From contig NZ_JAABNS010000001.1 in assembly GCF_009928425.1 (NCBI RefSeq), positions 434,001 through 498,000 on the forward strand: a stretch of DNA of 64,000 nt. The letters are read 5' to 3'. The notes under the pieces were generated by a model. The model was given only the letters and a program-made list of their open reading frames with translations. It had not been told where the DNA came from and ran no database searches. The position numbers were made by a program, and so were the translations under genes. The stretch comes from Pseudarthrobacter sp. ATCC 49987. Its GTDB lineage: Bacteria; Actinomycetota; Actinomycetes; Actinomycetales; Micrococcaceae. Positions 1-64,000 of this stretch are shown one piece after another (position 1 is the stretch's first letter; every line of letters begins with the position of its first letter).

Positions 1-837
1 ATTGCCTCCCTGGCTGTCTTACTGGCGCTTCCACCGGCTGCCGGAGTGACCACAACAGCCGCCAGCACCAGCATTTCGGCTCCGGAGACTTCATCACCGG
101 CAGCGGAGAATGCATCGCCCGAGCCGGCTGAGGTCCAGACTGCAGTTGCAAAGCCTTCAGCGGCAGCTCCTGCGGCAGCTCCTCCGGAGGCCACCAGCGG
201 CGTAGCTTCTGACCCTCCACCGGCGGTACCGCCGGCTCCTCCGGAGGACCCCGCCGCTAGCGTCGATGCCAACCAGTACGTCGTTGCTCGGGGGGACACG
301 GTCGGCGCCATCGCTGCACGCTTCGGCGTCGACGTCTACAGCATGCTGGCAGCCAACGGGCTGGACGTGTCCAGCATCATCCAGCCGGGCCAGACACTGA
401 TGCTGACAGGACCCCCAGTTGCCGTTCCCGCGGTGGCTCCTGCAGCCCCGGAACCGGAACCAGCCGCGGCTCCTGCCGCTCCTGCGGCGGCTCCTCCGGC
501 CGCTCCCGCTGCGCGCACCATCTACGTGGCGGGCTCGGGCGGCCAGGCCATGGTGGACAGGTGCATCGGCCCCATCCACTTCACGCCAACGGACGCCTAC
601 TCGCTGTTCATCACCGAACACGACTTCTGCGGGGGGTGGGCGCGGTTCTCGGGGATCGGCGTCGGCGAAACCGTGATCATCGCCGGCTACGGGACCTACA
701 CCGCAACCGGCCGCGGACAGGTTCCCCAGGGCGGCACAACCAACGCCGTCTCTGCCGTGTTCGGGGGCTTCCCCCGGGCGATCCTGCAGACCTGCATTCC
801 GGGCACGAACCAGATGCTCCTGATCGCGCTGAACTGA
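1..837 (+). CDS. Secreted LysM protein with sortase-like C-terminal region, 5' end outside the window
   Basis: The frame is open from base 1. The residues before the GTG at 46 (IASLAVLLALPPAAG) look like the hydrophobic core of a signal peptide, so the true start lies upstream and the protein is probably exported. A long Ala/Pro-rich low-complexity stretch follows. Then comes one LysM module beginning YVVARGDTVGAIAARFGVD (about bases 271-410), the fold that binds peptidoglycan or chitin. After a second Ala/Pro linker, the last ~110 residues have HDFCGGWARF (His codon 619-621) and LQTCIPGTNQM (Cys codon 793-795). The order and spacing resemble the His and TLxTC strand of sortases, but the catalytic Arg position appears to be Gln. 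Role inferred: wall-associated binding protein, perhaps with a degenerate sortase fold. LysM is secure; the C-terminal call is tentative. Confidence 0.75.
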   Translation: MASLAVLLALPPAAGVTTTAASTSISAPETSSPAAENASPEPAEVQTAVAKPSAAAPAAAPPEATSGVASDPPPAVPPAPPEDPAASVDANQYVVARGDTVGAIAARFGVDVYSMLAANGLDVSSIIQPGQTLMLTGPPVAVPAVAPAAPEPEPAAAPAAPAAAPPAAPAARTIYVAGSGGQAMVDRCIGPIHFTPTDAYSLFITEHDFCGGWARFSGIGVGETVIIAGYGTYTATGRGQVPQGGTTNAVSAVFGGFPRAILQTCIPGTNQMLLIALN

Positions 838-960
838 CCGGATCACTATTTGCGGGCGCCTCCTGTCCGCCTCCCACTGCGTCTGCGCCTAGAATTGCGG
901 TTGGACCAATTCAAACGAGCACCGCAGCGGCCTGCGCTGTGAGTCCCAGGGGGGACCAAT

Positions 961-2259
961 ATGCCCGATCCGGTGGACAACAACACAGCCCATGCTGCCG
1001 CGGAGGCAGAACAACCCGAACTCCGTCGCCGGCGTGACCGCCGCCGCGGCGAGGGCTCCGACGCCCGGACAGGAACCATGCCCATCATCACGCCCAACGA
1101 CGTCGCCAGTGAAGCACCGCGCACCGTCCGCAGCAGCTCATGGGCAGAGGCCGCAGCTGCGGCCGATGCGCCGCAGGAACCGACCCGTCCTCCGATTGAC
1201 GCTGTCCCGCAGGCTCCCGCTCCCGTTCGCGCGGACCTGCCTGCCGCCCCCGAGACGGCACCTTCCATCCCGGCGCTGCCGAGCCGGGCCGCCCGCTCGG
1301 CCAGCCGGGCCGCCGCCCTGTCCGCCCCTGCACCCGATTTCATCAGCTCGCCGGGCCTCTTTGTCCGTGAGCAGAAGCCCCGGCCGGTCGGCGGCCTCCG
1401 CGGCGCCCTCTACGCCCTGACCGGGGGCGGACTGAACCTGGGCCCGAGCGCCCGGCAGCGAGAAGAGGACGAACTGGCGCGGCGCATCTCCCGCCAGCTC
1501 CAGGGCAGTTACAACACCGCCGTCCTGAGCCTGAAGGGCGGCATCGGCAAGACCTCCACGACGGTCGGCGTCGGGCTGACCCTGGCCGAGTTCCGCGGTG
1601 ACCCGCCGTGCGCCATCGACGCGAACCCGGATTCCGGCGACCTCGTCGAGCGCGCCCTCGGCGAGGGCATTTACCAGCAGCAGAGTCCGCGCACCATCAC
1701 GGACCTGCTGCAGAACATCGACTCCATCGATTCCCTCACCGCCCTGGCGCGGTACATGCACCACGCGGGCCGGCTGCACCTGATTGCCGGTGAACAGGAC
1801 CCCGAGGTCTCCGACTCCCTGACCGCGGAGGAATACCTGCGGATCCGCAAACTCATCTCCGGCTACTACTCCGTGGCCCTGACCGACTGCGGCACCGGCG
1901 TCACCCACAACGCCATGAGCGGCATCCTGCAGTCCGCGGACAACCTGATCATCGCGGCGGGGTATGCGGTCAGCGGCGCCAAGCGCGCCCGCAGCACCCT
2001 GCACTGGCTGGCCGGGCACGGCTATGAGGAACTGGCCCGGAACGCCATCGTGGTCATCACGGACAAGGACGAGGTGTCCTCCCGCGTGGACAAGGACGCG
2101 ATCGAGGACCACCTGTCCGGCATCTGCCGCCAGCTGATCGCCGTCCCGCACGACCGCGGTGTGGCCGACGGCGACCTGGTCACCCTCGACGTGCTCCGCC
2201 CCGAAACCCGCCGCGCCTACCGCGAGATTGCTGCCGCGATAGTGGACGGCTACGTCTAA
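961..2259 (+). CDS. MinD/ParA-family P-loop ATPase with disordered N-terminus
   Basis: A 432-residue protein. Residues 1 to about 150 are rich in Ala, Pro, Arg and Glu and look disordered. The ATPase domain starts near residue 185 with a deviant Walker A, LKGGIGKTSTT, followed by the CAIDANPDSGDLVER strand typical of SIMIBI-class ATPases. A later VALTDCGTGVTHNAM strand fits the Walker B/switch region. The ATG is preceded by a strong AGGGGGG ribosome site at 948-954, and a TAGAAT-like -10 lies near 890, so this gene has a leader, unlike many neighbours. Relatives position cell-pole, chromosome or secretion complexes (MinD, CpaE, EspI-like). No partner gene is adjacent, so the cargo cannot be assigned. 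Confidence 0.85.
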   Translation: MPDPVDNNTAHAAAEAEQPELRRRRDRRRGEGSDARTGTMPIITPNDVASEAPRTVRSSSWAEAAAAADAPQEPTRPPIDAVPQAPAPVRADLPAAPETAPSIPALPSRAARSASRAAALSAPAPDFISSPGLFVREQKPRPVGGLRGALYALTGGGLNLGPSARQREEDELARRISRQLQGSYNTAVLSLKGGIGKTSTTVGVGLTLAEFRGDPPCAIDANPDSGDLVERALGEGIYQQQSPRTITDLLQNIDSIDSLTALARYMHHAGRLHLIAGEQDPEVSDSLTAEEYLRIRKLISGYYSVALTDCGTGVTHNAMSGILQSADNLIIAAGYAVSGAKRARSTLHWLAGHGYEELARNAIVVITDKDEVSSRVDKDAIEDHLSGICRQLIAVPHDRGVADGDLVTLDVLRPETRRAYREIAAAIVDGYV

Positions 2260-2323
2260 CCACCCGGTGCCGGCCGCGCGGACTGAAGTTGTGCCGGGCC
2301 GGTGAGCGCCCTACATTTTAGGC

Positions 2324-3058
2324 ATGACCAACAACGCCGGGGATGAAGCCGCCCTGCAACTGCAGGACCTCCTGATGGGAACGGAGAACGTCGAGGACTT
2401 CCTCGGCCAACTCGCGGAATTCTCGGCGGCCACGCTCAGCTCCGCCGCCGGCGCTGAAATCGAATGCGGCGTAACGCTGCAGCGCCGGAAGAAGACCATG
2501 ACCGTGGCGGGGAGCAGCCCCCGGGCCGTCATCCTGGACCGCATCGAGCAAAGCCTCGGCGACGGCCCCTGCATCGAAGCCCTGCGGACACGCTCCGTGG
2601 TCCTGCTGGCCGACGTCGACACCGATCCGCGCTGGCCGGACTACCAGGTCCAGCTCGCGGCGCAGGGCGTCCGCAGCACCCTGGGCGTGCCCCTGGAAAT
2701 CGGCGAGGACGCGGCCGCCGCCCTGAACTTCTTCGGCGCCGGCACCGGGCTGTTCACCGAGGACATCATTGCCGAAGCATCCGGCTTCGCCGACCTCGCC
2801 GGCCGCTCCCTCCGCCTGGCCGTCCGGATCGGCACCGCGCAGTCCCGGGCCGAGGACCTGAAGGCCGCCATGGAACACCGCACCTCGATCGACCTGGCCT
2901 GCGGCGTCGTCATGGCCCAGAACCGCTGCACCCAGGAGGAGGCCATGGGCATCCTCACCCGGGTCTCCAGCAACCGGAACCAGAAGCTCCGCGACGTCGC
3001 GGCCGAGGTCCTCCGGAACCTCACCGCAGGGGAAGTCCGCACGCACTTCGACGCCTGA
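2324..3058 (+). CDS. GAF-ANTAR regulatory protein
   Basis: A 244-residue soluble protein. Residues ~20-165 fit a GAF sensor domain (SLGDGPCIEALRTRSVVLL, followed by a GVPLEIGED strand). The last ~60 residues are an ANTAR RNA-binding domain: AMEHRTSIDLACGVVMAQNR followed by EEAMGILTRVS and two helices. ANTAR proteins bind paired hexaloop hairpins in nascent mRNA and prevent termination. In actinobacteria the GAF-ANTAR form is common and its ligand is usually unknown. TACATT (2312-2317) lies six bases before the ATG with no Shine-Dalgarno sequence, suggesting a leaderless mRNA. The target RNAs are not evident in this window. Confidence 0.9.
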   Translation: MTNNAGDEAALQLQDLLMGTENVEDFLGQLAEFSAATLSSAAGAEIECGVTLQRRKKTMTVAGSSPRAVILDRIEQSLGDGPCIEALRTRSVVLLADVDTDPRWPDYQVQLAAQGVRSTLGVPLEIGEDAAAALNFFGAGTGLFTEDIIAEASGFADLAGRSLRLAVRIGTAQSRAEDLKAAMEHRTSIDLACGVVMAQNRCTQEEAMGILTRVSSNRNQKLRDVAAEVLRNLTAGEVRTHFDA

Positions 3059-3095
3059 GGGCCCCGGGCCGGGCCGCCAGCCTAGGATGAAGGGG

Positions 3096-4310
3096 ATGAC
3101 CACCACAGACACCGCCCCCTTCAGCCTCCGCAGCATCGCCGTCCCCGCGTTCGGCCCGGCCCTGCTGTTCAGCATCGGCGAGGGCGCCATCCTGCCGGTG
3201 GTGGCGCTGTCCGCCCGCGACCTCGGCGCCTCGGTGGCCGTCGCCGCCCTGGTGGTCACCCTGATCGGGCTCGGCTCCTGGTTCTTCAACCTGCCCGCCT
3301 CGCTCATCACGCTGAAATTCGGCGAACGCTGGGCCATCGTCGGTGCCGCGGCGGCCAGCGCCGTCGCCCTGGCCGCCGCGGCGCTGGCCCCGCTGGTTTC
3401 CGAAGGACTCTGGCTGCTCGCGGCGGCGATGCTCGTCGTCGGCATGGCCGCGAGCGTCTTCAGCCTGGCCCGGCAGAAGTACCTGACAGAGGCGGTGCCG
3501 GTGGTCCTCCGGGCGCGGGCCCTGTCCACCCTCGGCGGCGTGACCCGGATCGGTATCTTCATCGGACCTTTCGTCGGCGCCGCCGCGATGCAGTCCGCCG
3601 GCATCACCGGCGCCTACTGGGTGGGCGTCGTCGCCATGGCCGCGGCAGCCGTGCTGTCCGTGACCATCCCGGACCTCGTGGCCAAACCGGCACCCGACGA
3701 CGGCGTCCCCGTTCCGCAGGCGACGCTGCGCAGCGTCGCCGTCTCCCACGCCGGGGTCTTCCTGAGCGTTGGGATGGGGGTGCTGCTGCTCAGCGCGCTG
3801 CGCGCCTCCCGGCAGGTGGTGATCCCGCTCTGGGCCGAGCACCTCGGGATGGACGCGACCCAGGCCTCGCTGATCTACGGGTTGTCCGGCGCCATCGACA
3901 TGCTGGTCTTCTATCCGGCCGGCAAGCTGATGGACCGCAAGGGCCGGCAATGGGTGGCGATCCCGTCAACGCTCATCATGGGCACGGCCATGCTGCTGAT
4001 CCCGCTCAGCACCGGCTTTGTGGGCCTGCTGCTCGCGGCGCTCCTCATCGGCTTCGGCAACGGGATCAGTTCAGGCCTGAACATGACGCTGGGGGCCGAC
4101 TTCTCACCGGACAACGGCCGCGGACAGTTCCTGGGCATCTGGCGGTTCATGGCCGACGCCGGGGCCACCGGCGGGCCCGTGCTGCTCTCAGGAGTGACCG
4201 CCGTCGCCTCGCTCGGGGCCGGAGTGTCCGCCACCGGAGTGCTCGGCTTCGCGGCCGCCGCGGTCTTCGCCGTCACCATCCCCAGGCTGAAGCACCGGCG
4301 CAACTACTGA
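3096..4310 (+). CDS. MFS transporter
   Basis: About 404 residues with roughly twelve hydrophobic segments and the major-facilitator layout. The conserved loop between TM2 and TM3 is replaced here by ITLKFGERWAI, and a second-half loop AGKLMDRKGRQWV matches the family's GxLaDrxGRr motif, supporting a drug/metabolite exporter-like MFS. The start is chosen at 3096 because TAGGAT (3083-3088) would be the -10 of a leaderless transcript seven bases before this ATG; the earlier ATG at 3087 lies inside that element. It follows the GAF-ANTAR gene by 37 bases in the same orientation but has its own promoter. The substrate cannot be predicted. Confidence 0.85.
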   Translation: MTTTDTAPFSLRSIAVPAFGPALLFSIGEGAILPVVALSARDLGASVAVAALVVTLIGLGSWFFNLPASLITLKFGERWAIVGAAAASAVALAAAALAPLVSEGLWLLAAAMLVVGMAASVFSLARQKYLTEAVPVVLRARALSTLGGVTRIGIFIGPFVGAAAMQSAGITGAYWVGVVAMAAAAVLSVTIPDLVAKPAPDDGVPVPQATLRSVAVSHAGVFLSVGMGVLLLSALRASRQVVIPLWAEHLGMDATQASLIYGLSGAIDMLVFYPAGKLMDRKGRQWVAIPSTLIMGTAMLLIPLSTGFVGLLLAALLIGFGNGISSGLNMTLGADFSPDNGRGQFLGIWRFMADAGATGGPVLLSGVTAVASLGAGVSATGVLGFAAAAVFAVTIPRLKHRRNY

Positions 4311-4519
4311 GCGGTCCGGCACCCGCTTTGCTATCTGCCTGACGACGTAGGCCGCGTCCCGGGCGCTGGCGCAGGATGCCGGCTGGTCCGTGCCGGCCTG
4401 CCGGGAGTGGATCGCCAAGGCGCTGGGCGCGGCGCTCGCCCAGGGCGCACCTCTTCCTCGCAGATGAGTCCGTCACTACGCTGTGTAAGACGGAACCACG
4501 ACTGTGAGGAAGCCCCGGC

Positions 4520-4943
4520 ATGGCGCAAGGAACGAAGGAAGATCCCTGGAAGCTTCTGACTGCTCCCGGGACATCCGAGTACAGCATGTACCGCGACGAA
4601 GCGGCCGACCCTCAAGCTCTGGTGTGCCAGATCGGATCCACCACGCTGAAGTACCACCTCAGCGCCATCGAGGACCTGCATCACTGGCTCACCGCACAGG
4701 GCGGCTGGGTTCCCCTTGGTGCCGCTGACGAAAAGAAACCCGCGGCCGAGGGAACCGTTGAGGCTTGGGGGGAGGGACGCCTCGAACCCGGTCCACGGCT
4801 GGTACAGACTCCGCAACGGCTATAGGGGCCGGTTCGGAATGTACCTGCCTCCGCTGCTGGAGGCGCTGGGCTTGGCCGAACTAACCCACGAGAAACGGAA
4901 CAACAGCATCCGCGCGATCAGCCCGGACGCCGCCGCGACGTAA
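4520..4943 (+). pseudogene. DUF6855-like gene split by a one-base insertion in a G6 run
   Basis: The first frame starts at ATG 4520 (MAQGTKEDPWKLLTAPGTSE) and reads well to about VEAWG. It then enters unrelated sequence and stops at 4825. A second frame, offset by one base, continues with DASNPVHGWYRLRNGYRGRF and a conserved-looking GMYLPPLLEALGLAELTHE before stopping at 4943. The switch falls in a run of six G (4767-4772): reading five G joins the frames as W-G-R-D-A-S-N-P and gives one ~140-residue protein that resembles DUF6855 family members end to end. Either the gene is a recent pseudogene or the assembly has a homopolymer error. The function of the family is unknown to me. Confidence 0.75.
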
Positions 4944-4995
4944 GGGCGCGAACCGCCGTCGTGCTACCGGCCGGATCGGCATACGCCGGTGCATT

Positions 4996-6219
4996 TCAGT
5001 ACTGCTCCACGCCGCCGCCGGCGTGCTGGATTGCCGCGGCAAAGACCGGCAGGGCGCGCTGGATCATCTCCTCCGACGCGGTGAGCGAGATCCGGAAATA
5101 CCCCGGGGTCTCGAACAGGGTGCCCGGCAGCACAAACACGTCCTGGTCCGCGAGGGCGGCGGTGAACTGCTCGTCGTCGTCGGCTGGGGTGCGGACGAAC
5201 AGGTAGAACGCCCCTTCCGGCCGCGCCACGTGGTAACCCATGCCGGTCAATGCCTCCACCATCAGATCCCGTTTGCGCTGCAACTGCCCGACGTCGATCG
5301 AGAACTGTTCCAGCCGCGGCAGCGCATGCTGCAGCAGGGCGTTGGGGTAGATCCAGCCCATCGCCATCTGCAGGGCGCTGATCGCCTCCCGCAGCGGGCC
5401 GCGGTCCGGCATGGTGGGCGGCAGGGCCAGGTAGCCGATCCGCTGACCGGGCGCCAGATGAGTCTTGCCGTACGAGTACGCCAGCAGCGAGTAGGGATAG
5501 TATTCGGCCGGGCTGTGGAACCGGGCGCCGTCGTAGACTATCCGGTTGTAGGCCTCGTCCGAGAGCAGATAGACGCGCCGGCCGTTGCTGCGCGAGGCCC
5601 CTTCCAGCATGTCGGCCAGGTCCTTCAGCAGCGCGGGCGGGTAGATCCGGCCGGTCGGGTTGTTGGGCGTGTTGACGATCACCACCCGGGTGCGCGGTGT
5701 GATGGCCACCCCGAGCGCCGCCAGATCGACGTCGAACGTGTCCGCGTCGCAGCGGATCTTGACCGGGACCAGCCCGGCCTCGAGCACCAGCGGCTCGTAG
5801 AAGAACCAAGGCGGCAGCGTGAAGATGACCTCGTCGCCGGGGTCAGCTACGGCCTTGAGCGCCAGCGGAATCGCGGTGAAGCCTCCCGTGGTGAGGTGGA
5901 TGTCCGCCGGCTCGAAGGGCAAGCCCAGCAGGCGCTGCAGGGACGCCGCCGCTGCGGCCTGCGCCTCCGGCTCGTTGGTCTTGTAGGCAAACCACTGCTC
6001 GTTCCGGGGTGTCACGGCGTCCGCGAGGGCCTCGACGTATTCCGAGGACGGCATCTGGTGCGGGTTGCCCAGGGCGAGGTCGCAGATCCCCGGCTCGTGC
6101 TGCCGCCGGGCGTAGACGGAGTCGCGGAGGAAGGTGTTGATCCGCTGTTGCGACGGGACGGACGCGAGGGTGGTGGCGCGCCGTGAAACGCTCTGGGAAA
6201 CCGGAGAATCAGTGCTCAT
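4996..6219 (-). CDS. Class I/II pyridoxal-phosphate aminotransferase
   Basis: A 407-residue fold-type I aminotransferase (aspartate/tyrosine aminotransferase-like). Visible marks are the substrate and cofactor loop VNTPNNPTGRIY, the Asp/Tyr pair in LSDEAYNRIVYDG, the PLP lysine in SYGKTHLAPGQR (Lys252), and a C-terminal GYFRISLTAS segment with the substrate-carboxylate Arg. The start at 6219 (MSTDSPVSQ) has a GAGGGA ribosome site and gives a normal family length; an upstream in-frame extension would add unconserved sequence. It lies downstream of the PAP2 gene on the same strand, with 154 bases between. The donor amino acid cannot be named from sequence alone. Confidence 0.9.
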   Translation of the reverse strand: MSTDSPVSQSVSRRATTLASVPSQQRINTFLRDSVYARRQHEPGICDLALGNPHQMPSSEYVEALADAVTPRNEQWFAYKTNEPEAQAAAAASLQRLLGLPFEPADIHLTTGGFTAIPLALKAVADPGDEVIFTLPPWFFYEPLVLEAGLVPVKIRCDADTFDVDLAALGVAITPRTRVVIVNTPNNPTGRIYPPALLKDLADMLEGASRSNGRRVYLLSDEAYNRIVYDGARFHSPAEYYPYSLLAYSYGKTHLAPGQRIGYLALPPTMPDRGPLREAISALQMAMGWIYPNALLQHALPRLEQFSIDVGQLQRKRDLMVEALTGMGYHVARPEGAFYLFVRTPADDDEQFTAALADQDVFVLPGTLFETPGYFRISLTASEEMIQRALPVFAAAIQHAGGGVEQY

Positions 6220-6373
6220 GACAGTCCCTCGAGAGGCGGCAGCGTGACCGTATGGTCGGATGGGGCCAACGCGCTGCTGGGCCAGTGGCTGGGCGGGACT
6301 AATTCTGGCCCTCGGCGGGCCGGATGTAAACGGGTTTGGGCCGGCGTGCGCCTCGGTCTGGCTGCGGCGCCGG

Positions 6374-7321
6374 TCAGCGGCGGGGTGCGCTCCGCCGTCG
6401 TGCGGCATGCCCGAACAGCCACACGCCGCCGACCGTGGCGAGGTAGCCGGCGATGACGATCAGCGCGGTCCCGGCCCAGAAGTAGTGCGTGGTGCTGCCC
6501 TCCAGACCCGTGCCGGCGGCGACACTGAGCAGCGAAAAGGCGGCCACGGCGGCAGCGGCGAGCCCGGCCAGCGCCGGCAGCGCGAGCCACAGCCGGGAGG
6601 AGGCCCAGTGTTCCCCGTAGCCGTCCCAGACGTTCCAGCGCGGACCCTTGCGGATGATCAGCCAGCCCGCCGGGAGCGTAAACACCGCCACGACGAGGAA
6701 GGCGGCGACGACGTCGGCGGGCCGGTGCCACTGGTTGATCAGGGTGGACACCCCGGTCGCGACGGCGAAGCTGCCGCCCAGGAACCCGGCGAGCGGGCGC
6801 CAGCGCGGGGAGACCATCAGGAACACCGCCGCCGCGGCCGACGCCGCCAGGGTGGTGTGCCCGGAGGGCAGGGAGTTCAGCTCGAGGGTTTCGACCCCGG
6901 TGTAGGGCCGGACCGGGACGATGTCCTTCAGGATCTGGGTGGCCACGTTGGCGCCCACACAGGCCGCCACCGCGATCCCCGCGGCGGTCCAGCGCCGCTT
7001 CAGCACCGTCACAACAAGGACCACGACGGCGGAGATCAGCAGGGACAACGCCGGCAGCCAGTCGAGGAGCTTGTTGGCGGCCTTGCCGGCGGCGCCGTGG
7101 ATCTCGACCGCCTCCACGAGGGCGGATTCGTCGATGAACTGGCCCGTGGTGGTGCGGACAAAGAAGTAATAGGTCCCGGCCAGTGCGGCCATGCTGACGA
7201 GGGTGGCCAGCAGGAACAGGAATCCGGTGCCGCGGCCGGGGCGGCCAGCAGGTGCGCCGGACGGCGGCTTCGGGTACTCCGAAGCCGGGTGTGTGCTGGT
7301 GCGTTCCTGCCGAAAAGTCAT
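6374..7321 (-). CDS. PAP2-superfamily membrane phosphatase
   Basis: A 315-residue membrane protein with about six hydrophobic segments. The three PAP2 signatures occur in order: KDIVPVRPYTG (KxxxxxxRP), LPSGHTTLAAS (PSGH), and INQWHRPADVVAAF (the HxxxD motif with catalytic His). These enzymes dephosphorylate lipid phosphates such as undecaprenyl diphosphate or phosphatidic acid on the outer membrane face. The start at 7321 is followed by a short cytoplasmic Pro-rich segment and TM1; a GAGAGGG sequence lies very close upstream, so the exact start is uncertain. It is divergent from the GH32 gene. Confidence 0.88.
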   Translation of the reverse strand: MTFRQERTSTHPASEYPKPPSGAPAGRPGRGTGFLFLLATLVSMAALAGTYYFFVRTTTGQFIDESALVEAVEIHGAAGKAANKLLDWLPALSLLISAVVVLVVTVLKRRWTAAGIAVAACVGANVATQILKDIVPVRPYTGVETLELNSLPSGHTTLAASAAAAVFLMVSPRWRPLAGFLGGSFAVATGVSTLINQWHRPADVVAAFLVVAVFTLPAGWLIIRKGPRWNVWDGYGEHWASSRLWLALPALAGLAAAAVAAFSLLSVAAGTGLEGSTTHYFWAGTALIVIAGYLATVGGVWLFGHAARRRSAPRR

Positions 7322-7401
7322 CCCTCTCAGGTTCCCATAGAACCCTGCGAATTCTCTGAGGCGGGCAGCCCGCTGCCCGCCGCGCGAGTAGTGTTTTGGC
7401 C

Positions 7402-8760
7402 ATGGACACCGCGGCGCAGCATCAGGATCCGGCCTTTCCCCAGTTCCATCCACGCCCGGCGAACGGCTGGATCAACGATCCCAACGGCCTGAGCCACGTC
7501 GACGGCCGCTATCACGTGTTTTTCCAGTACAACCCGGACTCGGCCCGGCACGGGGCCATCTGCTGGGGGCACCTGAGTTCCCCGGACCTGGTGCACTGGG
7601 ACGAGGAACCGGTGGCGCTCCGGCCACAGCCCGGCGGACCGGACGCGCTGGGCTGCTGGTCCGGTGTGGTGACCGACGACGGCGGCGTACCCACCGCCGT
7701 GTATTCCGGTGTCGACACCGTGGGCGGCTACTCCCGGGTGGTCCTCGCCCGGGCCGATCGGACCCTGCGCAGCTGGACCCAGGACGGGCACGTCGCGGCC
7801 GAGGTTCCCCCGGACCCGCAGGTCACCGCCGTCCGGGACCCGTTCCTCTTCAGCTTCCAGGACCGCCGCTTCGCCTTGCAGGGCGCCGGGCTCGCCTCCG
7901 GCCACGCCGCCGTGCTGCTGTACAGCGTGGAGGACCTCCACCACTGGACGTACGAGGGGATCTGGTTCAGCTCGGAGGACCCGCTCGCGGCCCGGCACCT
8001 GCCCGCGGAAATCTGGGAGTGCCCGCAGCTGGTCCGGGTCCCGGATTCCTCGGGCGCGGAGACCTGGCTGCTGATGGCCTCGCTCTGGCTCGCCGCGGAC
8101 CAGCACGACCACCCCAACGGCGTCGGCTACCTGCTCGGCTCGCTGGTTCCGAACGGCAACGGGCTGCCGGTGTTCACCCCGGCGTCGGGCGGGAAAGCCG
8201 ACCTGGGACGGGAGTTCTACGCCCCGCAGCTCCTCGCGCTGCCGGACCGGGCGCTGCTGTGGGGCTGGTCCGGCGAGGCGGAGGCCTCCGAGGAACGGCC
8301 TGGGCGCAGCCAGGCGGAGACAGACGACGCCGGCTGGGCCGGGATCCTGACGTTCCCGCGCCAGCTGTCCGTGCACGGCGAGGTCCTCGCCGTTGAGCCC
8401 GCCCCTGAACTCCGCGCCTACCGCGGCGGCCGGCTGCACCACGGCGCCGCGGGCACCCTGTCACTGCCGGGCGGGGCGGAGGTCCGGGTGGCCGGGGGAG
8501 AGGGCACGCTCCGGCTGGTCCTCGTCTCGGCGGGGCAGCGGCGGACCGTGTTCGCCGACACCGTGGCCGGCGGCGATGAGCTGCGGATCTTTGTCGATGC
8601 CTCGATGGTGGAGGTCTACCGCCACGGCTCCGTGCCCACCACCCTGCGCGCCTACCCCGGTGCCGGCGAGGAATGGCAGCTCGAACTGCCGCATGGCGCC
8701 GCGGCGGACGTTTGGGAGCTCCGGCAGCCGGAGCGGGCAGATCACGAAACCGTACGTTGA
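7402..8760 (+). CDS. Glycoside hydrolase family 32 (beta-fructofuranosidase/levanase type)
   Basis: A 452-residue enzyme with the five-blade propeller signatures of GH32. WINDPNG carries the nucleophile Asp26, VRDPFLF the transition-state stabiliser Asp146, and EIWECPQ the acid/base Glu206. A C-terminal beta-sandwich (from about residue 340, including RIFVDASMVEVY) completes the family architecture. There is no signal peptide, so it probably acts in the cytoplasm on imported sucrose, sucrose phosphate or fructo-oligosaccharides. TAGTGT (7389-7394) seven bases before the ATG suggests a leaderless transcript. No sugar transporter or LacI regulator is adjacent, so the physiological substrate is open. 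Confidence 0.93.
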   Translation: MDTAAQHQDPAFPQFHPRPANGWINDPNGLSHVDGRYHVFFQYNPDSARHGAICWGHLSSPDLVHWDEEPVALRPQPGGPDALGCWSGVVTDDGGVPTAVYSGVDTVGGYSRVVLARADRTLRSWTQDGHVAAEVPPDPQVTAVRDPFLFSFQDRRFALQGAGLASGHAAVLLYSVEDLHHWTYEGIWFSSEDPLAARHLPAEIWECPQLVRVPDSSGAETWLLMASLWLAADQHDHPNGVGYLLGSLVPNGNGLPVFTPASGGKADLGREFYAPQLLALPDRALLWGWSGEAEASEERPGRSQAETDDAGWAGILTFPRQLSVHGEVLAVEPAPELRAYRGGRLHHGAAGTLSLPGGAEVRVAGGEGTLRLVLVSAGQRRTVFADTVAGGDELRIFVDASMVEVYRHGSVPTTLRAYPGAGEEWQLELPHGAAADVWELRQPERADHETVR

Positions 8761-8785
8761 CAGTTCAGAATATATTCTGAATACT
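8757..8785 (+). promoter_or_regulatory. Promoter with embedded palindromic operator of the toxin-antitoxin operon
   Basis: TTGACA (8757-8762, overlapping the GH32 stop codon) and AATACT (8780-8785) are separated by 17 bases. Between and overlapping them lies a perfect 18-base palindrome, TTCAGAATATATTCTGAA (8764-8781). The -10 sits six bases before the antitoxin ATG. This is the layout expected for autorepression by a Phd-type antitoxin blocking polymerase. Confidence 0.85.
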
Positions 8786-8791
8786 GTGGTT

Positions 8792-9256
8792 ATGTCACAG
8801 GCAACGATCTCCCGAACTGCTCAGTCGTCGGAGCTGTCCCGAAATTCGGCCAACGTGTTCAAGGCAGCCGAGGAGGGTCCGGTCACGATTACCCGCCGGG
8901 ACGGCGAGCCGCTCACCCTGCTGACGTCCAGGGAGTTCGAGCGTGAACATGAAGGAATGGAACTGGCCGCGCACCTCGTCACCGCCTCGCTGGGGGACCC
9001 GCAGGTTCCCTTCACTGAGAGGCTCCGCGGGCCCTTTCCGTGGATGGCCTTCCTGGGCGACGCAGACCAGGAAGCTTTCGCGCGGGAGATTGTGGCTATC
9101 ACCCGTGCCTGCGCCTCAGTGGCCCGGTTTGATAAGGCCGTGATTGCTCTCCACGCGTGGCGGTCCACGGCGGAGGCCATCAGTGCCGGCTACACCCCGG
9201 ATGACCAGCTGGACTGGATTGAACCCACTGTGGTCGCCGACCCGCGCACTGCATGA
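8792..9256 (+). CDS. Phd/YefM-type antitoxin with long C-terminal extension
   Basis: A 154-residue protein. The first ~60 residues (MSQATISRTAQSSELSRNSA, VFKAAEEGPVTITRRDGEPL) match the DNA-binding fold of Phd-type antitoxins. The rest, including LRGPFPWMAFLGD and FAREIVAITRACA, is an alpha-helical extension seen in a group of actinobacterial 'prevent-host-death' proteins. It should repress its own promoter through the palindrome just upstream and neutralise the downstream RelE-like toxin. The ATG at 8792 is placed six bases after the -10, so the mRNA is probably leaderless. Its stop overlaps the toxin start (ATGA), indicating translational coupling. Confidence 0.85.
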   Translation: MSQATISRTAQSSELSRNSANVFKAAEEGPVTITRRDGEPLTLLTSREFEREHEGMELAAHLVTASLGDPQVPFTERLRGPFPWMAFLGDADQEAFAREIVAITRACASVARFDKAVIALHAWRSTAEAISAGYTPDDQLDWIEPTVVADPRTA

Positions 9257-9592
9257 GCCCGAAACGGTCGGGCGTTCCGCGCCCCCCTCAAAAGGGCTGA
9301 GTTCGAGATCCAGTTCGGCACCAGCCAGGCCCAGAAAGGCTGGCAGGATCTGCTGGCCACCAAGCTCAACTCCGTCGCCGACGCGTGGGACTTCCTCACC
9401 AAGACGCCGCTGGACGAGTCAGAGAAGAACCACCAGCTCAAGGGTGAGCTGGTGACGGTCACCCACAAGGGCGGCACATTCGACCGCTGGCAACTGGAAC
9501 TCCCCGGCGGCGCCCGCATGTGGTTCTACGTCAACGGCCAGTCCGTCTGCCTGGTCAATGTTCACACGAACCACCCGAACGCTACGAGGTAG
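9253..9592 (+). pseudogene. RelE-like toxin gene with +1 frame disruption at a C6 run
   Basis: Translation from ATG 9253, overlapping the antitoxin stop, gives only MSPKRSGVPRPPQKG before TGA at 9298. One frame over, an uninterrupted run reads KRAEFEIQFGTSQAQKGW, then LKGELVTVTHKGG, DRWQLELPGGARMWFYVNGQ and VNVHTNHPNATR, stopping at 9592. This matches the C-terminal body of the RelE/ParE-like toxins that accompany this antitoxin type. Reading five C instead of six at 9282-9287 joins the frames into one ~112-residue toxin. Explanations are an inactivated toxin, a sequencing error, or +1 slippage on the CCC-CCU proline codons. No standalone start serves the downstream frame. Confidence 0.8.
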
Positions 9593-9681
9593 CCCGCCGC
9601 GACTCAGCCGTCGAAGAACGCAGAGCCGGTCAGGACAAGTAACCAAAACGTCTCACAGCGGGTGGGGCACCGCCACCAGGG

Positions 9682-9794
9682 GGACATGCCCCACCCCCGC
9701 AGCCAGGAGTGGACATAGTCCCAACATGTCCACTCCCGGGCGCGCGCACTGGGCATGTCCGCCCGTTCGCCTGGTCACGGGAGGGCATGTCCAG
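9682..9794 (+). repeat. Cluster of GGACATG / CATGTCC words, intergenic
   Basis: Five related words lie in the 283-base gap between the toxin and the lipoprotein gene. GGACATG at 9682 and GGACATA at 9711 point one way; CATGTCC at 9725, 9754 and 9786 point the other. Same-orientation neighbours are 29, 29 and 32 bases apart. The central pair forms a perfect 9-bp inverted repeat, AGTGGACAT/ATGTCCACT. I see no gene in this gap. Confidence 0.7.
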
Positions 9795-9875
9795 CCCTGC
9801 GGGGCCCGGGGGGAACGGGCGTGACTGGCGGGGCCCGTCACCGGCTCCGCACCGCTCGTATGGGAGGATGTTCCG

Positions 9876-10388
9876 GTGACTTCCCCTGCCCCCGCCCCGC
9901 TCCGCCGCCCCCGCGGCCGCCGGCACATGGCGCTGGCTGCCCTGGTTCTGCCCGTCGTGATCGGAATGGCAGCGTGTTCGACGCCGGTACCCACGGTTTC
10001 CTCCAGCTCCGCCGGTTCGGCCGGCTCGACTGACGGCACTCCGGCCCCGGTCGGGCAGTCAACTCCCGTCGCGTCCCCGTCCGGTTCCGCGGCCCCTTCC
10101 GCCGTGTCCAGCGCAGTGGCAGCGGCTCTGCAGGCACTCGTTGCTTCGACGCCGCAGCCGAGCCGGGAGCAAGTCCGGCAGAGCCTGTCCCTAGCGGGGT
10201 TCGCCCCGGCCGCGGTGGAGGTGTCGGCGTCGCGCACGCCCACGGGACTGGCGGCCGACGCGGTGGAAGTGGGAGTGCTGGGCGAGGGTGAATGTGTGAT
10301 GGCGCAGATCCGGTCCGGAACTGTGGAATCGTCAGTCTTGCCGGTTCTTCCGAACGGGCGATGCTTCGTCGGCAGCATCCAGCGGTAG
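9876..10388 (+). CDS. Lipoprotein, DUF6993-like
   Basis: A 170-residue protein. An Arg-rich n-region, a hydrophobic core (MALAALVLPVVIGMAACS) and a lipobox ending at Cys mark it as a lipoprotein anchored outside the membrane. A Ser/Ala/Pro/Gly-rich linker of ~55 residues leads to a compact C-terminal domain (from about ALQALVASTPQPSREQVRQS to RCFVGSIQR) with two cysteines that could form a disulphide. This resembles DUF6993; no function is established that I know of. The GTG start at 9876 has a GGGAGG ribosome site. The sortase gene begins 14 bases downstream, so the two probably share a transcript. Confidence 0.8.
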   Translation: MTSPAPAPLRRPRGRRHMALAALVLPVVIGMAACSTPVPTVSSSSAGSAGSTDGTPAPVGQSTPVASPSGSAAPSAVSSAVAAALQALVASTPQPSREQVRQSLSLAGFAPAAVEVSASRTPTGLAADAVEVGVLGEGECVMAQIRSGTVESSVLPVLPNGRCFVGSIQR

Positions 10389-10402
10389 TCAACAGGAGTG
10401 GC

Positions 10403-11197
10403 ATGTCGAAGGTACTGAACCGCCGCACCGAGGTTGCGCAGGAAAATCACCGCAACCGCCGGCGTCGTTCCCTGATGGCCGTCCAGGTCGCGGGCGAACT
10501 GCTGATCACACTCGGCGTGGTTGCGATTCTGTTCGTCGCCTGGCAATTGTGGTGGACGAACGTCGAAGCGGACGCTGTTCAAGGGGCTGCCGTGAAACAG
10601 TTCGTCCAGGAGCACCAGACACCCGTCACGAATGACCCTTCCGCCACGGCGCCGGCGGACCAGGCTGCCGCCGGGACTGTGCCTGTCGGCAGCGCTCCCC
10701 GTCACGGGGAGGCAATCGGGGTGGTCTATGTTCCCCGCTTCGGCGCCGACTACAGCAGGCCGATCATCGAGGGCACCAGCCAGGACGTCATCGACACGCT
10801 CGGTCTCGGCCGCTACAAGGACACGGCGATGCCGGGGGCCGTGGGGAACTTCGCGATGGCAGGCCACCGCCAGACCCACGGCGCGGTGCTCGACAACATC
10901 CACACGCTGGTGCCCGGGGACAAGATTTACGTTCAGACGGCCGACGGTTTCTACACCTACGTTTTCCGGAACCAGGAGATCGTCCTGCCGGACCGGACGG
11001 ACGTGCTCCTGCCGGTGCCCACCCAGCCCGGCGCGGTGCCGGACCAACGACTATTGACCATGACGAGCTGCAATCCGCGCTTTGGGTCTGAGGAGCGCAT
11101 CATCGCCTACTCTGTTTTCGATTCATGGCAGCCGCTCAGCGCCGGGGCTCCGGCCGCCATCGCGAAGCAGCTCGCGGCGCTGCAGGGAAAGGGTTAG
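10403..11197 (+). CDS. Class E sortase
   Basis: A 264-residue transpeptidase that anchors LPXTG/LAXTG-type proteins to peptidoglycan. It has a cytoplasmic Arg-rich N-terminus, a single TM segment (QVAGELLITLGVVAILFVAW), an extracytoplasmic linker and a complete sortase domain. The catalytic residues are His155 (AGHRQTHG), Cys223 (LLTMTSCNP) and Arg232 (SEERIIAY). The TMTSC form and the single N-terminal anchor fit the actinobacterial housekeeping SrtE type. The ATG at 10403 has an AGGAG ribosome site. It is preceded by the lipoprotein and followed four bases later by a tiny membrane protein. No LPXTG substrate is encoded in the window. Confidence 0.93.
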   Translation: MSKVLNRRTEVAQENHRNRRRRSLMAVQVAGELLITLGVVAILFVAWQLWWTNVEADAVQGAAVKQFVQEHQTPVTNDPSATAPADQAAAGTVPVGSAPRHGEAIGVVYVPRFGADYSRPIIEGTSQDVIDTLGLGRYKDTAMPGAVGNFAMAGHRQTHGAVLDNIHTLVPGDKIYVQTADGFYTYVFRNQEIVLPDRTDVLLPVPTQPGAVPDQRLLTMTSCNPRFGSEERIIAYSVFDSWQPLSAGAPAAIAKQLAALQGKG

Positions 11198-11200
11198 CCC

Positions 11201-11356
11201 ATGTACGCCTGGCTTTTTCGGCAACTCCCCGGGCCTCTCTGGCTGAGTATCCTGCTGTCGGCGGCGATCCTGGCGGGAATCCTGTTGGTGCTGGTCGACG
11301 TCGTCTTTCCCTGGCTGGCTGACCTGACCCACCTGACCGATTCAACGGTCGGCTAG
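11201..11356 (+). CDS. 51-residue membrane protein downstream of sortase
   Basis: The small frame begins four bases after the sortase stop and translates as MYAWLFRQLPGPLWLSILLS, a continuous hydrophobic helix (AAILAGILLVLVDVVFPWL), and a short polar tail ending DLTHLTDSTVG. It encodes one TM helix, ends three bases before the menC start, and keeps the reading direction of both neighbours. The tight spacing and clean composition support a real gene. Similar tiny proteins occur at this type of locus in Arthrobacter-like genomes (from memory). Function unknown. Confidence 0.75.
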   Translation: MYAWLFRQLPGPLWLSILLSAAILAGILLVLVDVVFPWLADLTHLTDSTVG

Positions 11357-11359
11357 CCG

Positions 11360-12355
11360 GTGCACATCCCCGAACTGGAGGAACTCCTCGCCGGCGCCCA
11401 CGTAGTGAGCCTGCCCATGCGGGTGAAGTTCCGCGGCATCCTCCAGCGTGAAGCCCTGCTGCTGGACGGCCCGCTGGGCTGGGGCGAATTCTGCCCCTTC
11501 CCGGAGTACGGCGACCCGGAAGCATCCCGCTGGCTCGCCTCCGCCATCGAAGCCGGCTGGCAGGGATTCCCGGAGCCGCTGCGCACCAGCATCCCGGTCA
11601 ACGCCACCGTCCCCGCCGTCGCCGCGGACCGGGTGCCGGAAATCCTGGCCCGCTTCGGCCGGGTGGACGCCGTCAAGATCAAAGTGGCCGAGCCCGGGCA
11701 GACCATCGACGACGACGCCGCCCGGGTCGACGCCGTGCGGGCGGCGCTCCCGGACGCGGCGATCCGGGTGGACGCGAACGGCGGCTGGGACGTCCCGGCC
11801 GCCGTCGAGGCACTGACCCGGCTGGCCGGCGTCGGGCTCGAATACGCCGAACAGCCGGTGCCGGACATCGCCGGCCTCGCCGAAGTCCGCCGCCGGCTGC
11901 GCGCCGCGGGAGTCCCGGTGCTGATTGCCGCGGATGAAAGCGTGCGTAAGGAGGACGACCCGCTTAAGGTGGCCCGCGCCGGCGCCGCGGACCTGATCGT
12001 CGTGAAGGTGGCACCGCTGGGCGGAGTGCGGCGCGCGCTGGACATCGTGGCGCAGGCCGGGCTCCCCGCCGTCGTCAGCTCCGCGCTGGACACCTCCGTG
12101 GGAATCCGGGCCGGGCTGGCGCTCGCCGCCGCGCTGCCCGACCTTCCGTATGCCTGCGGGCTGGGAACCGTGTCCCTGCTCGCCGCCGACGTCACCACGG
12201 ATTCCCTGGTCCCCGACGACGGCGCCATCCGCCTCCGCGACGTCCACACCGATCCGGGCCTGCTGGCGGAATATGCTGCCGCCCCGGAGCGCCGCGAGTG
12301 GTGGCTGGACCGCCTGCGTCGGGTCCACACGCTGCTGGCCTCCCCGTCCCGCTGA
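11360..12355 (+). CDS. menC: o-succinylbenzoate synthase (MenC)
   Basis: A 331-residue enolase-superfamily enzyme that dehydrates SHCHC to o-succinylbenzoate in menaquinone synthesis. The capping domain is short. The barrel shows VKIKVAEPGQ with the catalytic Lys-X-Lys, RVDANGGWD (metal ligand Asp), LEYAEQPVPD (metal ligand Glu), IAADESV (metal ligand Asp) and LIVVKVAPLGG with the second catalytic Lys. These are the canonical muconate-lactonising/OSBS positions. The GTG start follows the small membrane gene by three bases. Other menaquinone genes in the window (menD, menF, menG) support the OSBS assignment over other enolase-family activities. Confidence 0.9.
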   Translation: MHIPELEELLAGAHVVSLPMRVKFRGILQREALLLDGPLGWGEFCPFPEYGDPEASRWLASAIEAGWQGFPEPLRTSIPVNATVPAVAADRVPEILARFGRVDAVKIKVAEPGQTIDDDAARVDAVRAALPDAAIRVDANGGWDVPAAVEALTRLAGVGLEYAEQPVPDIAGLAEVRRRLRAAGVPVLIAADESVRKEDDPLKVARAGAADLIVVKVAPLGGVRRALDIVAQAGLPAVVSSALDTSVGIRAGLALAAALPDLPYACGLGTVSLLAADVTTDSLVPDDGAIRLRDVHTDPGLLAEYAAAPERREWWLDRLRRVHTLLASPSR

Positions 12356-12440
12356 GACGCTCCCTCACTTGTTGCGGGGCAGAGTGCAACGCTCCCTCAC
12401 TTCTGGCGGGTCAGCGCGCAACGCTCCCTCATTTCTGGCG
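12356..12440 (+). repeat. Three GCTCCCTCA words at exact 32-nt period
   Basis: Immediately after the menC stop, GCTCCCTCA occurs at 12359, 12391 and 12423, exactly 32 bases apart. The flanks are similar (ACGCTCCCTCACTT and ACGCTCCCTCATTT), and each copy is followed by a TTGCGGGG or CTGGCGGG segment. There is no reading-frame meaning because 32 is not a multiple of three. The same word with the same period recurs after phoX and after the copper ATPase gene. Confidence 0.8.
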
Positions 12441-12536
12441 GGGAGTTCACCCGGACTTCATGTGAGAGTCGACTTCGCGTAGTCCGGGGCTGGGAGGGTA
12501 GGCGGGATCGCACCCCACTCCTTGGAAGGTCTCTTC

Positions 12537-14621
12537 ATGCCTGTTTCCTCCGGACGCAAGTTTTCCCTGCTCCCCATGCTCGGCCACACCAAAGGCAAGC
12601 GGAGCCCCGTCACCTGCGCGCTGAAATGCGACAACGCCTGCTCAGGCGAGGTCTGCAACACCAGCTCTAACAGCTACTTCCGCGACATCGCCTCCGCCAC
12701 CCTGTCCCGCCGTGCGGCGTTGGGCTTCGGTGCCGCCGGGGCGCTCGCCATTGCGTTCGGAGGATCGCTGACCTCAGCCGAGTCCGCAGTGGCCGACGGC
12801 GGCCCCGGCCTGTCCGCGGCAGCCAAGAACGGCTACGGCGCCTCCAAGCTCAAGTTCACGGCCATCGCCCCGGTGGATGCCGCCGTCGACGCTTTCACCG
12901 TGCCGGAAGGCTTCACCTGGCAGCCCGTGATCCGCTGGGGTGACCCGATCTTCAAGGATTCCCCGGACTTCGACCTCGGCAACCAGACCGCGGCTGCCCA
13001 AGCGCGGCAGTTCGGCTACAACAACGACTACACGGACATCCTCGAGATCCCCGGCAGCAAGGGCCGCCGCGCGGTGCTCTTCGCCAACCACGAATACACC
13101 AACGAGACCATCATGTTCCCGGCGTCGATGCCGGCCGCCGACGTCCGGGCGGTCGGCGCCGCGGCCCACGGGCTCTCCGTGGTCGAGCTGGAGCGCAAGA
13201 ACAAGAACAAGCCGTGGTCCTACGTCCAGGGTGCCGGGCTGAACCGCCGCTACCTGAACACGACGCCGTATGAGCTCACCGGTCCGGTGGCCGGCTCCGC
13301 CCTGGTCCGCACGGTAGCAGACCCGACCGGCCGCACCATTCTCGGCACGCTGGGCAACTGCGCCGGCGGGACCACCCCGTGGGGCACCATCCTCTCCGGC
13401 GAGGAGAACTTCAACGGCTACTTTGTCTCGCCCGGCACCTCGGCCGGCGACAAGCGCTACGGGCTCACCAGCAAGCCCACGGCCCGCCAATGGGAACTCG
13501 ACGATCCGCGGTTCGACACCCGCAACCCCGGCTACGAAAACGAGGCCAACCGCTTTGGCTGGATCGTGGAAGTCGACCCCTTCGACTCCACCTCGACGCC
13601 GAAGAAGCACTCCGCGATGGGCCGTTTCAAGCACGAAGGCGCCAACGTGATTGTGGCAAAGTCCGGGCATGTGGTGGCCTATATGGGCGATGACGAGCGC
13701 TTCGACTACCTCTACAAGTTCGTCTCGGCCGAAAAGTACGTTGAGGGCGACCGGAAGCACAACATGACCCTGCTCTCCGCCGGCAACCTGTACGTCGCCC
13801 GGTTCGCCGGGAACTCCCCGGCCGCCGAGATCACCGGAACCGGGACCGTCCCGGCCGACGGCGGATTCGACGGCACGGGTGAATGGCTGCCCCTCGTCGT
13901 CGGCGGCGTATCCAAGGTGCCCGGGATGTCCGTCGAAGAGGTGCTGGTCTACACGCGCCTGGCCGCCGACAAGGTGGGTCCCACCAAGATGGACCGCTGC
14001 GAGGACGTCCAGCCCAGCCTCCTCACCGGCAAGGTCTACGTCGCCTGCACCAACAACTCGGACCGCGGCAAGAGCGGCAAGGAAGGCGCCACCGAGGTCA
14101 ACCCGCGCAACAACAACCGCGACGGCCACATCGTGGAAATCACCGAAACCGGTGACCAGACCTCCACGGCGTTCACCTGGAACCTGCTCATGGTCTGCGG
14201 CGATCCCTCCACCGGGGACGTCACCTACTTCTCCGGCTTCCCGGTGGACCAGGTCTCGCCGATCTCCTGCCCGGACAACCTGGCCTTCGACTCGGTCGGA
14301 AACCTCTGGATCTCCACCGACGGCGCCCCCTCCGGCATCGGCAAGGCTGACGGGCTGTTCAAGGTCACCCTCGAGGGCGCCGAACGGGGACGCGTGGAGC
14401 AGTTCCTCGCCGTCCCGCGCGAGGCCGAGACGTGCGGGCCCATCATCCACGACGAGGAACGCTCTGTGTTCGTCGCCGTGCAGCACCCGGGCGAGGACGG
14501 CACCTTCGCGGACCAGCACTCGTTCTTCCCGGACTACATCCCGGCCGGTTCGACGCCGGCCCGCGGCCAGGTCCGCGCCCCGCGTCCGTCAGTGGTCCAG
14601 GTCTTCCGCACCGACGACTAG
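12537..14621 (+). CDS. PhoX-like (DUF839) Tat-exported phosphatase
   Basis: A 694-residue protein. A twin-arginine signal appears at about residues 54-85 (LSRRAALGFGAAGALAIAFG), preceded by an unusually long Cys-containing N-region (CALKCDNACSGEVC). The mature part shows PhoX/DUF839 hallmarks: LFANHEYTNE, ILSGEENFNGYF, FKHEGANVIV, YMGDDERFDYLYKF and CPDNLAFDSVGNLWISTDG. PhoX enzymes are Ca/Fe-dependent alkaline phosphatases that release phosphate from organic esters outside the membrane. The start at 12537 has a GGAAGG ribosome site. It is monocistronic between two repeat-bearing gaps. No Pho box was clearly recognised upstream. Confidence 0.88.
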   Translation: MPVSSGRKFSLLPMLGHTKGKRSPVTCALKCDNACSGEVCNTSSNSYFRDIASATLSRRAALGFGAAGALAIAFGGSLTSAESAVADGGPGLSAAAKNGYGASKLKFTAIAPVDAAVDAFTVPEGFTWQPVIRWGDPIFKDSPDFDLGNQTAAAQARQFGYNNDYTDILEIPGSKGRRAVLFANHEYTNETIMFPASMPAADVRAVGAAAHGLSVVELERKNKNKPWSYVQGAGLNRRYLNTTPYELTGPVAGSALVRTVADPTGRTILGTLGNCAGGTTPWGTILSGEENFNGYFVSPGTSAGDKRYGLTSKPTARQWELDDPRFDTRNPGYENEANRFGWIVEVDPFDSTSTPKKHSAMGRFKHEGANVIVAKSGHVVAYMGDDERFDYLYKFVSAEKYVEGDRKHNMTLLSAGNLYVARFAGNSPAAEITGTGTVPADGGFDGTGEWLPLVVGGVSKVPGMSVEEVLVYTRLAADKVGPTKMDRCEDVQPSLLTGKVYVACTNNSDRGKSGKEGATEVNPRNNNRDGHIVEITETGDQTSTAFTWNLLMVCGDPSTGDVTYFSGFPVDQVSPISCPDNLAFDSVGNLWISTDGAPSGIGKADGLFKVTLEGAERGRVEQFLAVPREAETCGPIIHDEERSVFVAVQHPGEDGTFADQHSFFPDYIPAGSTPARGQVRAPRPSVVQVFRTDD

Positions 14622-14647
14622 GGTTCCGGCTCATCCTCCCCTCCCCG

Positions 14648-14763
14648 ACGCTCCCGCACGTTTGGTTGGTATTGAGCAAATGCTCCCTCACTTCCCGCAG
14701 ATCGACCGCGGGATGTGAGGGAGCGTTTGCCGTTGAGGCGCCGGAACTGAGGGAGCGTCTGCT
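14648..14763 (+). repeat. Four GCTCCCTCA/TGAGGGAGC words, two 32-nt pairs in inverted orientation
   Basis: The words are GCTCCCGCA at 14650 and GCTCCCTCA at 14682 (32 apart), then TGAGGGAGC at 14716 and 14748 (32 apart). The two pairs face each other around a GC-rich centre, so the element is a large imperfect palindrome. It lies between the phoX stop and the copper ATPase promoter. Confidence 0.8.
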
Positions 14764-14792
14764 GGGTGTATGACCGCACAAGTCGGCCGGGC

Positions 14793-14821
14793 TTGACTAA
14801 TACCCCCTAGGGGTATAGCTT
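14793..14821 (+). promoter_or_regulatory. CsoR-like operator and promoter of the P1B ATPase gene
   Basis: ATACCCCCTAGGGGTAT (14800-14816) is a near-perfect palindrome of the kind bound by copper-sensing CsoR repressors. TTGACT (14793-14798) just precedes it and a TATAGC/TAGCTT -10 overlaps its right end, so repressor binding would occlude the promoter. It lies ~165 bases before the ATPase start, leaving a long leader. No csoR gene is in the window. Confidence 0.8.
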
Positions 14822-14979
14822 CAGGGTTACCGGAAAGAGTCGTCACGGCCCCCGATCTGGGCAGGCTCGCACGCATTGAAGGTCTTCCTCCGCGGTTCAG
14901 CGGAGCGCCATCTCAAGGGACCTGACGCTTCCGGACTCCACGGAAAACCGCAATCCGTGTTGAGGAGACCAGCGTAATC

Positions 14980-17349
14980 ATGACCGAGCATGCACACCAC
15001 GACCACAACCACGACCACGGGGCCGTAACGGCCGAGCAGGTCAAGGATCCCGTCTGCGGGATGACCGTCGACCCGCACACCACCGAACACCACGCCGAAC
15101 ACCAGGGACAGCAGTACTACTTCTGTTCGGCCGGATGCCAAGGCAAGTTCGTGGCGGATCCGGCCCGGTACCTGCCCGACGCCGGTGAGTCAGACGCCGT
15201 CGCACCCGCCGCCGCCGCGCCGGCGGAGGGCGGGGAGCTCGAGTACACCTGCCCGATGCACCCGGAGATCCGGCAGGCGGGGCCAGGTTCGTGCCCGATC
15301 TGCGGGATGGCCCTGGAGCCGGTGGTCGTCACGGCCGACAGCGGACCCAACCCCGAACTGGCCTACATGAGCCGGCGCTTCTGGGTCGGCTTGGCCCTGA
15401 CCATCCCGGTCTTTATCCTCGAAATGGGCGGACACCTTTTCCCCGGGCTGCACGAAGTGGTGCCGCCGCGGGTCTCCGCCTGGATCCAGTTCTTCCTGGC
15501 CACACCGGTGGTCCTGTGGGCCGGCTGGCCCTTCTTCGTCCGCGGCTGGGCCTCGCTCCGGACCATGCAACTGAACATGTTCACGCTGATCGCGATCGGC
15601 ACAGGCGTCGCCTGGCTCTACAGTGTGGCTGCCATCTTCGTGCCCTCTGCCTTTCCCGAGGCGTTCCGGGGCATGGACGGCAGCGTCGATGTCTACTTCG
15701 AGGCCGCCGCGGTCATTGTGGTCCTGGTCCTGCTCGGCCAGGTGCTCGAGCTGCGCGCCCGGGAGCAGACCTCCGGTGCCATCAAGGCACTGCTGGATCT
15801 GACGCCCAAGACCGCGCGGCGGATCGGGAGCGACGGCGTCGAGCTGGAAGTCCCGCTCGGCGAGCTGCAGGTGGGCGACCGGGTCCGGGTCCGGCCCGGG
15901 GAGAAGGTCCCGGTCGACGGCGAGGTCGTGGACGGGCGCTCCACGCTCGATGAATCCCTCGTCACCGGGGAATCGATGCCCGTGACCAAACAAGCCGGGG
16001 ACCACGTCGTCGGCGGCACGCTCAACCAGACCGGGGCGCTGGTCATCAGCGCACAGAAACTGGGCAGCGACTCCATGCTGGCCCGCATCGTCGCCATGGT
16101 CGCCGCCGCCCAGCGGTCCCGGGCCCCGATCCAGGGCCTGGCCGACACGGTGGCCTCCTGGTTCGTTCCCATCGTCATCGCCATCGCCGTGGCCGCCTTC
16201 ATCATCTGGGCACTCGTCGGGCCCGAACCCCGGATGGCGCACGGCCTGATCGTGGCCGTTTCCGTGCTGATCATTGCCTGCCCGTGTGCCCTGGGCCTGG
16301 CGACACCGATGTCCATCATGGTCGGCGTCGGGCGCGGTGCAGGACTGGGCGTGCTCATCAAGAATGCCGAAGCCCTCGAACGGATGGAAAAGGTCGATAC
16401 GCTCGTCGTCGACAAGACCGGGACCCTGACCGAGGGACGTCCCTCCGTCACCGGGATCGTCACGGCCGACGGCTTCGCGGAACAGGACGTGCTGCGCCTG
16501 GCCGCCGCCGTCGAGCAGGCCTCCGAGCACCCGCTCGGTCTGGCCATCATCGAAGCCGCCCAGGGCGCCGGCATCACGATTCCGCCGGTGGAGGACTTCG
16601 ACTCGCCGCTGGGCAAGGGTGTCTCCGGAACGGTTGAGGGACGGCGCGTGCTGCTGGGCAGTGCGAAATTCCTGGCCTCCGAGGGCGTGCTGACCGATGC
16701 CCTCGCCGCGCGTGCCGAGGAGCTGCGGGCCGACGGCGCGACCGCCATCTTCGCTGGCATCGACGGACTCCCGGCCGCGGTTCTCGCCATCGCGGACCCG
16801 ATCAAGGAAAGCACACCCGCCGCGCTGGCCGCCCTGCGGCAGGAAGGCATCCGCGTCGTTATGCTCACCGGCGACAACCGCACCACCGCCGAAGCGGTCG
16901 CCCGGCGGCTGGGGATCACCGAGATCGAGGCGGAGGTGCTGCCCGATCACAAGAGCGCCGTCGTCGAGCGCCTGCGCGCAGAAGGCCGGATCGTGGCCAT
17001 GGCCGGCGACGGCGTCAACGACGCCCCCGCCCTGGCCGCGGCCGACGTCGGCATCGCCATGGGTTCCGGGACCGACGTCGCGATCGAAAGTGCCGGCATC
17101 ACGCTCCTGAAGGGTGACCTGACCGGAATCGTGAAGGCCCGGAAGCTCTCCGAAGCCACCATGGCCAACATCCGGCAAAACCTCGTGTTCGCGTTCATCT
17201 ACAACGCCGCCGGGATCCCGCTCGCCGCAGGCATTCTCTACCCCGCCTTCGGCCTGCTGCTCTCGCCCATCATCGCGGCCGCCGCGATGGCACTGTCCTC
17301 CGTCAGCGTCATCAGCAACGCCCTGCGCCTGCGGGCCACGAAGATCTGA
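14980..17349 (+). CDS. Copper-type P1B ATPase with YHS and CPMHP metal-binding N-terminus
   Basis: A 789-residue heavy-metal exporter. The N-terminus is His-rich ([14 protein letters not shown]). A YHS domain follows ([28 protein letters not shown]), then a heavy-metal-binding module ([20 protein letters not shown]); there is no CxxC HMA domain. The core has eight TM segments, the TGES loop, the CPC metal site (Cys434-Pro-Cys436), the phosphorylated Asp478 in DKTGTLTEG, the HP motif (SEHPLG) and [11 protein letters not shown] plus the CsoR-like operator argues for Cu(I) or Ag(I) export. A GAGGAG ribosome site precedes the ATG. Confidence 0.92.
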
Positions 17350-17391
17350 CCGCACCGGCCGCGGAGGTCGCTGCCCGACGGCCGGGACGAT

Positions 17392-17471
17392 GTGGGGGAG
17401 CGTTTGCTCCTTGGCGGCCAGACTTGAGGGAGCGTCGGCTGATCCGCCCCCGGATGTGCGGGAGGGTCTGC
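17392..17471 (+). repeat. Three GGGAGCGT words at exact 32-nt period
   Basis: GTGGGGGAGCGTTTGC at 17392, TTGAGGGAGCGTCGGC at 17424 and GTGCGGGAGGGTCTGC at 17456 are spaced exactly 32 bases. They lie between the ATPase stop and the argS start and are reverse-orientation relatives of the copies after menC. They lie upstream of the argS promoter. Confidence 0.8.
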
Positions 17472-17531
17472 CTTAGGACGGCGGGACGTCCGCGGGCGCC
17501 GGGGTGTGGCGGAACTGATAATTTGAACAGT

Positions 17532-19358
17532 GTGAATAATCCGGCCGAAATGGTTGTCCCCAGAGTCCAGGCAGCAATTGCCAGCGCGTTCGGCGAAGAG
17601 TACCGCGGCACGGATCCCGTGGTGCGGCCCTCGCAGTTCGCGGACATCCAGGTCAACGCCGCCATGGCGCTGGCCAAGAAGGTCGGAATGCCGCCGCGGG
17701 ACGCCGCCGCCAGGATCGTCGACGCCCTCGACCTCGACGGGATCTGCACCGCGGTCGAGATCTCCGGCCCCGGCTTCATCAACCTCACCTTCGACGGGAC
17801 CTGGATCGAGGAGCTGCTCAACGCCGAGTCTCCCGGCGCCCCGGCCGTGCCGGCGGCGGAAGCCCAGCGCGTCGTCGTCGACTATTCTTCCCCGAACGTC
17901 GCGAAGGAAATGCACGTGGGCCACCTGCGCACCACGGTGGTGGGGGACAGCCTCGTGAAGGTCTTCGAGGCGCTGGGTGACACCGTGATCCGGCAGAACC
18001 ACATCGGCGACTGGGGCACCCCGTTCGGCATGCTGATTGAGCACTGGCTGGAGATCGGCGAGGACTCCCCGGAGGCGGCGCTGCTGGTGGATGACCCCAG
18101 CGCCTTCTACCAGGCCGCCCGCGCCAAGTTCGACGCCTCCGCCACCGAGGACGACGGCTTCGCCACCCGCGCGCGGCTCCGGGTGGTGGCGCTGCAGGGC
18201 GGCGACCAGGAAACCTTCGCCGTCTGGCAGCGCCTCGTGGCCCAGTCCAAGCGCTACTTCAACGCCATCTACTCGGTGCTGGGCATCAGCCTCACCGACG
18301 ACCACATCGCGGGCGAAAGCTCCTACGATGCCCATTTGGCACAGCTGTGCCAGGAACTCGAGGACCGCGGCCTCGCCCGGATCAGCGACGGCGCCCTGTG
18401 CACCTTCCCGGCCGGCTTCACCGGCCGTGACGGCGAGCCCATGCCGCTGATCATCCGCAAGTCCGACGGCGGCTACGGCTACGGCACCACGGACCTCGCC
18501 ACCATCCGGTACCGGGTCCGCGAGCTCGAGGCCAACCGCGTCCTCTACGTTGTGGGCGCGCCGCAGAACATGCACCTGCGCATGGTCATGGCCACGGCCC
18601 GCGACGCCGGCTGGCTGCCCGACACGGTAGAGGCCGTGCACGTGCAGATCGGCAACGTGCTGGGGGAGGACGGGAAGATCCTGAAGTCCCGCTCCGGCGC
18701 CCCGGTCAAGCTGATGGCCCTGCTGGAAGAGGCCGTGGACCGCGCCCGCGCCGTCATCGACGCCAGCCGGCCCGAGCTCACCGAGGCCGAACGCGCCGTG
18801 ACCGCCCGGCAGGTGGGCATCGGCGCGGTCAAGTACGCGGACCTCTCCGTGGGGCACGACACCGAATACGTCTTCGACTTCGACCGGATGCTGGCCCTGA
18901 GCGGCAACACCGGACCCTACGTGCAGTACGCCGCCGCCCGGATCCGTTCGATCCTGCGGAAGGCGGGCGTGCTCGAGCGCTACACGGCACTGGAAGCTGC
19001 CGTTGCCGCTGCTCCCGGAACCGACAGCGCCGGTACCGATGGTGCCGCAACCGACAGCGACGGCGGCACCCCGGCGACGCCGATCGCCGTCGTCGAAGCC
19101 GCCGAACGCGCGCTGGCCCTGCACCTGCTCGAATACGGCGCCACGCTGCACAAGGTGCGCGAGGTGCTGGAACCGCACCGGCTGTGCACGTACCTGTTCG
19201 AACTCGCCCAGCTCTTCACGTCCTTCTATGACCAGTGCCCCGTGCTGAAGTCCGAGGACTCGGTCCGGGAGTCGCGGCTTGCCCTGTGCGCGCTGGTCCT
19301 GCGCCGGCTGTCCGAGGGCCTGGACCTGCTCGGCATCGAGACGCCGGAGAACATGTGA
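17532..19358 (+). CDS. argS: Arginyl-tRNA synthetase
   Basis: A 608-residue class I synthetase charging tRNA-Arg. It shows the ArgRS N-terminal additional domain (residues ~1-85, ending ISGPGFINLTF), the HIGH box within VAKEMHVGHLRTTVVGD, the conserved IRKSDGGYGYGTTDLA strand, the degenerate KMSKS region ILKSRSGAPVKL typical of many ArgRS, and a C-terminal DALR anticodon-binding domain. A Gly/Thr/Asp-rich insertion of ~30 residues (starting AAPGTDSAGTDGAATD) sits just before the DALR domain and is probably a surface loop. The GTG at 17532 follows TAATTT (17519-17524) by seven bases. Its stop overlaps the menD start (GTGA), so the two are translationally coupled. Confidence 0.93.
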   Translation: MNNPAEMVVPRVQAAIASAFGEEYRGTDPVVRPSQFADIQVNAAMALAKKVGMPPRDAAARIVDALDLDGICTAVEISGPGFINLTFDGTWIEELLNAESPGAPAVPAAEAQRVVVDYSSPNVAKEMHVGHLRTTVVGDSLVKVFEALGDTVIRQNHIGDWGTPFGMLIEHWLEIGEDSPEAALLVDDPSAFYQAARAKFDASATEDDGFATRARLRVVALQGGDQETFAVWQRLVAQSKRYFNAIYSVLGISLTDDHIAGESSYDAHLAQLCQELEDRGLARISDGALCTFPAGFTGRDGEPMPLIIRKSDGGYGYGTTDLATIRYRVRELEANRVLYVVGAPQNMHLRMVMATARDAGWLPDTVEAVHVQIGNVLGEDGKILKSRSGAPVKLMALLEEAVDRARAVIDASRPELTEAERAVTARQVGIGAVKYADLSVGHDTEYVFDFDRMLALSGNTGPYVQYAAARIRSILRKAGVLERYTALEAAVAAAPGTDSAGTDGAATDSDGGTPATPIAVVEAAERALALHLLEYGATLHKVREVLEPHRLCTYLFELAQLFTSFYDQCPVLKSEDSVRESRLALCALVLRRLSEGLDLLGIETPENM

Positions 19359-21088
19359 GCTCGGAGGAGCTGAGCGCGCTGGATGCCGCGCGGATCGCCG
19401 TCGCCGCCCTGCTGCTCGAAGGGGTCCGCTACGTGGTGGTGGCACCGGGTTCGCGTTCCGCGCCGATGGCCTACGCCCTGGCCGAGGCTGACGCCATGGG
19501 ACGGGTCGAGCTGCTGGTGCGGATCGATGAGCGCGACGCCGGGTTCACCGCCCTGGGCCTGGCCCTCGCCACGGGAGCGCCCGCGGCCGTGCTCACCACC
19601 TCCGGGACCGCCGTCGGAAACCTCCTGCCGGCGGTGATGGAGGCCAACCATGCCGCCGTCCCGCTCGTGGTGATCTCGGCCGACCGCCCCGTGGAACTCC
19701 GAGGGACCGGCGCCAACCAGACGACAGTGCAGCTGGACTTGTTCGGCGGGCACGTCCGCTTCGCCGCCGACGTGCCCGCCGGCAGCGATCCGCGCCGCGC
19801 CGTCGAAACCGCACTCAGCGCCGCCACCGGCGCCTTCGAGGACACCCCGCCCGGGCCGGTGCAGCTCAACCTGGCCTTCCGCGATCCGCTCGTTCCTGCC
19901 CCCGGCGACAGGCTGCCGCCCGAGTCCGGCCGCCGGGTGCACCGCGCCCCCCGCGGCCCGCTGGCCCTTGATTTCCCGCCGGCCGCCGGGACCCTGCCGG
20001 AACGGCGCACCGTGGTGCTGGCAGGGCACGACGCCGGACCGGTCGCCGAGGCGTTCGCCCGCGCCCACGGCCTGCCGCTGCTGGCCGAGCCGTCCTCCAA
20101 TGCGCGGTTCGGGCCGAACGCGGTGGGGCCCTACCGGCTTCTGCTGGAAGCCTTCGGTCCGGAGTCTGCGCAGCCGGTCGAGCGCGTGGTGCTCTTTGGC
20201 CGCCCCACCCTCTCCCGGCCCGTGAGCGCGCTGCTGGCCCGCGCCGATGTCCCCTCCGCCCTGTACCAGCCGGTTCCCGTGGCCTGGTATCAGCCCGGCC
20301 GCCGCACCGAACTCCCGCTCGACAACCTGGCCGACCTCGCCGACTTTGCCGGCCGCGGCTCCGCGGCCTGGCTGGACGCCTGGCTCCTGGCCGGGGCCGC
20401 CGCCCAGCACGCCGTCGACCTCGTCCTGGCCGGGGCCGCCGCCACTGGGCCCGCCGCGGCTGGGGCCGCCGCCACTGGGCCCGCCGTCGGGGCCCTGGTC
20501 TGGGAGCACTCGCGCGGACAGCTGGTGCTCGGTTCCTCCAACGGCATCCGCGACGTCGACCTCGCCGGCGCACCCGCCCCGGAACCGACCGCCACGGTCT
20601 TCGCCAATCGCGGCCTGTCCGGGATCGACGGGACCATCGCCACGGCCACCGGCATCGCACTGGGCGGGCGGCAGGAAACCACGGTGCTGCTGGGCGACGT
20701 CACCTTCCTGCACGACGCCGGCGGGCTGCTGCTCGGCGCCGGTGAAGAGGAGCCCGCACTGCGGATCGTGGTCCTTAACGACGCCGGCGGGGCCATCTTC
20801 GGGCTGCTGGAACACGGCGCCGTCGAGGCAGCGGGCCGCTACGGAACCGCCGTCGAACGCCTCTTTGGCACGCCGCACAGCGTAAACATCGCCGGACTCG
20901 CGGCGGCCTACGGCGTCGCGCACCGCCGGGTCAGTACGACGGCGGAGCTCGCCGGGGCGCTGGCGGAGCCGTGGGAGGGCCGCATCATCATCGAGGTCCG
21001 CACGGAGCGGCAGGGGCTGCGGGAGCTGCACTCGCGCATCAGGTCCGCCGTGGGCGCCGCGGTGGCAGGGGTGCTCGCCGCCGAGTAG
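19355..21088 (+). CDS. menD: SEPHCHC synthase (MenD)
   Basis: A 577-residue thiamine-diphosphate enzyme that joins isochorismate and 2-oxoglutarate, the first committed step of menaquinone synthesis. The N-terminal domain carries VVVAPGSRSAPMAYAL and VRIDERDAGFTALGLA with the catalytic Glu, then LTTSGTAVGNLLPAVMEA and ISADRPVELRGTGANQT. The C-terminal ThDP-binding domain shows VFANRGLSGIDGTIATATG, LLGDVTFLHDAGG and IVVLNDAGGAIF. Codons around 20432-20490 contain a tandem 30-base duplication giving GAAATGPAAAGAAATGPA in the linker before the ThDP domain. The GTG start overlaps the argS stop. Confidence 0.93.
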   Translation: MSSEELSALDAARIAVAALLLEGVRYVVVAPGSRSAPMAYALAEADAMGRVELLVRIDERDAGFTALGLALATGAPAAVLTTSGTAVGNLLPAVMEANHAAVPLVVISADRPVELRGTGANQTTVQLDLFGGHVRFAADVPAGSDPRRAVETALSAATGAFEDTPPGPVQLNLAFRDPLVPAPGDRLPPESGRRVHRAPRGPLALDFPPAAGTLPERRTVVLAGHDAGPVAEAFARAHGLPLLAEPSSNARFGPNAVGPYRLLLEAFGPESAQPVERVVLFGRPTLSRPVSALLARADVPSALYQPVPVAWYQPGRRTELPLDNLADLADFAGRGSAAWLDAWLLAGAAAQHAVDLVLAGAAATGPAAAGAAATGPAVGALVWEHSRGQLVLGSSNGIRDVDLAGAPAPEPTATVFANRGLSGIDGTIATATGIALGGRQETTVLLGDVTFLHDAGGLLLGAGEEEPALRIVVLNDAGGAIFGLLEHGAVEAAGRYGTAVERLFGTPHSVNIAGLAAAYGVAHRRVSTTAELAGALAEPWEGRIIIEVRTERQGLRELHSRIRSAVGAAVAGVLAAE

Positions 21089-21236
21089 GCAGGGACGGCC
21101 GGGCGGCACGCGACGAGGTGGCGCACCCGCGACCTGGCGACGCGCTTCGAGCTTGGCGACTCGCAAAATACCCTGCGAGACCCGAATACCCGCCGCGTCA
21201 GGACTTTCGCGCCGCGCACAGCGGGATGCGCGTCGG

Positions 21237-21250
21237 GTTGTCCACATGGC
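21237..21250 (+). promoter_or_regulatory. GTTGTCCACATGGC motif (DnaA-box-like) upstream of AbiEi-like gene 1
   Basis: The 14-base motif contains TTGTCCACA, the form of DnaA box typical of high-GC actinobacteria. It lies 47 bases before the ATG at 21298. The identical 14 bases occur at the identical distance before the related gene at 30554. The rest of the 209-base gap holds imperfect ~19-nt direct repeats (TGGCGAC words near 21135 and 21154) and no gene. Confidence 0.6.
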
Positions 21251-21297
21251 TGCACTGGGGAATGGCCTAGCCGCCGAAGGGCTGGGATCTTCGTTCC

Positions 21298-22248
21298 ATG
21301 AGCGACCTGCCAAAGTTGATCCTCACCCGCGAGCACATCCAGCAGGGGCTGACCCCGAAGGAGTTGGCCAGTCGCTGCCGATCGGGCGCATTGGTCCGGG
21401 TGCGCCAGGGTGTGTACGTCGACGGCGGAGTCTGGCGGGCACTGAATCCATGGGACCAGTACCGGGTCCGGGTCAGCGCAGCCGCGGAGACTTTCGTTGC
21501 TCCGACGATCTTTGCCCGGCATTCCGCCGCTTCCGTCTGGCGAATTCCGACCATCGGGCGCCGACACCCTGTGCACGCCCTGACCCTGCAGAATGATGGC
21601 GGACGCTCGCGGGCCGGGGTGGTCCGCCACTATGCTCCGCCGGCCGGACTTAAGTGGGTCCAGAGGGACGGTCTCCTCGTGACGGGGAGGGTGCGCACAG
21701 TTCTTGATCTCGCTGCCTTCTCACCGTTTGCCGAGGCCGTAGTGCCCCTGGACCACGTACTCAAACCCGACGTTCCACAGCGGCTGCCGGCCCTCACGAA
21801 GGAACAGCTCTTGGCCGGAATCGACGGCAACTACACTGCGGCTGCCGCGAGGCGGATTCGGACGGCAGTGGAGTTCGCCAACCCGCTGTCCGGATCTGCT
21901 GGCGAGTCCTACAGCCGGGCGCTCACGTGGATTGCTGGGTTCGAAGCGCCAGAACTCCAGCACGAGGTCCGCGACGGCTCAGGACTCGTGGGCTATACGG
22001 ACTACTACTGGGAGAGGGTGCGGGTGGCGGGGGAATTTGACGGAGTCGAAAAGTACGTCAAACCCGAATACTTGAAGGGCCGGAACACCTCGCAGGTCGT
22101 CGTCGACGAAAAGGACAGGGAGAACCGGATCCGGGCTGTGGGAAATGGTGTCGTCCGCTGGGACTGGGCTGACCTGATGGCCGGGCAGCTCGAACGTAAG
22201 CTGGCAGCGGCCGGTGTGCCCCGCCGTCGTGCACGTTCTGCGCGGTGA
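21298..22248 (+). CDS. AbiEi-like N-terminal domain with nuclease-like C-terminal domain
   Basis: A 316-residue protein. The N-terminal ~55 residues (LTREHIQQGLTPKELASRCR, LVRVRQGVYVDG) match the winged-helix domain of type IV AbiEi antitoxins. The C-terminal region has VAGEFDGVEKY followed by VVVDEKDRENRIRAVGNGVV and RWDWADL. This is an arrangement of acidic and Lys/Arg residues reminiscent of PD-(D/E)XK folds, though I cannot assign catalytic residues firmly. Such solitary genes are multicopy in many actinobacteria and their function is unknown. It has its own promoter region with a DnaA-box-like motif and is followed by a strong terminator hairpin. There is no partner AbiEii gene, so it should not be called a complete toxin-antitoxin system. 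Confidence 0.75.
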   Translation: MSDLPKLILTREHIQQGLTPKELASRCRSGALVRVRQGVYVDGGVWRALNPWDQYRVRVSAAAETFVAPTIFARHSAASVWRIPTIGRRHPVHALTLQNDGGRSRAGVVRHYAPPAGLKWVQRDGLLVTGRVRTVLDLAAFSPFAEAVVPLDHVLKPDVPQRLPALTKEQLLAGIDGNYTAAAARRIRTAVEFANPLSGSAGESYSRALTWIAGFEAPELQHEVRDGSGLVGYTDYYWERVRVAGEFDGVEKYVKPEYLKGRNTSQVVVDEKDRENRIRAVGNGVVRWDWADLMAGQLERKLAAAGVPRRRARSAR

Positions 22249-22274
22249 CAGCGATACGCGATCCTGCTCATGAC

Positions 22275-22325
22275 GCGCAAAAGCCCCGTCGCTGCCGAAT
22301 TCGGGTGGCGACGGGACTTTTGCGC
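22275..22325. terminator. Strong hairpin, 18-nt arms with one mismatch
   Basis: GCGCAAAAGCCCCGTCGC (22275-22292) pairs with GCGACGGGACTTTTGCGC (22308-22325) with a single mismatch and a ~15-base loop. The A4/T4 tracts in the arms allow it to act in either direction, separating the AbiEi-like gene from the convergent ABC operon. Confidence 0.85.
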
Positions 22326-22445
22326 ATCGCCGGGCGGGAGGAGCCGCGCGGACGGACCAGCACGGGCCGCGTGAGCTGCATGCACGCATCCGGGCCGCAG
22401 TGGGTGCCACCGGGCGGCGGCCACCGGGAATTCCCTACGGAAACA

Positions 22446-22479
22446 GACAGCCGCCACGTGGATTCACGTAGCGACTGTC
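22446..22479 (-). terminator. Hairpin at the 3' end of the amino-acid ABC operon
   Basis: GACAGCCGCCACGTG and CACGTAGCGACTGTC pair with two G-U-compatible mismatches around a short loop, 25 bases beyond the ABC ATPase stop on the minus strand. The U-tract is poor, so efficiency is uncertain. Confidence 0.65.
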
Positions 22480-22503
22480 CGAAATCGGCGCGGGTTCCCG
22501 GAA

Positions 22504-23280
22504 CTACAGCACCCGGCTAAGGAACTCCTTGGTGCGGGGATGCTGCGGGTTGGCCAGGACCTCCTGGGGATCCCCGGATTCCACCACCACGCCGCCGTCC
22601 ATAAAGGTGAGGCGGTCGCCCACTTCGCGGGCGAAGCCGATCTCGTGGGTCACCACAATCATGGTCATGCCGGACTGGGCAAGGTCCTTCATGACGTTCA
22701 GGACGTCGCCCACCAGTTCCGGGTCCAGCGCTGAGGTGGGTTCATCGAAGAGCATGAGCTCCGGATCCATGGCCAGGGCGCGGGCAATTGCCACCCGCTG
22801 CTGCTGACCGCCGGAAAGCTGCGACGGGTAGTGGCCAGCGTGGTCCGACAGCCCCACACGGTCCAGCAGTTCCATGGACCGCTTCCGTGCAGCATCGCGG
22901 GACTGGCCCTTGACCTGGACCGGCGCCTCCATGACGTTGTAGAGGGCCGTCTTGTGCGGGAACAGGTTGAAGCGCTGGAACACCATACCGATCTCGCGGC
23001 GCTGGGCGGCGATCTCCTTGGTTTTCAGGTCATGGAGCCGGCCGTTGACTTCGCGGTAGCCGATCAGCTTTCCACCCACGGAGATACGGCCCGCACTGAT
23101 GGTCTCCAGCAGGTTCACGCACCGCAACATGGTGGACTTGCCCGAACCGGACGGTCCGATCACCACCGACACCTCGCCCCGCTTGACCTCGAGGTCGATG
23201 CCGCGCAGCACATGGTGCTGGCCGTAGAACTTGTGGAGGCCCTCGATCCGGACCAGCGGATTCTCAGTGGTAATCGTCAT
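22504..23280 (-). CDS. Polar amino-acid ABC transporter, ATP-binding subunit
   Basis: A 258-residue ABC ATPase with Walker [13 protein letters not shown]-loop [12 protein letters not shown], signature [16 protein letters not shown], Walker [15 protein letters not shown] and switch His in VVTHEIGF. The FNLFPH Q-loop context and length are typical of GlnQ/HisP-type importers of polar amino acids. It is the last gene of a minus-strand operon; its ATG overlaps the permease stop (ATGA). It energises uptake through the adjacent permease with the lipoprotein binding protein. Confidence 0.93.
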
Positions 23281-24251
23281 TTTGCCTCATCCTCGGGACG
23301 GTCCATCTTCAGCGCCGGCTCCGCTGAGGCGCTCGGCGCCACGGCTGCGGCGGCCTTCGCTGCCGCCGGGTTGATTGCGGCCGGAGCAAGGTTGTCCACT
23401 CCCTTGCCGTAGTAGGCCTCGATGAAGTGCTGGCCCACCATCAGCAGGCTGGTGATCACGAGGTACCAGATAGCCGCCACGATCAGCAGGGGTACCGGCA
23501 GATAGGTCCGGTTGGCCAGGGTGTTCGTGGCAAACGTCAGGTCCAGGGTGAACGGCACGGCCAGGACGAGGGAGGTGGTTTTCAGCATGCCGATGGTTTC
23601 GTTGCCGGTTGGCGGCACGATCACCCGCATGGCCTGCGGCAGGATGATCCGCCACATGATCTTGGTCTTGCCCATGCCCAGGGCCGCGGCGGCTTCCTCC
23701 TGGCCGCGGTCCACTGACTTGAGGCCGGCCCGGAAAATTTCCGCCAGGTAGGCAGACTCGTTCAGGCCCAGGCCCAGGATGGCCGCAGCCGTGGTTGTGA
23801 TGACGGCGCTCGTATCCACGGCGAACCACTCGGGGCCGAACGGGATGCCGGCGGTGATCTTGGGGTACAGGACGGAGATCAGGCCCCAGAAGACCAGCTG
23901 CGTGTACACCGGAGTGCCACGGAAGAACCAGACCCAGGCCCAGCTGGACCAACGGAACACCGGGTTCTCCGACTGGCGCATGAACGCCAGGAGGATGGCG
24001 AGGACAATGGCCAGGACCATGGCGGCCGCGGTCAGCAGCAGCGTCCAGCCGACGCCCTGCACCACCTTGGTATCGAGGATGTAGGTCCCCACAATGTCCC
24101 AGCGGAAGTTGGGGTTGGTGACCAGGCTCTGCAGGAACAGGGCGAGGGCGCCGAGGATGATGATGGCGCTGATCCAGCGGCCCGGATGCCGAACGGGCAC
24201 CGGATGGTTCAGGACTACCGGTGCCTCGTGCTTGTCCTCATGACTGGCCAT
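23277..24251 (-). CDS. Polar amino-acid ABC transporter permease
   Basis: About 324 residues with a cytoplasmic N-terminus and five or more TM segments. The HisM/GlnP-type EAA loop reads [33 protein letters not shown], and ahead of it lies [17 protein letters not shown], the conserved region of this permease family. A C-terminal Ala/Pro-rich tail of ~40 residues is unusual but consistent with a disordered extension. ATG 24251 ([11 protein letters not shown]) is chosen, with a weak AGGTG site; a TTG at 24290 overlapping the binding-protein stop is an alternative. A single permease gene suggests a homodimeric channel. Confidence 0.9.
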
Positions 24252-24286
24252 GTGCGCACCTGGTGTGTGGCCGGTTGCGGGAAGAC

Positions 24287-25243
24287 TCAAGATCCGACCG
24301 CCGGGTTGACCTCAGACTTGGTGATGGCGCCATCGGCGTTGCCCCAGCCTTCCAGGATCTTCTTGTAGGAGCCGTTCTCCATGAGCTTGGCGACGGTCTT
24401 CTGGACAACCTCGGCCAGGGCCATGTCCGACTTGGCTACGGCGATCCCCTGCGGTGCGGAATCGTAGACGTCGCCGAGCTTTTCGATCTGGCCGTTGGTC
24501 TGGGTGATGGCGTAGCCAGTGATGGGGGAGTCAGCGGCCATCGCATCGACGCTGCCGTTGACCAGGCGGGTGGTGATGTCCGTCTGGTTCTTGAGGGTCA
24601 CGACGTTGATGGCCGGTTTGCCGTCGGCCACGCACTTCTTGCTGCGGTCCGAGAGGTCCGGGTCTTCCTGGACGGTACCGGTCTGCACGCCGACGGACTT
24701 GCCGCAGAGGTCATCCAGGGAAACCTTCTTCGGGTTGCCCTTCTGCACGGCCCAGGCGGTGCCGGCGTTGAAGTAGCTGACCATGTTCACCGCGCCGAGC
24801 CGCTCCGGGTTGATCGTGAACGAGGAGATGCCGAGATCGTACTTCGGGCCCAGTGCCGGGAGGATGCCGGTGAATTCGGAGGTCTGGACCTGGACCTTCA
24901 GCCCCAGGGTGGCGCCGATCGCCTTGGCGATGTCGACGTCGTAGCCCACGGGGGTCTGGCCGTCGGTGCCAAGGAATTCCGCGGGGGCGTAGGAGGTGTC
25001 CGAGCCCACGGTCAAGGTGCCCTTGGACTTGATGGCCTCGGGAACCATGGCCGCCAGGGCATCATCCTTCTGGATGGTGCTCGGGTCAAAGCTGGCCGCG
25101 GCGCTCCCGGACACGGACGGCGCCGCGCCGGAGGGTGCCTTTTCGGAGGCATTGGTGCAGGCGGAGAGCGTCAGGACGCCGATGGCCAGCACGGTGGCTG
25201 CCTTAAGCGTGGAGGTGCTCAGGAGCGAACGGGAGATCTGCAT
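24287..25243 (-). CDS. Amino-acid-binding lipoprotein (SBP family 3)
   Basis: A 318-residue lipoprotein. A signal peptide ends in the lipobox LTLSAC, so the receptor is membrane-tethered outside the cell. The mature domain shows family 3 features: LTVGSDTSYAPAEFLGTDG, VGYDVDIAKAIG, FTGILPALGPKYDLGIS, LCGKSVGVQTGT and VNGSVDAMAADSPITGYAI. It delivers a polar amino acid to the downstream permease/ATPase pair. The ATG at 25243 has an AAAGG ribosome site; a TATAAA -10 reads from 25291 to 25286 on the minus strand. Ligand identity (glutamine, glutamate, cystine and others) cannot be told. Confidence 0.92.
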   Translation of the reverse strand: MQISRSLLSTSTLKAATVLAIGVLTLSACTNASEKAPSGAAPSVSGSAAASFDPSTIQKDDALAAMVPEAIKSKGTLTVGSDTSYAPAEFLGTDGQTPVGYDVDIAKAIGATLGLKVQVQTSEFTGILPALGPKYDLGISSFTINPERLGAVNMVSYFNAGTAWAVQKGNPKKVSLDDLCGKSVGVQTGTVQEDPDLSDRSKKCVADGKPAINVVTLKNQTDITTRLVNGSVDAMAADSPITGYAITQTNGQIEKLGDVYDSAPQGIAVAKSDMALAEVVQKTVAKLMENGSYKKILEGWGNADGAITKSEVNPAVGS

Positions 25244-25446
25244 GTTCTTACCTTTTGTTGCAGGAGGGATGCGTAACCAAGTCGGTTTATAGTGTATCGC
25301 CGAAGAAGAGATGTGCGTCACAGAAAACTAAGTTTCACTATTGGATAACTATTTCGGGTTCAAATACAAGACTTCCACACGTTCGAGTGTCTGGAATCCC
25401 GGATTCAACGACGAACCGGACGGGTAAGCCCGGACGTCCCAGCCGA

Positions 25447-26769
25447 TCAGCTGCTGATGCCCAGCGACTCCAGCATCGGCCGGAACTTCGCCCAGGTCTC
25501 GGCGAGTTCGGCTTCCGGCACGGAGCCTTCGACGACACCGCAGCCGGCGTAGAGCCGCACGGTCTGCGGGGACTCGATGACGGCGCCGCGCAGCGCGATG
25601 CCCCACTCCCCGTTGCCGGCGGCGTCGAGCCAGCCGACCGGTCCGGCGTACGGGCCGCGGTCCAGGTGCTCGAGCTTGCGGATCAGGGCGCCCGCCACGG
25701 TGGTCGGCGTGCCGCAGACCGCCGCTGTCGGGTGCAGCGCGTTGATCAGGGCGAGGCTGGTGGGCACGTGGCCCTCCACCTCGGCCAGCTCCGCTTTCAC
25801 ATCCGAGGCCAGATGCCAGACGTTCGGCAGTTCCAGGATGAAGGGCTCGCTGTGCGCGTTCATGGCCTCGGAGAAGGGGGCCAGCTGGGTGGTGAGCGAC
25901 TGGATGGCGATGTCGTGTTCGTGCCGCTGTTTCTCGGATCCGGCCAGCACCCGCTCGGCGAACTCCAGTGGCGAGCCGGCCATCCCGTCGGCGTCGCGGC
26001 GGTCCAGGGTGCCTGCCAGGACGCGGGCCTGCGCGGTGCGCCCCTCCACCTGGATCAGCATCTCGGGCGTGGCGCCCACCAGTCCGTCGACGCCGTAGGT
26101 CCAGCATTCACGGTAGCGGATGGCGAGCTGGCGGAGGATCTCGGCGGCGTTCACTCCTGCGGGGACGGTGGCGACGATGTCGCGGGCCAGCACCAGCTTC
26201 TCCAGCGCCCCGGTGCGGATCTCCGCCACACCGGCGGCCACGGCCGCCATCCAATCCGCCTCGCTCAGCGAACCGGTGGTCAGCGTCGCCTCAACCGGCG
26301 CGGGGTCTGTTCCGGTGTCCGTTGACGGCACGACGCCGGGCGTCCCCAGCCAGCGGTCCAGCGCGGCGCGCGCGCCCGCCTCGGTGAGGTCGCCGTCGTC
26401 GAACGTCAACTGGGTCAGCCACGCCTTGCCGTCACGCAGTCCCACGACGATTTCGGGCACGATCAGCCGCGACTCATGGGCGGAGGCCTTGGAGAAAGCG
26501 AAGGAGCCGAAAGCGACCGGGCCGGTGCCGGGCCATTCCACGGTGTCCTCGATCTCGGCCTCGAGGACCAGGTGCCGCCACCAGATGTCCGCCTCGAGGA
26601 AACGGTCGGGTCCGGTGGCGGTGAACCGGGCCACCTCGCCGAAGCCGACGAGGCCGGCTTCGCGGCGGGTCCAGCAGAGGAGGTCGTCGCGGACCAGAAG
26701 TGACGGCAGCCCCCCGGGGAATGCATCAGCGTCGAGGGGGACTGTCAGGGTACGGAACGCGCTCGTCAT
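25447..26769 (-). CDS. menF: Isochorismate synthase (MenF-type)
   Basis: A 440-residue chorismate-binding enzyme that converts chorismate to isochorismate, feeding MenD. The C-terminal chorismate-binding region carries EKLVLARDIVATVPAG, YGVDGLVGATPEMLIQVEGR, ARVLAGTLDRRDADGM, HLASDVKAELAEVE, LHPTAAVCGTPTTVAG and GPYAGPVGWLDAAGNGEWGI, with the metal-binding Glu residues and catalytic Lys expected for the family. The position beside menG, and menD and menC in the window, favour menaquinone over siderophore synthesis. It is divergent from menG. TAGTGT lies nine bases before the ATG on the minus strand. Confidence 0.9.
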   Translation of the reverse strand: MTSAFRTLTVPLDADAFPGGLPSLLVRDDLLCWTRREAGLVGFGEVARFTATGPDRFLEADIWWRHLVLEAEIEDTVEWPGTGPVAFGSFAFSKASAHESRLIVPEIVVGLRDGKAWLTQLTFDDGDLTEAGARAALDRWLGTPGVVPSTDTGTDPAPVEATLTTGSLSEADWMAAVAAGVAEIRTGALEKLVLARDIVATVPAGVNAAEILRQLAIRYRECWTYGVDGLVGATPEMLIQVEGRTAQARVLAGTLDRRDADGMAGSPLEFAERVLAGSEKQRHEHDIAIQSLTTQLAPFSEAMNAHSEPFILELPNVWHLASDVKAELAEVEGHVPTSLALINALHPTAAVCGTPTTVAGALIRKLEHLDRGPYAGPVGWLDAAGNGEWGIALRGAVIESPQTVRLYAGCGVVEGSVPEAELAETWAKFRPMLESLGISS

Positions 26770-26832
26770 AGTGAGACAACACTACTCCCGCGTCCGCCGG
26801 AGGCCCGGCGCAAGGCGTGTCCCGGCACTGCT

Positions 26833-26889
26833 CAGGGCGTGGTCAGGGCGTGGTTAGGGTGTGTGCTGATCATTTGAGACAATGTCAGG
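26833..26889 (+). promoter_or_regulatory. Three 11-nt direct repeats abutting the menG promoter
   Basis: CAGGGCGTGGT (26833-26843), an identical copy (26844-26854) and the degenerate TAGGGTGTGTG (26855-26865) run in tandem with an 11-nt period. They end in the -35 region of a leaderless promoter whose -10 is GACAAT (26878-26883), six bases before the GTG. Helically phased direct repeats just upstream of -35 are typical activator sites. Confidence 0.55.
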
Positions 26890-27687
26890 GTGAACCGAGC
26901 ATCCTTGGATAAGCGTCCGGACGAAGTAGCCACGATGTTTGACGACGTCGCCCCTAAATACGACGTCGTCAACGACGTTCTGTCGATGGGGCAGACACGC
27001 CGTTGGCGCAAGATTGTGGTCGAAGCCATGGATGTGAAGTCCGGCCAGCGGGTGCTCGATCTCGCCGCCGGCACGGGTACCTCCAGCGAGCCGTATGCCG
27101 ACGCTGGCATCGACGTGATCGCCTGCGACTTCTCGCTGGGCATGCTCAAGGTCGGCAAGCGCCGCCGCCCCGACATCGACTTCATCGCCGGTGACGCCAC
27201 CCGCCTGCCCTTCGCGGACAACACCTTCGATGCCAGCACCATCTCCTTCGGCCTGCGCAACGTCAACGAGCCGAAGAAGGCCCTGGCCGAGATGCTGCGC
27301 GTCACCAAGCCCGGCGGCAAGCTGGTCATCGCCGAGTTCTCCCAGCCTGTCGTGCCGCTCTGGCGAACCATGTACACCGAATACCTGATGCGCGCCCTGC
27401 CCGCGATCGCCGTCAAGGTCTCCTCAAACCCGGATGCCTACGTCTACCTCGCCGAGTCCATCCGCGCCTGGCCGGACCAGGACCACCTCGCGGCCTGGCT
27501 GCAGGAGGCCGGCTGGGACGGCGTCACCTACCGCAACCTCAGCGGCGGCATCGTCGCCGTGCACCGCGCCGTCAAGCCGGGACCGGAGACCGGCGCTGAA
27601 ACCGGTCCGGCAACCGCCGCGGCAGCCCTGGCCGCCCACACCGGACCGGTGGCGAAGCTGCGCCGCAACACCCGGCCCCGGCGTTAG
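26890..27687 (+). CDS. menG: Demethylmenaquinone methyltransferase (MenG/UbiE)
   Basis: A 265-residue SAM-dependent enzyme performing the last step of menaquinone synthesis. It shows the UbiE signature [20 protein letters not shown] followed by RRWRK, SAM motif [36 protein letters not shown], and [20 protein letters not shown] with [13 protein letters not shown] ~40-residue Ala/Pro/Thr-rich tail after the conserved end is extra relative to the family. The GTG at 26890 follows a GACAAT -10 by six bases. The next gene, a reductase, starts 12 bases after the stop. Confidence 0.93.
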
Positions 27688-27699
27688 TTTGTCGCTGCC

Positions 27700-29064
27700 G
27701 TGAAAGTACTGATCGTCGGAGCCGGTCCGGCCGGGTCCACTGCCGCCTACTATCTGGCGCAGGCAGGCATCGACGTCACGGTGCTGGAGAAGACCAGTTT
27801 CCCGCGTGAAAAAGTCTGCGGCGACGGGCTCACCCCCCGCGCCGTCCGCGAGATCCAGAAGCTCGGCCTGCCGCACCCCGAGGCCGACGGCTGGCGCCGC
27901 AACAAGGGCCTGCGCCTGCTGGCCGGTGGCCGGAGCATCGAACTTCCCTGGCCCGAGGTCTCCGACTTCCCGCAGTACGGGCTGATCCGCACCCGCCTGG
28001 GCTTCGACGAGGAACTGGCCCGGCACGCCCAGTCCGCGGGCGCCGTCGTGCTGGAACGCCACAGTGTCACCGAGGCGCTGCGTTCCGACGACGGGCGCGT
28101 CACCGGCGTCCGTGCCGCGCTGCTGGACGAGTCCGGCCGCAAGACGGGGGGGACCCGCGACTTCACCGCCGACGTCGTCCTCGCCGCGGACGGAAACTCC
28201 AGCCGCACCGCCGTGTCGCTGGGCATCCGGAAGCGCGACGACCGGCCGCTCGGCGTCGCCGTCCGCACTTACTTCACGAGCCCGCGGCACGACGACGACT
28301 GGATGGAAGGCTGGCTCGAACTTCCCGGCCGCGACGGCAAGCTGCTCCCGGGCTACGGCTGGGTGTTCGGCGTCGGCGACGGTACCTCCAACGTGGGCCT
28401 CGGCATCCTGAACTCGTCCAAGGAGTTCGGCAAGCTGGACTACAAGCAGGTCCTGCGCGAATGGACCGCCGGCATGCCCGCGGACTGGGGATTCACCCCC
28501 GAGAACCAGGTCGGCGAGATCCGCGGCGCCGCGCTGCCGATGGGCTTCAACCGCACCCCGCACTATTCGCCCGGGCTGCTGCTGCTGGGCGACGCCGGCG
28601 GCATGGTCTCCCCGTTCAACGGCGAGGGCATCTCCTATGCCATGGAGTCCGCACGTTTCGCGGCCGGATTCATCATCGACGGCGCCGCCCGCTCGGCGTC
28701 AGCCGGCTGGGGCTCCGGGACGGAAGCTAACAGAGCCGCCGATGCGCACCTTGCACGGTACGCGGACTACGTGCGGGACCAGTGGGGTTCGCACTTCACC
28801 CTGGGCCGTGCCTTCGCGGCCCTCATCGGCAAGCCGGCCGTGATGAAACTGGCCCTCCGGACGGGCATGCCCATCCCTGTCCTCATGCGGTTCGTGGTCA
28901 GGCTGCTGGCCAACCTGACGGATCCCGCCGCCAAGGGCTTCGAGGACCGCGTCATCCGGGTCCTGGAATCGCTGGTCCCGGCGACGTCCAACCAGGGCCC
29001 GTCCAGCTCGCACACCAGCGCCAACTCCGCGGATTCCGCAACAAAAGTTAGGGTTAACCCGTGA
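27700..29064 (+). CDS. FAD-dependent geranylgeranyl/menaquinone reductase-family oxidoreductase
   Basis: A 454-residue flavoprotein. The Rossmann start VLIVGAGPAGSTAAYYLAQA binds FAD; FPREKVCGDGLTPRAV and LLLLGDAGGMVSPFNGEGIS are the PxxYxWxFP-class and GD motifs of the geranylgeranyl reductase family. A MenJ-like enzyme that saturates one isoprene unit of menaquinone is the best guess, because it lies between menG and a long-chain prenyl diphosphate synthase. The operon context, not the sequence alone, decides this. The GTG start is 12 bases after menG. Its stop overlaps the next start (GTGA). Confidence 0.88.
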   Translation: MKVLIVGAGPAGSTAAYYLAQAGIDVTVLEKTSFPREKVCGDGLTPRAVREIQKLGLPHPEADGWRRNKGLRLLAGGRSIELPWPEVSDFPQYGLIRTRLGFDEELARHAQSAGAVVLERHSVTEALRSDDGRVTGVRAALLDESGRKTGGTRDFTADVVLAADGNSSRTAVSLGIRKRDDRPLGVAVRTYFTSPRHDDDWMEGWLELPGRDGKLLPGYGWVFGVGDGTSNVGLGILNSSKEFGKLDYKQVLREWTAGMPADWGFTPENQVGEIRGAALPMGFNRTPHYSPGLLLLGDAGGMVSPFNGEGISYAMESARFAAGFIIDGAARSASAGWGSGTEANRAADAHLARYADYVRDQWGSHFTLGRAFAALIGKPAVMKLALRTGMPIPVLMRFVVRLLANLTDPAAKGFEDRVIRVLESLVPATSNQGPSSSHTSANSADSATKVRVNP

Positions 29065-30161
29065 CCAACTCTGCAGACCAAAGCTGGACGCACGCCGGAC
29101 ACGGCCTGCCGAGCTCTGAGCCCGACCTTAACACCACCGCCATCGCCACCGGATTGCAGCTCCCGGCCGGCTTTGCCGCGATCGCAGGCGACCCCGAACT
29201 CGGGCCTGCCATCACCACCAACCTGGCCCGGGTGGAGAAGAAGCTCCGCGAAGCCATTGCCAACTCGGATCCGCTGGCCGACGCGACGTCGCGCCACCTC
29301 GTGGAAGCCGGCGGCAAGCGCATCCGCCCGTTGTTGACGCTGCTTTGCGCCCACCTGGGCGACGCCTCCCGGCCCGCCGTGGTGCAGGCCGCCGTCGTCG
29401 TTGAACTGACCCACCTCGCGACGCTCTACCACGACGACGTGATGGACTCCGCGCCGTTCCGCCGCGGCGCCCCCACGGCGCACGAGGTCTGGGGCAACTC
29501 GGTGGCTGTCCTGACCGGCGACCTGATTTTTGCCCGGGCCTCCATCCTGGTCTCCGAACTCGGGTCCCGCGCCCTCGGCATCCAGGCGCGCACCTTTGAA
29601 CGCCTGTGCCTGGGCCAGCTGCATGAAACCGTGGGTCCGCGCCCGGACGAAGACCCGGTGGAGCACTACCTCTCCGTCATCGCCGACAAGACCGGCTCGC
29701 TCGTGGCGGCCTCCGGCCAGCTCGGCGCGATCTTCTCCGGCGCCGACGAAGCCTACGAGCCGATGCTGGTTGAGTACGGCGAAAAGGTGGGCGTGGCCTT
29801 CCAGTTGGCGGACGACGTCATCGACGTGACCGGCGTCAAGGTCAAGTCCGGCAAGTCCCCGGGCACCGACCTGCGTGAAGGGGTGCCAACGCTGCCCGTC
29901 CTGCTGCTCCGCAAGAAGGCCGACGGCGGCGACCAGTCCGCCGTCGAACTCCTGAAGCTCATCGACGGCGACCTCAGCTCCGACGAGGCCCTCGCGGCCG
30001 CCGTCGCCGGTCTCCGGGAACACCCGGTCACGGCGGAATCCTGGGTGGTGGCACGCGCCTGGGCCGATGAGGCGATTGCTGCGCTCGCGCCGCTGCCCGA
30101 GGGGGTCGTGAAGACCTCGCTGACCAACTTTGCGCTGGCCGTGGTGGACCGCGCCAGCTGA
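29061..30161 (+). CDS. Long-chain all-trans polyprenyl diphosphate synthase
   Basis: A 366-residue enzyme making the isoprenoid side chain, here most likely for menaquinone. The first Asp-rich motif is YHDDVMDSAPFRRGAPTAHE (Asp125, Asp126, Asp129) with the Arg pair downstream. The second is LADDVIDVTG (Asp251, Asp252, Asp255). GGKRIRPLLTLL and the GxKS-like KSGKSPGTDLREG are also present. Chain length is not readable with confidence; small residues before the first DDxxD fit a product of C35 or more. GTG 29061 overlaps the preceding stop. The operon ends with a strong hairpin at 30218. Confidence 0.92.
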   Translation: MTNSADQSWTHAGHGLPSSEPDLNTTAIATGLQLPAGFAAIAGDPELGPAITTNLARVEKKLREAIANSDPLADATSRHLVEAGGKRIRPLLTLLCAHLGDASRPAVVQAAVVVELTHLATLYHDDVMDSAPFRRGAPTAHEVWGNSVAVLTGDLIFARASILVSELGSRALGIQARTFERLCLGQLHETVGPRPDEDPVEHYLSVIADKTGSLVAASGQLGAIFSGADEAYEPMLVEYGEKVGVAFQLADDVIDVTGVKVKSGKSPGTDLREGVPTLPVLLLRKKADGGDQSAVELLKLIDGDLSSDEALAAAVAGLREHPVTAESWVVARAWADEAIAALAPLPEGVVKTSLTNFALAVVDRAS

Positions 30162-30217
30162 TTCCGGGTCCGGGCTTCCGGGCTTGCTGCCGCCGGCGGC
30201 TGCTTCGGTTTAAACGG

Positions 30218-30275
30218 AATGGCCCCGGTTCCTCACAACGTTTCGAGTCATCCGTTGTGTCGAACCGGGGCCATT
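30218..30275 (+). terminator. Strong two-part hairpin after the menaquinone operon
   Basis: AATGGCCCCGGTTC (30218-30231) pairs perfectly with GAACCGGGGCCATT (30262-30275), and inside it CACAACG pairs with CGTTGTG. A short pyrimidine-rich stretch follows. It is about 57 bases beyond the prenyl synthase stop and fits an intrinsic terminator. Confidence 0.85.
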
Positions 30276-30323
30276 TCTCCGTTCGCATCAGATCCACCGG
30301 AGGCATTTGGTGAACCCATGAAT

Positions 30324-30383
30324 GAGCCTATGACAGAAATGTCATGTTGTCTAGGCTTTCTGTAAATCCGCTGTCATAGGCTC
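30324..30383. repeat. 13-bp inverted repeat with 34-nt loop
   Basis: GAGCCTATGACAG (30324-30336) and CTGTCATAGGCTC (30371-30383) are perfect inverted copies. The loop is too long for a typical terminator. It lies in the 392-base gap between the prenyl synthase and the second AbiEi-like gene, next to the GGGGCACTTTGA element. I see no gene in this gap. Confidence 0.75.
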
Positions 30384-30407
30384 CCTTGCGGGTCGCCTGG
30401 GCCGTGC

Positions 30408-30477
30408 GGGGGCACTTTGAAGCCTCAAATGGGGGATCCCAGGGCCGGGCTGCGGCGAGTCCGTGTCGAAGTGCCCC
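30408..30477. repeat. GGGGCACTTTGA-family palindromic element, copy 1
   Basis: GGGGGCACTTTGA (30408-30420) and the inverted TCGAAGTGCCCC (30466-30477) bracket a core with TTTGAAGCCTCAAA. The right part (GAGTCCGTGTCGAAGTGCCCC) matches copies 2 and 3 elsewhere in the window. Confidence 0.75.
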
Positions 30478-30492
30478 TTGGCCGCAGCACGA

Positions 30493-30506
30493 GTTGTCCA
30501 CATGGC
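30493..30506 (+). promoter_or_regulatory. GTTGTCCACATGGC motif (DnaA-box-like) upstream of AbiEi-like gene 2
   Basis: The same 14 bases as at 21237, again ending 47 bases before the ATG of an AbiEi-like gene. The sequence between motif and start is otherwise not conserved. Confidence 0.6.
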
Positions 30507-30553
30507 ACTGCCCCGATGGACTCCTCCGGCCGGGGACAGGGCACATTGGCGGC

Positions 30554-31390
30554 ATGAACATCGCCAATTTCCTGGGTTCGCGGGGCGGACCGGCCAGCAC
30601 GGCTGACCTCGGGCGGGCCGGCTTCAACCGGTATCGGATTGGCCTGGCTGTGGCCGAGGGCACCATCGTGAGGATCCGCCGCGGATACTATGCGCTGCCC
30701 CGGGAAACCTCTGTCTTTCGGACTGCCCGCGAGGCCGGAGGGCTCCTGACCTGTGTCTCCGCCGCTCCGGGCTACGGTTTGTGGACGCTGGTCCCGGCGT
30801 CGAAGTTGCACCTCTGCGTCGGCCACCGGACGGTGCCACCCGGCTGGGTGACACATGGCCGCTGCCGGCATCCCCGGCACCCCTGGCTACCTCTGGCGGG
30901 ACTGGCCGACGTCCTGATTCACGCGCTGCGCTGCCTGCCGGAACTGCAAGCCCTTGTCATGGTCCAGTGTGCTGTGGGCCGTGGGGACATCAGCCTGGCA
31001 TTCCTCCGCGGCAAACTCGGGGGCAACCGCAACGCCCGCGCCAGGTCGGTGCTGGATCTGGTCATTCCCCGGGCCGACTCTCTGCTCGAAGTTCTCGCCA
31101 ACACCACGTTCGTGCGGGCCGGGCTCCGGGTACGCCGGCACGTCCAGATCCCCGGTGTGGGGGAGGTGGACTTCCTCGTTGAGGACTGCGTCATTGTGGA
31201 GACCGATGGCGAATCGCATCTGGAGCCGCGGCAAGTAAAAAAGGATCGGGGGCGGAACAACGCTAGCCTCGTCGGAGGCTATCTGGTGCTCAGATTCGGC
31301 TACGACCTCGTCGTCCACCACCCCGAGCAGATGCTCGCCCAGGTCCTCGAGTTGCTGGAGCAGCGCCGCCGGGGTGCGTTCCAGCCTTAA
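30554..31390 (+). CDS. AbiEi-like winged-helix domain with DUF559/Vsr-like nuclease domain
   Basis: A 278-residue protein. The N-terminus (FNRYRIGLAVAEGTIVRIRR, GYYALPRE) matches the AbiEi winged-helix domain. The C-terminal ~100 residues fit DUF559, a Vsr/PD-(D/E)XK-like fold: VGEVDFLVEDCVIVETDGE, then KKDRGRNNASLVGGYLVLRF. The acidic pair in VDFLV and VETDG and the downstream Arg are the expected active-site positions. ATG 30554 is chosen because upstream in-frame sequence is repeat DNA. It shares domain plan and upstream motif with the gene at 21298 but has diverged strongly. Biological role unknown; possibly a solitary nuclease or mobile/defence-related regulator. Confidence 0.8.
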   Translation: MNIANFLGSRGGPASTADLGRAGFNRYRIGLAVAEGTIVRIRRGYYALPRETSVFRTAREAGGLLTCVSAAPGYGLWTLVPASKLHLCVGHRTVPPGWVTHGRCRHPRHPWLPLAGLADVLIHALRCLPELQALVMVQCAVGRGDISLAFLRGKLGGNRNARARSVLDLVIPRADSLLEVLANTTFVRAGLRVRRHVQIPGVGEVDFLVEDCVIVETDGESHLEPRQVKKDRGRNNASLVGGYLVLRFGYDLVVHHPEQMLAQVLELLEQRRRGAFQP

Positions 31391-31412
31391 GCGCTGGCCG
31401 CATCGGCCGTCC

Positions 31413-31482
31413 GGGGCTACTTTGAGGCCTCAAAAGGGTATTCCCGGGCTGGACGCCGGCGTGTCCGTGTCAAAGTGCCCCC
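31413..31482. repeat. GGGGCACTTTGA-family palindromic element, copy 2
   Basis: GGGGCTACTTTGA and CAAAGTGCCCCC bracket a core containing the perfect 14-base palindrome TTTGAGGCCTCAAA. The segment at 31457-31482 matches the reverse complement of 43724-43749 at all but one of 26 bases. It sits in the gap between two convergent genes. Confidence 0.8.
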
Positions 31483-31548
31483 GGACCGCCGATGCCCCCC
31501 GGACCGCGTGAACCGCAGCCTGGCGGCCGGGGAGGAACGGAACCTGCC

Positions 31549-31977
31549 TTAGTCCTCGTCTTCGTCGTTGAACGCCCACTCGAACATGTCGAAGACGAAT
31601 TCGGAGAACGTTCCTTCCTCGCTCTTCCACTGGCCGCGGGCGTTGTTGCGGCGGTACACGATCGGGTCCGGAACGCTGAGGTCGCCGACGCGGAAGCCCC
31701 AGGTGAACTGCTCTTCCTCGTCCTCCAGGAACATCAGGAAGCCTTCGTCATCGACTTCGAGCTCTTCGGGGTCCCAGAAGTAGTGGTACGCCTCCATGAT
31801 GTCTTCGCAGCCGCCGACCGCGAGGTAGAACTCCCGCAGCACCAGCGGGACCTGGAACTGGTGCTCGGTGAGGGCCGCATCCAGCTCCTCGGCCGGGAGG
31901 CCATCCTCTTCCTGCCATTCGTCTTCGAGATACTTCGGAACAAGCGCGCGGAACTTCTCGAGGAACATGTCAGTCAT
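31549..31977 (-). CDS. Acidic SMI1/KNR4 (SUKH)-like protein
   Basis: A 142-residue, very acidic soluble protein. LPAEELDAALTEHQFQVPLV, LREFYLAVGGCEDIMEAYH and a DEGFLMFLEDEEEQFTWGFR strand resemble the SUKH fold, in which a Trp/Gly core follows the LREFY helix. SUKH proteins are often immunity partners of contact-dependent toxins, but many are solitary; no toxin is adjacent. TAGGAT lies seven bases before the ATG on the minus strand, so the message is probably leaderless. Confidence 0.65.
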   Translation of the reverse strand: MTDMFLEKFRALVPKYLEDEWQEEDGLPAEELDAALTEHQFQVPLVLREFYLAVGGCEDIMEAYHYFWDPEELEVDDEGFLMFLEDEEEQFTWGFRVGDLSVPDPIVYRRNNARGQWKSEEGTFSEFVFDMFEWAFNDEDED

Positions 31978-31991
31978 GGTTCTTATCCTAG

Positions 31992-32663
31992 CTAATCCTT
32001 ACGCCCGCCATCCGCCGTGTCCAAGCCGAGCCGATGCCAGCCGCGGACCGCCAGCGGAACGTGCCACTGGCGCCGCCAGGCCGTGACGCGGAAGGCGAAA
32101 ACGACGGCCGCCACTACACCCGCGGTGACCGCGTTGAACGTGCCGGTGATGGACAGGGCCATGGTCAGGGCCGCCCCCGCAAACGCCGGCAGCGCGTAGA
32201 GATCCTTCGGATCGAAGAGCTGCGGCACCTCATTGGCGGTGATGTCGCGCAGCAGGCCGCCACCCACCGCCGTCGTGACCCCGAGCAGCACCGCCGCAAC
32301 CGGGTTCATCCCGGCGGACAGCGCTTTGAGGGTTCCGGTGATGCAGAAGAGCGCGAGGCCGCCGGCGTCGAACAGGATGAGCAACGAGGTGTAGCGCTGG
32401 ACGCTGGAAAACAGGAAGTACACCAGCACCGCGGCGAGAAGCGGGGGCGCCAGATAGGCGGGGTTGGTGAACGCTGCGGGCGGGCCGGCGTTGATGATGA
32501 TGTCGCGGATGACGCCGCCGCCCAGGCTCACCACCGAGGCCAGCAGGAGGGAGCCGATGATGTCGAACTGCTTCCGGGCCGCGAGCAGTGACCCGGAGAC
32601 CGCGAAGAAGAAGACGCCGGCCAGGTCCAGCCAGACCAGGACAAGGCTGAAGTAAGAAGTCAT
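31992..32663 (-). CDS. UPF0126/TRIC-type membrane protein
   Basis: A 223-residue membrane protein with seven hydrophobic segments arranged as two tandem repeats. Each repeat carries the glycine-rich signature: SLLLASVVSLGGGVIRDIII in the first and VLLGVTTAVGGGLLRDITAN in the second. The internal duplication and GGGxxRD motifs are diagnostic of the YadS/YicG (UPF0126) family, related to trimeric intracellular cation channels. Role: probably a potassium/cation or glycine-related membrane channel. It is divergent from cbiX. The C-terminal tail is basic and cytoplasmic. Confidence 0.88.
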   Translation of the reverse strand: MTSYFSLVLVWLDLAGVFFFAVSGSLLAARKQFDIIGSLLLASVVSLGGGVIRDIIINAGPPAAFTNPAYLAPPLLAAVLVYFLFSSVQRYTSLLILFDAGGLALFCITGTLKALSAGMNPVAAVLLGVTTAVGGGLLRDITANEVPQLFDPKDLYALPAFAGAALTMALSITGTFNAVTAGVVAAVVFAFRVTAWRRQWHVPLAVRGWHRLGLDTADGGRKD

Positions 32664-32726
32664 GGAGTGTCCCGGTCGAATCTCAAAGGGGGCGGATGGG
32701 GCGGCTCCAAGGTTACGCTAACGGCT

Positions 32727-33461
32727 ATGAATAGCCCCATCCTGATTGCCTGCGCCCACGGCACCTCCAGCACCGAGGGTGCCGCCGAAGTCAACGCCCT
32801 CCGGGCCGGGATCGCCGCGCTGCGGCCGGGGCTCGACGTCCGCGAAGCCTACGTCGACGTCCAGGACCCCGAGCTGCCGGCTGTTGTCGCGGGCCTGCCG
32901 GTGGGGGAGGCCGCCGTCGTTGTCCCCCTGTTGCTCAGCGTCGGCTACCACGTCAAGGTGGACATCGCCCGCGCCGTCAAGAGCCGGCCCGGCACCCGCG
33001 CTGCCGCCCCGCTGGGCCCCGATCCGCGGCTCGCGGCGCTGCTGGACGTCCGGCTCCGGGAAGCCGGCGTGACCGACAACGACGCCGTGATCCTCGCCGC
33101 TGCCGGGTCCTCCGACCCCACCGCGGCGCAGAACGTCGAGGAACTCGCGGACCAGCTCCGTGCCCTGCGTTCCAACCGGATCGTGGCCGCGTACGGCGCG
33201 TCCGCGAAGCCGTCAGTGCCCGACGCCGTCGCCATGCTGCGCGAGGAGGCCGCCGGCGGTGCCGGCGCAGGGGAATCCGCCGGGGCCGTGGACCTGGGCG
33301 GCCGGGTGGTGATCGCTGCCTACCTGCTGGCACCTGGCTTCTTCCACGACCAGCTCGCCAAGGCCGGCGCGGACCTCGTCACCGCGGCACTGCTGCCGTC
33401 CCCGGTGCTCGCCGAAATCGCGCTGGAACGCTACGACGCGGCCCTCGCGGCCGGCGCCTGA
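32727..33461 (+). CDS. Sirohydrochlorin chelatase (CbiX-type)
   Basis: A 244-residue class II chelatase. The N-terminal half has LIACAHGTSSTEGA with the metal-site His and a DVQDPELPAVV strand; the second half repeats the fold, with ILAAAGSSDPTAAQ and AYLLAPGFFHDQLAKAGAD. In this setting, upstream of sir and cysG, ferrochelation of sirohydrochlorin to siroheme is the likely role, supplying Sir. TACGCT (32714-32719) is seven bases before the ATG. It does not carry the phased box promoter seen at sir and cysG. Confidence 0.87.
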   Translation: MNSPILIACAHGTSSTEGAAEVNALRAGIAALRPGLDVREAYVDVQDPELPAVVAGLPVGEAAVVVPLLLSVGYHVKVDIARAVKSRPGTRAAAPLGPDPRLAALLDVRLREAGVTDNDAVILAAAGSSDPTAAQNVEELADQLRALRSNRIVAAYGASAKPSVPDAVAMLREEAAGGAGAGESAGAVDLGGRVVIAAYLLAPGFFHDQLAKAGADLVTAALLPSPVLAEIALERYDAALAAGA

Positions 33462-33549
33462 ACCGGCGTCGCCGCACCCGTCTGAGCCGCCGTCAACACA
33501 CCCGGACGATGCACACGAGCCGCGCCACTTCAAGGCTCGCCGACGTTTC

Positions 33550-33627
33550 GTGACGATTTGTTGCCCTAGGTGACCCCGCGTTTCTGACCCTTTGTGACGG
33601 CACTACGGCCACCCCTACAGTCGATCC
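33550..33627 (+). promoter_or_regulatory. Phased-box promoter of the sir-cysH-cysD-cysN operon
   Basis: Boxes begin every 10 bases: GTGAC 33550, GTTGC 33560, GTGAC 33570, GTTTC 33580. The -35 is TTGTGA (33592-33597) and, 18 bases on, the -10 is TACAGT (33616-33621), followed by six bases and the ATG. The same arrangement with identical spacing occurs at 40165 and 43853. Confidence 0.8.
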
Positions 33628-35376
33628 ATGACTGATACAGCTCTAGCCGGAGCGTCTGCGGACCAGGCTGCCCCAGGCCGTACCAAGCGCCCCACCAACC
33701 GCCCCGCCGCGAAGCCGCACGGGCAGTGGAAAGTGGACGGCACCGCGCCGCTGAACGCCAACGAAACCTGGAAGCAGGAAGACAACGGCCTTAACGTCCG
33801 CGAGCGTATCGAGTCCGTCTACTCCAAGCACGGCTTCGACTCAATCGACGGCACGGATTTGCACGGCCGCTTCCGCTGGTGGGGCCTCTACACCCAGCGC
33901 AAGCCCGGGATCGACGGCGGCAAGACCGCCACGCTCGAGCCGCACGAGCTCGAGGACAAGTACTTCATGCTGCGCGTCAGGATCGACGGCGGCGCCCTCA
34001 CCACCGAGCAGCTCCGGGTCATCGGCCAGATCTCCGTCGACTTCGCCCGTGACTCCGCCGACCTCACCGACCGCCAGAACATCCAGCTGCACTGGATCCG
34101 GGTCGAGGACGTGCCGGAAATCTGGCGCCGCCTCGAGTCGGTGGACCTGTCCACCACGGAGGCCTGCGGCGACGTCCCCCGCGTCATCCTCGGCTCGCCC
34201 GTCGCCGGCATCGCCAAGGACGAGATTATCGACCCGACCCCGCTGATCCACGAGCTCGCCGAACGCTTCATCGGTGACCCGGAACTGGCCAACCTGCCGC
34301 GAAAATTCAAGACCGCCATCACCGGCCACCCCAGCCAGGACGTGGTGCACGAGATCAACGACGTCGCCCTGGTGGGCCTGGTCCACCCCGAACTCGGCAT
34401 CGGATACGACCTCTGGGTGGGCGGCGCGCTCTCCACCAACCCCATGCTCGGCAAGCGCCTGGGCGCCTTCGTCCGGCCGGACCAGGCCGCCGACGTCTGG
34501 CTCGGCGTCACCAGCATCTTCCGCGACTACGGCTACCGCCGCATGCGCACCAAGGCCCGGCTGAAGTTCCTGCTGGCCGACTGGGGCACCGTGAAGTTCC
34601 GCCAGGTCCTCGAGGATGAATACCTCGGCTACAAGCTCGACGACGGCCCGGCCGCGCCCAAGCCCTCCACCCCGGGCGACCATATCGGCGTGCACGAGCA
34701 GAAGGACGGCAAGTTCTTCATCGGCGCCACCCCGCTGGCCGGCCGCCTCTCCGGCAGCCAGCTCGTGAAGCTCGCGGACACCCTGGAAGCCCGCGGCTCG
34801 CAGCGGCTGCGCACCACCCCGCACCAGAAGCTCGTGGTCCTCGACGTGCCCAAGGACCAGGTGGAACCGCTGGTCGCCGAACTCGACGCCCTGGGCCTCT
34901 CCGCCCGGCCGTCCGTGTTCCGCCGCGGCACCATCGCCTGCACCGGCATCGAATACTGCAAGCTCGCCATCGTCGAAACCAAGCTCACGGCCGCCACCGC
35001 CGTCGCCGAGCTGGAACGCCGCCTCGCCGACCTCGTCGAAACCGAGCAGCTCCCGCAGGCCCTGTCGCTGCACATCAACGGCTGCCCCAACTCCTGCGCC
35101 CGGATCCAGACCGCGGACATCGGCCTCAAGGGCATGATGCTTCCCACGCCCGACGGCGACCCCACCCCGGGTTTCCAGGTCCACCTCGGCGGCGGGCTGG
35201 CTTCCGACAGCCGCGAGGAAGCAGGCCTGGGACGCACCGTCCGCGGCCTCAAGGTCACGGCCGACGACCTGCCCGACTACGTCGAACGCGTGGTCCGGAA
35301 GTTCGTGGCCGACCACACCGAGGGCCAGACCTTCGCCGAATGGGCCTTCGCCGCCGACGAAGGTGATCTGCAGTGA
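33628..35376 (+). CDS. sir: Ferredoxin-dependent sulfite reductase (siroheme/4Fe-4S)
   Basis: A 582-residue enzyme reducing sulfite to sulfide with six electrons. Two ferrodoxin-like half-domains and two siroheme-binding domains are visible. The 4Fe-4S/siroheme cysteines are Cys438 and Cys444 (TIACTGIEYCKLA) and Cys486 and Cys490 (HINGCPNSCARIQ). DLTDRQNIQLHWIRVEDVPE is the conserved substrate-side strand. A nitrite reductase is the close alternative, but the cysH-cysD-cysN operon that follows makes sulfite the probable substrate. Electrons could come from ferredoxin via the Fpr at 45317. The promoter is a member of the shared phased-box class; the ATG is six bases from the -10. Confidence 0.93.
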   Translation: MTDTALAGASADQAAPGRTKRPTNRPAAKPHGQWKVDGTAPLNANETWKQEDNGLNVRERIESVYSKHGFDSIDGTDLHGRFRWWGLYTQRKPGIDGGKTATLEPHELEDKYFMLRVRIDGGALTTEQLRVIGQISVDFARDSADLTDRQNIQLHWIRVEDVPEIWRRLESVDLSTTEACGDVPRVILGSPVAGIAKDEIIDPTPLIHELAERFIGDPELANLPRKFKTAITGHPSQDVVHEINDVALVGLVHPELGIGYDLWVGGALSTNPMLGKRLGAFVRPDQAADVWLGVTSIFRDYGYRRMRTKARLKFLLADWGTVKFRQVLEDEYLGYKLDDGPAAPKPSTPGDHIGVHEQKDGKFFIGATPLAGRLSGSQLVKLADTLEARGSQRLRTTPHQKLVVLDVPKDQVEPLVAELDALGLSARPSVFRRGTIACTGIEYCKLAIVETKLTAATAVAELERRLADLVETEQLPQALSLHINGCPNSCARIQTADIGLKGMMLPTPDGDPTPGFQVHLGGGLASDSREEAGLGRTVRGLKVTADDLPDYVERVVRKFVADHTEGQTFAEWAFAADEGDLQ

Positions 35377-36083
35377 GCACCGTCCGCCGCACCCACGACG
35401 AGCTCAAGGTGATCGCCGAGTCCGGCGCCGCCGAGCTCGGCTGGGACGCCCCGGCCCGCGACGTCATCGCCTGGGTGGCCCGGAACTTCGAGCTGCCCGC
35501 CGTGGCCGTCGCCTGCTCCATGGCCGACGCCGTCCTCCCCGCTCTCGTCGCGGACCAGCTTCCCGGCGTCGACGTCCTCTTCCTGGAGACCGGATACCAC
35601 TTCCCGGAAACCTACGCGACGCGCGACGAGGTGGCAGCCAGCCTGCACGTGAACGTCGTGGACGTGCTCCCGGAGAACACCGTGGAGCTGCAGGACCGGC
35701 TCCTCGGCAAGGACCTCTTCGCCCGCGACCCCGCCCAGTGTTGCGCGCTGCGCAAGGTGGCCCCGCTGCGCCGCACCCTCGCCGGCTACGAACTCTGGTT
35801 CACCGGCGTCCGGCGCGACGAGGCCCCCACCCGCACCAACACCCCGCTGGTCACCTGGGACGAAACCAACGGCCTGGTCAAGGTCAACCCGGTCGCGGCC
35901 TGGAGCTTCGACCAGCTGGTCCAGTACTCCGACGACAACCTCCTCCCCGTCAACCCGCTGCTTTCACAGGGCTACCCGTCCATTGGCTGCCAGCCCTGCA
36001 CCCGCAAGGTAGCGCCCGGCGATGACCCCCGCGCCGGCCGCTGGGCAGGAACCGACAAGACAGAATGCGGACTACACGTATGA
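35373..36083 (+). CDS. cysH: Adenylyl-sulfate (APS) reductase CysH
   Basis: A 236-residue PAPS/APS reductase-family enzyme. VAVACSMADAVLPALV is the PP-loop-like nucleotide site. Cys123-Cys124 (QCCALRK) and Cys206-x2-Cys209 (GCQPCTRKV) are the 4Fe-4S ligands that mark the APS-using, iron-sulfur type. Cys232 in the C-terminal ECGLHV is the catalytic thiol. The product sulfite goes to the upstream-encoded Sir. GTG overlaps the sir stop (GTGA), and its own stop overlaps cysD (ATGA), so translation is coupled. Confidence 0.94.
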   Translation: MSTVRRTHDELKVIAESGAAELGWDAPARDVIAWVARNFELPAVAVACSMADAVLPALVADQLPGVDVLFLETGYHFPETYATRDEVAASLHVNVVDVLPENTVELQDRLLGKDLFARDPAQCCALRKVAPLRRTLAGYELWFTGVRRDEAPTRTNTPLVTWDETNGLVKVNPVAAWSFDQLVQYSDDNLLPVNPLLSQGYPSIGCQPCTRKVAPGDDPRAGRWAGTDKTECGLHV

Positions 36084-37150
36084 GTACCCAAATCACCAAC
36101 GAGGACCTGGAGCTGTCTGTGCTGGACAACGACGCTGCTGAGACGCCGATTGCCGCCCAGGGAGTGGCATCGGGCCTGTCGGAGCCGCACGCTGGGCTGA
36201 TCGAAGATCAGCCGCGCGGCGCAGGGGCGGGGGCGGCAATCGGCGTCGCAGCCCCGGCCCGCCTCTCCAGCCTGGACACCCTCGAGTCCGAGGCGATTCA
36301 CATCATCCGCGAGGTGGTTGCCGAGTTTGAGAAGCCGGCGCTGCTGTTTTCCGGCGGCAAGGACTCCGTGGTCATGCTGCACCTGGCGACCAAGGCGTTC
36401 TGGCCCGGCAAGGTGCCCTTCCCGGTCCTGCATGTGGACACCGGGCACAACTTTCCCGAGGTCATCGAGTTCCGCGACCGGACCGTGGAGCGGCTGGGAC
36501 TCAAGCTCGTCGTCGGCTCCGTGCAGGAGTTTATCGATTCCGGCGAGCTGGCCGAGCGTGCCGACGGCACGCGCAATCCGTTGCAGACCGTCCCGCTGCT
36601 GGACGCGATCCAGCGCAACAAGTTCGACGCCGTCTTCGGCGGCGGCCGCCGGGACGAGGACAAGGCCCGGGCGAAGGAGCGCATCCTGAGCCTGCGCGAC
36701 GAGTTCGGCCAGTGGGATCCGCGCAACCAGCGGCCCGAGCTGTGGAACCTGTACAACGGCCGCCACACGGTGGGCCAGCACGTCCGCGCGTTCCCGATCA
36801 GCAACTGGACCGAGCTGGACGTCTGGCGCTACATCGAGCGCGAAAACATCGACCTCCCGGGCCTTTACTACGCCCACGACCGCGAGGTCTTCGCCCGCGA
36901 AGGCATGTGGCGCGCGGTCGGCGAGGTCTCCCGGCCCCGCGACAACGAAGAGGTCATCACCAAGACTGTCCGCTACCGGACCGTCGGCGACATGTCCTGC
37001 ACCGGTGCCGTCGAATCGGCTGCCGCCACCGTGCGCGACGTCGTCATCGAAGTTGCCGCCTCCACCATCACCGAACGTGGCGCCACCCGGGCGGATGACC
37101 GCATCTCCGAGGCCGCCATGGAAGACCGCAAGAAGGATGGCTATTTCTAA
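36080..37150 (+). CDS. cysD: Sulfate adenylyltransferase subunit 2 (CysD)
   Basis: A 356-residue ATP-pyrophosphatase-family subunit that, with CysN, forms APS from sulfate and ATP. The PP-loop is LLFSGGKDSVVMLHLA; VLHVDTGHNFPEVIEFRDR, FGGGRRDEDKARAKER and ISNWTELDVWRYIERENIDL are family hallmarks. The N-terminus carries ~55 extra residues before LESEAIHIIREV compared with the usual ~300-residue protein. In this stretch the DNA has a palindrome, GGCTGATC/GATCAGCC near 36195. The ATG overlaps the cysH stop. Confidence 0.94.
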   Translation: MSTQITNEDLELSVLDNDAAETPIAAQGVASGLSEPHAGLIEDQPRGAGAGAAIGVAAPARLSSLDTLESEAIHIIREVVAEFEKPALLFSGGKDSVVMLHLATKAFWPGKVPFPVLHVDTGHNFPEVIEFRDRTVERLGLKLVVGSVQEFIDSGELAERADGTRNPLQTVPLLDAIQRNKFDAVFGGGRRDEDKARAKERILSLRDEFGQWDPRNQRPELWNLYNGRHTVGQHVRAFPISNWTELDVWRYIERENIDLPGLYYAHDREVFAREGMWRAVGEVSRPRDNEEVITKTVRYRTVGDMSCTGAVESAAATVRDVVIEVAASTITERGATRADDRISEAAMEDRKKDGYF

Positions 37151-38598
37151 TGAGCACCGACATCGACACCGCCCGCGAGGCCGCCCTGCTTGACGAGGCC
37201 CCGCTCGCGCACCGGGCTCTGTCTTCGACCCTCTTCCGCTTCGCGACTGCCGGATCGGTCGACGACGGCAAGTCCACGCTGGTGGGCAGGCTCCTGCACG
37301 ACTCCAAGGCGATCCTCGCCGACCAGCTCGACTCCGTCGCCCGCACCTCGGCGGACCGCGGGTTCGGCGGTTCGGCTGGCGGGATTGACTTGGCCCTGCT
37401 GACCGACGGCCTGCGCGCCGAGCGGGAACAGGGCATCACCATCGACGTCGCCTACCGCTACTTCGCCACGGACCGCCGCAGCTTCATCCTCGCGGACTGC
37501 CCCGGCCACGTGCAGTACACCAAGAACACGGTGACCGGCGCGTCCACTGCGGATGCCGTCGTCGTGCTCATTGACGCCCGCAAGGGTGTCCTCGAACAGA
37601 CCCGCCGGCATCTCTCTGTGCTGCAGCTGCTGCGGGTGGCGCACGTGATTGTCGCCGTGAACAAGATCGACCTGGTGGACTTCAGCGAGGCCGTGTTCCG
37701 CGGGATCGAGGCCGACGTGCAGAAGGTCGGCCGGGAGCTCGGGCTAGGCCGTGACGATTCAAATACAGGCGGCATCGCTGATCTTTTCGTCATCCCCGTG
37801 TCCGCGCTCGACGGCGACAACGTGGTGGACCGCTCGGAGCGCACGCCCTGGTATGACGGGCCGGCCCTGCTCGAGGTCCTCGAGACACTGCCGGCCGCGG
37901 ACGAACTCGAAAGCCACCTGGAAAGCTTCCGGTTCCCCGTGCAGCTGGTCATCCGGCCGCAGGGCGCGCTGGCTCCCGACGCCGTCGCCAGCGGACTCGA
38001 CGTCGAAGGTTACCGCGACTACCGGGCCTACGCCGGGCAGATCACCGAGGGCTCGGTTAAAGTGGGGGACAAGGTCAGCGTCCTCACCCCGGGCCAGGCC
38101 CCGCGCACCACCACAGTGAGCGGCATCGACTTCGCCGGACTGGAACTGACCGAGGCCGGGGCCCCGCAATCCGTGGCGCTGCGCCTCGCGGATGAGTTCG
38201 ACGTCGCCCGCGGGGATACGATCGCGGCGGCGGGCACTATCAGGGAGGCCTCGGCGGACCTGTACGCCGCACTATGCTGGCTCTCGCCCAAGCCGCTCCG
38301 CGAGGGCGCCAAGGTGCTGGTCAAGCACGGCACCCGCACGGTCCAGGCCCTGGTCCGGAACGTGACGGGCAAGCTGGACCTGGCCAACTTCCAGCTGGAG
38401 CCCACCTCCACCCTGGAGCTCAACGACATTGGACATGCCCAGCTGCGGCTCGCCGCGCCGCTGCCGCTCGAGAACTACCTGCACCACCGCCGCACCGGGG
38501 CGTTCCTCGTGATCGACCCGCTGGACGGAAACACCCTCGCCGCGGGCCTCGTCAACGACCACCCGGGAGACCACGAGGACGAGCGCTACTCGATCTGA
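37150..38598 (+). CDS. cysN: Sulfate adenylyltransferase subunit 1, GTPase (CysN)
   Basis: A 482-residue EF-Tu-like GTPase that drives APS formation by CysD. G1 is AGSVDDGKSTLVGRLL, G2/switch GITIDVAYRYF, G3 LADCPGHVQYTKNTVTG, G4 NKIDLVDF and G5 VSALDGDNVV. Domains II and III follow, and the protein ends at the CysN boundary without a fused CysC kinase; this agrees with the APS-type CysH. The ATG overlaps the cysD stop (TAATG). It is the last gene of the sir operon. Confidence 0.94.
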   Translation: MSTDIDTAREAALLDEAPLAHRALSSTLFRFATAGSVDDGKSTLVGRLLHDSKAILADQLDSVARTSADRGFGGSAGGIDLALLTDGLRAEREQGITIDVAYRYFATDRRSFILADCPGHVQYTKNTVTGASTADAVVVLIDARKGVLEQTRRHLSVLQLLRVAHVIVAVNKIDLVDFSEAVFRGIEADVQKVGRELGLGRDDSNTGGIADLFVIPVSALDGDNVVDRSERTPWYDGPALLEVLETLPAADELESHLESFRFPVQLVIRPQGALAPDAVASGLDVEGYRDYRAYAGQITEGSVKVGDKVSVLTPGQAPRTTTVSGIDFAGLELTEAGAPQSVALRLADEFDVARGDTIAAAGTIREASADLYAALCWLSPKPLREGAKVLVKHGTRTVQALVRNVTGKLDLANFQLEPTSTLELNDIGHAQLRLAAPLPLENYLHHRRTGAFLVIDPLDGNTLAAGLVNDHPGDHEDERYSI

Positions 38599-38966
38599 GC
38601 CGCTCCTGAGCCGGGGCGGCCCCAGCTAGAACAGCCCTACCCCGCGTCCCCAGCTATTCCAGCCTGGTGATGCGGGGTGGAGCCGTTTCTGGGCCCATCT
38701 CGGGAGCGGGACCTCTACCCGGGGCACTTACGTCGGCCGCCGGTCGCCGCAGACGGGTCCTGCTCCACGCTGCGCAAATGATCCCGCGCTGCGCCAACTA
38801 TCCTGCGCTGCGCCATGGGTTCCGCGCCCCGCAAAAACGCTGTCGACGCCGGAATACGGGCGCGCCCGCGTCATTGCGCGTCGCGAGGAAATCTGCGCCG
38901 CGAAGTCGGCGTTCCGGGCCCTTGCCACCCGGGCACAGGACGTCGATCATCGTCTTGGGAGGCGCC
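38599..38966. repeat. 368-base gap with paired words and 19-nt tandem repeats
   Basis: No gene is visible. CCCCAGCTA words occur 28 bases apart (38620 and 38648). From 38769 three copies of GCTGCGC recur every 19 bases (38769, 38788, 38807), each followed by a short A/T-rich piece ending in CCGC or CTGC. The right end holds the rtcB ribosome site. Confidence 0.6.
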
Positions 38967-40133
38967 GTGGAAGTCATCAACAGCCGGCTCATCAGCTGGG
39001 CTTCGATCCTGGATGACGCGACCCGCGCGCAGGCCCTGGCCACGGCACAGCTGCCCATCATCTATCCGCATCTGGCGCTGATGCCGGACGCCCACCTGGG
39101 CCTGGGCGCCACCGTGGGCTCCGTCATCCCCACCCTTGGCGCGGTCATCCCTGCGGCCGTGGGCGTTGACATCGGCTGCGGCATGATCGCCGTCCGCACG
39201 CAGTATGCCCTCAAGGACCTGCCCGCGGACCGGAAACGGCTACGCGAGGGCATTGAGCACGCCATTCCGCTGTCCGCCGGCCACTTCAACCACGGGATCA
39301 GCGCCACCGCCGCACCCCGCATTGCCCAACTGCGGCGAATGGCAGCCCACGCGCGCTTCGACCCTGCCCAGTACGCCGCGAACTGGACACTCCAGCTGGG
39401 ATCGCTGGGCTCGGGCAACCACTTCATCGAGGTGTGCGTGGATGAGGGGGACGCCGTCTGGCTTTTCCTGCATTCCGGCTCCCGCGGCGTCGGCAATAAA
39501 CTCGCGCAGCGGCACATCGGCGAGGCCCGGAGCATGGTCGCACGCCGGAACATCGCCCTGCCTCACCCGGACCTCGCCTACCTCGAGGAAGGCACCGCCG
39601 AATTCGACCGTTACATCAGGGAGCTCCGCTGGGCCCAGCACTTCGCCCTGCTGAACCGCGAGGAGATGATGGACCGGGTGGTCCGGCAGTTCGAATTTTG
39701 GATCGGCGGCTCCGTCCGCGAGGCCGAACGGATCAACTGCCACCACAACTTCACCGCGAAGGAATGGCACTACGGCAAGTCCGTCTGGGTCTCGCGCAAA
39801 GGAGCCATCAGGGCCGAAGCGGGCGACCCCGGGCTGATTCCCGGCTCCATGGGCACCGCGTCCTACGTCGTCGTCGGGCTGGGAAACCGCGCGTCGCTGA
39901 ACTCATCGCCGCACGGCGCCGGCAGGGAGTACTCGCGGAACGCCGCGAAGAAGACCTTTACCCTGGCCGAGCTGAAGGCCGCCATGCGGGGCATCGAATT
40001 CCGTCCCAGCGAGGCCTTCATTGACGAGATCCCGGCGGCCTACAAGCCCATTGACCAGGTAATGCGCGACTCCGCGGACCTCGTCAAGATACGGCACAAG
40101 CTCCGGCAGCTCGTCAACGTTAAAGGCGACTAG
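38967..40133 (+). CDS. rtcB: RNA-splicing ligase RtcB
   Basis: A 388-residue GTP- and Mn-dependent ligase joining 2',3'-cyclic phosphate and 5'-OH RNA ends. Metal and GMP-site motifs are visible: PDAHLGLGATVGSVIPT, VGVDIGCGMIAVRT (metal Cys), LGSGNHFIEV, HSGSRGVGN, INCHHNFTAKE and SPHGAGREYSR with the guanylylated His. The GTG at 38967 (VEVINSRLISWASIL) has a GGGAGG ribosome site; an upstream in-frame extension is repeat-derived. No archease, RtcA or RtcR-like regulator is adjacent. It separates cysN from the sulfonate ABC locus, with no evident functional link to sulfur. Confidence 0.93.
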   Translation: MEVINSRLISWASILDDATRAQALATAQLPIIYPHLALMPDAHLGLGATVGSVIPTLGAVIPAAVGVDIGCGMIAVRTQYALKDLPADRKRLREGIEHAIPLSAGHFNHGISATAAPRIAQLRRMAAHARFDPAQYAANWTLQLGSLGSGNHFIEVCVDEGDAVWLFLHSGSRGVGNKLAQRHIGEARSMVARRNIALPHPDLAYLEEGTAEFDRYIRELRWAQHFALLNREEMMDRVVRQFEFWIGGSVREAERINCHHNFTAKEWHYGKSVWVSRKGAIRAEAGDPGLIPGSMGTASYVVVGLGNRASLNSSPHGAGREYSRNAAKKTFTLAELKAAMRGIEFRPSEAFIDEIPAAYKPIDQVMRDSADLVKIRHKLRQLVNVKGD

Positions 40134-40164
40134 TCCGCTGAAGAGCCGGATGGCGGCTCCGCAT

Positions 40165-40242
40165 GTGACGCTGCATGAACTCACGTGACCCCGGGTTTCC
40201 GGGCCGTTGAACAGGGTTCCTGCCAGTCCCTATGGTGAACCA
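40165..40242 (+). promoter_or_regulatory. Phased-box promoter upstream of the sulfonate ABC locus
   Basis: Boxes start at GTGAC 40165, ATGAA 40175, GTGAC 40185 and GTTTC 40195. The -35 is TTGAAC (40207-40212), the spacer is 18 bases, the -10 is TATGGT (40231-40236), then six bases to an ATG at 40243. That ATG opens a 22-codon frame, not the binding-protein gene. Confidence 0.8.
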
Positions 40243-40311
40243 ATGACAACCATGGATCGGCTCTCCCACGGCCCCCGCGGCGAGTTCCGGGGGCGATGTC
40301 GCCGGCGCTGA
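40243..40311 (+). CDS. Candidate leaderless leader peptide (22 aa)
   Basis: The frame MTTMDRLSHGPRGEFRGRCRRR starts exactly six bases after the -10 of the sulfur-type promoter and ends 44 bases before the chosen ATG of the binding-protein gene. It contains one Cys codon just before three Arg codons and the stop. A GCCCCCG/CGGGGGC hairpin can form within it. A cysteine-responsive attenuator would fit the locus, as known for leaderless cysteine-containing uORFs in mycobacteria, but here this is inference. Confidence 0.5.
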   Translation: MTTMDRLSHGPRGEFRGRCRRR

Positions 40312-40355
40312 CCACCCGCCCGGCCCCGCACCCCCCCACGAACAGGACCTCCCGC

Positions 40356-41531
40356 ATGTCATCCCCGTCGAACAACACCACCCCCGGCCAGACCCCCGGA
40401 ACCACCCGGATCGTCGCCGGCGAAACCACCAAACCCAGGCGCAAGCGCACCCTGGAGATCAGCCTGGCTGTCGGCCTCGTGCTGCTGATCGGTGCCGGTG
40501 CCGCCGTCGCGTCCACGGTGTCCCGCAACACGGAAGCCGCGCCCGCAGCGGCGGCTTCCGACACCCCCGCCGCCGAACTCAAGCTCGGCTACTTCGGCAA
40601 CATCACGCATGCCCCGGCCCTCGTCGGGGTCAGCCAGGGCCTGATCGCCAAGAGCCTCGGCGAGACCAAGCTCAGCACCCAGGTCTTCAACGCCGGGCCT
40701 GCCGCGATCGAGGCCCTCAACGCCGGCGCCATCGATGCCACCTACATCGGTCCCAACCCCGCCATCAACTCCTACGTCAAGAGCAAGGGCGAATCGATCA
40801 GCATCCTCGCCGGTGCAGCGTCCGGCGGGGCGCAGCTGGTGGTCAAACCCGAGATCGCCTCGGCCGCGGACCTCAAAGGCAAGAAGCTCGCGACGCCGCA
40901 GCTCGGCGGCACGCAGGACGTGGCACTGCGCGCCTGGCTGGGCAAGCAGGGCTACAAGACCAACACAGACGGCAGCGGCGACGTCGCCATCAACCCCACC
41001 GAGAACGCCCAGACCCTGAAGCTGTTCCAGGACGGCAAGCTCGACGGCGCGTGGCTGCCGGAGCCCTGGGCCTCCCGCCTGGTCCTCCAGGCCGGCGCGA
41101 AAGTCCTCGTCGATGAAAAGGACCTTTGGGACAAAGGCGAATTCATCACCACCGTCCTGATCGTCAACAAGAAATTCGCCGCCGAGCACCCCGCCACGGT
41201 CAAGGCGCTGCTGAAGGGCCACGTCGAATCCGTGGACTGGCTCAACGCCGCGCCCGCCGCGGACAGGTCCACGGTCCTCAACGCCGCCCTCAAGGAATCC
41301 GCCGGCGCCGCCCTGCCGGCCGACGTGATCGACCGTTCGCTCAAGAACATCGTCTTCACCGTCGACCCGCTCGCCGGAACGTACAAGAAGCTGCTCCAGG
41401 ACGGGGTCGACGCCGGCACCACCACCCAGGCCGACATCAACGGCATCTTCGACCTCACTGCCCTGAACAGCGTCCTGAGCGGCAGCCCCGCCGGGAAGAA
41501 GATCTCCGCGCAGGGACTGGGCAAGGACTAG
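40356..41531 (+). CDS. ABC transporter substrate-binding protein, sulfonate/taurine type
   Basis: A 391-residue protein with a cytoplasmic Arg/Lys-rich N-terminus, a hydrophobic signal/anchor (LEISLAVGLVLLIGAGAAVA) and a periplasmic-type SsuA/TauA/NrtA fold. Key stretches are ELKLGYFGNITHAPALVGVS, FNAGPAAIEALNAGAIDATY, YIGPNPAINSYVKSKG and LKGKKLATPQLGGTQDVALR. It likely captures an alkanesulfonate, taurine or another sulfur source. ATG 40356 has an AGGAC site; ATG 40296, overlapping the leader ORF, is an alternative. The sulfur-type promoter argues for a sulfur compound. Confidence 0.87.
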   Translation: MSSPSNNTTPGQTPGTTRIVAGETTKPRRKRTLEISLAVGLVLLIGAGAAVASTVSRNTEAAPAAAASDTPAAELKLGYFGNITHAPALVGVSQGLIAKSLGETKLSTQVFNAGPAAIEALNAGAIDATYIGPNPAINSYVKSKGESISILAGAASGGAQLVVKPEIASAADLKGKKLATPQLGGTQDVALRAWLGKQGYKTNTDGSGDVAINPTENAQTLKLFQDGKLDGAWLPEPWASRLVLQAGAKVLVDEKDLWDKGEFITTVLIVNKKFAAEHPATVKALLKGHVESVDWLNAAPAADRSTVLNAALKESAGAALPADVIDRSLKNIVFTVDPLAGTYKKLLQDGVDAGTTTQADINGIFDLTALNSVLSGSPAGKKISAQGLGKD

Positions 41532-41576
41532 CCAGTTCCCGCCGCCAGCGCCGCCACCATTAGTTAGGACGTGACC

Positions 41577-42302
41577 ATGCCAGTCGTACTGGAAAACCTG
41601 GGCAAGCGCTTCGGCGACGGCGCCCCGGTGCTGGACGACGTCAACGCCAGCATCGGGCAGGGCGAGTTCGTCGCCCTGCTCGGTGCGTCCGGCTGCGGCA
41701 AGTCCACCCTGCTGAACATTATGGCGGGACTGGAGGCCCCGACGTCGGGCGCCCTGGAGGTCCCCAGCGACGGCGCCGCGTTTATGTTCCAGGACGCGGC
41801 CCTGTTCCCCTGGTTGACTGCGCGGGAAAACATTGAGCTGGCCCTGAAGCTGCGCGGAGTCGGGAAGGCCGAGCGCCGGGTGAAAGCCGACGAGCTCCTG
41901 GACCTCGTGCACCTGGGCGGCGCGGGGGACAAGCGCCCGCACGAGCTCTCCGGCGGGATGCGCCAGCGTGTAGCACTGGCCCGGTCGCTCGCTCAGGACC
42001 GGCAGCTGCTCCTGATGGACGAGCCGTTCGCCGCCCTCGACGCGATCACCCGCGACCTGCTGCACGATGAGCTGGAGCGGATCTGGAAGGAAACCGGCCG
42101 CACCATCGTATTTGTCACGCACAACGTCCGCGAGGCGGTCCGGCTGGGCCAGCGCGTGCTGCTGCTCTCCTCCCGGCCCGGCCGCGTGGTGCGGGAGTGG
42201 CACGTCAGCGAAGAACACCGCACCGACGCCGGACTGGCCGGCCAGCTCACCGGCGAAATCACTGCCCGGCTACGCGAGGAGATCCGCCGCCATGCCAAGT
42301 AA
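41577..42302 (+). CDS. ABC transporter ATP-binding protein (SsuB/TauB-like)
   Basis: A 241-residue ATPase with Walker A LLGASGCGKSTLLNI, Q-loop MFQDAALFPWLTARENI, signature HELSGGMRQRVALARSL, Walker B LLLMDEPFAALDAITRD and switch His VFVTHNVREAVRL. The FPW Q-loop and ALDAITR are typical of the nitrate/sulfonate/taurine subgroup. ATG 41577 is placed by AGGA at 41566-41569; a GTG six bases earlier is too close to that site. It overlaps the permease gene by 11 bases. Confidence 0.92.
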   Translation: MPVVLENLGKRFGDGAPVLDDVNASIGQGEFVALLGASGCGKSTLLNIMAGLEAPTSGALEVPSDGAAFMFQDAALFPWLTARENIELALKLRGVGKAERRVKADELLDLVHLGGAGDKRPHELSGGMRQRVALARSLAQDRQLLLMDEPFAALDAITRDLLHDELERIWKETGRTIVFVTHNVREAVRLGQRVLLLSSRPGRVVREWHVSEEHRTDAGLAGQLTGEITARLREEIRRHAK

Positions 42303-43227
42303 ACAAACGTCGCTGGTAGAGCCCGGCGAGACGCGCCACATCACCGCGGCCCTGACCCGGTCCTCCACGGGCTCGGCCGACCTCCGCGAACTCGAGGCCG
42401 GCCTGGACTCGCTCCAGTCCGACGCTGCGCGCAAGGCCCGGATCGACTGGAGCCGGATCCTGCTGCCGGTGGCCGCCATCGCGGTCCTCATCCTTGCCTG
42501 GCAGCTTTACGTGTCGATGGGCTTCAAACGGCAGGACCTCGTGCCCGGCCCCCTGGACGTGGTGGCCCAGTTTGGCCACCTCTGGGCAGAGGGGAAACTG
42601 CAGGAAGCGGTTTGGACCTCGCTGCAGCGCGGACTCGTGGGATTCCTGATCAGCGTGGCCATCGCCACCCCGATCGGACTCGTGCTGGCCCAGGTGGCCC
42701 CGCTCCGCCGCGCCTTCGGCCCGCTGATCTCCGGGCTGCAGGTGCTGCCGTCCGTGGCGTGGGTGCCCGCCGCCATCATCTGGTTCGGCCTCACCGACGC
42801 CACCGTGTACTTCGTGGTGTTCATGGGCGCCATCCCCTCGATCATCAACGGCCTGATCTCCGGCGTGGACCAGATCCCGCCGCAGTACCGCAGCGTCGGG
42901 AAGGTCCTGGGCGCCTCCCGGGTCCAGCTGGCGCTGCAGATCATCCTCCCGGCGGCGTTGCCCGGCTACCTGGGCGGACTCAAGCAGGGCTGGGCCTTCT
43001 CCTGGCGTTCCCTCATGGCCGCGGAAATCATCGCCGTCGGCGGCTCCATCGGCTTTGGCTTGGGATCTATGCTGAACCAGGGCCGCGACCTGTCCGACAT
43101 GACCATCGTGATGTCCGCGATCCTGTTGATCCTCGCCGTCGGCATCCTGATCGAACTGCTCGTTTTCGCCCCGATCGAAAAGCGGTTGCTCCGCCGTCGT
43201 GGCCTCCTCGCCGGCAGCACCCGCTAA
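42292..43227 (+). CDS. ABC transporter permease (SsuC/TauC-like)
   Basis: A 311-residue membrane protein. A hydrophilic ~65-residue N-terminus precedes six TM segments. The binding-protein-dependent permease loop reads SVGKVLGASRVQLALQIILPAALPGYLGGLK, and ALVPGPLD-like QDLVPGPLDVVAQF follows TM1, both typical of the SsuC family. The ATG has a GAGGAG site and overlaps the ATPase end. The transporter set ends at a strong hairpin (43252-43284). Confidence 0.91.
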   Translation: MPSKQTSLVEPGETRHITAALTRSSTGSADLRELEAGLDSLQSDAARKARIDWSRILLPVAAIAVLILAWQLYVSMGFKRQDLVPGPLDVVAQFGHLWAEGKLQEAVWTSLQRGLVGFLISVAIATPIGLVLAQVAPLRRAFGPLISGLQVLPSVAWVPAAIIWFGLTDATVYFVVFMGAIPSIINGLISGVDQIPPQYRSVGKVLGASRVQLALQIILPAALPGYLGGLKQGWAFSWRSLMAAEIIAVGGSIGFGLGSMLNQGRDLSDMTIVMSAILLILAVGILIELLVFAPIEKRLLRRRGLLAGSTR

Positions 43228-43251
43228 CCCCCGGCACCCCACCGTCTAACC

Positions 43252-43284
43252 AGGGCCCGACGGCGACTACCGCCGTCGGGCCCT
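43252..43284 (+). terminator. Perfect 14-bp hairpin after the sulfonate ABC operon
   Basis: AGGGCCCGACGGCG and CGCCGTCGGGCCCT pair perfectly around ACTAC, 24 bases after the permease stop. The following bases are only moderately T-rich. Confidence 0.85.
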
Positions 43285-43397
43285 GCTGTGTCTGCGGTGT
43301 CCTCCTCGCGACTCCTTGTCCGGACCCCGGGACAGGCCTAAACTCGCGGCTATAGGCCGGGTTCCGGCCGATCCAGCCCAATTCTGAGGAGACAGCC

Positions 43398-43694
43398 GTG
43401 GCGCCACAATACGGAGTGCTGGCACTGGTCGAAGCCAAGCCGGGGAAGGAACAGGATGTCTGGGACTTCCTCAGCGGGGGCCGCGACATCGTTCTGACGG
43501 AGCCCGGCACCCGGACTTGGTATGCCTTCCGGGTCAACGGGAACACCTTCGGCATCTTCGACACGTTCGACACCGAGGAGGACCGGCAAGCCCATCTCAA
43601 CGGCGCGATCCCCGCGGCCCTCGGCCAGCACGGGCCCGAGCTGCTGGCCAAGGACCCCGACATCAAACTGATCGAGCTCATCGCGGTGAAATAG
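43398..43694 (+). CDS. Antibiotic biosynthesis monooxygenase (ABM)-fold protein
   Basis: A 98-residue ferredoxin-like alpha/beta protein. VLALVEAKPGKEQDVWDFLS opens the fold, GTRTWYAFRVNGNTFGIFDT is the central strand pair, and EEDRQAHLNGAIPAAL the second helix; it is a dimeric ABM layout. Such proteins include small monooxygenases, haem degraders and many of unknown role. A strong TGAGGAGA site precedes the GTG. It is monocistronic, between a terminator and a repeat element. Confidence 0.8.
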   Translation: MAPQYGVLALVEAKPGKEQDVWDFLSGGRDIVLTEPGTRTWYAFRVNGNTFGIFDTFDTEEDRQAHLNGAIPAALGQHGPELLAKDPDIKLIELIAVK

Positions 43695-43723
43695 GTCCAT
43701 GGCTGCCCGCCCGCCTGCCGAAC

Positions 43724-43793
43724 GGGGGCACATTGACACGGACACGCCGTGATGTGAGCCCGAAGTGGCTGTTCCGGCCGTCAAAGTGCCCCC
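43724..43793. repeat. GGGGCACTTTGA-family palindromic element, copy 3
   Basis: GGGGGCACATTGA at 43724 and TCAAAGTGCCCCC ending at 43793 are inverted words. The left 26 bases match the reverse complement of copy 2 with one mismatch. It lies between the ABM gene and the cysG promoter. Confidence 0.8.
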
Positions 43794-43852
43794 GGACGGC
43801 GACAGGGTGACCCGGACCGCGACCCGGACCGCAGCCTGACCGCGCCAACTGT

Positions 43853-43930
43853 GTGACGTGGCGTTACCCCGCGTGAACTGGTGTTTCCCTACCGTTGTTC
43901 CGCCATATGACGCCGCCCTATCGTCGATGC
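43853..43930 (+). promoter_or_regulatory. Phased-box promoter of cysG
   Basis: Boxes start at GTGAC 43853, GTTAC 43863, GTGAA 43873 and GTTTC 43883. The -35 is TTGTTC (43895-43900), 18-base spacer, -10 TATCGT (43919-43924), then six bases to the ATG at 43931. Spacing is identical to the promoters at 33550 and 40165, and it fixes the cysG start. Confidence 0.8.
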
Positions 43931-45226
43931 ATGGCAATTCAGGACATTTACCCCACGGCGCTGCGCCTCCTCGGCCGCCCCGTGCTGGTCGTCGGCGGCG
44001 GTCCGGTCGCCGCGCGCCGCGCCAAGGGACTGCTCGACGCCGGTGCCCGCGTCACCGTCGTCGCGACCCTTGCCTGCCCCGCCCTGCATGACCTGGCCGA
44101 CGCCGGCCTCCTCACTTGGGAACCACGCGAGTACCGCAGCCCCGACGTCGACGGCGCCTGGTTCGTCCAGACCGCGACCGGCGACGCCGCCGTGGACGCC
44201 CGGGTATCGGCCGACGCCGAGGCGCAGCGCATCTGGTGCGTGAACGCCTCCGACCACGAAGCCTCCGCCGCCTGGACGCCCGCCGTCGCCGTCGTGGATG
44301 ACGTCAAGATCGCCGTCAACGCCGGGGGAGACCCACGCCGTGCCATGGCCCTGCGCGACGCCGTTGCCACCGCCCTGGAAACCGGGGACCTGCCGCTGCG
44401 CCGGCGCCGTGCCGCCACGGGTGCCGGCGCCGTTGCCCTCGTGGGCGGCGGACCCGGCGACTCCGGACTCATCACCGTCCGCGGCAGGCGGCTCCTGGGA
44501 CAGGCCGACGTCGTCGTCGCGGACCGGCTAGGCCCCCGCGAACTCCTGGCCGAACTGGCCCCCGACGTCCGTGTCATCGAGGTCGGCAAAACCCCCGGCC
44601 ACCACCCGGTCCCGCAGGCCAAGATCAACCGCATCCTCGTCGACGAAGCCCTGCAGGGCCACCGCGTGGTCCGGCTCAAGGGCGGTGACCCCTACGTCCT
44701 GGGCCGCGGCGGCGAGGAAGCCGAGTTCTGCCGGCAGCACGGCGTCGAGGTCGAGGTGGTCTCCGGCGTCACATCCGCCATCTCGGTCCCGGCCGCCGCC
44801 GGCATCCCGGTCACGCACCGCGGGCTGGCCAAGGGCTTCAGTGTGGTGACCGGCCACGAGGAGCTGTCCGAAGTCCCGGCGCGCGCGGACCACACCGTGA
44901 TCCTGCTCATGGGCGTGGGCCAGCTGCGCGATTCCGCGGCCTCACTGGCCCGCGCCGGTTTGCCTCCGGAGACACCTGTTGGCATCGTAGAGAATGGTTA
45001 CTTGCCGAACCAGCGGGTGACCATCGGAACGCTCGGGACTATCGCGGACCAGGCGGAGGCCGCAGGCGTCGCGAACCCAGCCGTGATCGTGATCGGTGAC
45101 GTGGTCCGCGTCAGCCCGTTCGCGCCGTCGCACTTCAAGACCGCGGACTTCAGCACCACCACCCCGAACGCACCCCGCACACCCCGCACACCCCGCCCCA
45201 CCAAGACCCGCGTACTGACCCCCTAA
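43931..45226 (+). CDS. cysG: Siroheme synthase: dehydrogenase domain fused to uroporphyrinogen-III methyltransferase
   Basis: A 431-residue fusion. Residues ~1-155 are the NAD-dependent precorrin-2 dehydrogenase-like domain (VLVVGGGPVAARRAKGLLDA, NASDHEASAAWTPAV, VNAGGDPRRA). Residues ~165-400 are the SAM uroporphyrinogen-III methyltransferase (VALVGGGPGDSGLITVRGRR, LKGGDPYVLGRGGEEAEFC, SGVTSAISVPAAAGIPVTHR). It makes sirohydrochlorin for Sir; chelation may be by its own domain or by CbiX. A Pro/Thr/Arg tail (NAPRTPRTPRPTK) arises from CACACCCCG-type tandem DNA repeats. Confidence 0.93.
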   Translation: MAIQDIYPTALRLLGRPVLVVGGGPVAARRAKGLLDAGARVTVVATLACPALHDLADAGLLTWEPREYRSPDVDGAWFVQTATGDAAVDARVSADAEAQRIWCVNASDHEASAAWTPAVAVVDDVKIAVNAGGDPRRAMALRDAVATALETGDLPLRRRRAATGAGAVALVGGGPGDSGLITVRGRRLLGQADVVVADRLGPRELLAELAPDVRVIEVGKTPGHHPVPQAKINRILVDEALQGHRVVRLKGGDPYVLGRGGEEAEFCRQHGVEVEVVSGVTSAISVPAAAGIPVTHRGLAKGFSVVTGHEELSEVPARADHTVILLMGVGQLRDSAASLARAGLPPETPVGIVENGYLPNQRVTIGTLGTIADQAEAAGVANPAVIVIGDVVRVSPFAPSHFKTADFSTTTPNAPRTPRTPRPTKTRVLTP

Positions 45227-45236
45227 AACCCGTCGA

Positions 45237-45286
45237 TTGCTCCATAAGTGCCGTTATCAAGCCTCAAAAGGGCCGTTATGGAGCAA
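45237..45286. repeat. 11-bp inverted repeat TTGCTCCATAA/TTATGGAGCAA
   Basis: The perfect arms (45237-45247 and 45276-45286) flank a 28-base loop. The loop contains a direct repeat, GCCGTTAT, and the core AAGCCTCAAAAGGG, which also appears in the GGGGCACTTTGA elements. It lies between cysG and fpr and may end one message or modulate the next. Confidence 0.7.
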
Positions 45287-45316
45287 CGGATGCAGAAGAA
45301 CAAAGGAACCACAGCC

Positions 45317-46780
45317 GTGTCAACGAACACCCCTGCAGGAACTGCTGCCCGCCCGCTGCGCATCGCCGTCGTCGGCTCCGGACCCGCCGGTGTGTACGCC
45401 GCGGACATCCTGACCAAGAGCGAAGCCGTGAAAAGCGGCGAACTCACGGTCAGCATCGACCTCTTCGACCGCTACCCGGCGCCCTACGGACTGATCCGCT
45501 ACGGTGTCGCTCCGGACCACCCGCGCATCAAGGGCATCGTCAACGCCCTGCACAAGGTCCTGGACCGCGGCGACATCCGCTTCTTCGGCAACGTCGACTA
45601 CGGCACGGACCTCACCCTCGAGGACCTCCGCACCCACTACGACGCCGTCATCTTCGCCACCGGGGCCATCAAGGACGCGGACCTGAACATCCCCGGCATC
45701 GAGCTCGAGGGCTCCTACGGCGGCGCCGACTTCGTTTCCTGGTACGACGGCCACCCGGACGTGTCCCGCGAGTGGCCCCTGGAGGCCAAGGAAGTCGCCG
45801 TGATCGGCAACGGCAACGTGGCCCTGGACGTGGCCCGGATGCTCTCCAAGCACGCCGATGACCTGCTGGTCTCCGAAATCCCGGATAACGTGTACCGCGG
45901 CCTGAAGGATTCCCCGGTCACGGACGTGCACGTCTTCGGCCGCCGCGGCCCGGCGCAGGTCAAGTTCACCCCGCTGGAGCTGCGCGAGCTCTCCCACTCC
46001 AAGGACGTGGACATCATCCTCTACGCCGAGGACTTCGAGTTCGACGACGAATCTGACCGGCAGATCCAGAGCAACAACCAGACCAAGACCATGGTCGGAA
46101 CGCTCACCAACTGGATCGCGGAGCAGCCCGAGGACCTCTCCGAGCTCACGGCCTCCCGCCGCCTGCACCTGCACTTCCTGCACAGCCCGGTCGAGATCTA
46201 TGGAACAACAGGCGAAGCCGGTGCGCCCGGCCGCGTCGCCGGCATCAAGTTCGAGCGCACCGAGCTGGACGGCACGGGCAATGCCCGCGGCACCGGCGAG
46301 TTCGTCGACTACCCGGTCCAGGCCGTGTACCGCGCCATCGGCTACTTCGGCTCGTCGCTGCCCGAGGTCGAGTTCGACCACAGCAGGGGTGTTGTGCCCA
46401 ACGACGGCGGCCGCGTCCTGGATGCCTCAGGCACCCACGTGCCGGGCATCTACGCCACGGGCTGGATCAAGCGCGGGCCCGTCGGGCTTATCGGCCACAC
46501 CAAGGGCGACGCCCTCGAAACCGTCACCTACCTGCTGGAGGATCGCGACAACCTGCCGCTCGCGGCGGCACCGGCTCCGGGCGCGGTCGTCGAACTGCTG
46601 GAAAACCGGGGCGTGCAGTACACCAGCTGGGAAGGCTGGCTGGCCCTGGACGCACACGAGCGGTCCCTCGGCGAAAAGGCGAGTGCCGGTGCGGACGGGA
46701 TCCAGCGCGAGCGCATCAAGGTGGTCCCGCGCGAGGCCATGGTCCAGATCTCCCGCGACGGGGTGGCTGCGGAGGTCTGA
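45317..46780 (+). CDS. fprA: Ferredoxin/flavodoxin-NADP+ reductase (FprA-like)
   Basis: About 487 residues, adrenodoxin-reductase-type flavoprotein. FAD site: IAVVGSGPAGVYAADIL. Family marker: YPAPYGLIRYGVAPDHPRIK. NADP site: VAVIGNGNVALDVARML. C-terminal FAD contact: GWIKRGPVGLIGHTKGDALE. It passes electrons between NADPH and ferredoxin; proximity to sir and cysG suggests a role in sulfite reduction. GTG 45317 with an AAAGGA site is preferred; ATG 45278 and 45290 are in frame and possible. A paralogue begins at 63856. Confidence 0.92.
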   Translation: MSTNTPAGTAARPLRIAVVGSGPAGVYAADILTKSEAVKSGELTVSIDLFDRYPAPYGLIRYGVAPDHPRIKGIVNALHKVLDRGDIRFFGNVDYGTDLTLEDLRTHYDAVIFATGAIKDADLNIPGIELEGSYGGADFVSWYDGHPDVSREWPLEAKEVAVIGNGNVALDVARMLSKHADDLLVSEIPDNVYRGLKDSPVTDVHVFGRRGPAQVKFTPLELRELSHSKDVDIILYAEDFEFDDESDRQIQSNNQTKTMVGTLTNWIAEQPEDLSELTASRRLHLHFLHSPVEIYGTTGEAGAPGRVAGIKFERTELDGTGNARGTGEFVDYPVQAVYRAIGYFGSSLPEVEFDHSRGVVPNDGGRVLDASGTHVPGIYATGWIKRGPVGLIGHTKGDALETVTYLLEDRDNLPLAAAPAPGAVVELLENRGVQYTSWEGWLALDAHERSLGEKASAGADGIQRERIKVVPREAMVQISRDGVAAEV

Positions 46781-46797
46781 TCCCCCGAACCAACACA

Positions 46798-46860
46798 CAA
46801 CGCGGGGTCACTCCGCGCCCGTCCCGGAGGGGATCATGGGCCGGACGTGACCCCGCGTTG
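46798..46860. repeat. 14-bp inverted repeat CAACGCGGGGTCAC/GTGACCCCGCGTTG
   Basis: Perfect arms (46798-46811 and 46847-46860) flank a 35-base loop. It begins 17 bases after the fpr stop. The right arm is close to GTGACCCCGCGTTT in the sir promoter (33570), which may be coincidence or a source of the box. Confidence 0.75.
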
Positions 46861-46908
46861 TTTGGTGGGTGGGGGAAAATCCAGGTTGTAGTCAGTAGGC
46901 TTACCGTC

Positions 46909-46959
46909 ATGGATGAGCAGTGCAGGCAACAGGCCCCGGCACCGGGAATGCGCCGATGA
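46909..46959 (+). CDS. Candidate leaderless upstream ORF of topoisomerase IB (16 aa)
   Basis: MDEQCRQQAPAPGMRR starts seven bases after TAGGCT (46896-46901) and its TGA overlaps the ATG of the topoisomerase gene (ATGA). The arrangement suggests leaderless initiation and coupling to the downstream gene. The evidence is positional only. Confidence 0.45.
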   Translation: MDEQCRQQAPAPGMRR

Positions 46960-47945
46960 GGCTCCGTCACAGCAACGCGTCCGGGCGAGGCTACCGGCGC
47001 GTCGCGGCCGGGACCGGGTTCAGCTACAAGGACCTGGACGGCTCCACCCTGCCGCCCGGGCCGGTGCGCGAGAGGCTCGAGAGCATCGGCATCCCGCCGG
47101 CCTGGACGGACGTGTGGATCGCGCCGTACGACAACGGGCACATCCAGGCCACGGGGCTCGACGCCGTCGGCCGGCGCCAGTACATCTACCACCCGGGCTG
47201 GCGCGAAAAAAAGGACCGGCTGAAGTTTGACCGTTCGCTCCAGCTCGCGGAAACCCTGCCGGCCGCGCGCCGGCTCGTCACGATGGACCTGCGCTCCGAG
47301 GGCCTCACCCGGGAGCGGGTGCTGGCCGCCGCCTTCAGGATGCTGGACAGCGGCTCGCTGCGGGTCGGCTCGGAGCGCTACACGAACGAAAACGGCAGCC
47401 ACGGCCTCGCCACCCTGCTCTGCGCCCACGTGAAGCTGCGCAAGGACGAACTCCGGCTCAGTTTCCCCGCCAAAAGCGGCAAGAACTGGGAATCGCGGAT
47501 TCACGACGCCGACCTCGCGGCCGTCGTCCGCCAGCTCAAGCGCCGCGGCGGCAACGCCCGACTGCTCGCGTACAAGGACGGCCGGAGCTGGCACGCGGTG
47601 TCCAGCCAGGACATCAACCAGTACGTCAAGGAGCGCACCGGGCAGGACTTCACCGCCAAGGACTTCCGCACCCTGCGCGGGACGGTTGCCGCAGCCGCGA
47701 GCCTGGCGCAGAGCGGTCCGCAGCCCAAGGTGTCGGCCCGGAAGCGCGCGGTGAGCCGCGCCATGGTGGACGCGTCCGCCGTTCTGGGGAACACGCCGTC
47801 GATCGCCCGGAAGAGCTATGTGGATCCGCGGATCCTGGACCACTTCGCCGCGGGGGAGACCATCGACCCGAAGCGGCCGGACTCCGCCGAATCCGAGGTC
47901 CGTGCCCTGCTGTACCGCGAGGGCTGCGTGGTCGAACTGAGTTAG
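46956..47945 (+). CDS. DNA topoisomerase IB
   Basis: A 329-residue poxvirus-like type IB topoisomerase that relaxes supercoils through a 3'-phosphotyrosine. The N-terminal domain ends TGLDAVGRRQYIYHPGWRE. The catalytic domain shows LRVGSERYTNENGSHGLATL (Arg), LSFPAKSGKNWE (Lys), FTAKDFRTLRGTVAAA (Arg) and SIARKSYVDPRILD with nucleophile Tyr288. ATG 46956 has no good ribosome site but is coupled to the short ORF upstream; an in-frame start at 46920 is an alternative. Actinobacteria commonly carry this as an accessory topoisomerase. Confidence 0.9.
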   Translation: MRLRHSNASGRGYRRVAAGTGFSYKDLDGSTLPPGPVRERLESIGIPPAWTDVWIAPYDNGHIQATGLDAVGRRQYIYHPGWREKKDRLKFDRSLQLAETLPAARRLVTMDLRSEGLTRERVLAAAFRMLDSGSLRVGSERYTNENGSHGLATLLCAHVKLRKDELRLSFPAKSGKNWESRIHDADLAAVVRQLKRRGGNARLLAYKDGRSWHAVSSQDINQYVKERTGQDFTAKDFRTLRGTVAAAASLAQSGPQPKVSARKRAVSRAMVDASAVLGNTPSIARKSYVDPRILDHFAAGETIDPKRPDSAESEVRALLYREGCVVELS

Positions 47946-47970
47946 GGGGACCGGCCGTCCGGAACAGCGT

Positions 47971-48552
47971 TCAGAACACGGCGTTGATGAACCCGATGAC
48001 GATCGCCGTCCACCAGCAGGCCTGCGAGATGACCAGGCACACGAGCAGATGCGTCCGCTGCCCGATGGTCAGGTCCTTGAACACGGCGTCGTCGGGCAGC
48101 CGGGCCAGCCGCCGCATGAGCGGGATGAGCATGATGCCGTTCAGGCTGAGCATCAGGACGGCGGCGAGCTTGACGTCCGTCATCGGGTTATTCAGGTGCG
48201 GGTTCAGGAACACCCCGGTGGCCAGCCTGCCGGCGAGGCCGCCCCAGATCAGCGGTGTGGCCGCCCCGTCGAGCCGGATGGTCTCGGCCAGCTTGCGGCG
48301 GCCAATGAGCCACAGGAAACCGTGCCAGTCCAACAGGATGATGGCGCCGAAGGCCACCACCATGGACAGGACGTGCAGCACGACGGCGATGTTGTGGACG
48401 AAGCTGTCGGGGTGGACGGCGGTGGACAGCGTGACGGACAGCAGCCAGGCCGCGGCGGCCGCAGCGGACAGGACGAAGACGAGGCGCCGGGTGGATCGCT
48501 CGGATTCACGGTGCCGCCGGATGGTGCGTCTGCTGACTGGAACGTAACTCAT
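47971..48552 (-). CDS. Uncharacterised integral membrane protein
   Basis: A 193-residue protein with a very basic N-terminus (SRRTIRRHRESERSTRR) and five hydrophobic segments; VVLHVLSMVVAFGAIILLDW and GRRKLAETIRLDG are notable. It resembles bacterial proteins annotated only as membrane proteins; I recognise no catalytic motif. It is convergent with topoisomerase IB, with 25 bases between, and codirectional with the DUF1206 gene. Confidence 0.7.
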   Translation of the reverse strand: MSYVPVSRRTIRRHRESERSTRRLVFVLSAAAAAAWLLSVTLSTAVHPDSFVHNIAVVLHVLSMVVAFGAIILLDWHGFLWLIGRRKLAETIRLDGAATPLIWGGLAGRLATGVFLNPHLNNPMTDVKLAAVLMLSLNGIMLIPLMRRLARLPDDAVFKDLTIGQRTHLLVCLVISQACWWTAIVIGFINAVF

Positions 48553-48653
48553 GGTTTGCTAGAGGGCCCGGCCGGGTACGGAGAACGGTCCTGGGGCTAG
48601 CTCAAACGATATCCCCAAAGCCCAACTGGCAACAGGGACGTTTTCGGCGGGCG

Positions 48654-49532
48654 CTACATCCGGCCGAAGCGTGCCCGGAGCAGCGCGAACACCCCGTAGG
48701 CGATGAAGCCGGCGCCGATCGCCAGGAGCAGGGCGGGGCCAAATGGACGGTCCTGCAGGGCCTTGAGGCTGCCGTCCAGTCCCGTGGATGAGGCGGGGTC
48801 GTTGGTGGCCGCGGCGATGACAAACAGCAGGCCCGTCAGGATCAGCGCCACTCCCTTGGCGATGTGGCCGGCCACGCCCAGGCCGCTGACCAGGCGGCCG
48901 CGGTGTGTCCCGTCGAAGTGCCGCAACTCCTCCTTGAACTTCTTCCCCGCGCCCTTGACGATGAAGTACACGCCGATCCCGATGATGGTCAGGCCCAGTC
49001 CGATGAGCGCCGGCACCCCGAAGGGGCTGCGCACGAGGGCCGTGCTGAAGTCCCGGGTCGAGTCGCCGGAATCGCCCCGGTTGCCCAGCGCGAAGCCGGC
49101 GAAGCTGAGCCCCACACTGCCGTAGGCAATGCTGAGGAAGCCGGAGGAGACGAGCTTGCCGAGCCGTTGCCGCCGCGGGAGGTGCCGGGCCCGCAGGGTG
49201 GCCTCGCTCAGCTGCCACACGGCCAGCCCGGCGCACGCGATGAACCCGGCCCACATGACCGCCGGGCCCCACGGGTTGGCCGCGAGCTGCTCGATCGCTC
49301 CCGTGGGCTCGGCCTGGCCCGGGGCCCCAAGGACCATGGCCACGGCAATCGCGCCGATCACGATGTGCAGCAACGCCATCACGGCAAAGCCGGAGCGGGC
49401 GACGACGTCGAGCGCGGCGCTGTTGGAGGCGGCCTCCGCGGCATCGGCTGCGTCGCCGGCAGCCGCGCCGAAGGCCTCGCCGGGGCTCTCGCCTGCGGGG
49501 AAGGGCTGGTCCTTCGGCCCCGGTGGTTCCAT
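48654..49532 (-). CDS. DUF1206 membrane protein
   Basis: A 292-residue protein. After an acidic Ala-rich N-terminus, six TM helices are arranged as three two-helix repeats with recurring motifs: GFAVMALLHIVIGAIAVAM, SGFLSIAYGSVGLSFAGFAL and GHIAKGVALILTGLLFVIAA. Each is followed by a FGPALL or WGPAVM-like loop. This triplicated pattern is diagnostic of DUF1206; function unknown. ATG 49532 follows TAGACT by seven bases on the minus strand, which rejects a longer upstream frame. It is divergent from the gene at 49669. Confidence 0.85.
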   Translation of the reverse strand: MEPPGPKDQPFPAGESPGEAFGAAAGDAADAAEAASNSAALDVVARSGFAVMALLHIVIGAIAVAMVLGAPGQAEPTGAIEQLAANPWGPAVMWAGFIACAGLAVWQLSEATLRARHLPRRQRLGKLVSSGFLSIAYGSVGLSFAGFALGNRGDSGDSTRDFSTALVRSPFGVPALIGLGLTIIGIGVYFIVKGAGKKFKEELRHFDGTHRGRLVSGLGVAGHIAKGVALILTGLLFVIAAATNDPASSTGLDGSLKALQDRPFGPALLLAIGAGFIAYGVFALLRARFGRM

Positions 49533-49668
49533 GCTGCCGAGTCTACGCAAGGCGGGCTCCGTCCCCTGAACTTTCAACTTTTTCATAAGTGTGCTTACCA
49601 TAGCCCGGACGTGGCCTTGTGGGGCCACGGCAGTTCCGGATTCGACCTCAGACGATAGGAAGCTCACC

Positions 49669-50205
49669 ATGGCAGGTAATCTTGTTGCCCGATCCATCCA
49701 CGACTTGACGGCGGGCGCCTGGTTCGGCGGCTCGCTGATGGGTGCCATCGGGCTGAACGGGGCGACGGCGGAAGCCAAGGATCCGGCCGAACGCACCCGG
49801 CTGTCGAGCCTGGGCTGGAAGAAGTGGGCCCCGTTCCAGACGGCGGCCTTCGGTGCGCACTTCCTCTCCGGCCTCGCGATCATGTGGGAGAACAAGGGCC
49901 GGATGGCCAAGCAGGACGGCGTTGCCCGTCTCACCGTCTACAAGTCGATCGTCACCCTCGCCGGTGCCGCCGTGAGCCTGTACGCCGGGCTCCAGGGCGC
50001 CAAGGTGGACAAGCTGGCCAGCGAAGGTGCCGAGGGTGCCACCGAGCCCAAGCCCGGCGCCTCCGAGGAACTCCGCTCCGCGCAGCAGCAGCTGAAGATC
50101 CTGCAGTGGGCCATCCCCGTCTTCGCCGGCTGGGTGATCGTCCTGGGCGCCAAGCACGGTGAAATGCAGCGGCCGAAGAACGTGTTCAAGGGCCTCGCGC
50201 GCTAA
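49669..50205 (+). CDS. Uncharacterised membrane protein
   Basis: A 178-residue protein with about four hydrophobic stretches (HDLTAGAWFGGSLMGAIGL, FGAHFLSGLAIMW, SIVTLAGAAVSLYAGLQ, WAIPVFAGWVIVLGA). A charged linker of ~35 residues (GAEGATEPKPGASEELRSA) precedes the last TM segment. I do not recognise the family. ATG 49669 has an AGGAAG site. It ends with a textbook terminator 42 bases downstream, so it is probably monocistronic and well expressed. Confidence 0.75.
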   Translation: MAGNLVARSIHDLTAGAWFGGSLMGAIGLNGATAEAKDPAERTRLSSLGWKKWAPFQTAAFGAHFLSGLAIMWENKGRMAKQDGVARLTVYKSIVTLAGAAVSLYAGLQGAKVDKLASEGAEGATEPKPGASEELRSAQQQLKILQWAIPVFAGWVIVLGAKHGEMQRPKNVFKGLAR

Positions 50206-50246
50206 GCGCATCTAAAAGCATGGGCCGTCGCCCGCACAAGAAGAGA

Positions 50247-50287
50247 GGCCTCCGCGCCGGAACGGGATTCCGGCGCGGAGGCCTTTT
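50247..50287 (+). terminator. Intrinsic terminator, perfect 16-bp stem plus T-tract
   Basis: GGCCTCCGCGCCGGAA and TTCCGGCGCGGAGGCC pair perfectly around a five-base loop and are followed by TTTTG on the plus strand. Confidence 0.92.
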
Positions 50288-50303
50288 GTGTGGGGCGGGG
50301 CGG

Positions 50304-50984
50304 CTACTGCTGGATCCACTCCGCGCAGGAGTTCAGGTTCCGGTGCACGCTGTCGACGGCGGCCGCTTCGTCGTGTGCGGCGATGGCGTCCACGAGCTCG
50401 TCGTGACCTTCGTGCGGGAGGCCGTTGAAGCCGCCGCGGCGCTGCTGGCGGAGAAGATCGGCGTGGAAGACTGCGCCGAAGCTGGCGTACAGCTCGTGCA
50501 GCAGCGGATTGCCCGACGCCTGGGCCACCAGCACATGGAAGTCCCAGTCCGCCTGGGCCCAGCCGGCGTAGTCCTCGGCAAGCCAGGTGTCACGGCGCGC
50601 CTCCAGCAGGCCGCGCATCGCGTCGACGTCGCCGGGAGTGGCGTGGCGGGCGGCGAGCCGGGCCGCCTGCGTATCCAGGCCCACCCGGACCTCCAGGATG
50701 TGAACCTGCGAGTGGTCCCGGTACATGCGCTGGGCGGCGCCGGAGATCTCGCTGGTGGCGCGGACGTAGGTGCCGTCCCCGCGCCGGACGTCCAGCATGC
50801 CGCTGTGAGCCAGGGCCTTGACCGCCTCGCGCAGGGTGCCTCGGGAGACTCCGAGCATGGCCATGAGCTCGGGTTCGGCCGGGATCCGCTGCTGCAGCGG
50901 CCATTCGCCGGAATGGATCAGCTCACGCAGCTTGGCAGTGATCTCCTCCACCAGCGGCGGCCGGTGGGACGTGGTGAGTGTCAT
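50304..50984 (-). CDS. FadR/GntR-family transcriptional regulator
   Basis: A 226-residue regulator. The N-terminal winged helix reads ITAKLRELIHSGEWPLQQRI, PAEPELMAMLGVSRGTLREA and LDVRRGDGTYV. The C-terminal all-helical FCD domain carries metal/ligand His and Arg candidates (DFHVLVAQASGNPLLHELY, HEGHDELVDAIAAHD). It binds small carboxylates in relatives. It is cotranscribed with the MFS gene (ATGA overlap). The likely operator is the CTAAAGGTTA inverted repeat ahead of that gene. Its frame is open far upstream, but the ATG at 50984 with the HTH directly after it is clearly the start. Confidence 0.9.
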   Translation of the reverse strand: MTLTTSHRPPLVEEITAKLRELIHSGEWPLQQRIPAEPELMAMLGVSRGTLREAVKALAHSGMLDVRRGDGTYVRATSEISGAAQRMYRDHSQVHILEVRVGLDTQAARLAARHATPGDVDAMRGLLEARRDTWLAEDYAGWAQADWDFHVLVAQASGNPLLHELYASFGAVFHADLLRQQRRGGFNGLPHEGHDELVDAIAAHDEAAAVDSVHRNLNSCAEWIQQ

Positions 50985-52231
50985 GACCGGTCCAGTTCCG
51001 TGCGCTGGGAAACCTTGGGCAGGGCGGTCAGCAGATGCCCGACGGCGATCTGGCCCAGGGCCACGGCCAGCAGCAGGATCAATGGCAGCGTCCAGGCCCC
51101 GGTGGCGCTGTGCAGCAGCCCCATCCCGAACGGGCCCAGCGTTGCGAGCAGGTAGCCCGCGGACTGCGCGACCGTGGACAGGGCGGTGGTTTCGGCGGTG
51201 CTGCGGCCGCTGCGGCTGATCATCACCATCACGAGCGGGAAGATGCCGAGCCCGAAACCGAGCAGCACCGCCGTCAGCGGCGCCCAGGAGACCGGCAGGA
51301 CCAGCATGGACAGGACGCCCGCAGCCATCGTGACCGTGGCCAGGTAGAAGGCGGTGCGCTGCATCCGCGGGCGTGAGCCGATCGCGACCAGCACCATGCC
51401 GGCCGGGACGGAGACGAGCTGCATCAGGCCGAACATCAGCCCGCCCTCGGAAGCCGAGAGGCCCAGCGTGACCAGCATGTAGGGGAACCAGCTGAGCACC
51501 GCGTAGGCCAGCAGGGCCTGGACGGTGAAGCCGAGAGTAATCAGCGCGCCGGTGCGGGTCCGCAGCAGCGGCCAGGGGGACACTCGGCCGGCTTTGACGG
51601 CGGGCGCGTTGCGGTGGGCGTGCAGGGCGATCGGCAGGAAGCCGAGGCAGGCGCCCAGCGCGAGGAAGCCGATCGCTCCGACCCCGGCGGAGGGCGAGCC
51701 GAGCTGCTGCGCCACGGGGACTATCAGCACGGCAACCACGGTGGCGCCGGTCGTCATGGTGACGGTGTAGAGCGCCGTCATCAGCGACGTGCGGTGCGCG
51801 AAGTGGACCCGGATGAAGGACGGCATGGCCACGTTGCAGATCGCCAGGCCGGACATCCCGACGACGGTGCCCGCCAGCAGCATGCCGGTGGACGGAATGC
51901 CGCGGACCAGTAGCCCGGCGGCGAGCAGCACAAGGGAGAGCAGGATGGCCTTCTCGAGCCCAAGGATCCGGGTCAGCCACGACGTCGCGGCGCCGGCGAC
52001 GGCGAAGCACAGCGTGGGGATCGAGGGGATGATGGCGGCGATCAGCGGCCCGTAGCCCAGCACTGCCTGAAGGTCATGCAGGAGCGCGGCGGCTCCGGTG
52101 ATGCCGGCGCGCAGGTTCAGGCCGATCAGCACGATCGCCACGACGCCGGCGATGATCACGCCGCGGGGTGTTCGCACGACGGCGGACGGTGCTGTCTCGG
52201 GGAGGGCGGACGTCGCCGTGCTGCTAACCAT
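50981..52231 (-). CDS. MFS transporter, CynX/NimT-like
   Basis: A 416-residue, twelve-TM protein. GLNLRAGITGAAALLHDLQA near the start and the short loops resemble the CynX/NimT (cyanate/2-nitroimidazole) branch of MFS: TM1 with an LNLR motif, and SRSGRSTAETTALSTVAQSAG in the second half. The substrate is unknown. It is first gene of an operon with the FadR-type regulator. TAACCT lies six bases upstream of the ATG and overlaps the proximal arm of the inverted repeat. Confidence 0.87.
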   Translation of the reverse strand: MVSSTATSALPETAPSAVVRTPRGVIIAGVVAIVLIGLNLRAGITGAAALLHDLQAVLGYGPLIAAIIPSIPTLCFAVAGAATSWLTRILGLEKAILLSLVLLAAGLLVRGIPSTGMLLAGTVVGMSGLAICNVAMPSFIRVHFAHRTSLMTALYTVTMTTGATVVAVLIVPVAQQLGSPSAGVGAIGFLALGACLGFLPIALHAHRNAPAVKAGRVSPWPLLRTRTGALITLGFTVQALLAYAVLSWFPYMLVTLGLSASEGGLMFGLMQLVSVPAGMVLVAIGSRPRMQRTAFYLATVTMAAGVLSMLVLPVSWAPLTAVLLGFGLGIFPLVMVMISRSGRSTAETTALSTVAQSAGYLLATLGPFGMGLLHSATGAWTLPLILLLAVALGQIAVGHLLTALPKVSQRTELDRS

Positions 52232-52233
52232 TC

Positions 52234-52273
52234 CTAAAGGTTAGACGTTTGACGTTTGGGGATTAACCTTTAG
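52234..52273 (-). promoter_or_regulatory. Inverted-repeat operator at the MFS-regulator promoter
   Basis: CTAAAGGTTA (52234-52243) and TAACCTTTAG (52264-52273) are perfect inverted arms. Between them ACGTTTG occurs twice in tandem. The proximal arm overlaps the TAACCT -10, so binding would block initiation. The FadR-type protein of the same operon is the probable ligand-responsive repressor. Confidence 0.75.
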
Positions 52274-52331
52274 TGGCGAATATCTCGGCAAGTGACACGG
52301 ACTGCCGTCGCCTTCCATCAGCAACGCGGGA

Positions 52332-55064
52332 TTAGTGGGCGTGCCGGGCCCGCAGGACCACTTTGAAGAGTTCGCCGAGGACCAGCAGCAACACGGCCGG
52401 AACCAGGCAGGCCAGCCACTGTTGACCGGTGAGCGGGACAGTGCCGAACAGGTCCTGCAGCACCCGCATCTGGGTGATCAGCATCGATCCTACGAAGGCC
52501 CACGCGAAGGCCCAGAGCAGTTTCGGGTTGGACATGGTGGAGGGCCCGAAGGCGCTCTCCGTGGGGTAGCGCAGGTTGAGGGCGACGGCGATGTTCATCA
52601 ACCCCAAACCCACAATGGCCATGCTCTGGCCGACCTCGAGCGAGTCGTAGGAGGTCTTGCCGAGCTGCACGAGGACCAGCGTCGCGGCCGCCATGAACAG
52701 CCCGACGACGAGCAGGCGCACCATCATCGACCGGACGATGATGGGCTGGTTGAAGGGCCGGGGCTTGCGGTCCATGATGCCCGGCGTCGCGAGGTCCAGG
52801 CCCATCACCGCGCCAATGGGCGCGACGATCGCCATATGGATCCACAGGACCTGGGCCGGGCCGAGCAGCGCCGTGCCGGCGATCGCGAACGCGGACGATC
52901 CGATGAACGCCAGAATGAACATAAACAGGTTGGCGACCTGGATGCGGATGAACTTCTGCAGGTTGTCGTACACCAGCCGGCCCTCTTCAACGGCCGCCAC
53001 GATCGTGGCGAAGTTGTCGTCGGCCAGGATCATCTTGGCCGCGCCCTTGGCGACGTCAGTACCCGTGATGCCCATGGCGATCCCGATGTCGGCCGCGGCG
53101 ATCGCCGGCGCATCGTTCACGCCGTCGCCGGTCATGGCCACGACGTGGCCCTTGCGCTTGAGCACCTCGACCAGCCGTACCTTGTGTTCCGGCGCCACGC
53201 GGGCGATCACGCCGATCCCGTCCACCTGGCTGTCGGCCTCGGCGTCGGTCATCGCCGCGAACTCGGCGCCGGTGACTGCACGGCCCCTGATGCCCAGTTC
53301 CTCGGCGATCGCCGCCGCGGTGACAGCATGGTCCCCGGTGATCATCCGGACCCGGATGCCGGCGTGCTTCGCCGTGGCGATGGCGGCCACCGCCTCCGCG
53401 CGCGGCGGGTCGACTTCACCGATCAGCGCCGAAATCTCCAGATCCTGCATGAGCGCCATGAGGTCACCGGCCGGATCGAACGACGCCGGCTCGAACTCGC
53501 GCTGTGCCAATGCGAGCACGCGCCGGCCCTGGCTGGCGATGCGATCGTTCGCGGCGAGGACTTTGGCACGCGATTCCTCGGTGAGGGCCTCGGAGCGGCC
53601 GCCCGTCATCCGCCCGGACGAGGACCTGCCGAGGACGACGTCGGGCGCGCCCTTCACGTACGCCCGGATCACGGGCCTGCCGTCGGCGCCGGGCATCCGG
53701 TGGAAGGTGGCCATGAATTTGTAGTCGGAGTCAAAAGGTACCGATGCCACCCGCGGGTTGTTCCTGCGGAACTCCGTGACGTCCACGCCGCCCTTCTGCG
53801 CGAGGACGTACAGCGCCGCCTCGGTGGGGTCTCCGATGACCTCGCCGTCCTGGATGTCGGAGTCGTTGCACAGTGCGCACGGGAACATCACGTAGTCCAG
53901 GTCCCGTTCGGCGTCGCCGGTGGTCCGTTTGACCTGCCCCTCGAAGCTGTAGCCCTCACCGCTGACGGTGTAATGGTGCTGCACGGTCACGATCTCCCGC
54001 ACCGTCATCTGGTTCAAGGTCAGGGTGCCGGTCTTGTCGGAGTTGATGGCCGACGTGGAGCCCAGTGTCTCGACGGCGGGCAGGACCTTCATGATGGCGT
54101 TCTTCTTGGCCATGTTGACCGATCCGACGGACAGGATCGTGGTGACGACGGCGGGCAGCGCGTCCGGGATCGAGCCGACCGCCAGCGCCACGCCGATCCC
54201 GAAGAGCACCGCGAAGGATTCGCCCTGGGCCAGGCCCATCACCACGATGGCGATGAAAGCGAAGAGGGCCGCGACGATGATGAAGATGGTGAGCCGGTCC
54301 ACCTGCTTGGTGAGCGGGGTCTTCTCCGCTTTCTGTCCGGACAGCATGTGGGCGATGTGGCCGACCTCCGACCCCATGCCCGTGGTGGTGACGAGGATTT
54401 CTCCGTGGCCGCGGGTCACGTTGGTGTTCATGAACGCCATGTTCAAGCGGTCCCCGAGGCCGACGTCGTGCCGGCTGATGGAGGCGGTGTCCTTCTCGAC
54501 CGCGACGCTCTCGCCGGTCAGGGCGCCCTCCTCGATCTGCAGGGTCGCCGCCAGGATGATCCGGCCGTCGGCGGGGACGCGGTCACCAGCGTCGACCACC
54601 ACGATATCGCCCGGCACAATTTCCTCTGCGGTGACCTCCGCCATGACACCGTCGCGGCGCACTTTGGCCATCGCCTTCATCATCTTCCCCAGGGAAGCGG
54701 CTGCCTCTTCGGCCTTGCCTTCCTGGTGATATCCCAACCACGCGTTGAACAGGGTCAGGACGGCGAGCCCGATGGCGGTCCCGTATTCCGCGATCAACAG
54801 GCTGACCAGTGCGGCGACCACGAGCACGATCTGCATGTAGTCGCCGTAGTGCTTGAAGAACCGCTTCCAGACCGGCTCTTGCTTTGCGGCGGCCAGTGCG
54901 TTCGGGCCGTACTCCTGCAGCCGTTGCTGCGCCTCGGCCGCGCTCAGGCCGCGGGCCGGGTCCACCCTCAGCTCGGCCGCCACCTCCGCGGGTGCCAGCG
55001 CGTACCAGGCGGCGTCCGCCTCGGCCGGGACCACCCCTGCTGCTGCTTCGGACTTGCCGTTCAT
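52332..55064 (-). CDS. P2-type cation-transporting ATPase
   Basis: A 910-residue pump of the Ca/Mg/Na P-type ATPase group. The N-terminal cation-ATPase domain (GLSAAEAQQRLQEYGPNALA) is followed by the actuator loop EEGALTGESVAVEKD, the phosphorylated Asp343 in NSDKTGTLTLNQ, the nucleotide-site KGAPDVVLG, the hinge [20 protein letters not shown] and a C-terminal six-TM domain. TM4 carries SIPDALPAVVTTIL where Ca pumps have PEGLP, so ion selectivity is uncertain. GAGGAG precedes the ATG. It lies 25 bases after PPK2 in the same operon. Confidence 0.92.
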   Translation of the reverse strand: MNGKSEAAAGVVPAEADAAWYALAPAEVAAELRVDPARGLSAAEAQQRLQEYGPNALAAAKQEPVWKRFFKHYGDYMQIVLVVAALVSLLIAEYGTAIGLAVLTLFNAWLGYHQEGKAEEAAASLGKMMKAMAKVRRDGVMAEVTAEEIVPGDIVVVDAGDRVPADGRIILAATLQIEEGALTGESVAVEKDTASISRHDVGLGDRLNMAFMNTNVTRGHGEILVTTTGMGSEVGHIAHMLSGQKAEKTPLTKQVDRLTIFIIVAALFAFIAIVVMGLAQGESFAVLFGIGVALAVGSIPDALPAVVTTILSVGSVNMAKKNAIMKVLPAVETLGSTSAINSDKTGTLTLNQMTVREIVTVQHHYTVSGEGYSFEGQVKRTTGDAERDLDYVMFPCALCNDSDIQDGEVIGDPTEAALYVLAQKGGVDVTEFRRNNPRVASVPFDSDYKFMATFHRMPGADGRPVIRAYVKGAPDVVLGRSSSGRMTGGRSEALTEESRAKVLAANDRIASQGRRVLALAQREFEPASFDPAGDLMALMQDLEISALIGEVDPPRAEAVAAIATAKHAGIRVRMITGDHAVTAAAIAEELGIRGRAVTGAEFAAMTDAEADSQVDGIGVIARVAPEHKVRLVEVLKRKGHVVAMTGDGVNDAPAIAAADIGIAMGITGTDVAKGAAKMILADDNFATIVAAVEEGRLVYDNLQKFIRIQVANLFMFILAFIGSSAFAIAGTALLGPAQVLWIHMAIVAPIGAVMGLDLATPGIMDRKPRPFNQPIIVRSMMVRLLVVGLFMAAATLVLVQLGKTSYDSLEVGQSMAIVGLGLMNIAVALNLRYPTESAFGPSTMSNPKLLWAFAWAFVGSMLITQMRVLQDLFGTVPLTGQQWLACLVPAVLLLVLGELFKVVLRARHAH

Positions 55065-55089
55065 GACTTACTCCTCATCGCGGCGCTGC

Positions 55090-55911
55090 TTAGAACGGGG
55101 TGGGAATCTGCCGCGGCGTTAGGGTCGGCTCGCTGTAGTCGCCGGCCTTCTGCCGCTTCGGCAATTCGACGTCGAGTCCCGGGAACGGCTCGTAAGGCAC
55201 CTGGCTCAGCAGGTGGCTGATGATGTTGAGCCGGCCGCGCTTCTTGACGTCGTTGTTCGCGACGAACCAAGGCGCCCATGCTGTGTCGGTGGCCTCGAAC
55301 ATGGCGTCCCTTGCCCGGGAGTAGTCGTACCACCGGCTGTAGGACTTCAAATCCATCGGCGACAACTTCCACGTCTTGCGCGGATCGTCCATGCGGCTCT
55401 TGAGCCGCCGGGTCTGCTCGTCCGCGCTGACCTCGAGCCAGAACTTGAGCAGGATGATTCCGGAGTCGACCATCGCCTTCTCCACCTGCGGAGTCATGTT
55501 GAGGAACTTCTCGGTCTGCTCCGGGGTGCAGAAGCCCATCACACGCTCCACGCCGGCACGGTTGTACCAGCTGCGGTCGAAGATGACCACCTCGCCGGCC
55601 GCCGGAAAATGCGACATGTAGCGCTGGAGGTACATCTGGGATTTTTCCCGGTCCGTCGGTGTGGGGAGTGCCACCACACGGAACACGCGGGGGCTCACCC
55701 GCTCGACGATGCGCTTGATCGTGCCGCCCTTGCCGGCCGTGTCACGGCCCTCGAACACGATGCAGATTTTGGCTCCGGTGGACTTCACCCACTCCTGGAG
55801 GGCAACCAGCTCGCCCTGCAGGATGGCCATCTCCGCCTCGTACTCCTTGCGGCGCATCTTCGTCCGGGGCTCGCTGTCGGCGCTCTTCTTGTTTTTCTTC
55901 TTCTTGCCCAT
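55090..55911 (-). CDS. ppk2: Polyphosphate kinase 2
   Basis: A 273-residue PPK2 that transfers phosphate between polyphosphate and nucleotides. After a Lys-rich N-terminus, the Walker A-like loop is FEGRDTAGKGGTIKR (residues ~53-67) and the Walker B/lid start is FDRSWYNRAGVERVMG (from 111). LKFWLEVSADEQTRRLKSR and SRARDAMFEATDTAWAPWF are typical lid and C-terminal segments. A strong AGGAGG site precedes the ATG. It is the first gene of an operon with a P2 ATPase. Substrate class (NDP or NMP) is not assigned. Confidence 0.93.
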   Translation of the reverse strand: MGKKKKNKKSADSEPRTKMRRKEYEAEMAILQGELVALQEWVKSTGAKICIVFEGRDTAGKGGTIKRIVERVSPRVFRVVALPTPTDREKSQMYLQRYMSHFPAAGEVVIFDRSWYNRAGVERVMGFCTPEQTEKFLNMTPQVEKAMVDSGIILLKFWLEVSADEQTRRLKSRMDDPRKTWKLSPMDLKSYSRWYDYSRARDAMFEATDTAWAPWFVANNDVKKRGRLNIISHLLSQVPYEPFPGLDVELPKRQKAGDYSEPTLTPRQIPTPF

Positions 55912-56160
55912 GATCGGCCTCCTAGTCGAGTACTTCCTAGGGCGAATCAGGCAGCCGCGCTGCGGCGTTCAAGGGAACCGGCGCATTCGTCCGTGGAACG
56001 GGGGCGAAGAGGGCACAAACCTGCCGTGGGCGCTCTCAAACGGTGTGCTGCCTCTCCCAGTCTTGCCGCGGCTGGAGGCCGCGTCTACGGCACTAAGACC
56101 CTATTGAGGCTCGTACCCGCGCGGCGACAGCCGCAGCAGCCAGCGTTGCCAGGGATCGGG

Positions 56161-57603
56161 TCAGCGCGGGTGCCGGGCGCCGAGCCGCTGCACGGCCAGC
56201 GCGAGCCAGAGCTGCACCCGGTCCGAGGTCTGGGCGGGGTCGTAGCCGGTGAGTTCGGTGATCTGCGCGAGCCGGTAGCGGACCGTGTTGCGGTGCAGGG
56301 TGAGCTCTTCGGCGACGGCCGCCACGGAGCCGTTGTTGTTCAGGTAGCTCTCCAGGGTGGCCAGCAGCTCGGCGCCGTGGGTGGCATCGAAGGTCCGCAG
56401 CGGATTGAGCGACTCGTTCGCCATGTCTGCCAGGGGAACGTCCTCGCTGGCCAGCAGCAGCGAGGTCAGGCTCAGCCGCTCGGGTTCGTTGACGGGCAGG
56501 CCGTGGCTTGCCGCGTCCCGGGCCTCGAAATAGCTCCAGCGCAGCCCGTTCGGCTTCGTGTAGGCGCCGCCGATCCCGATCGTGGCGTGGATCCCGGCCT
56601 CGGCCAGGTGGTCGCTGAGGCTCCGGGCCAGCGCGCTGGCGCCGCTGCCGTCGTCGGCGATCACGGCCACCAGGTCCTTGCCGACGACGGCGCTCACCGA
56701 CTTTTCGAGCGGCTGCGGCAAGGAGGAAGTCCCCAGCTGCTTGAAGTGGGCGGCGGACTCGGCCAGCAGGACGACGTTCCGGCGGGTGCTGTTGACGCCG
56801 ATGCCGGCGAGCCGCCGGGTCGCCTCAACGGGATCCAGGGTCCCGTGGATCACGTCCTCCAGGACCTGCCCCGCCAGGGCCCGCTGGGACTGGCGCTGCT
56901 TGACCATGTTGTTCAGTTCGACGCTGATCAGGTTCTGCGCGTAGCCCACAATCCCCGAGTCCTCGAAGGGCTGCCTCACCCATAGGGTGCACGCGTCGCG
57001 GCGTCCGGTGGGAATCGGGAAGGACGCCCAGCCCTCGGCGCTCGGCGCCGGATGGCCGGGCATGCTGTTGTACAGCTGGGCGGTGAACTGGGTCAGCACG
57101 ATCTCGGTCCGCAGCATGGATCCGAGGTGCTTGAGGAGTTCGGCCAGCCCGCCGCCGGTGAGGAGCGCGCGGGCCAGGATCTGGTGCCCCGCGATGAGCC
57201 GTTCCAGCTTGGTGAAGTGGTCCGCAGACTGGGCATCGGCGACGAGCTTGCCGATCGCGATGAACGGGGTCTCATACGGCACCTCCACCACCGGCAGTCC
57301 CCAGCGGTTGGCCTCGGCAACCAGGGCGGGCGGAACGGCGTCGTGGGTCAGCCCGATCCCAAAACCGATTCCCACCGCCCCCGCGCGCTGGACCTGGCGG
57401 ACGAAGCGGCGCTGTTCCGGCGCGCTCTTGAGCCGCATGCCGGTGGTGAGGACCAGTTCGCCGCCGTTCAGGAACCGCTGCGGGTCCTCCTGCTCGGTGA
57501 CGGCCACCCAGACAATGTCCTGGTGCCAGGTGGTTTCGGCGAGGCCGGCCTTGGCGAGTTTGAGGGACGGAACCCCCAGCAGGGCAGCGAGTGAAATGGC
57601 CAT
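56161..57603 (-). CDS. PucR-family transcriptional regulator
   Basis: A 480-residue regulator. The N-terminal PucR domain (ISLAALLGVPSLKLAKAGLA, GGELVLTTGMRL) senses a ligand. A GGDEF-related central region is followed by the C-terminal HTH_30, LESYLNNNGSVAAVAEELTL and HRNTVRYRLAQITELTG. It is divergent from the aminobutyraldehyde dehydrogenase-gabT pair, making those genes its likely targets (GABA/putrescine catabolism). TATCCT lies six bases before the ATG on the minus strand. The 249-base gap downstream (55912-56160) shows only the ppk2 ribosome site and no gene. Confidence 0.9.
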   Translation of the reverse strand: MAISLAALLGVPSLKLAKAGLAETTWHQDIVWVAVTEQEDPQRFLNGGELVLTTGMRLKSAPEQRRFVRQVQRAGAVGIGFGIGLTHDAVPPALVAEANRWGLPVVEVPYETPFIAIGKLVADAQSADHFTKLERLIAGHQILARALLTGGGLAELLKHLGSMLRTEIVLTQFTAQLYNSMPGHPAPSAEGWASFPIPTGRRDACTLWVRQPFEDSGIVGYAQNLISVELNNMVKQRQSQRALAGQVLEDVIHGTLDPVEATRRLAGIGVNSTRRNVVLLAESAAHFKQLGTSSLPQPLEKSVSAVVGKDLVAVIADDGSGASALARSLSDHLAEAGIHATIGIGGAYTKPNGLRWSYFEARDAASHGLPVNEPERLSLTSLLLASEDVPLADMANESLNPLRTFDATHGAELLATLESYLNNNGSVAAVAEELTLHRNTVRYRLAQITELTGYDPAQTSDRVQLWLALAVQRLGARHPR

Positions 57604-57748
57604 GGATTCAGGATAACCGGGGGCTGGTCAAGCGCACTAAACCATGGCGTAAACGGTGTGCAGGTGACTATTCCCCGGGGTTGACCGGCTGGCATAGGCT
57701 CGGAGCAGTCTCATTGGGTCCTTTTCAGCGCGAAAGAGGTTGTACACC

Positions 57749-59179
57749 GTGGTTCAAACCTTGCAAAACTTCATCAACGGCGAGTTTGTCACTCCAGCCG
57801 GAACCGGGGTCCTGGACATCGTCAACCCCACCAACGGCGACGTCGTGGCGAAGTCGCCGGTCTCGGTGCAGGCCGACGTCGACGCCGCGATGACCGCCGC
57901 GAAAGAGGCGTTCAAGAGCTGGAAGCACACGACGCCGGGGCAGCGCCAGCTCATGCTGCTCAAGCTCGCCGACGCCGTCGAGGCCAACAGCGGCGAACTC
58001 GTCGAAGCCCAGCACCGGAACACCGGCCAGGTCCGGTCCCTGATCGCGTCCGAGGAAGTTGCCGCCGGGGCAGACCAGCTGCGTTTCTTCGCTGGTGCCG
58101 CGCGGATCATGGAGGGCAAGTCCGCCGGAGAATACTTCGAGGGACACACCTCCTACGTCCGGCGCGAACCGATCGGCGTCGTCGCCCAGGTCGCACCCTG
58201 GAACTACCCGTTCCTGATGGCCATCTGGAAGATCGGTCCCGCCCTGGCCGCGGGCAACACCGTGGTCCTCAAGCCCTCGGACACCACCCCGGAATCCACC
58301 CTCGTCCTGGCCCGCCTCGCCGGGGAGATCTTCCCGGCCGGCGTGCTCAACGTGGTCCTGGGCACCGGCGAGACCGGCGCCCTGATGGTGGAGCACAAGG
58401 TCCCGGGCCTGGTCTCCATCACCGGCTCCGTCCGGGCCGGCATCGCCGTCGCCTCCGGTGCCGCAAAGGGACTCAAGCGCGCCCACCTGGAGCTCGGCGG
58501 CAAGGCCCCCGCGGTCGTGTTCGCCGACGCCGACATCAAGAAGAGCGCCGCGGCCATCGCCGAGTTCGCCTTCTTCAACGCCGGCCAGGACTGCACCGCG
58601 ATCGCCCGCGTGCTGGTCCAGGACACCGCCTACGACGATCTCGTGGCGGCCCTCGTGGAGCACACCAAGACCCTGCGCACCGGCTCGCAGAACGACGAGG
58701 ACAACTACTTCGGCCCGCTGAACAACGTCAACCACTTCAACACGGTCAAGGCCCTGGTCGAGTCCCTGCCGGAGAACTGCAGGATCGAGACCGGCGGGCA
58801 CCAGGCCGGGGAGAAGGGCTTCTTCTTCGAGCCCACCATCGTTACGGGCGCCAAGCAGAGCGACGACATCGTGCAGAAGGAAGCCTTCGGCCCGGTCATC
58901 ACGGTGCAGAAGTTCAGCACCGAGGAGGAAGCCGTCGAGCTGGCGAACGACGTCGACTACGCCCTGGCCTCCAGCGTCTGGACCTCGAACCACGGCACCG
59001 CGATGCGCCTGAGCCGGGACCTCGACTTCGGCGCCGTCTGGATCAACACGCACATCCTCCTCACCGCCGAAATGCCGCACGGAGGCTTCAAGCAGTCCGG
59101 CTACGGCAAGGACCTGTCCATGTACGGCGTGGAGGACTACACGCGCATCAAGCACGTCATGAGCGCGCTCGATGCTTAA
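57749..59179 (+). CDS. Gamma-aminobutyraldehyde dehydrogenase
   Basis: A 476-residue NAD-dependent aldehyde dehydrogenase. Residues visible are the Asn of APWNYPFLMAIWK, the general base Glu248 in HLELGGKAPAVVF, the nucleophile Cys282 in NAGQDCTAIARVL, and KEAFGPVITVQKF. The HTSYVRREPIGVVAQVAPWN context and linkage to gabT fit the gamma-aminobutyraldehyde/betaine-aldehyde branch, giving GABA from putrescine-derived aldehyde. GTG 57749 has an AAAGAGG site nine bases upstream; a TTG at 57740 is too close to it. Confidence 0.9.
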   Translation: MVQTLQNFINGEFVTPAGTGVLDIVNPTNGDVVAKSPVSVQADVDAAMTAAKEAFKSWKHTTPGQRQLMLLKLADAVEANSGELVEAQHRNTGQVRSLIASEEVAAGADQLRFFAGAARIMEGKSAGEYFEGHTSYVRREPIGVVAQVAPWNYPFLMAIWKIGPALAAGNTVVLKPSDTTPESTLVLARLAGEIFPAGVLNVVLGTGETGALMVEHKVPGLVSITGSVRAGIAVASGAAKGLKRAHLELGGKAPAVVFADADIKKSAAAIAEFAFFNAGQDCTAIARVLVQDTAYDDLVAALVEHTKTLRTGSQNDEDNYFGPLNNVNHFNTVKALVESLPENCRIETGGHQAGEKGFFFEPTIVTGAKQSDDIVQKEAFGPVITVQKFSTEEEAVELANDVDYALASSVWTSNHGTAMRLSRDLDFGAVWINTHILLTAEMPHGGFKQSGYGKDLSMYGVEDYTRIKHVMSALDA

Positions 59180-59216
59180 CGCTGTCGCATAACGCTGTCG
59201 CATAACGCCGCCGCAC
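59178..59216 (+). repeat. Three 13-nt tandem repeats overlapping the dehydrogenase stop codon
   Basis: AACGCTGTCGCAT occurs twice (59178-59190, 59191-59203), then AACGCCGCCGCAC. The first copy includes the last two bases of the TAA stop. It occupies most of the 95-base gap before gabT. Confidence 0.75.
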
Positions 59217-59274
59217 AGACTCAACCTGACGCATAACCCGCGCGCATCAACCGCTCGCTTAGAAAGGCTTTTCC

Positions 59275-60630
59275 ATGACCACCACCGCCCATGACATCAC
59301 CTACCGTCTCGAGCAGAAGCGCCGCGTCCAGGCCGATTTCCCGGGGCCGAAGTCCGTTGCCCTGACCCAGCGCCGCAAGGCCGTGGTCGCCGCCGGCGTC
59401 GCGTCCAGCGTTCCCGTGTTCGTCGCCGACGCCGACGGCGGCATCATCCACGACGTTGACGGCAACTCCTTCATCGACCTTGGCTCCGGCATTGCCGTGA
59501 CGAGCGTCGGCGCCTCCGACCCCGCCGTCGTCGGTGCGGTCAAGGAAGCCGTGGAGCACTTCACCCACACCTGCTTTATGGTCACGCCCTACGAAGGATA
59601 TGTCGCCGTTGCCGAGCAGCTGAACCGCCTCACCCCGGGCGACCACGAGAAGCGCACCGTGCTGTTCAACTCCGGCGCCGAGGCTGTCGAAAACGCCGTC
59701 AAGGTGGCCCGCCTCGCGACCGGCCGTGACGCCGTCGTCGCCTTCGACCACGCCTACCACGGACGCACCAACCTGACCATGGCGCTGACCGCGAAGGCCA
59801 TGCCGTACAAGACCAACTTCGGCCCGTTCGCGCCCGAGGTCTACCGCATGCCGATGAGCTACCCGTTCCGCGAGGAAAACCCGGAGATCACCGGAGCCGA
59901 GGCCGCCCAGCGGGCCATCACCATGATCGAAAAGCAGATCGGCGGCGAGCAGGTTGCTGCGATAATCATCGAGCCCATCCAGGGCGAGGGCGGCTTCATC
60001 GTCCCCGCGGCCGGATTCCTGCCGGCACTGGCTGCCTGGGCCAAGGACAAGGGCATCGTGTTCATCGCCGACGAGGTCCAGTCCGGCTTCTGCCGCACCG
60101 GCGAATGGTTCGCAGTGAACCACGAGGGCGTTATCCCGGACATCATCACGATGGCCAAGGGCATCGCCGGCGGCATGCCGCTCTCCGCCATCACCGGCCG
60201 CGCCGAGCTGCTCGACGCCGTCCACCCGGGCGGCCTCGGCGGCACCTACGGCGGCAACCCGGTGGCCTGCGCCGCGGCCCTCGCGTCCATCGGTTCGATG
60301 GAGCAGTACGACCTCAACGCCCGTGCCCGCCACATCGAGGAGATCGCCCTCGGCAAGCTGCGCGAACTCGCCGCGGAACAGGCCGTGATCGGTGACGTCC
60401 GCGGACGCGGCGCCATGCTCGCGATCGAACTCGTCCAGGCCGGCACCAAGGAGCCGAACCCGGAGCTGACCAAGGCCGTTGCCGCGGCCTGCCTCAAGGA
60501 AGGCGTTATCATCCTCACCTGCGGCACCTACGGCAACGTCATCCGCCTGCTGCCGCCGCTGGTCATCAGCGACGAGCTCCTGCTGGACGGGCTCCAGGTC
60601 CTGGCCGCGGCCATCAAGGCGAACGCATAG
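59275..60630 (+). CDS. gabT: 4-aminobutyrate aminotransferase
   Basis: A 451-residue class III aminotransferase converting GABA and 2-oxoglutarate to succinic semialdehyde and glutamate. Visible: LFNSGAEAVENAVKVARLAT (PLP phosphate loop), FDHAYHGRTNLTMALT, IIEPIQGEGGFIVPA, FIADEVQSGFCRTGEWFA (Asp of the PLP ring), the Schiff-base Lys295 in TMAKGIAGGMPLSA, and GGTYGGNPVACAAALAS. It follows the aldehyde dehydrogenase and is probably in the same PucR-controlled operon. An AGAAAGGC site precedes the ATG. No gabD lies in the window. Confidence 0.93.
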   Translation: MTTTAHDITYRLEQKRRVQADFPGPKSVALTQRRKAVVAAGVASSVPVFVADADGGIIHDVDGNSFIDLGSGIAVTSVGASDPAVVGAVKEAVEHFTHTCFMVTPYEGYVAVAEQLNRLTPGDHEKRTVLFNSGAEAVENAVKVARLATGRDAVVAFDHAYHGRTNLTMALTAKAMPYKTNFGPFAPEVYRMPMSYPFREENPEITGAEAAQRAITMIEKQIGGEQVAAIIIEPIQGEGGFIVPAAGFLPALAAWAKDKGIVFIADEVQSGFCRTGEWFAVNHEGVIPDIITMAKGIAGGMPLSAITGRAELLDAVHPGGLGGTYGGNPVACAAALASIGSMEQYDLNARARHIEEIALGKLRELAAEQAVIGDVRGRGAMLAIELVQAGTKEPNPELTKAVAAACLKEGVIILTCGTYGNVIRLLPPLVISDELLLDGLQVLAAAIKANA

Positions 60631-60661
60631 CGAGCCCGGAAGTAGGACACCCGAAAGCAGG

Positions 60662-60696
60662 AGGAGAGCCGCGGACGAATGGTCCGCGGCTCTCCT
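60662..60696. terminator. Bidirectional hairpin between gabT and the AMIN-like lipoprotein gene
   Basis: AGGAGAGCCGCGGAC and GTCCGCGGCTCTCCT pair perfectly around a five-base loop in the gap between convergent genes. Confidence 0.88.
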
Positions 60697-60737
60697 GTGT
60701 TAATTAGCGTGCAATTTCTCGGCGCGTCCTCGGGCGG

Positions 60738-61541
60738 CTACTGCCAGAAAGTGGCGTCAAGCTGGACCGCCACGACGAACAGGTGCTGGCCGCGCTCGAT
60801 CTTCTCGACCTCGTAGACGCGTACCTTCGTCTCCGGAACCGCTGCCATCGGCCGGCCGACGCCGATCCCGTAGCTCACCACCCCTTCAAAGTCCCCGGCC
60901 GGGGCGTAGCTGGCAAGGGCCGGGTATCCGATGGCCGGGGCGGGCGCGCTGGTGATGGTGCTTGCCGTTCCGTCCGCCGTGTGTGCCTGGGCCCCGCGGA
61001 ACACCACCTTGAGGATGGCGCCGGTGCCGGGCATCGGCACGGGCAGGCCGCTGCCGTCGGCGATCAGTTCGGGCACAAACTCGAGGTCGTAGGCGGGGAA
61101 CCCGCCCTGGAACCGGAAGCTCAACTGGTCATAGGGCGGAGTGTCCCCGGGGTGCCGCCCGGCTCCGATGGCATACAGCGCGGGCAGGGGAGGCGCCGGC
61201 GGCGGAGCAACCGGTACCGGGTTCTCATGCGTGGCTTTGAACGGCCGGCCCGGGCCGGGCCAGGTCCAGTCGAGGGCGACCGTGGAGGAGATCACTTTGT
61301 CGCCCGATTGCGGCGGGGCCGTCTCGTCCGAGTCCGCCGGGACGGTGGCGGACGCTGAAGGAGCCGCCGTCGTGGTGGCAGGGGAGGCCGAAGGAGCGGT
61401 GGACGAGGCAGCGGGCTGGCTGGTTCCGCCGGGTTGTGGTGCGGACGGCGTACAGGCGGTGAGGGCCAGCAGCAATGCCAGCATCCCCGCCCCGCCGTTC
61501 CGTGCATTGACGTGGATCTTCCCGGTCTTGATCGCACCCAT
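60738..61541 (-). CDS. Lipoprotein with AMIN-like domain
   Basis: A 267-residue lipoprotein. The signal ends MLALLLALTACT, a lipobox. A Ser/Pro/Ala/Thr-rich linker of ~60 residues leads to a beta-rich domain: LSFRFQGGFPAYDLEFVPEL, GAILKVVFRGAQAHTADG, VSYGIGVGRPMAAVPETKVR and QHLFVVAVQLDATFW. This matches the AMIN-like domain of actinobacterial lipoproteins, thought to bind envelope polymers. ATG 61541 (MGAIKTGKIHVNAR) with a GAGGGGAG site is preferred over longer frames. Confidence 0.8.
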   Translation of the reverse strand: MGAIKTGKIHVNARNGGAGMLALLLALTACTPSAPQPGGTSQPAASSTAPSASPATTTAAPSASATVPADSDETAPPQSGDKVISSTVALDWTWPGPGRPFKATHENPVPVAPPPAPPLPALYAIGAGRHPGDTPPYDQLSFRFQGGFPAYDLEFVPELIADGSGLPVPMPGTGAILKVVFRGAQAHTADGTASTITSAPAPAIGYPALASYAPAGDFEGVVSYGIGVGRPMAAVPETKVRVYEVEKIERGQHLFVVAVQLDATFWQ

Positions 61542-61742
61542 GGTGAGCTCCCCTCGACCCTGCCAGCCTAGGGACGGATGATTGCCCTGCTCAGGGCCGA
61601 AAGTCACGACCCATCGCGGCCAATTCCGGGTCCCGCTGGGCTAGAGTCGTTCCTACCACTGCAGGAACGCAGACCGGCCGACGTCGCCCGGAACCCCCGG
61701 AGCAAAGCTGGCTTCTGCCACAGACCCATAAGGGGTTCATAC

Positions 61743-62615
61743 ATGCGATACGTAGTTGGCTACACCCCCAGCGAACGCGGCGCCGACGCCGTCGCCCTGG
61801 CCTCCGCGATGGCCCGCGCCCAGGGCGCGCACCTTGACCTGGTCTACGTTGTGGACCGGCGTACCCCCTACGTCGCGATGAACCCGGAGGGAAGCCGTGT
61901 CAGCGCCGCAGAGCAGGAAGTACTCAGCGCGGAACGGGAGGGCCTGTCGCTCGTCCCCAAGGACATCGAGGCCCGGTTCCATGTCCGCCAGGCCGAGTCG
62001 CACGCCGCCGGCCTCATTGATGCGGCCGTGGAATACAAAGCTGGACTGATCGTTGTCGGTGCCGCCAGCGCCGGGCTGTTCAAGCGGTACACCATTGGCA
62101 GCGCGGCCAACGCCCTGCTTCATGCCTCGCCCGTTCCAGTGGCGCTCGCCCCCCGGGGTTACCGCCGCACGGAGCCGATCACGAGGCTGACCCTCGCGGT
62201 GGGCCAGCGCACCGGCGCGGAGGCGGCGATCGACGTCGCCATCGAGTCCGCCGAACGCCGCGGCGTCCCGCTGCGGCTGGTCTCCCTCGTGGAACTCGAC
62301 GCCGAAGGGGACAGCGGCGAGAACATCAACGCGGCGCACGTCCACGCCAATACCGTCCTCACTGCAGCCGCCCACCGGCTCCCGGCGGGGCACCATGTCA
62401 GTGTTGAAGTTGCCCACGGGCGCACGATCGAAGAAGCGATCGATGATCTCGAATGGGACGAGGGCGAGATCCTGATCGTGGGTTCGTCCCGCCTGGCGGA
62501 GAAGAACAAACTGTTCATCGGCAGCACCGCCCACAAGGTGCTCCTTGCGCTGCCGGTACCCATGGTGGTGGTCCCGCGCAATTACCAGCGGATTAACACC
62601 AGCCCCGAGGACTGA
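61743..62615 (+). CDS. Tandem universal stress protein
   Basis: A 290-residue protein of two UspA domains. Domain 1 (MRYVVGYTPSERGADAVALA) ends in the nucleotide loop GAASAGLFKRYTIGSAANAL; domain 2 starts LTLAVGQRTGAEAAIDVAIE and ends GSSRLAEKNKLFIGSTAHKV. Both keep the G-x2-G-x9-GS-type ATP-binding pattern only partly. Usp proteins bind ATP and modulate stress responses. An AAGGGG site precedes the ATG. It is monocistronic. Confidence 0.88.
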   Translation: MRYVVGYTPSERGADAVALASAMARAQGAHLDLVYVVDRRTPYVAMNPEGSRVSAAEQEVLSAEREGLSLVPKDIEARFHVRQAESHAAGLIDAAVEYKAGLIVVGAASAGLFKRYTIGSAANALLHASPVPVALAPRGYRRTEPITRLTLAVGQRTGAEAAIDVAIESAERRGVPLRLVSLVELDAEGDSGENINAAHVHANTVLTAAAHRLPAGHHVSVEVAHGRTIEEAIDDLEWDEGEILIVGSSRLAEKNKLFIGSTAHKVLLALPVPMVVVPRNYQRINTSPED

Positions 62616-62649
62616 CAGCGCGGGCGTGCACCGGCCGCCTGGGCCAGTC

Positions 62650-63672
62650 TCAGGCGGCCGCGCGGGCCAGTTTCCGGTTCACGGAATTCTTTCGTGTGGC
62701 CAGCAGCATGTCCATGGTGAGCACCAGCAGCGCCAGCCAGACGACGCCGAACCCGATCCAGCGGTCGGTCGTCATGGGTTCGTGGAACACGGCGAGCGCC
62801 ACGATGAACTGCAGCACGGGGGCAAAGTACTGCAGCAGGCCGATCGTGGTCATCGGCAGGCGCCGGGCGGAGGCGCCGAAGAACAGCAACGGCACGGCGG
62901 TGATGATGCCCGACGCCGCCAGGAGCCAGAAGTGCCCGGCGCCGTGGGCTGCCAGCGTTGCGGCGCCGGTGAGCGCCAGGACCGTCATCGCAGCCGCGGC
63001 CACCGGCGCCAGCACGATCGTCTCGACCGTGAGGCTGGTGATCGCATCAGCGCGCGGGCCGACGCGCTTCTTGACGAAGCCATAGAGGCCGAAGCTCAGC
63101 GCCAGGGTCAAGGCAATCCACGGCGGTTTGCCATAGGAAACCGTCAGGACGCCCACGGCGATGAAGCCGATTCCGACGGCGGCCCACTGCAGCGGCCGCA
63201 GTTTCTCCTTCAGCACCACCACGCCCAGCAGAACGGACACGAGCGGGTTGATGAAGTAGCCCAGTGAGGCTTCGACAGCCTGTCCGGTGGTTACGCCGTA
63301 CACATAGGTCAGCCAGTTCACCGCGATCAGGACAGCGGCGATGATCAGCGGGAAGATCAACCTGCGGTTCCGGAACGCTGCCCCCAGGACACGCCAGGAA
63401 CGGGTGACGGTGATCAGCAGGGCGCAGAAGAGCAGGGACCACAGCACCCGGTTGGCCACAATCTCGACCGCTCCGGCCGGTTGCAGCACCAAGAAGTAGA
63501 GGGGCATCAGCCCCCACAGGCCGTAGGCGCCGATCCCGAAGATGATTCCCGCCGTCGTGTCCGTGTCCACTGCCTTGAGGGCGGAGTGCGGACGCTTCGA
63601 CGGTCCGGCGGGGGCAGCGCCGCCCGGACTGCTCAGCGTGGCGGGGGCGGGGGATCGGTCGGGGGTAGGCAC
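62650..63672 (-). CDS. rarD: RarD-type EamA transporter
   Basis: About 340 residues with ten TM helices. GIIFGIGAYGLWGLMPLYFL, EIVANRVLWSLLFCALLI, NWLTYVYGVTTGQAVEASLG and YFINPLVSVLLGVVVLKEKL are RarD signatures; the second half mirrors them with LQYFAPVLQFIVALAVFHEP. RarD proteins belong to the drug/metabolite transporter superfamily; the substrate is uncertain. GTG 63672 is a working start; the frame remains open to an ATG at 63792, and a GGAGG lies 15-16 bases before the GTG, so the true start is undecided. Confidence 0.85.
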   Translation of the reverse strand: MPTPDRSPAPATLSSPGGAAPAGPSKRPHSALKAVDTDTTAGIIFGIGAYGLWGLMPLYFLVLQPAGAVEIVANRVLWSLLFCALLITVTRSWRVLGAAFRNRRLIFPLIIAAVLIAVNWLTYVYGVTTGQAVEASLGYFINPLVSVLLGVVVLKEKLRPLQWAAVGIGFIAVGVLTVSYGKPPWIALTLALSFGLYGFVKKRVGPRADAITSLTVETIVLAPVAAAAMTVLALTGAATLAAHGAGHFWLLAASGIITAVPLLFFGASARRLPMTTIGLLQYFAPVLQFIVALAVFHEPMTTDRWIGFGVVWLALLVLTMDMLLATRKNSVNRKLARAAA

Positions 63673-63807
63673 AAGATCAATAACACCACCTCCGGGACCC
63701 CTATTCCTGCCTTTCGGCTCCGATGCACCCGGCGCCGGGACCGGGATCCCGGCGCTGCGGTCACCGGGGCGCCCGTTCCCTGCCGCGAACATTTAGAATG
63801 GGGGATT

Positions 63808-63837
63808 GTGCGCTGCATGAGCTGGCGCCGTCGCTAA
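63808..63837 (+). CDS. Candidate leader peptide upstream of second Fpr (9 aa)
   Basis: A strong -10, TAGAAT (63794-63799), is followed six bases later by TTG and eight by GTG. The GTG opens VRCMSWRRR and stops at 63837, 18 bases before the Fpr start, which has its own AGAAGGG site. Like the uORF at 40243 it holds a Cys and ends in three Arg codons. The evidence is positional only. Confidence 0.4.
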   Translation: MRCMSWRRR

Positions 63838-63855
63838 GACTCAGAAGGGCTTCCG

Positions 63856-64000
63856 GTGTCCAACTCGGCCGAAACATCGTCCAAAAGCACGTCTAGAAGC
63901 ACGTCGAAACGTCCGCTCCGCGTTGCGATTGTCGGCGCCGGACCGGCCGGCGTCTACGCCGCGGACATCCTGACCAAGTCCAATGAGGTCAAGGGCGGAG
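63856..64000 (+). CDS. FAD-dependent ferredoxin-NADP+ reductase, 3' end outside the window
   Basis: The partial frame starts GTG 63856 with a Ser/Thr/Lys-rich N-terminus (SNSAETSSKSTSRSTSKR), then RVAIVGAGPAGVYAADILTK, the FAD-binding start shared almost word for word with the Fpr at 45317. It is therefore a second Fpr paralogue. Only 48 codons are visible; the NADP domain and end lie beyond the window. An AGAAGGGC ribosome site precedes the start. It is divergent from rarD. Confidence 0.85.
   Translation, partial: MSNSAETSSKSTSRSTSKRPLRVAIVGAGPAGVYAADILTKSNEVKGG

Follow-up and report, generated by a model that had tools for sequence, protein, structure and literature searches.

Three promoters of sulfur-assimilation genes in the window (the whole stretch of 64,000 nucleotides of Pseudarthrobacter sp. 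ATCC 49987 DNA analysed here) carry the same series of short, evenly spaced boxes, which raises the question of whether these boxes form an operator and which protein would read it. The control of sulfur assimilation in actinobacteria outside Corynebacterium is little known. In Corynebacterium glutamicum, CysR and SsuR activate the sulfite-reductase cluster, and the cysR and ssuR transcripts are leaderless (PMC2580772); a passage of a 2011 review states that comparable sulfur regulators were not identified in mycobacteria (PMC3141025). In agreement with the preliminary description of this DNA, no earlier account of the motif was found in the literature, in which subscription journals were little covered, nor was one of the candidate regulator proposed below. 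A 2014 paper reportedly deals with the expression control of PF00480 (ROK) genes and sulfur.

Box arrays at three promoters

The segments starting at 33550, 40165 and 43853 align without gaps over 81 nt each (78 nt plus the ATG), as the preliminary description had claimed. The boxes that it placed at offsets 1, 11, 21 and 31, with the words it quoted, were seen in all three segments, as was its core layout, here with a TTG at offset 43, a TANNGT at offset 67 (spacer of 18) and an ATG at offset 79, six bases beyond (Table 1). The overall word order is GTGAC, RTTNC or ATGAA, GTGAM and GTTTC, with 5-base spacers and a period of 10, and the −10 element lies 36 nt downstream of the start of the last box in all three promoters. 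The PWM scores of the sir and cysG arrays were 63.3 and 21.9, respectively, and orthologous cysG arrays exist in relatives. The second box of the ABC promoter (ATGAAC) is a variant conserved in the ABC promoters of relatives, not a decayed GTTNC. The sir transcript likely starts at 33628 and is leaderless.

Table 1. Features of the locus (positions in the window) and the candidate regulator gene (last row, position in the strain's genome)
Feature	Position	Strand	Remarks
CbiX-type chelatase gene	32667..33461	+	Upstream of sir array; Pfam CbiX; siroheme supply by family
sir box array	33550..33584	+	GTGAC 33550, GTTGC 33560, GTGAC 33570, GTTTC 33580; period 10 bp
sir core promoter	33592..33627	+	−35 TTGTGA 33592, −10 TACAGT 33616
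sir	33628-35376	+	Pfam NIR_SIR; name by family and order
cysH	35373-36083	+	Pfam PAPS_reduct; name by family and order
cysD	36065-37150	+	Pfam PAPS_reduct; name by family and order
cysN	37150-38598	+	Pfam GTP_EFTU; name by family and order
ABC box array	40165..40199	+	GTGAC 40165, ATGAA 40175, GTGAC 40185, GTTTC 40195
ABC core promoter	40207..40242	+	−35 TTGAAC 40207, −10 TATGGT 40231
Leader ORF of ABC locus, 22 codons	40243-40311	+	Ends GRCRRR; one Cys codon near stop
ABC substrate-binding protein	from 40356 (probable start)	+	Pfam NMT1_2; start by comparison with relatives
ABC ATPase	41571-42302	+	Pfam
ABC permease	42067-43227 (reading frame)	+	Pfam
cysG box array	43853..43887	+	GTGAC 43853, GTTAC 43863, GTGAA 43873, GTTTC 43883
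cysG core promoter	43895..43930	+	−35 TTGTTC 43895, −10 TATCGT 43919
cysG, siroheme synthase	43931-45226	+	Pfam NAD_binding_7 and TP_methylase
fpr, ferredoxin-NADP reductase-like gene	45248-46780	+	Pfam Pyr_redox_2; name by eye
Orphan winged-helix protein	G000:C1:3197337-3198197	minus	Trans_reg_C, PF00486, E 1.1e-21

The preliminary description named sir-cysHDN, an ABC locus and cysG as the genes served; in the ABC locus, the ATG at 40243 is the start of an ORF of 22 codons and not of the ABC protein. The search expression for the ABC promoter matched 27 other loci, where the ATG is the start of the binding protein in 20 and of an ORF of 18–22 codons in 7, these seven short ORFs having GRC followed by R or S near their end.

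With up to 3 mismatches allowed, the strict pattern matched 7 places in the strain's own genome of 4.4 Mb (versus 2 for a backward control), namely the three arrays of the window, one sequence present in three places and one site with 2 mismatches. Matches of the relaxed pattern with 3 mismatches are uninformative, its total of 16 places being close to the 14 of the backward control; with at most 1 mismatch the relaxed pattern gave four matches, of which only the three in the window are followed by an ATG 78 nt on. No comparable fourth copy of the array was found in these own-genome pattern searches, and further sites at C1:1678539 (2 mismatches), C1:3444539 (1) and C1:3215498 (2) were rejected, having no ATG at +78.

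Conservation of the array in relatives

The weight-matrix scan proposed in the preliminary description yielded matches at a near-fixed distance upstream of the sir, ABC and cysG orthologues of Arthrobacter-group loci, with no match elsewhere in the loci scanned. The matrix, trained on the sir promoters of relatives (38 distinct of 47 sites), gave 94 matches across the 80 loci searched (1.63 Mb), every one of them upstream of sir, cysG or the ABC gene. Forty-two of these were cysG and ABC sites, absent from the training set, and the reversed matrix and ten shuffled matrices gave 0 matches in the same loci. A regular expression detected the array, no more than 110 nt from sir, in 47 of the 80 Sir loci from named genomes, the distance from array start to ATG being 78 nt in 39, 79 in 5 and 77 in 3; orthologous ABC arrays lie 77–78 nt from the ATG. 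One genome of another Micrococcaceae genus (G251) contains exactly three pattern matches, at sir, ABC and cysG.

For a shuffle test upstream of sir, 70 of the 76 Sir-bearing genomes were fetched, one region being too short to score. Of the regions scored, 8 of 11 in families f1 and f19 had an array score above the highest of 60 shuffles, compared with 3 of 58 in other families. Two of the 12 pattern matches in a multi-genome search lay at unrelated genes in f6, and the gene behind an array in G249 (L107) was not sir by tblastn and appeared OsmC-like by eye. Overall, these comparisons strongly support the boxes as the operator of a sulfur-assimilation regulon.

In Microbacteriaceae, sir is preceded by a purer GTGAC array with the 10-bp period. 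Among 25 loci (a set that omits L060, L067, L078 and L081), 44 of 47 distances between GTGAC pairs upstream of sir were multiples of 10, and the −10 element lies 35–38 nt downstream of the start of the last box in 18 of 21 Microbacteriaceae. Three exact GTGAC boxes occurred in 16 of 150 Microbacteriaceae, with 5 genomes for the backward control and with simple tandem repeats making up 3 of the 16. Some arrays adjoin other genes of sulfur type (luciferase-like, SBP_bac_5 and acyl-CoA dehydrogenase), whose roles in sulfur metabolism are presumed, and the arrays in L142, L147, L148, L150 and L160 face away from the adjacent gene.

The three promoters of the window all sit within about 10.4 kb, as might be expected if no regulator were involved and a core promoter had been conserved, or one promoter recently copied, inside the cluster. 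We give this explanation hardly any credence: conservation runs to −78, far past the core promoter, and the promoter copies are old, since the box variants particular to each class recur in different loci and genera. Moreover, the Microbacteriaceae arrays have the same period as those of the window despite different words and a later ATG.

A candidate regulator

The best candidate, and on sequence grounds the most likely reader of the array, is an orphan winged-helix protein (Table 1), whose gene is unlinked to its proposed targets. Pfam detected only Trans_reg_C; this domain is shared with the PhoB/OmpR response regulators, but no receiver domain was found in the candidate. The operators of those regulators consist of tandem half-sites occupied by winged-helix subunits at activated promoters; the arrays here differ in reaching, in Agromyces L086, six GTGAC/GCGAC units. 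The structure model (mean pLDDT of 65) was good for the DNA-binding domain, the nearest solved relatives of which are GlnR, RegX3 and PhoB, and the best fold match was GlnR bound to its consensus DNA. Confidence was below 50 for residues 1–91, and the model gave no insight into the N-terminal domain.

The candidate was found in 29 of the 30 array-bearing genomes, the exception being Microbacterium kyungheense (L075), which had no match at 1e-35. Strong matches (E up to 1e-40) occurred in 11 of 11 f1, 9 of 9 f19 and 5 of 10 f6 genomes, the remaining five f6 genomes containing its N-terminal motif. Seven Micrococcaceae without sir and with no match of the array pattern also keep the candidate, and the leader described below is clear in only two of them, so the candidate must have other targets.

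Family-level co-distribution, as seen for the candidate and the array, is common to many genes.

The resemblance to GlnR sites pointed out in the preliminary description, with their 11-nt period, is sound. The GlnR box is given as gTnAc-n6-GaAAc-n6-GtnAC-n6-GAAAc (PMC10704036), and both it and the array consist of alternating 5-base direct repeats in the order a-b-a-b, with a GlnR-type winged helix in the candidate reader. We consider it quite unlikely that GlnR itself, or a partnership of GlnR and the winged-helix protein, binds the array and couples sulfur assimilation to the nitrogen state, even though the recognition helix of the strain's GlnR-like protein (L120) is nearly identical to that of the candidate and the candidate's ERTIDVHIRRLRSKLG closely resembles TRTVDVHVRRLRAKLG in the GlnR of this strain. 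The period here is 10 with 5-base spacers, not 11 with 6-base spacers; the second word is GTTTC-like instead of GaAAc; the targets are sulfur and not nitrogen genes; and the N-terminal half of the candidate differs from that of GlnR. In other families of the order, only winged-helix-domain matches of the GlnR kind, presumably GlnR itself, were obtained, with almost no sir arrays.

A regulator of the ROK, LysR or another family, encoded elsewhere, could read the array while the winged-helix protein serves other genes, which would suit the retention of the latter in genomes that lack sir or the array. The sulfur regulator of C. glutamicum is a ROK protein acting, as in the present case, on a sulfite-reductase cluster, but the published CysR and SsuR sites are inverted repeats of the TGAATnnAAT type, unlike the direct GTGAC-type repeats here (PMC2580772), and CysR, suggested earlier as a possible reader, is an unlikely one. 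The preliminary description had also claimed that no regulator gene is nearby: after clustering of 1,457 ORFs from the 80 loci, no conserved transcription factor beside sir was recognised among the listed clusters by eye, except an AbiEi-type gene. We regard a reader of another family as unlikely.

An NnaR-type regulator (L089), a HemD–winged-helix protein that would couple siroheme formation and sulfite reduction, is very improbable as the reader. Like the candidate, NnaR is an orphan OmpR-type winged-helix protein without a receiver, differing in N-terminal domain and site. The strain has such a protein (HEM4 and Trans_reg_C) beside nir genes, and an NnaR-type gene lies 7–10 kb from sir in three Cryobacterium loci, but this linkage spans unrelated genes. 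Both distribution and site disfavour NnaR, which was not found in 4 of the 30 array-bearing genomes and whose published site, CTCAC-n16-GTGAG (PMC6277429), was by eye absent from the three segments.

Leader ORF and promoter of the candidate gene

Upstream of the gene of the winged-helix candidate lies a short leader ORF that contains Cys codons and ends in ..RCCRMHA in the strain and mostly in ..MMM..CCRMC. in Microbacteriaceae, with Met codons as well. A leader with a CRM ending was present in all 12 distinct sir-bearing Micrococcaceae, with adjacent Cys codons in 10; in L290 and L291, both array-bearing Arthrobacter, the leader has a single Cys. It was also present in all 27 Microbacteriaceae loci whose upstream sequence was long enough (one genome counted twice), and a background control with a similar filter gave 4 of 1,399 ORFs. 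Taken alone, the leader word TGYTGYCGNATG carries no information, its 12 occurrences in the genome comparing with 9 of the backward control. Four leaders were compared with the NCBIfam leader-peptide models and matched no family. Pairing in one leader had a z of −3.54; an 8-base pairing was found in 5 of 6 Micrococcaceae loci, and in the 8 tested loci of Microbacteriaceae the pairing spanned 0–7 bases.

Canestrari 2020 reportedly treats Cys-rich leader ORFs in mycobacterial cys operons. Short ORFs of this kind, with Cys codons near the stop, are described for these operons (PMC1262725). They precede cys operons, whereas the leader here precedes a regulator gene and contains Met codons too in Microbacteriaceae.

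Related words occur at the promoter of the candidate gene. Upstream of the leader, 11 of 14 Micrococcaceae have GTTAC-n15-GTTAC (0.2% in shuffles), and the remaining three have the n16 form. In Microbacteriaceae, GTCAY, the GTGAC-type word on the opposite strand, occurs before the −35 element as pairs 10–12 nt apart in 12 of 26 (shuffles for 10–11 nt 0.02%), the other 14 having no such pair. Both the spacing and the orientation of these words differ from those of the sir array.

Proposed circuit

We think it probable that the operator, the winged-helix activator and the Cys leader form one circuit. In such a circuit, winged-helix subunits would bind the boxes head-to-tail, each occupying one 10-bp turn on the same DNA face from −78 to −44, and the bound protein, acting as an activator rather than a repressor beside a weak −35 element, would recruit RNA polymerase and turn on sir-cysHDN, the ABC importer and cysG-fpr from leaderless promoters. 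A single activator on one DNA face had been suggested in the preliminary description; the fixed −10 register and the 10-bp phasing of the boxes fit this idea, with the binding itself presumed. When charged Cys-tRNA is scarce, a ribosome would stall on the leader of the activator mRNA, the leader pairing would shift, and the activator would be translated, switching on sulfate assimilation. The activator may also act on its own promoter.

About even chances are given to a two-tier version of this circuit in Micrococcales, in which leader stalling at cysteine codons (in Microbacteriaceae, also at methionine codons) would gate an orphan, GlnR-like winged-helix master activator whose concentration alone would be read by 10-bp arrays at sulfate-assimilation genes (in Microbacteriaceae, at wider sulfur-scavenging genes), with feedback at its own promoter. 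If true, it would match CysB of E. coli and CysR of Corynebacterium in function, built from an unrelated family and lacking a small-molecule sensor. The present results suggest that both 10-bp and 11-bp periods are functional in winged-helix box arrays, and that the gene gated by a Cys leader can be that of a regulator in place of an enzyme operon. For two large bacterial families, an operator is now defined, and with it a small regulon and a candidate for the regulator.

Phased arrays upstream of sulfur genes

The preliminary description of 81-nt segments at sir (sulfite reductase; sir-cysHDN), a sulfonate-type ABC importer locus and cysG, each with four boxes at a 10-bp period followed by a -35, a -10 and the ATG, proved accurate on direct reading for all three. 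No further site with at most one mismatch plus the array geometry was found in the strain's whole 4.4-Mb genome, and no array scoring ≥17 in its nir-type cluster. A 2-mismatch copy precedes a gene judged by eye to be acyl-CoA dehydrogenase-like and has no ATG at +78, and an identical 35-nt match with 3 mismatches, present at three places, is likely a repeated element.

Features of the window and of the strain's contigs C1 and C2
Feature	Location	Remark
DUF559/AbiEi-type gene	window 30386-31390	flanks sulfur genes
sir array	window 33550 (start)	
RtcB RNA ligase	window 38667-40133	flanks sulfur genes
ABC array	window 40165 (start)	
22-codon ORF	window 40243-40311	one Cys codon (..GRCRRR), at leaderless ATG of ABC promoter
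cysG array	window 43853 (start)	
Topoisomerase IB	window 46920-47945	flanks sulfur genes
2-mismatch array copy	C1:1678539-1678573	
3-mismatch match	C1:46788; C1:4156346; C2:52475	
nir-type cluster	C1:2556000-2568000	with methylase and NnaR-type HemD-winged-helix gene
Orphan winged-helix gene	C1:3197337-3198197	minus strand

Loci were retrieved from named genomes by a Sir protein scan, and the best 80 of 588 were taken. Among these 80, a regular expression located the array upstream of sir in 47, with box 1 lying 78, 79 and 77 nt from the ATG in 39, 5 and 3 loci, respectively. The check proposed earlier, a weight-matrix scan of the Arthrobacter group, supported the motif: a 45-column matrix, built from 38 distinct sir array sequences and applied at a cut-off of 12 bits to both strands of the same 80 loci (1,626,199 bases), gave 94 matches, at sir (52), cysG (24) and the ABC gene (18), and none elsewhere; there were 0 matches with the matrix reversed and 0 with its columns shuffled in ten ways. 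Since the matrix was trained on sir sites, the independent evidence consists of the 42 cysG and ABC matches. Box 2 was specific to the promoter class (RTTTC or GTTGC at most sir sites, ATGAAC at ABC and GTTACC at cysG). The ATG of the ABC promoter is the binding-protein start in 20 of 27 relatives, and an ORF of 18–22 codons is kept in the other 7; the 22-codon ORF of the window is possibly a second Cys-sensing leader.

Distribution across the order

Of 297 genomes from the order, 12 carry four GTGAC boxes with at most one mismatch; the sites reported here are the readable ones that are not tandem repeats. The array precedes sir in two genomes (G125 and G227, confirmed by a second check), an OsmC-like gene in G249 and an SBP_bac_5-like gene in G054 (both by eye), and the ABC gene in G251, another Micrococcaceae genus with exactly three pattern matches, at sir, ABC and cysG. 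In a 21-genome set, 10 of 12 matches lay at these three promoters and 2 at unrelated genes of family f6. Sir was present in 76 of 149 genomes, from which 70 upstream regions were fetched; the array score exceeded the maximum of 60 shuffles in 8 of 11 regions from Micrococcaceae and Microbacteriaceae (assigned by genus names and lineages), against 3 of 58 scored from other families.

In Microbacteriaceae, the sir promoters of Cryobacterium, Agromyces and Microbacterium carry GTGAC-type repeats with a period of 10. Three Cryobacterium loci (L066, L068, L071) have four exact copies each, and Agromyces L086 has six GTGAC/GCGAC units. Across 25 loci, 44 of 47 GTGAC-GTGAC distances ≤45 nt were divisible by 10; pairs exactly 10 nt apart numbered 18 over the entire loci, every one of them upstream of sir. 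The ATG is farther from the array than in Micrococcaceae; the last box lies 35–38 nt from the -10 in 18 of 21 cases, and 36 nt in the window's three promoters. That both families keep this register is the strongest argument from sequence for a putative contact with RNA polymerase. Three Cryobacterium loci, inspected by eye, have the ABC and fpr genes behind sir-cysHDN in an apparent single operon, which may be why one array is seen there and three in Arthrobacter.

Three exact GTGAC boxes occurred in 16 of 150 Microbacteriaceae genomes (backward control, 5). Pfam neighbours included a rhodanese, an FMN reductase adjoining a luciferase-like monooxygenase, a Cys/Met-metabolism PLP enzyme, an NlpA lipoprotein, an ABC ATPase and an SBP_bac_5 protein. 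We take these to reflect a wider sulfur regulon, with two reservations: 3 of the 16 are simple tandem repeats, and the sulfur roles of the luciferase-like, SBP_bac_5 and acyl-CoA dehydrogenase genes are presumed.

A candidate reader and its promoter

One Microbacteriaceae array lies ~540 nt away from the gene for a protein similar to the strain's orphan winged-helix protein; this adjacency, which pointed to the candidate, may be chance. The protein (287 aa) has Trans_reg_C as its only Pfam domain, one of 13 such matches in the strain. The solved structures closest to it are those of GlnR (some in complex with DNA), RegX3 and PhoB, and such a helix would therefore be expected to recognise GTnAC-type words; the nitrogen regulator GlnR could also bind the array. 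Strong matches occurred in 11/11 Micrococcaceae, 9/9 Microbacteriaceae and f6 (named homologues, Brevibacterium). Among 30 array-bearing genomes, the candidate was found in 29, with no match in one, and the rival reader NnaR in 26. Retention of the candidate in Micrococcaceae without sir or arrays counts against it as the array reader, as do the one array-bearing genome with no match and the possible binding of GlnR.

Ahead of the candidate's leader, 11 of the 14 Micrococcaceae have a GTTAC-n15-GTTAC pair (0.2% in shuffles), and the remaining three have it with n16. In several Micrococcaceae (L162-L165 and L287-L293), a GTCTCA..ATGYGGAC-like stretch is conserved directly upstream of the pair (by eye). 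Of 26 located Microbacteriaceae promoters, 25 have a GTCAY word, that is, a GTGAC-type word on the opposite strand, and 12 have a pair 10–12 nt apart (shuffles for 10–11 nt, 0.02%), often ending 3 nt ahead of the -35; no pair of the forward word [AG]TGAC was found at these promoters. Such related words suggest autoregulation by the winged-helix protein, or the same factor in control. The GTCAY words are oriented away from the adjacent gene, as are GTGAC arrays at five Microbacteriaceae loci (L142, L147, L148, L150 and L160), which could mean either-strand action or repression.

A Cys leader before the winged-helix gene

The winged-helix gene is preceded by a short ORF with Cys codons at its end, which reads ..RCCRMHA in the strain, typically ..MMM..MCCRMCR in Microbacteriaceae, and either ..CVRCR or ..CVRGR in five genomes of f6. 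All 12 distinct Micrococcaceae with sir have the CRM ending (a single Cys in two of them), as do all 27 Microbacteriaceae loci whose upstream sequence was long enough (one genome counted twice); among seven Micrococcaceae lacking sir, it was clear in 2. A regular expression recovered the leader in 5 of 10 f6 genomes, with weaker forms in some others. A similar filter passed 4 of 1,399 background ORFs, and among the strain's eight winged-helix frames only the candidate's own has such a leader. Cys-rich leader ORFs are also described upstream of cys operons in accounts of mycobacteria (PMC1262725; PMC9094748). Three Met codons often stand ahead of the Cys codons in Microbacteriaceae (..MMM..CCRMC.; L173, L174, L175 and other loci), which suggests sensing of both sulfur amino acids.

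A TTGAC-type -35 and a -10 element lie directly before the leader ATG in Microbacteriaceae, and the leader is therefore probably leaderless. Folding of one leader RNA gave z = -3.54. In 5 of 6 Micrococcaceae loci the Cys-codon segment TCGAATGC could pair with a stretch lying ~100 nt further downstream, and at least three offer it a second partner at ~45 nt; potential pairing in Microbacteriaceae reached 7 bases at most.

Proposed mechanism

To the operator and the Cys leader, both evident in the sequences, we add by inference binding of the candidate to the array, the sign of regulation, autoregulation and attenuation. Scarce Cys-tRNA would stall the ribosome on the leader, the stalled ribosome would lead to production of the winged-helix activator, and its occupancy of the array would switch on the leaderless sir, ABC and cysG promoters.
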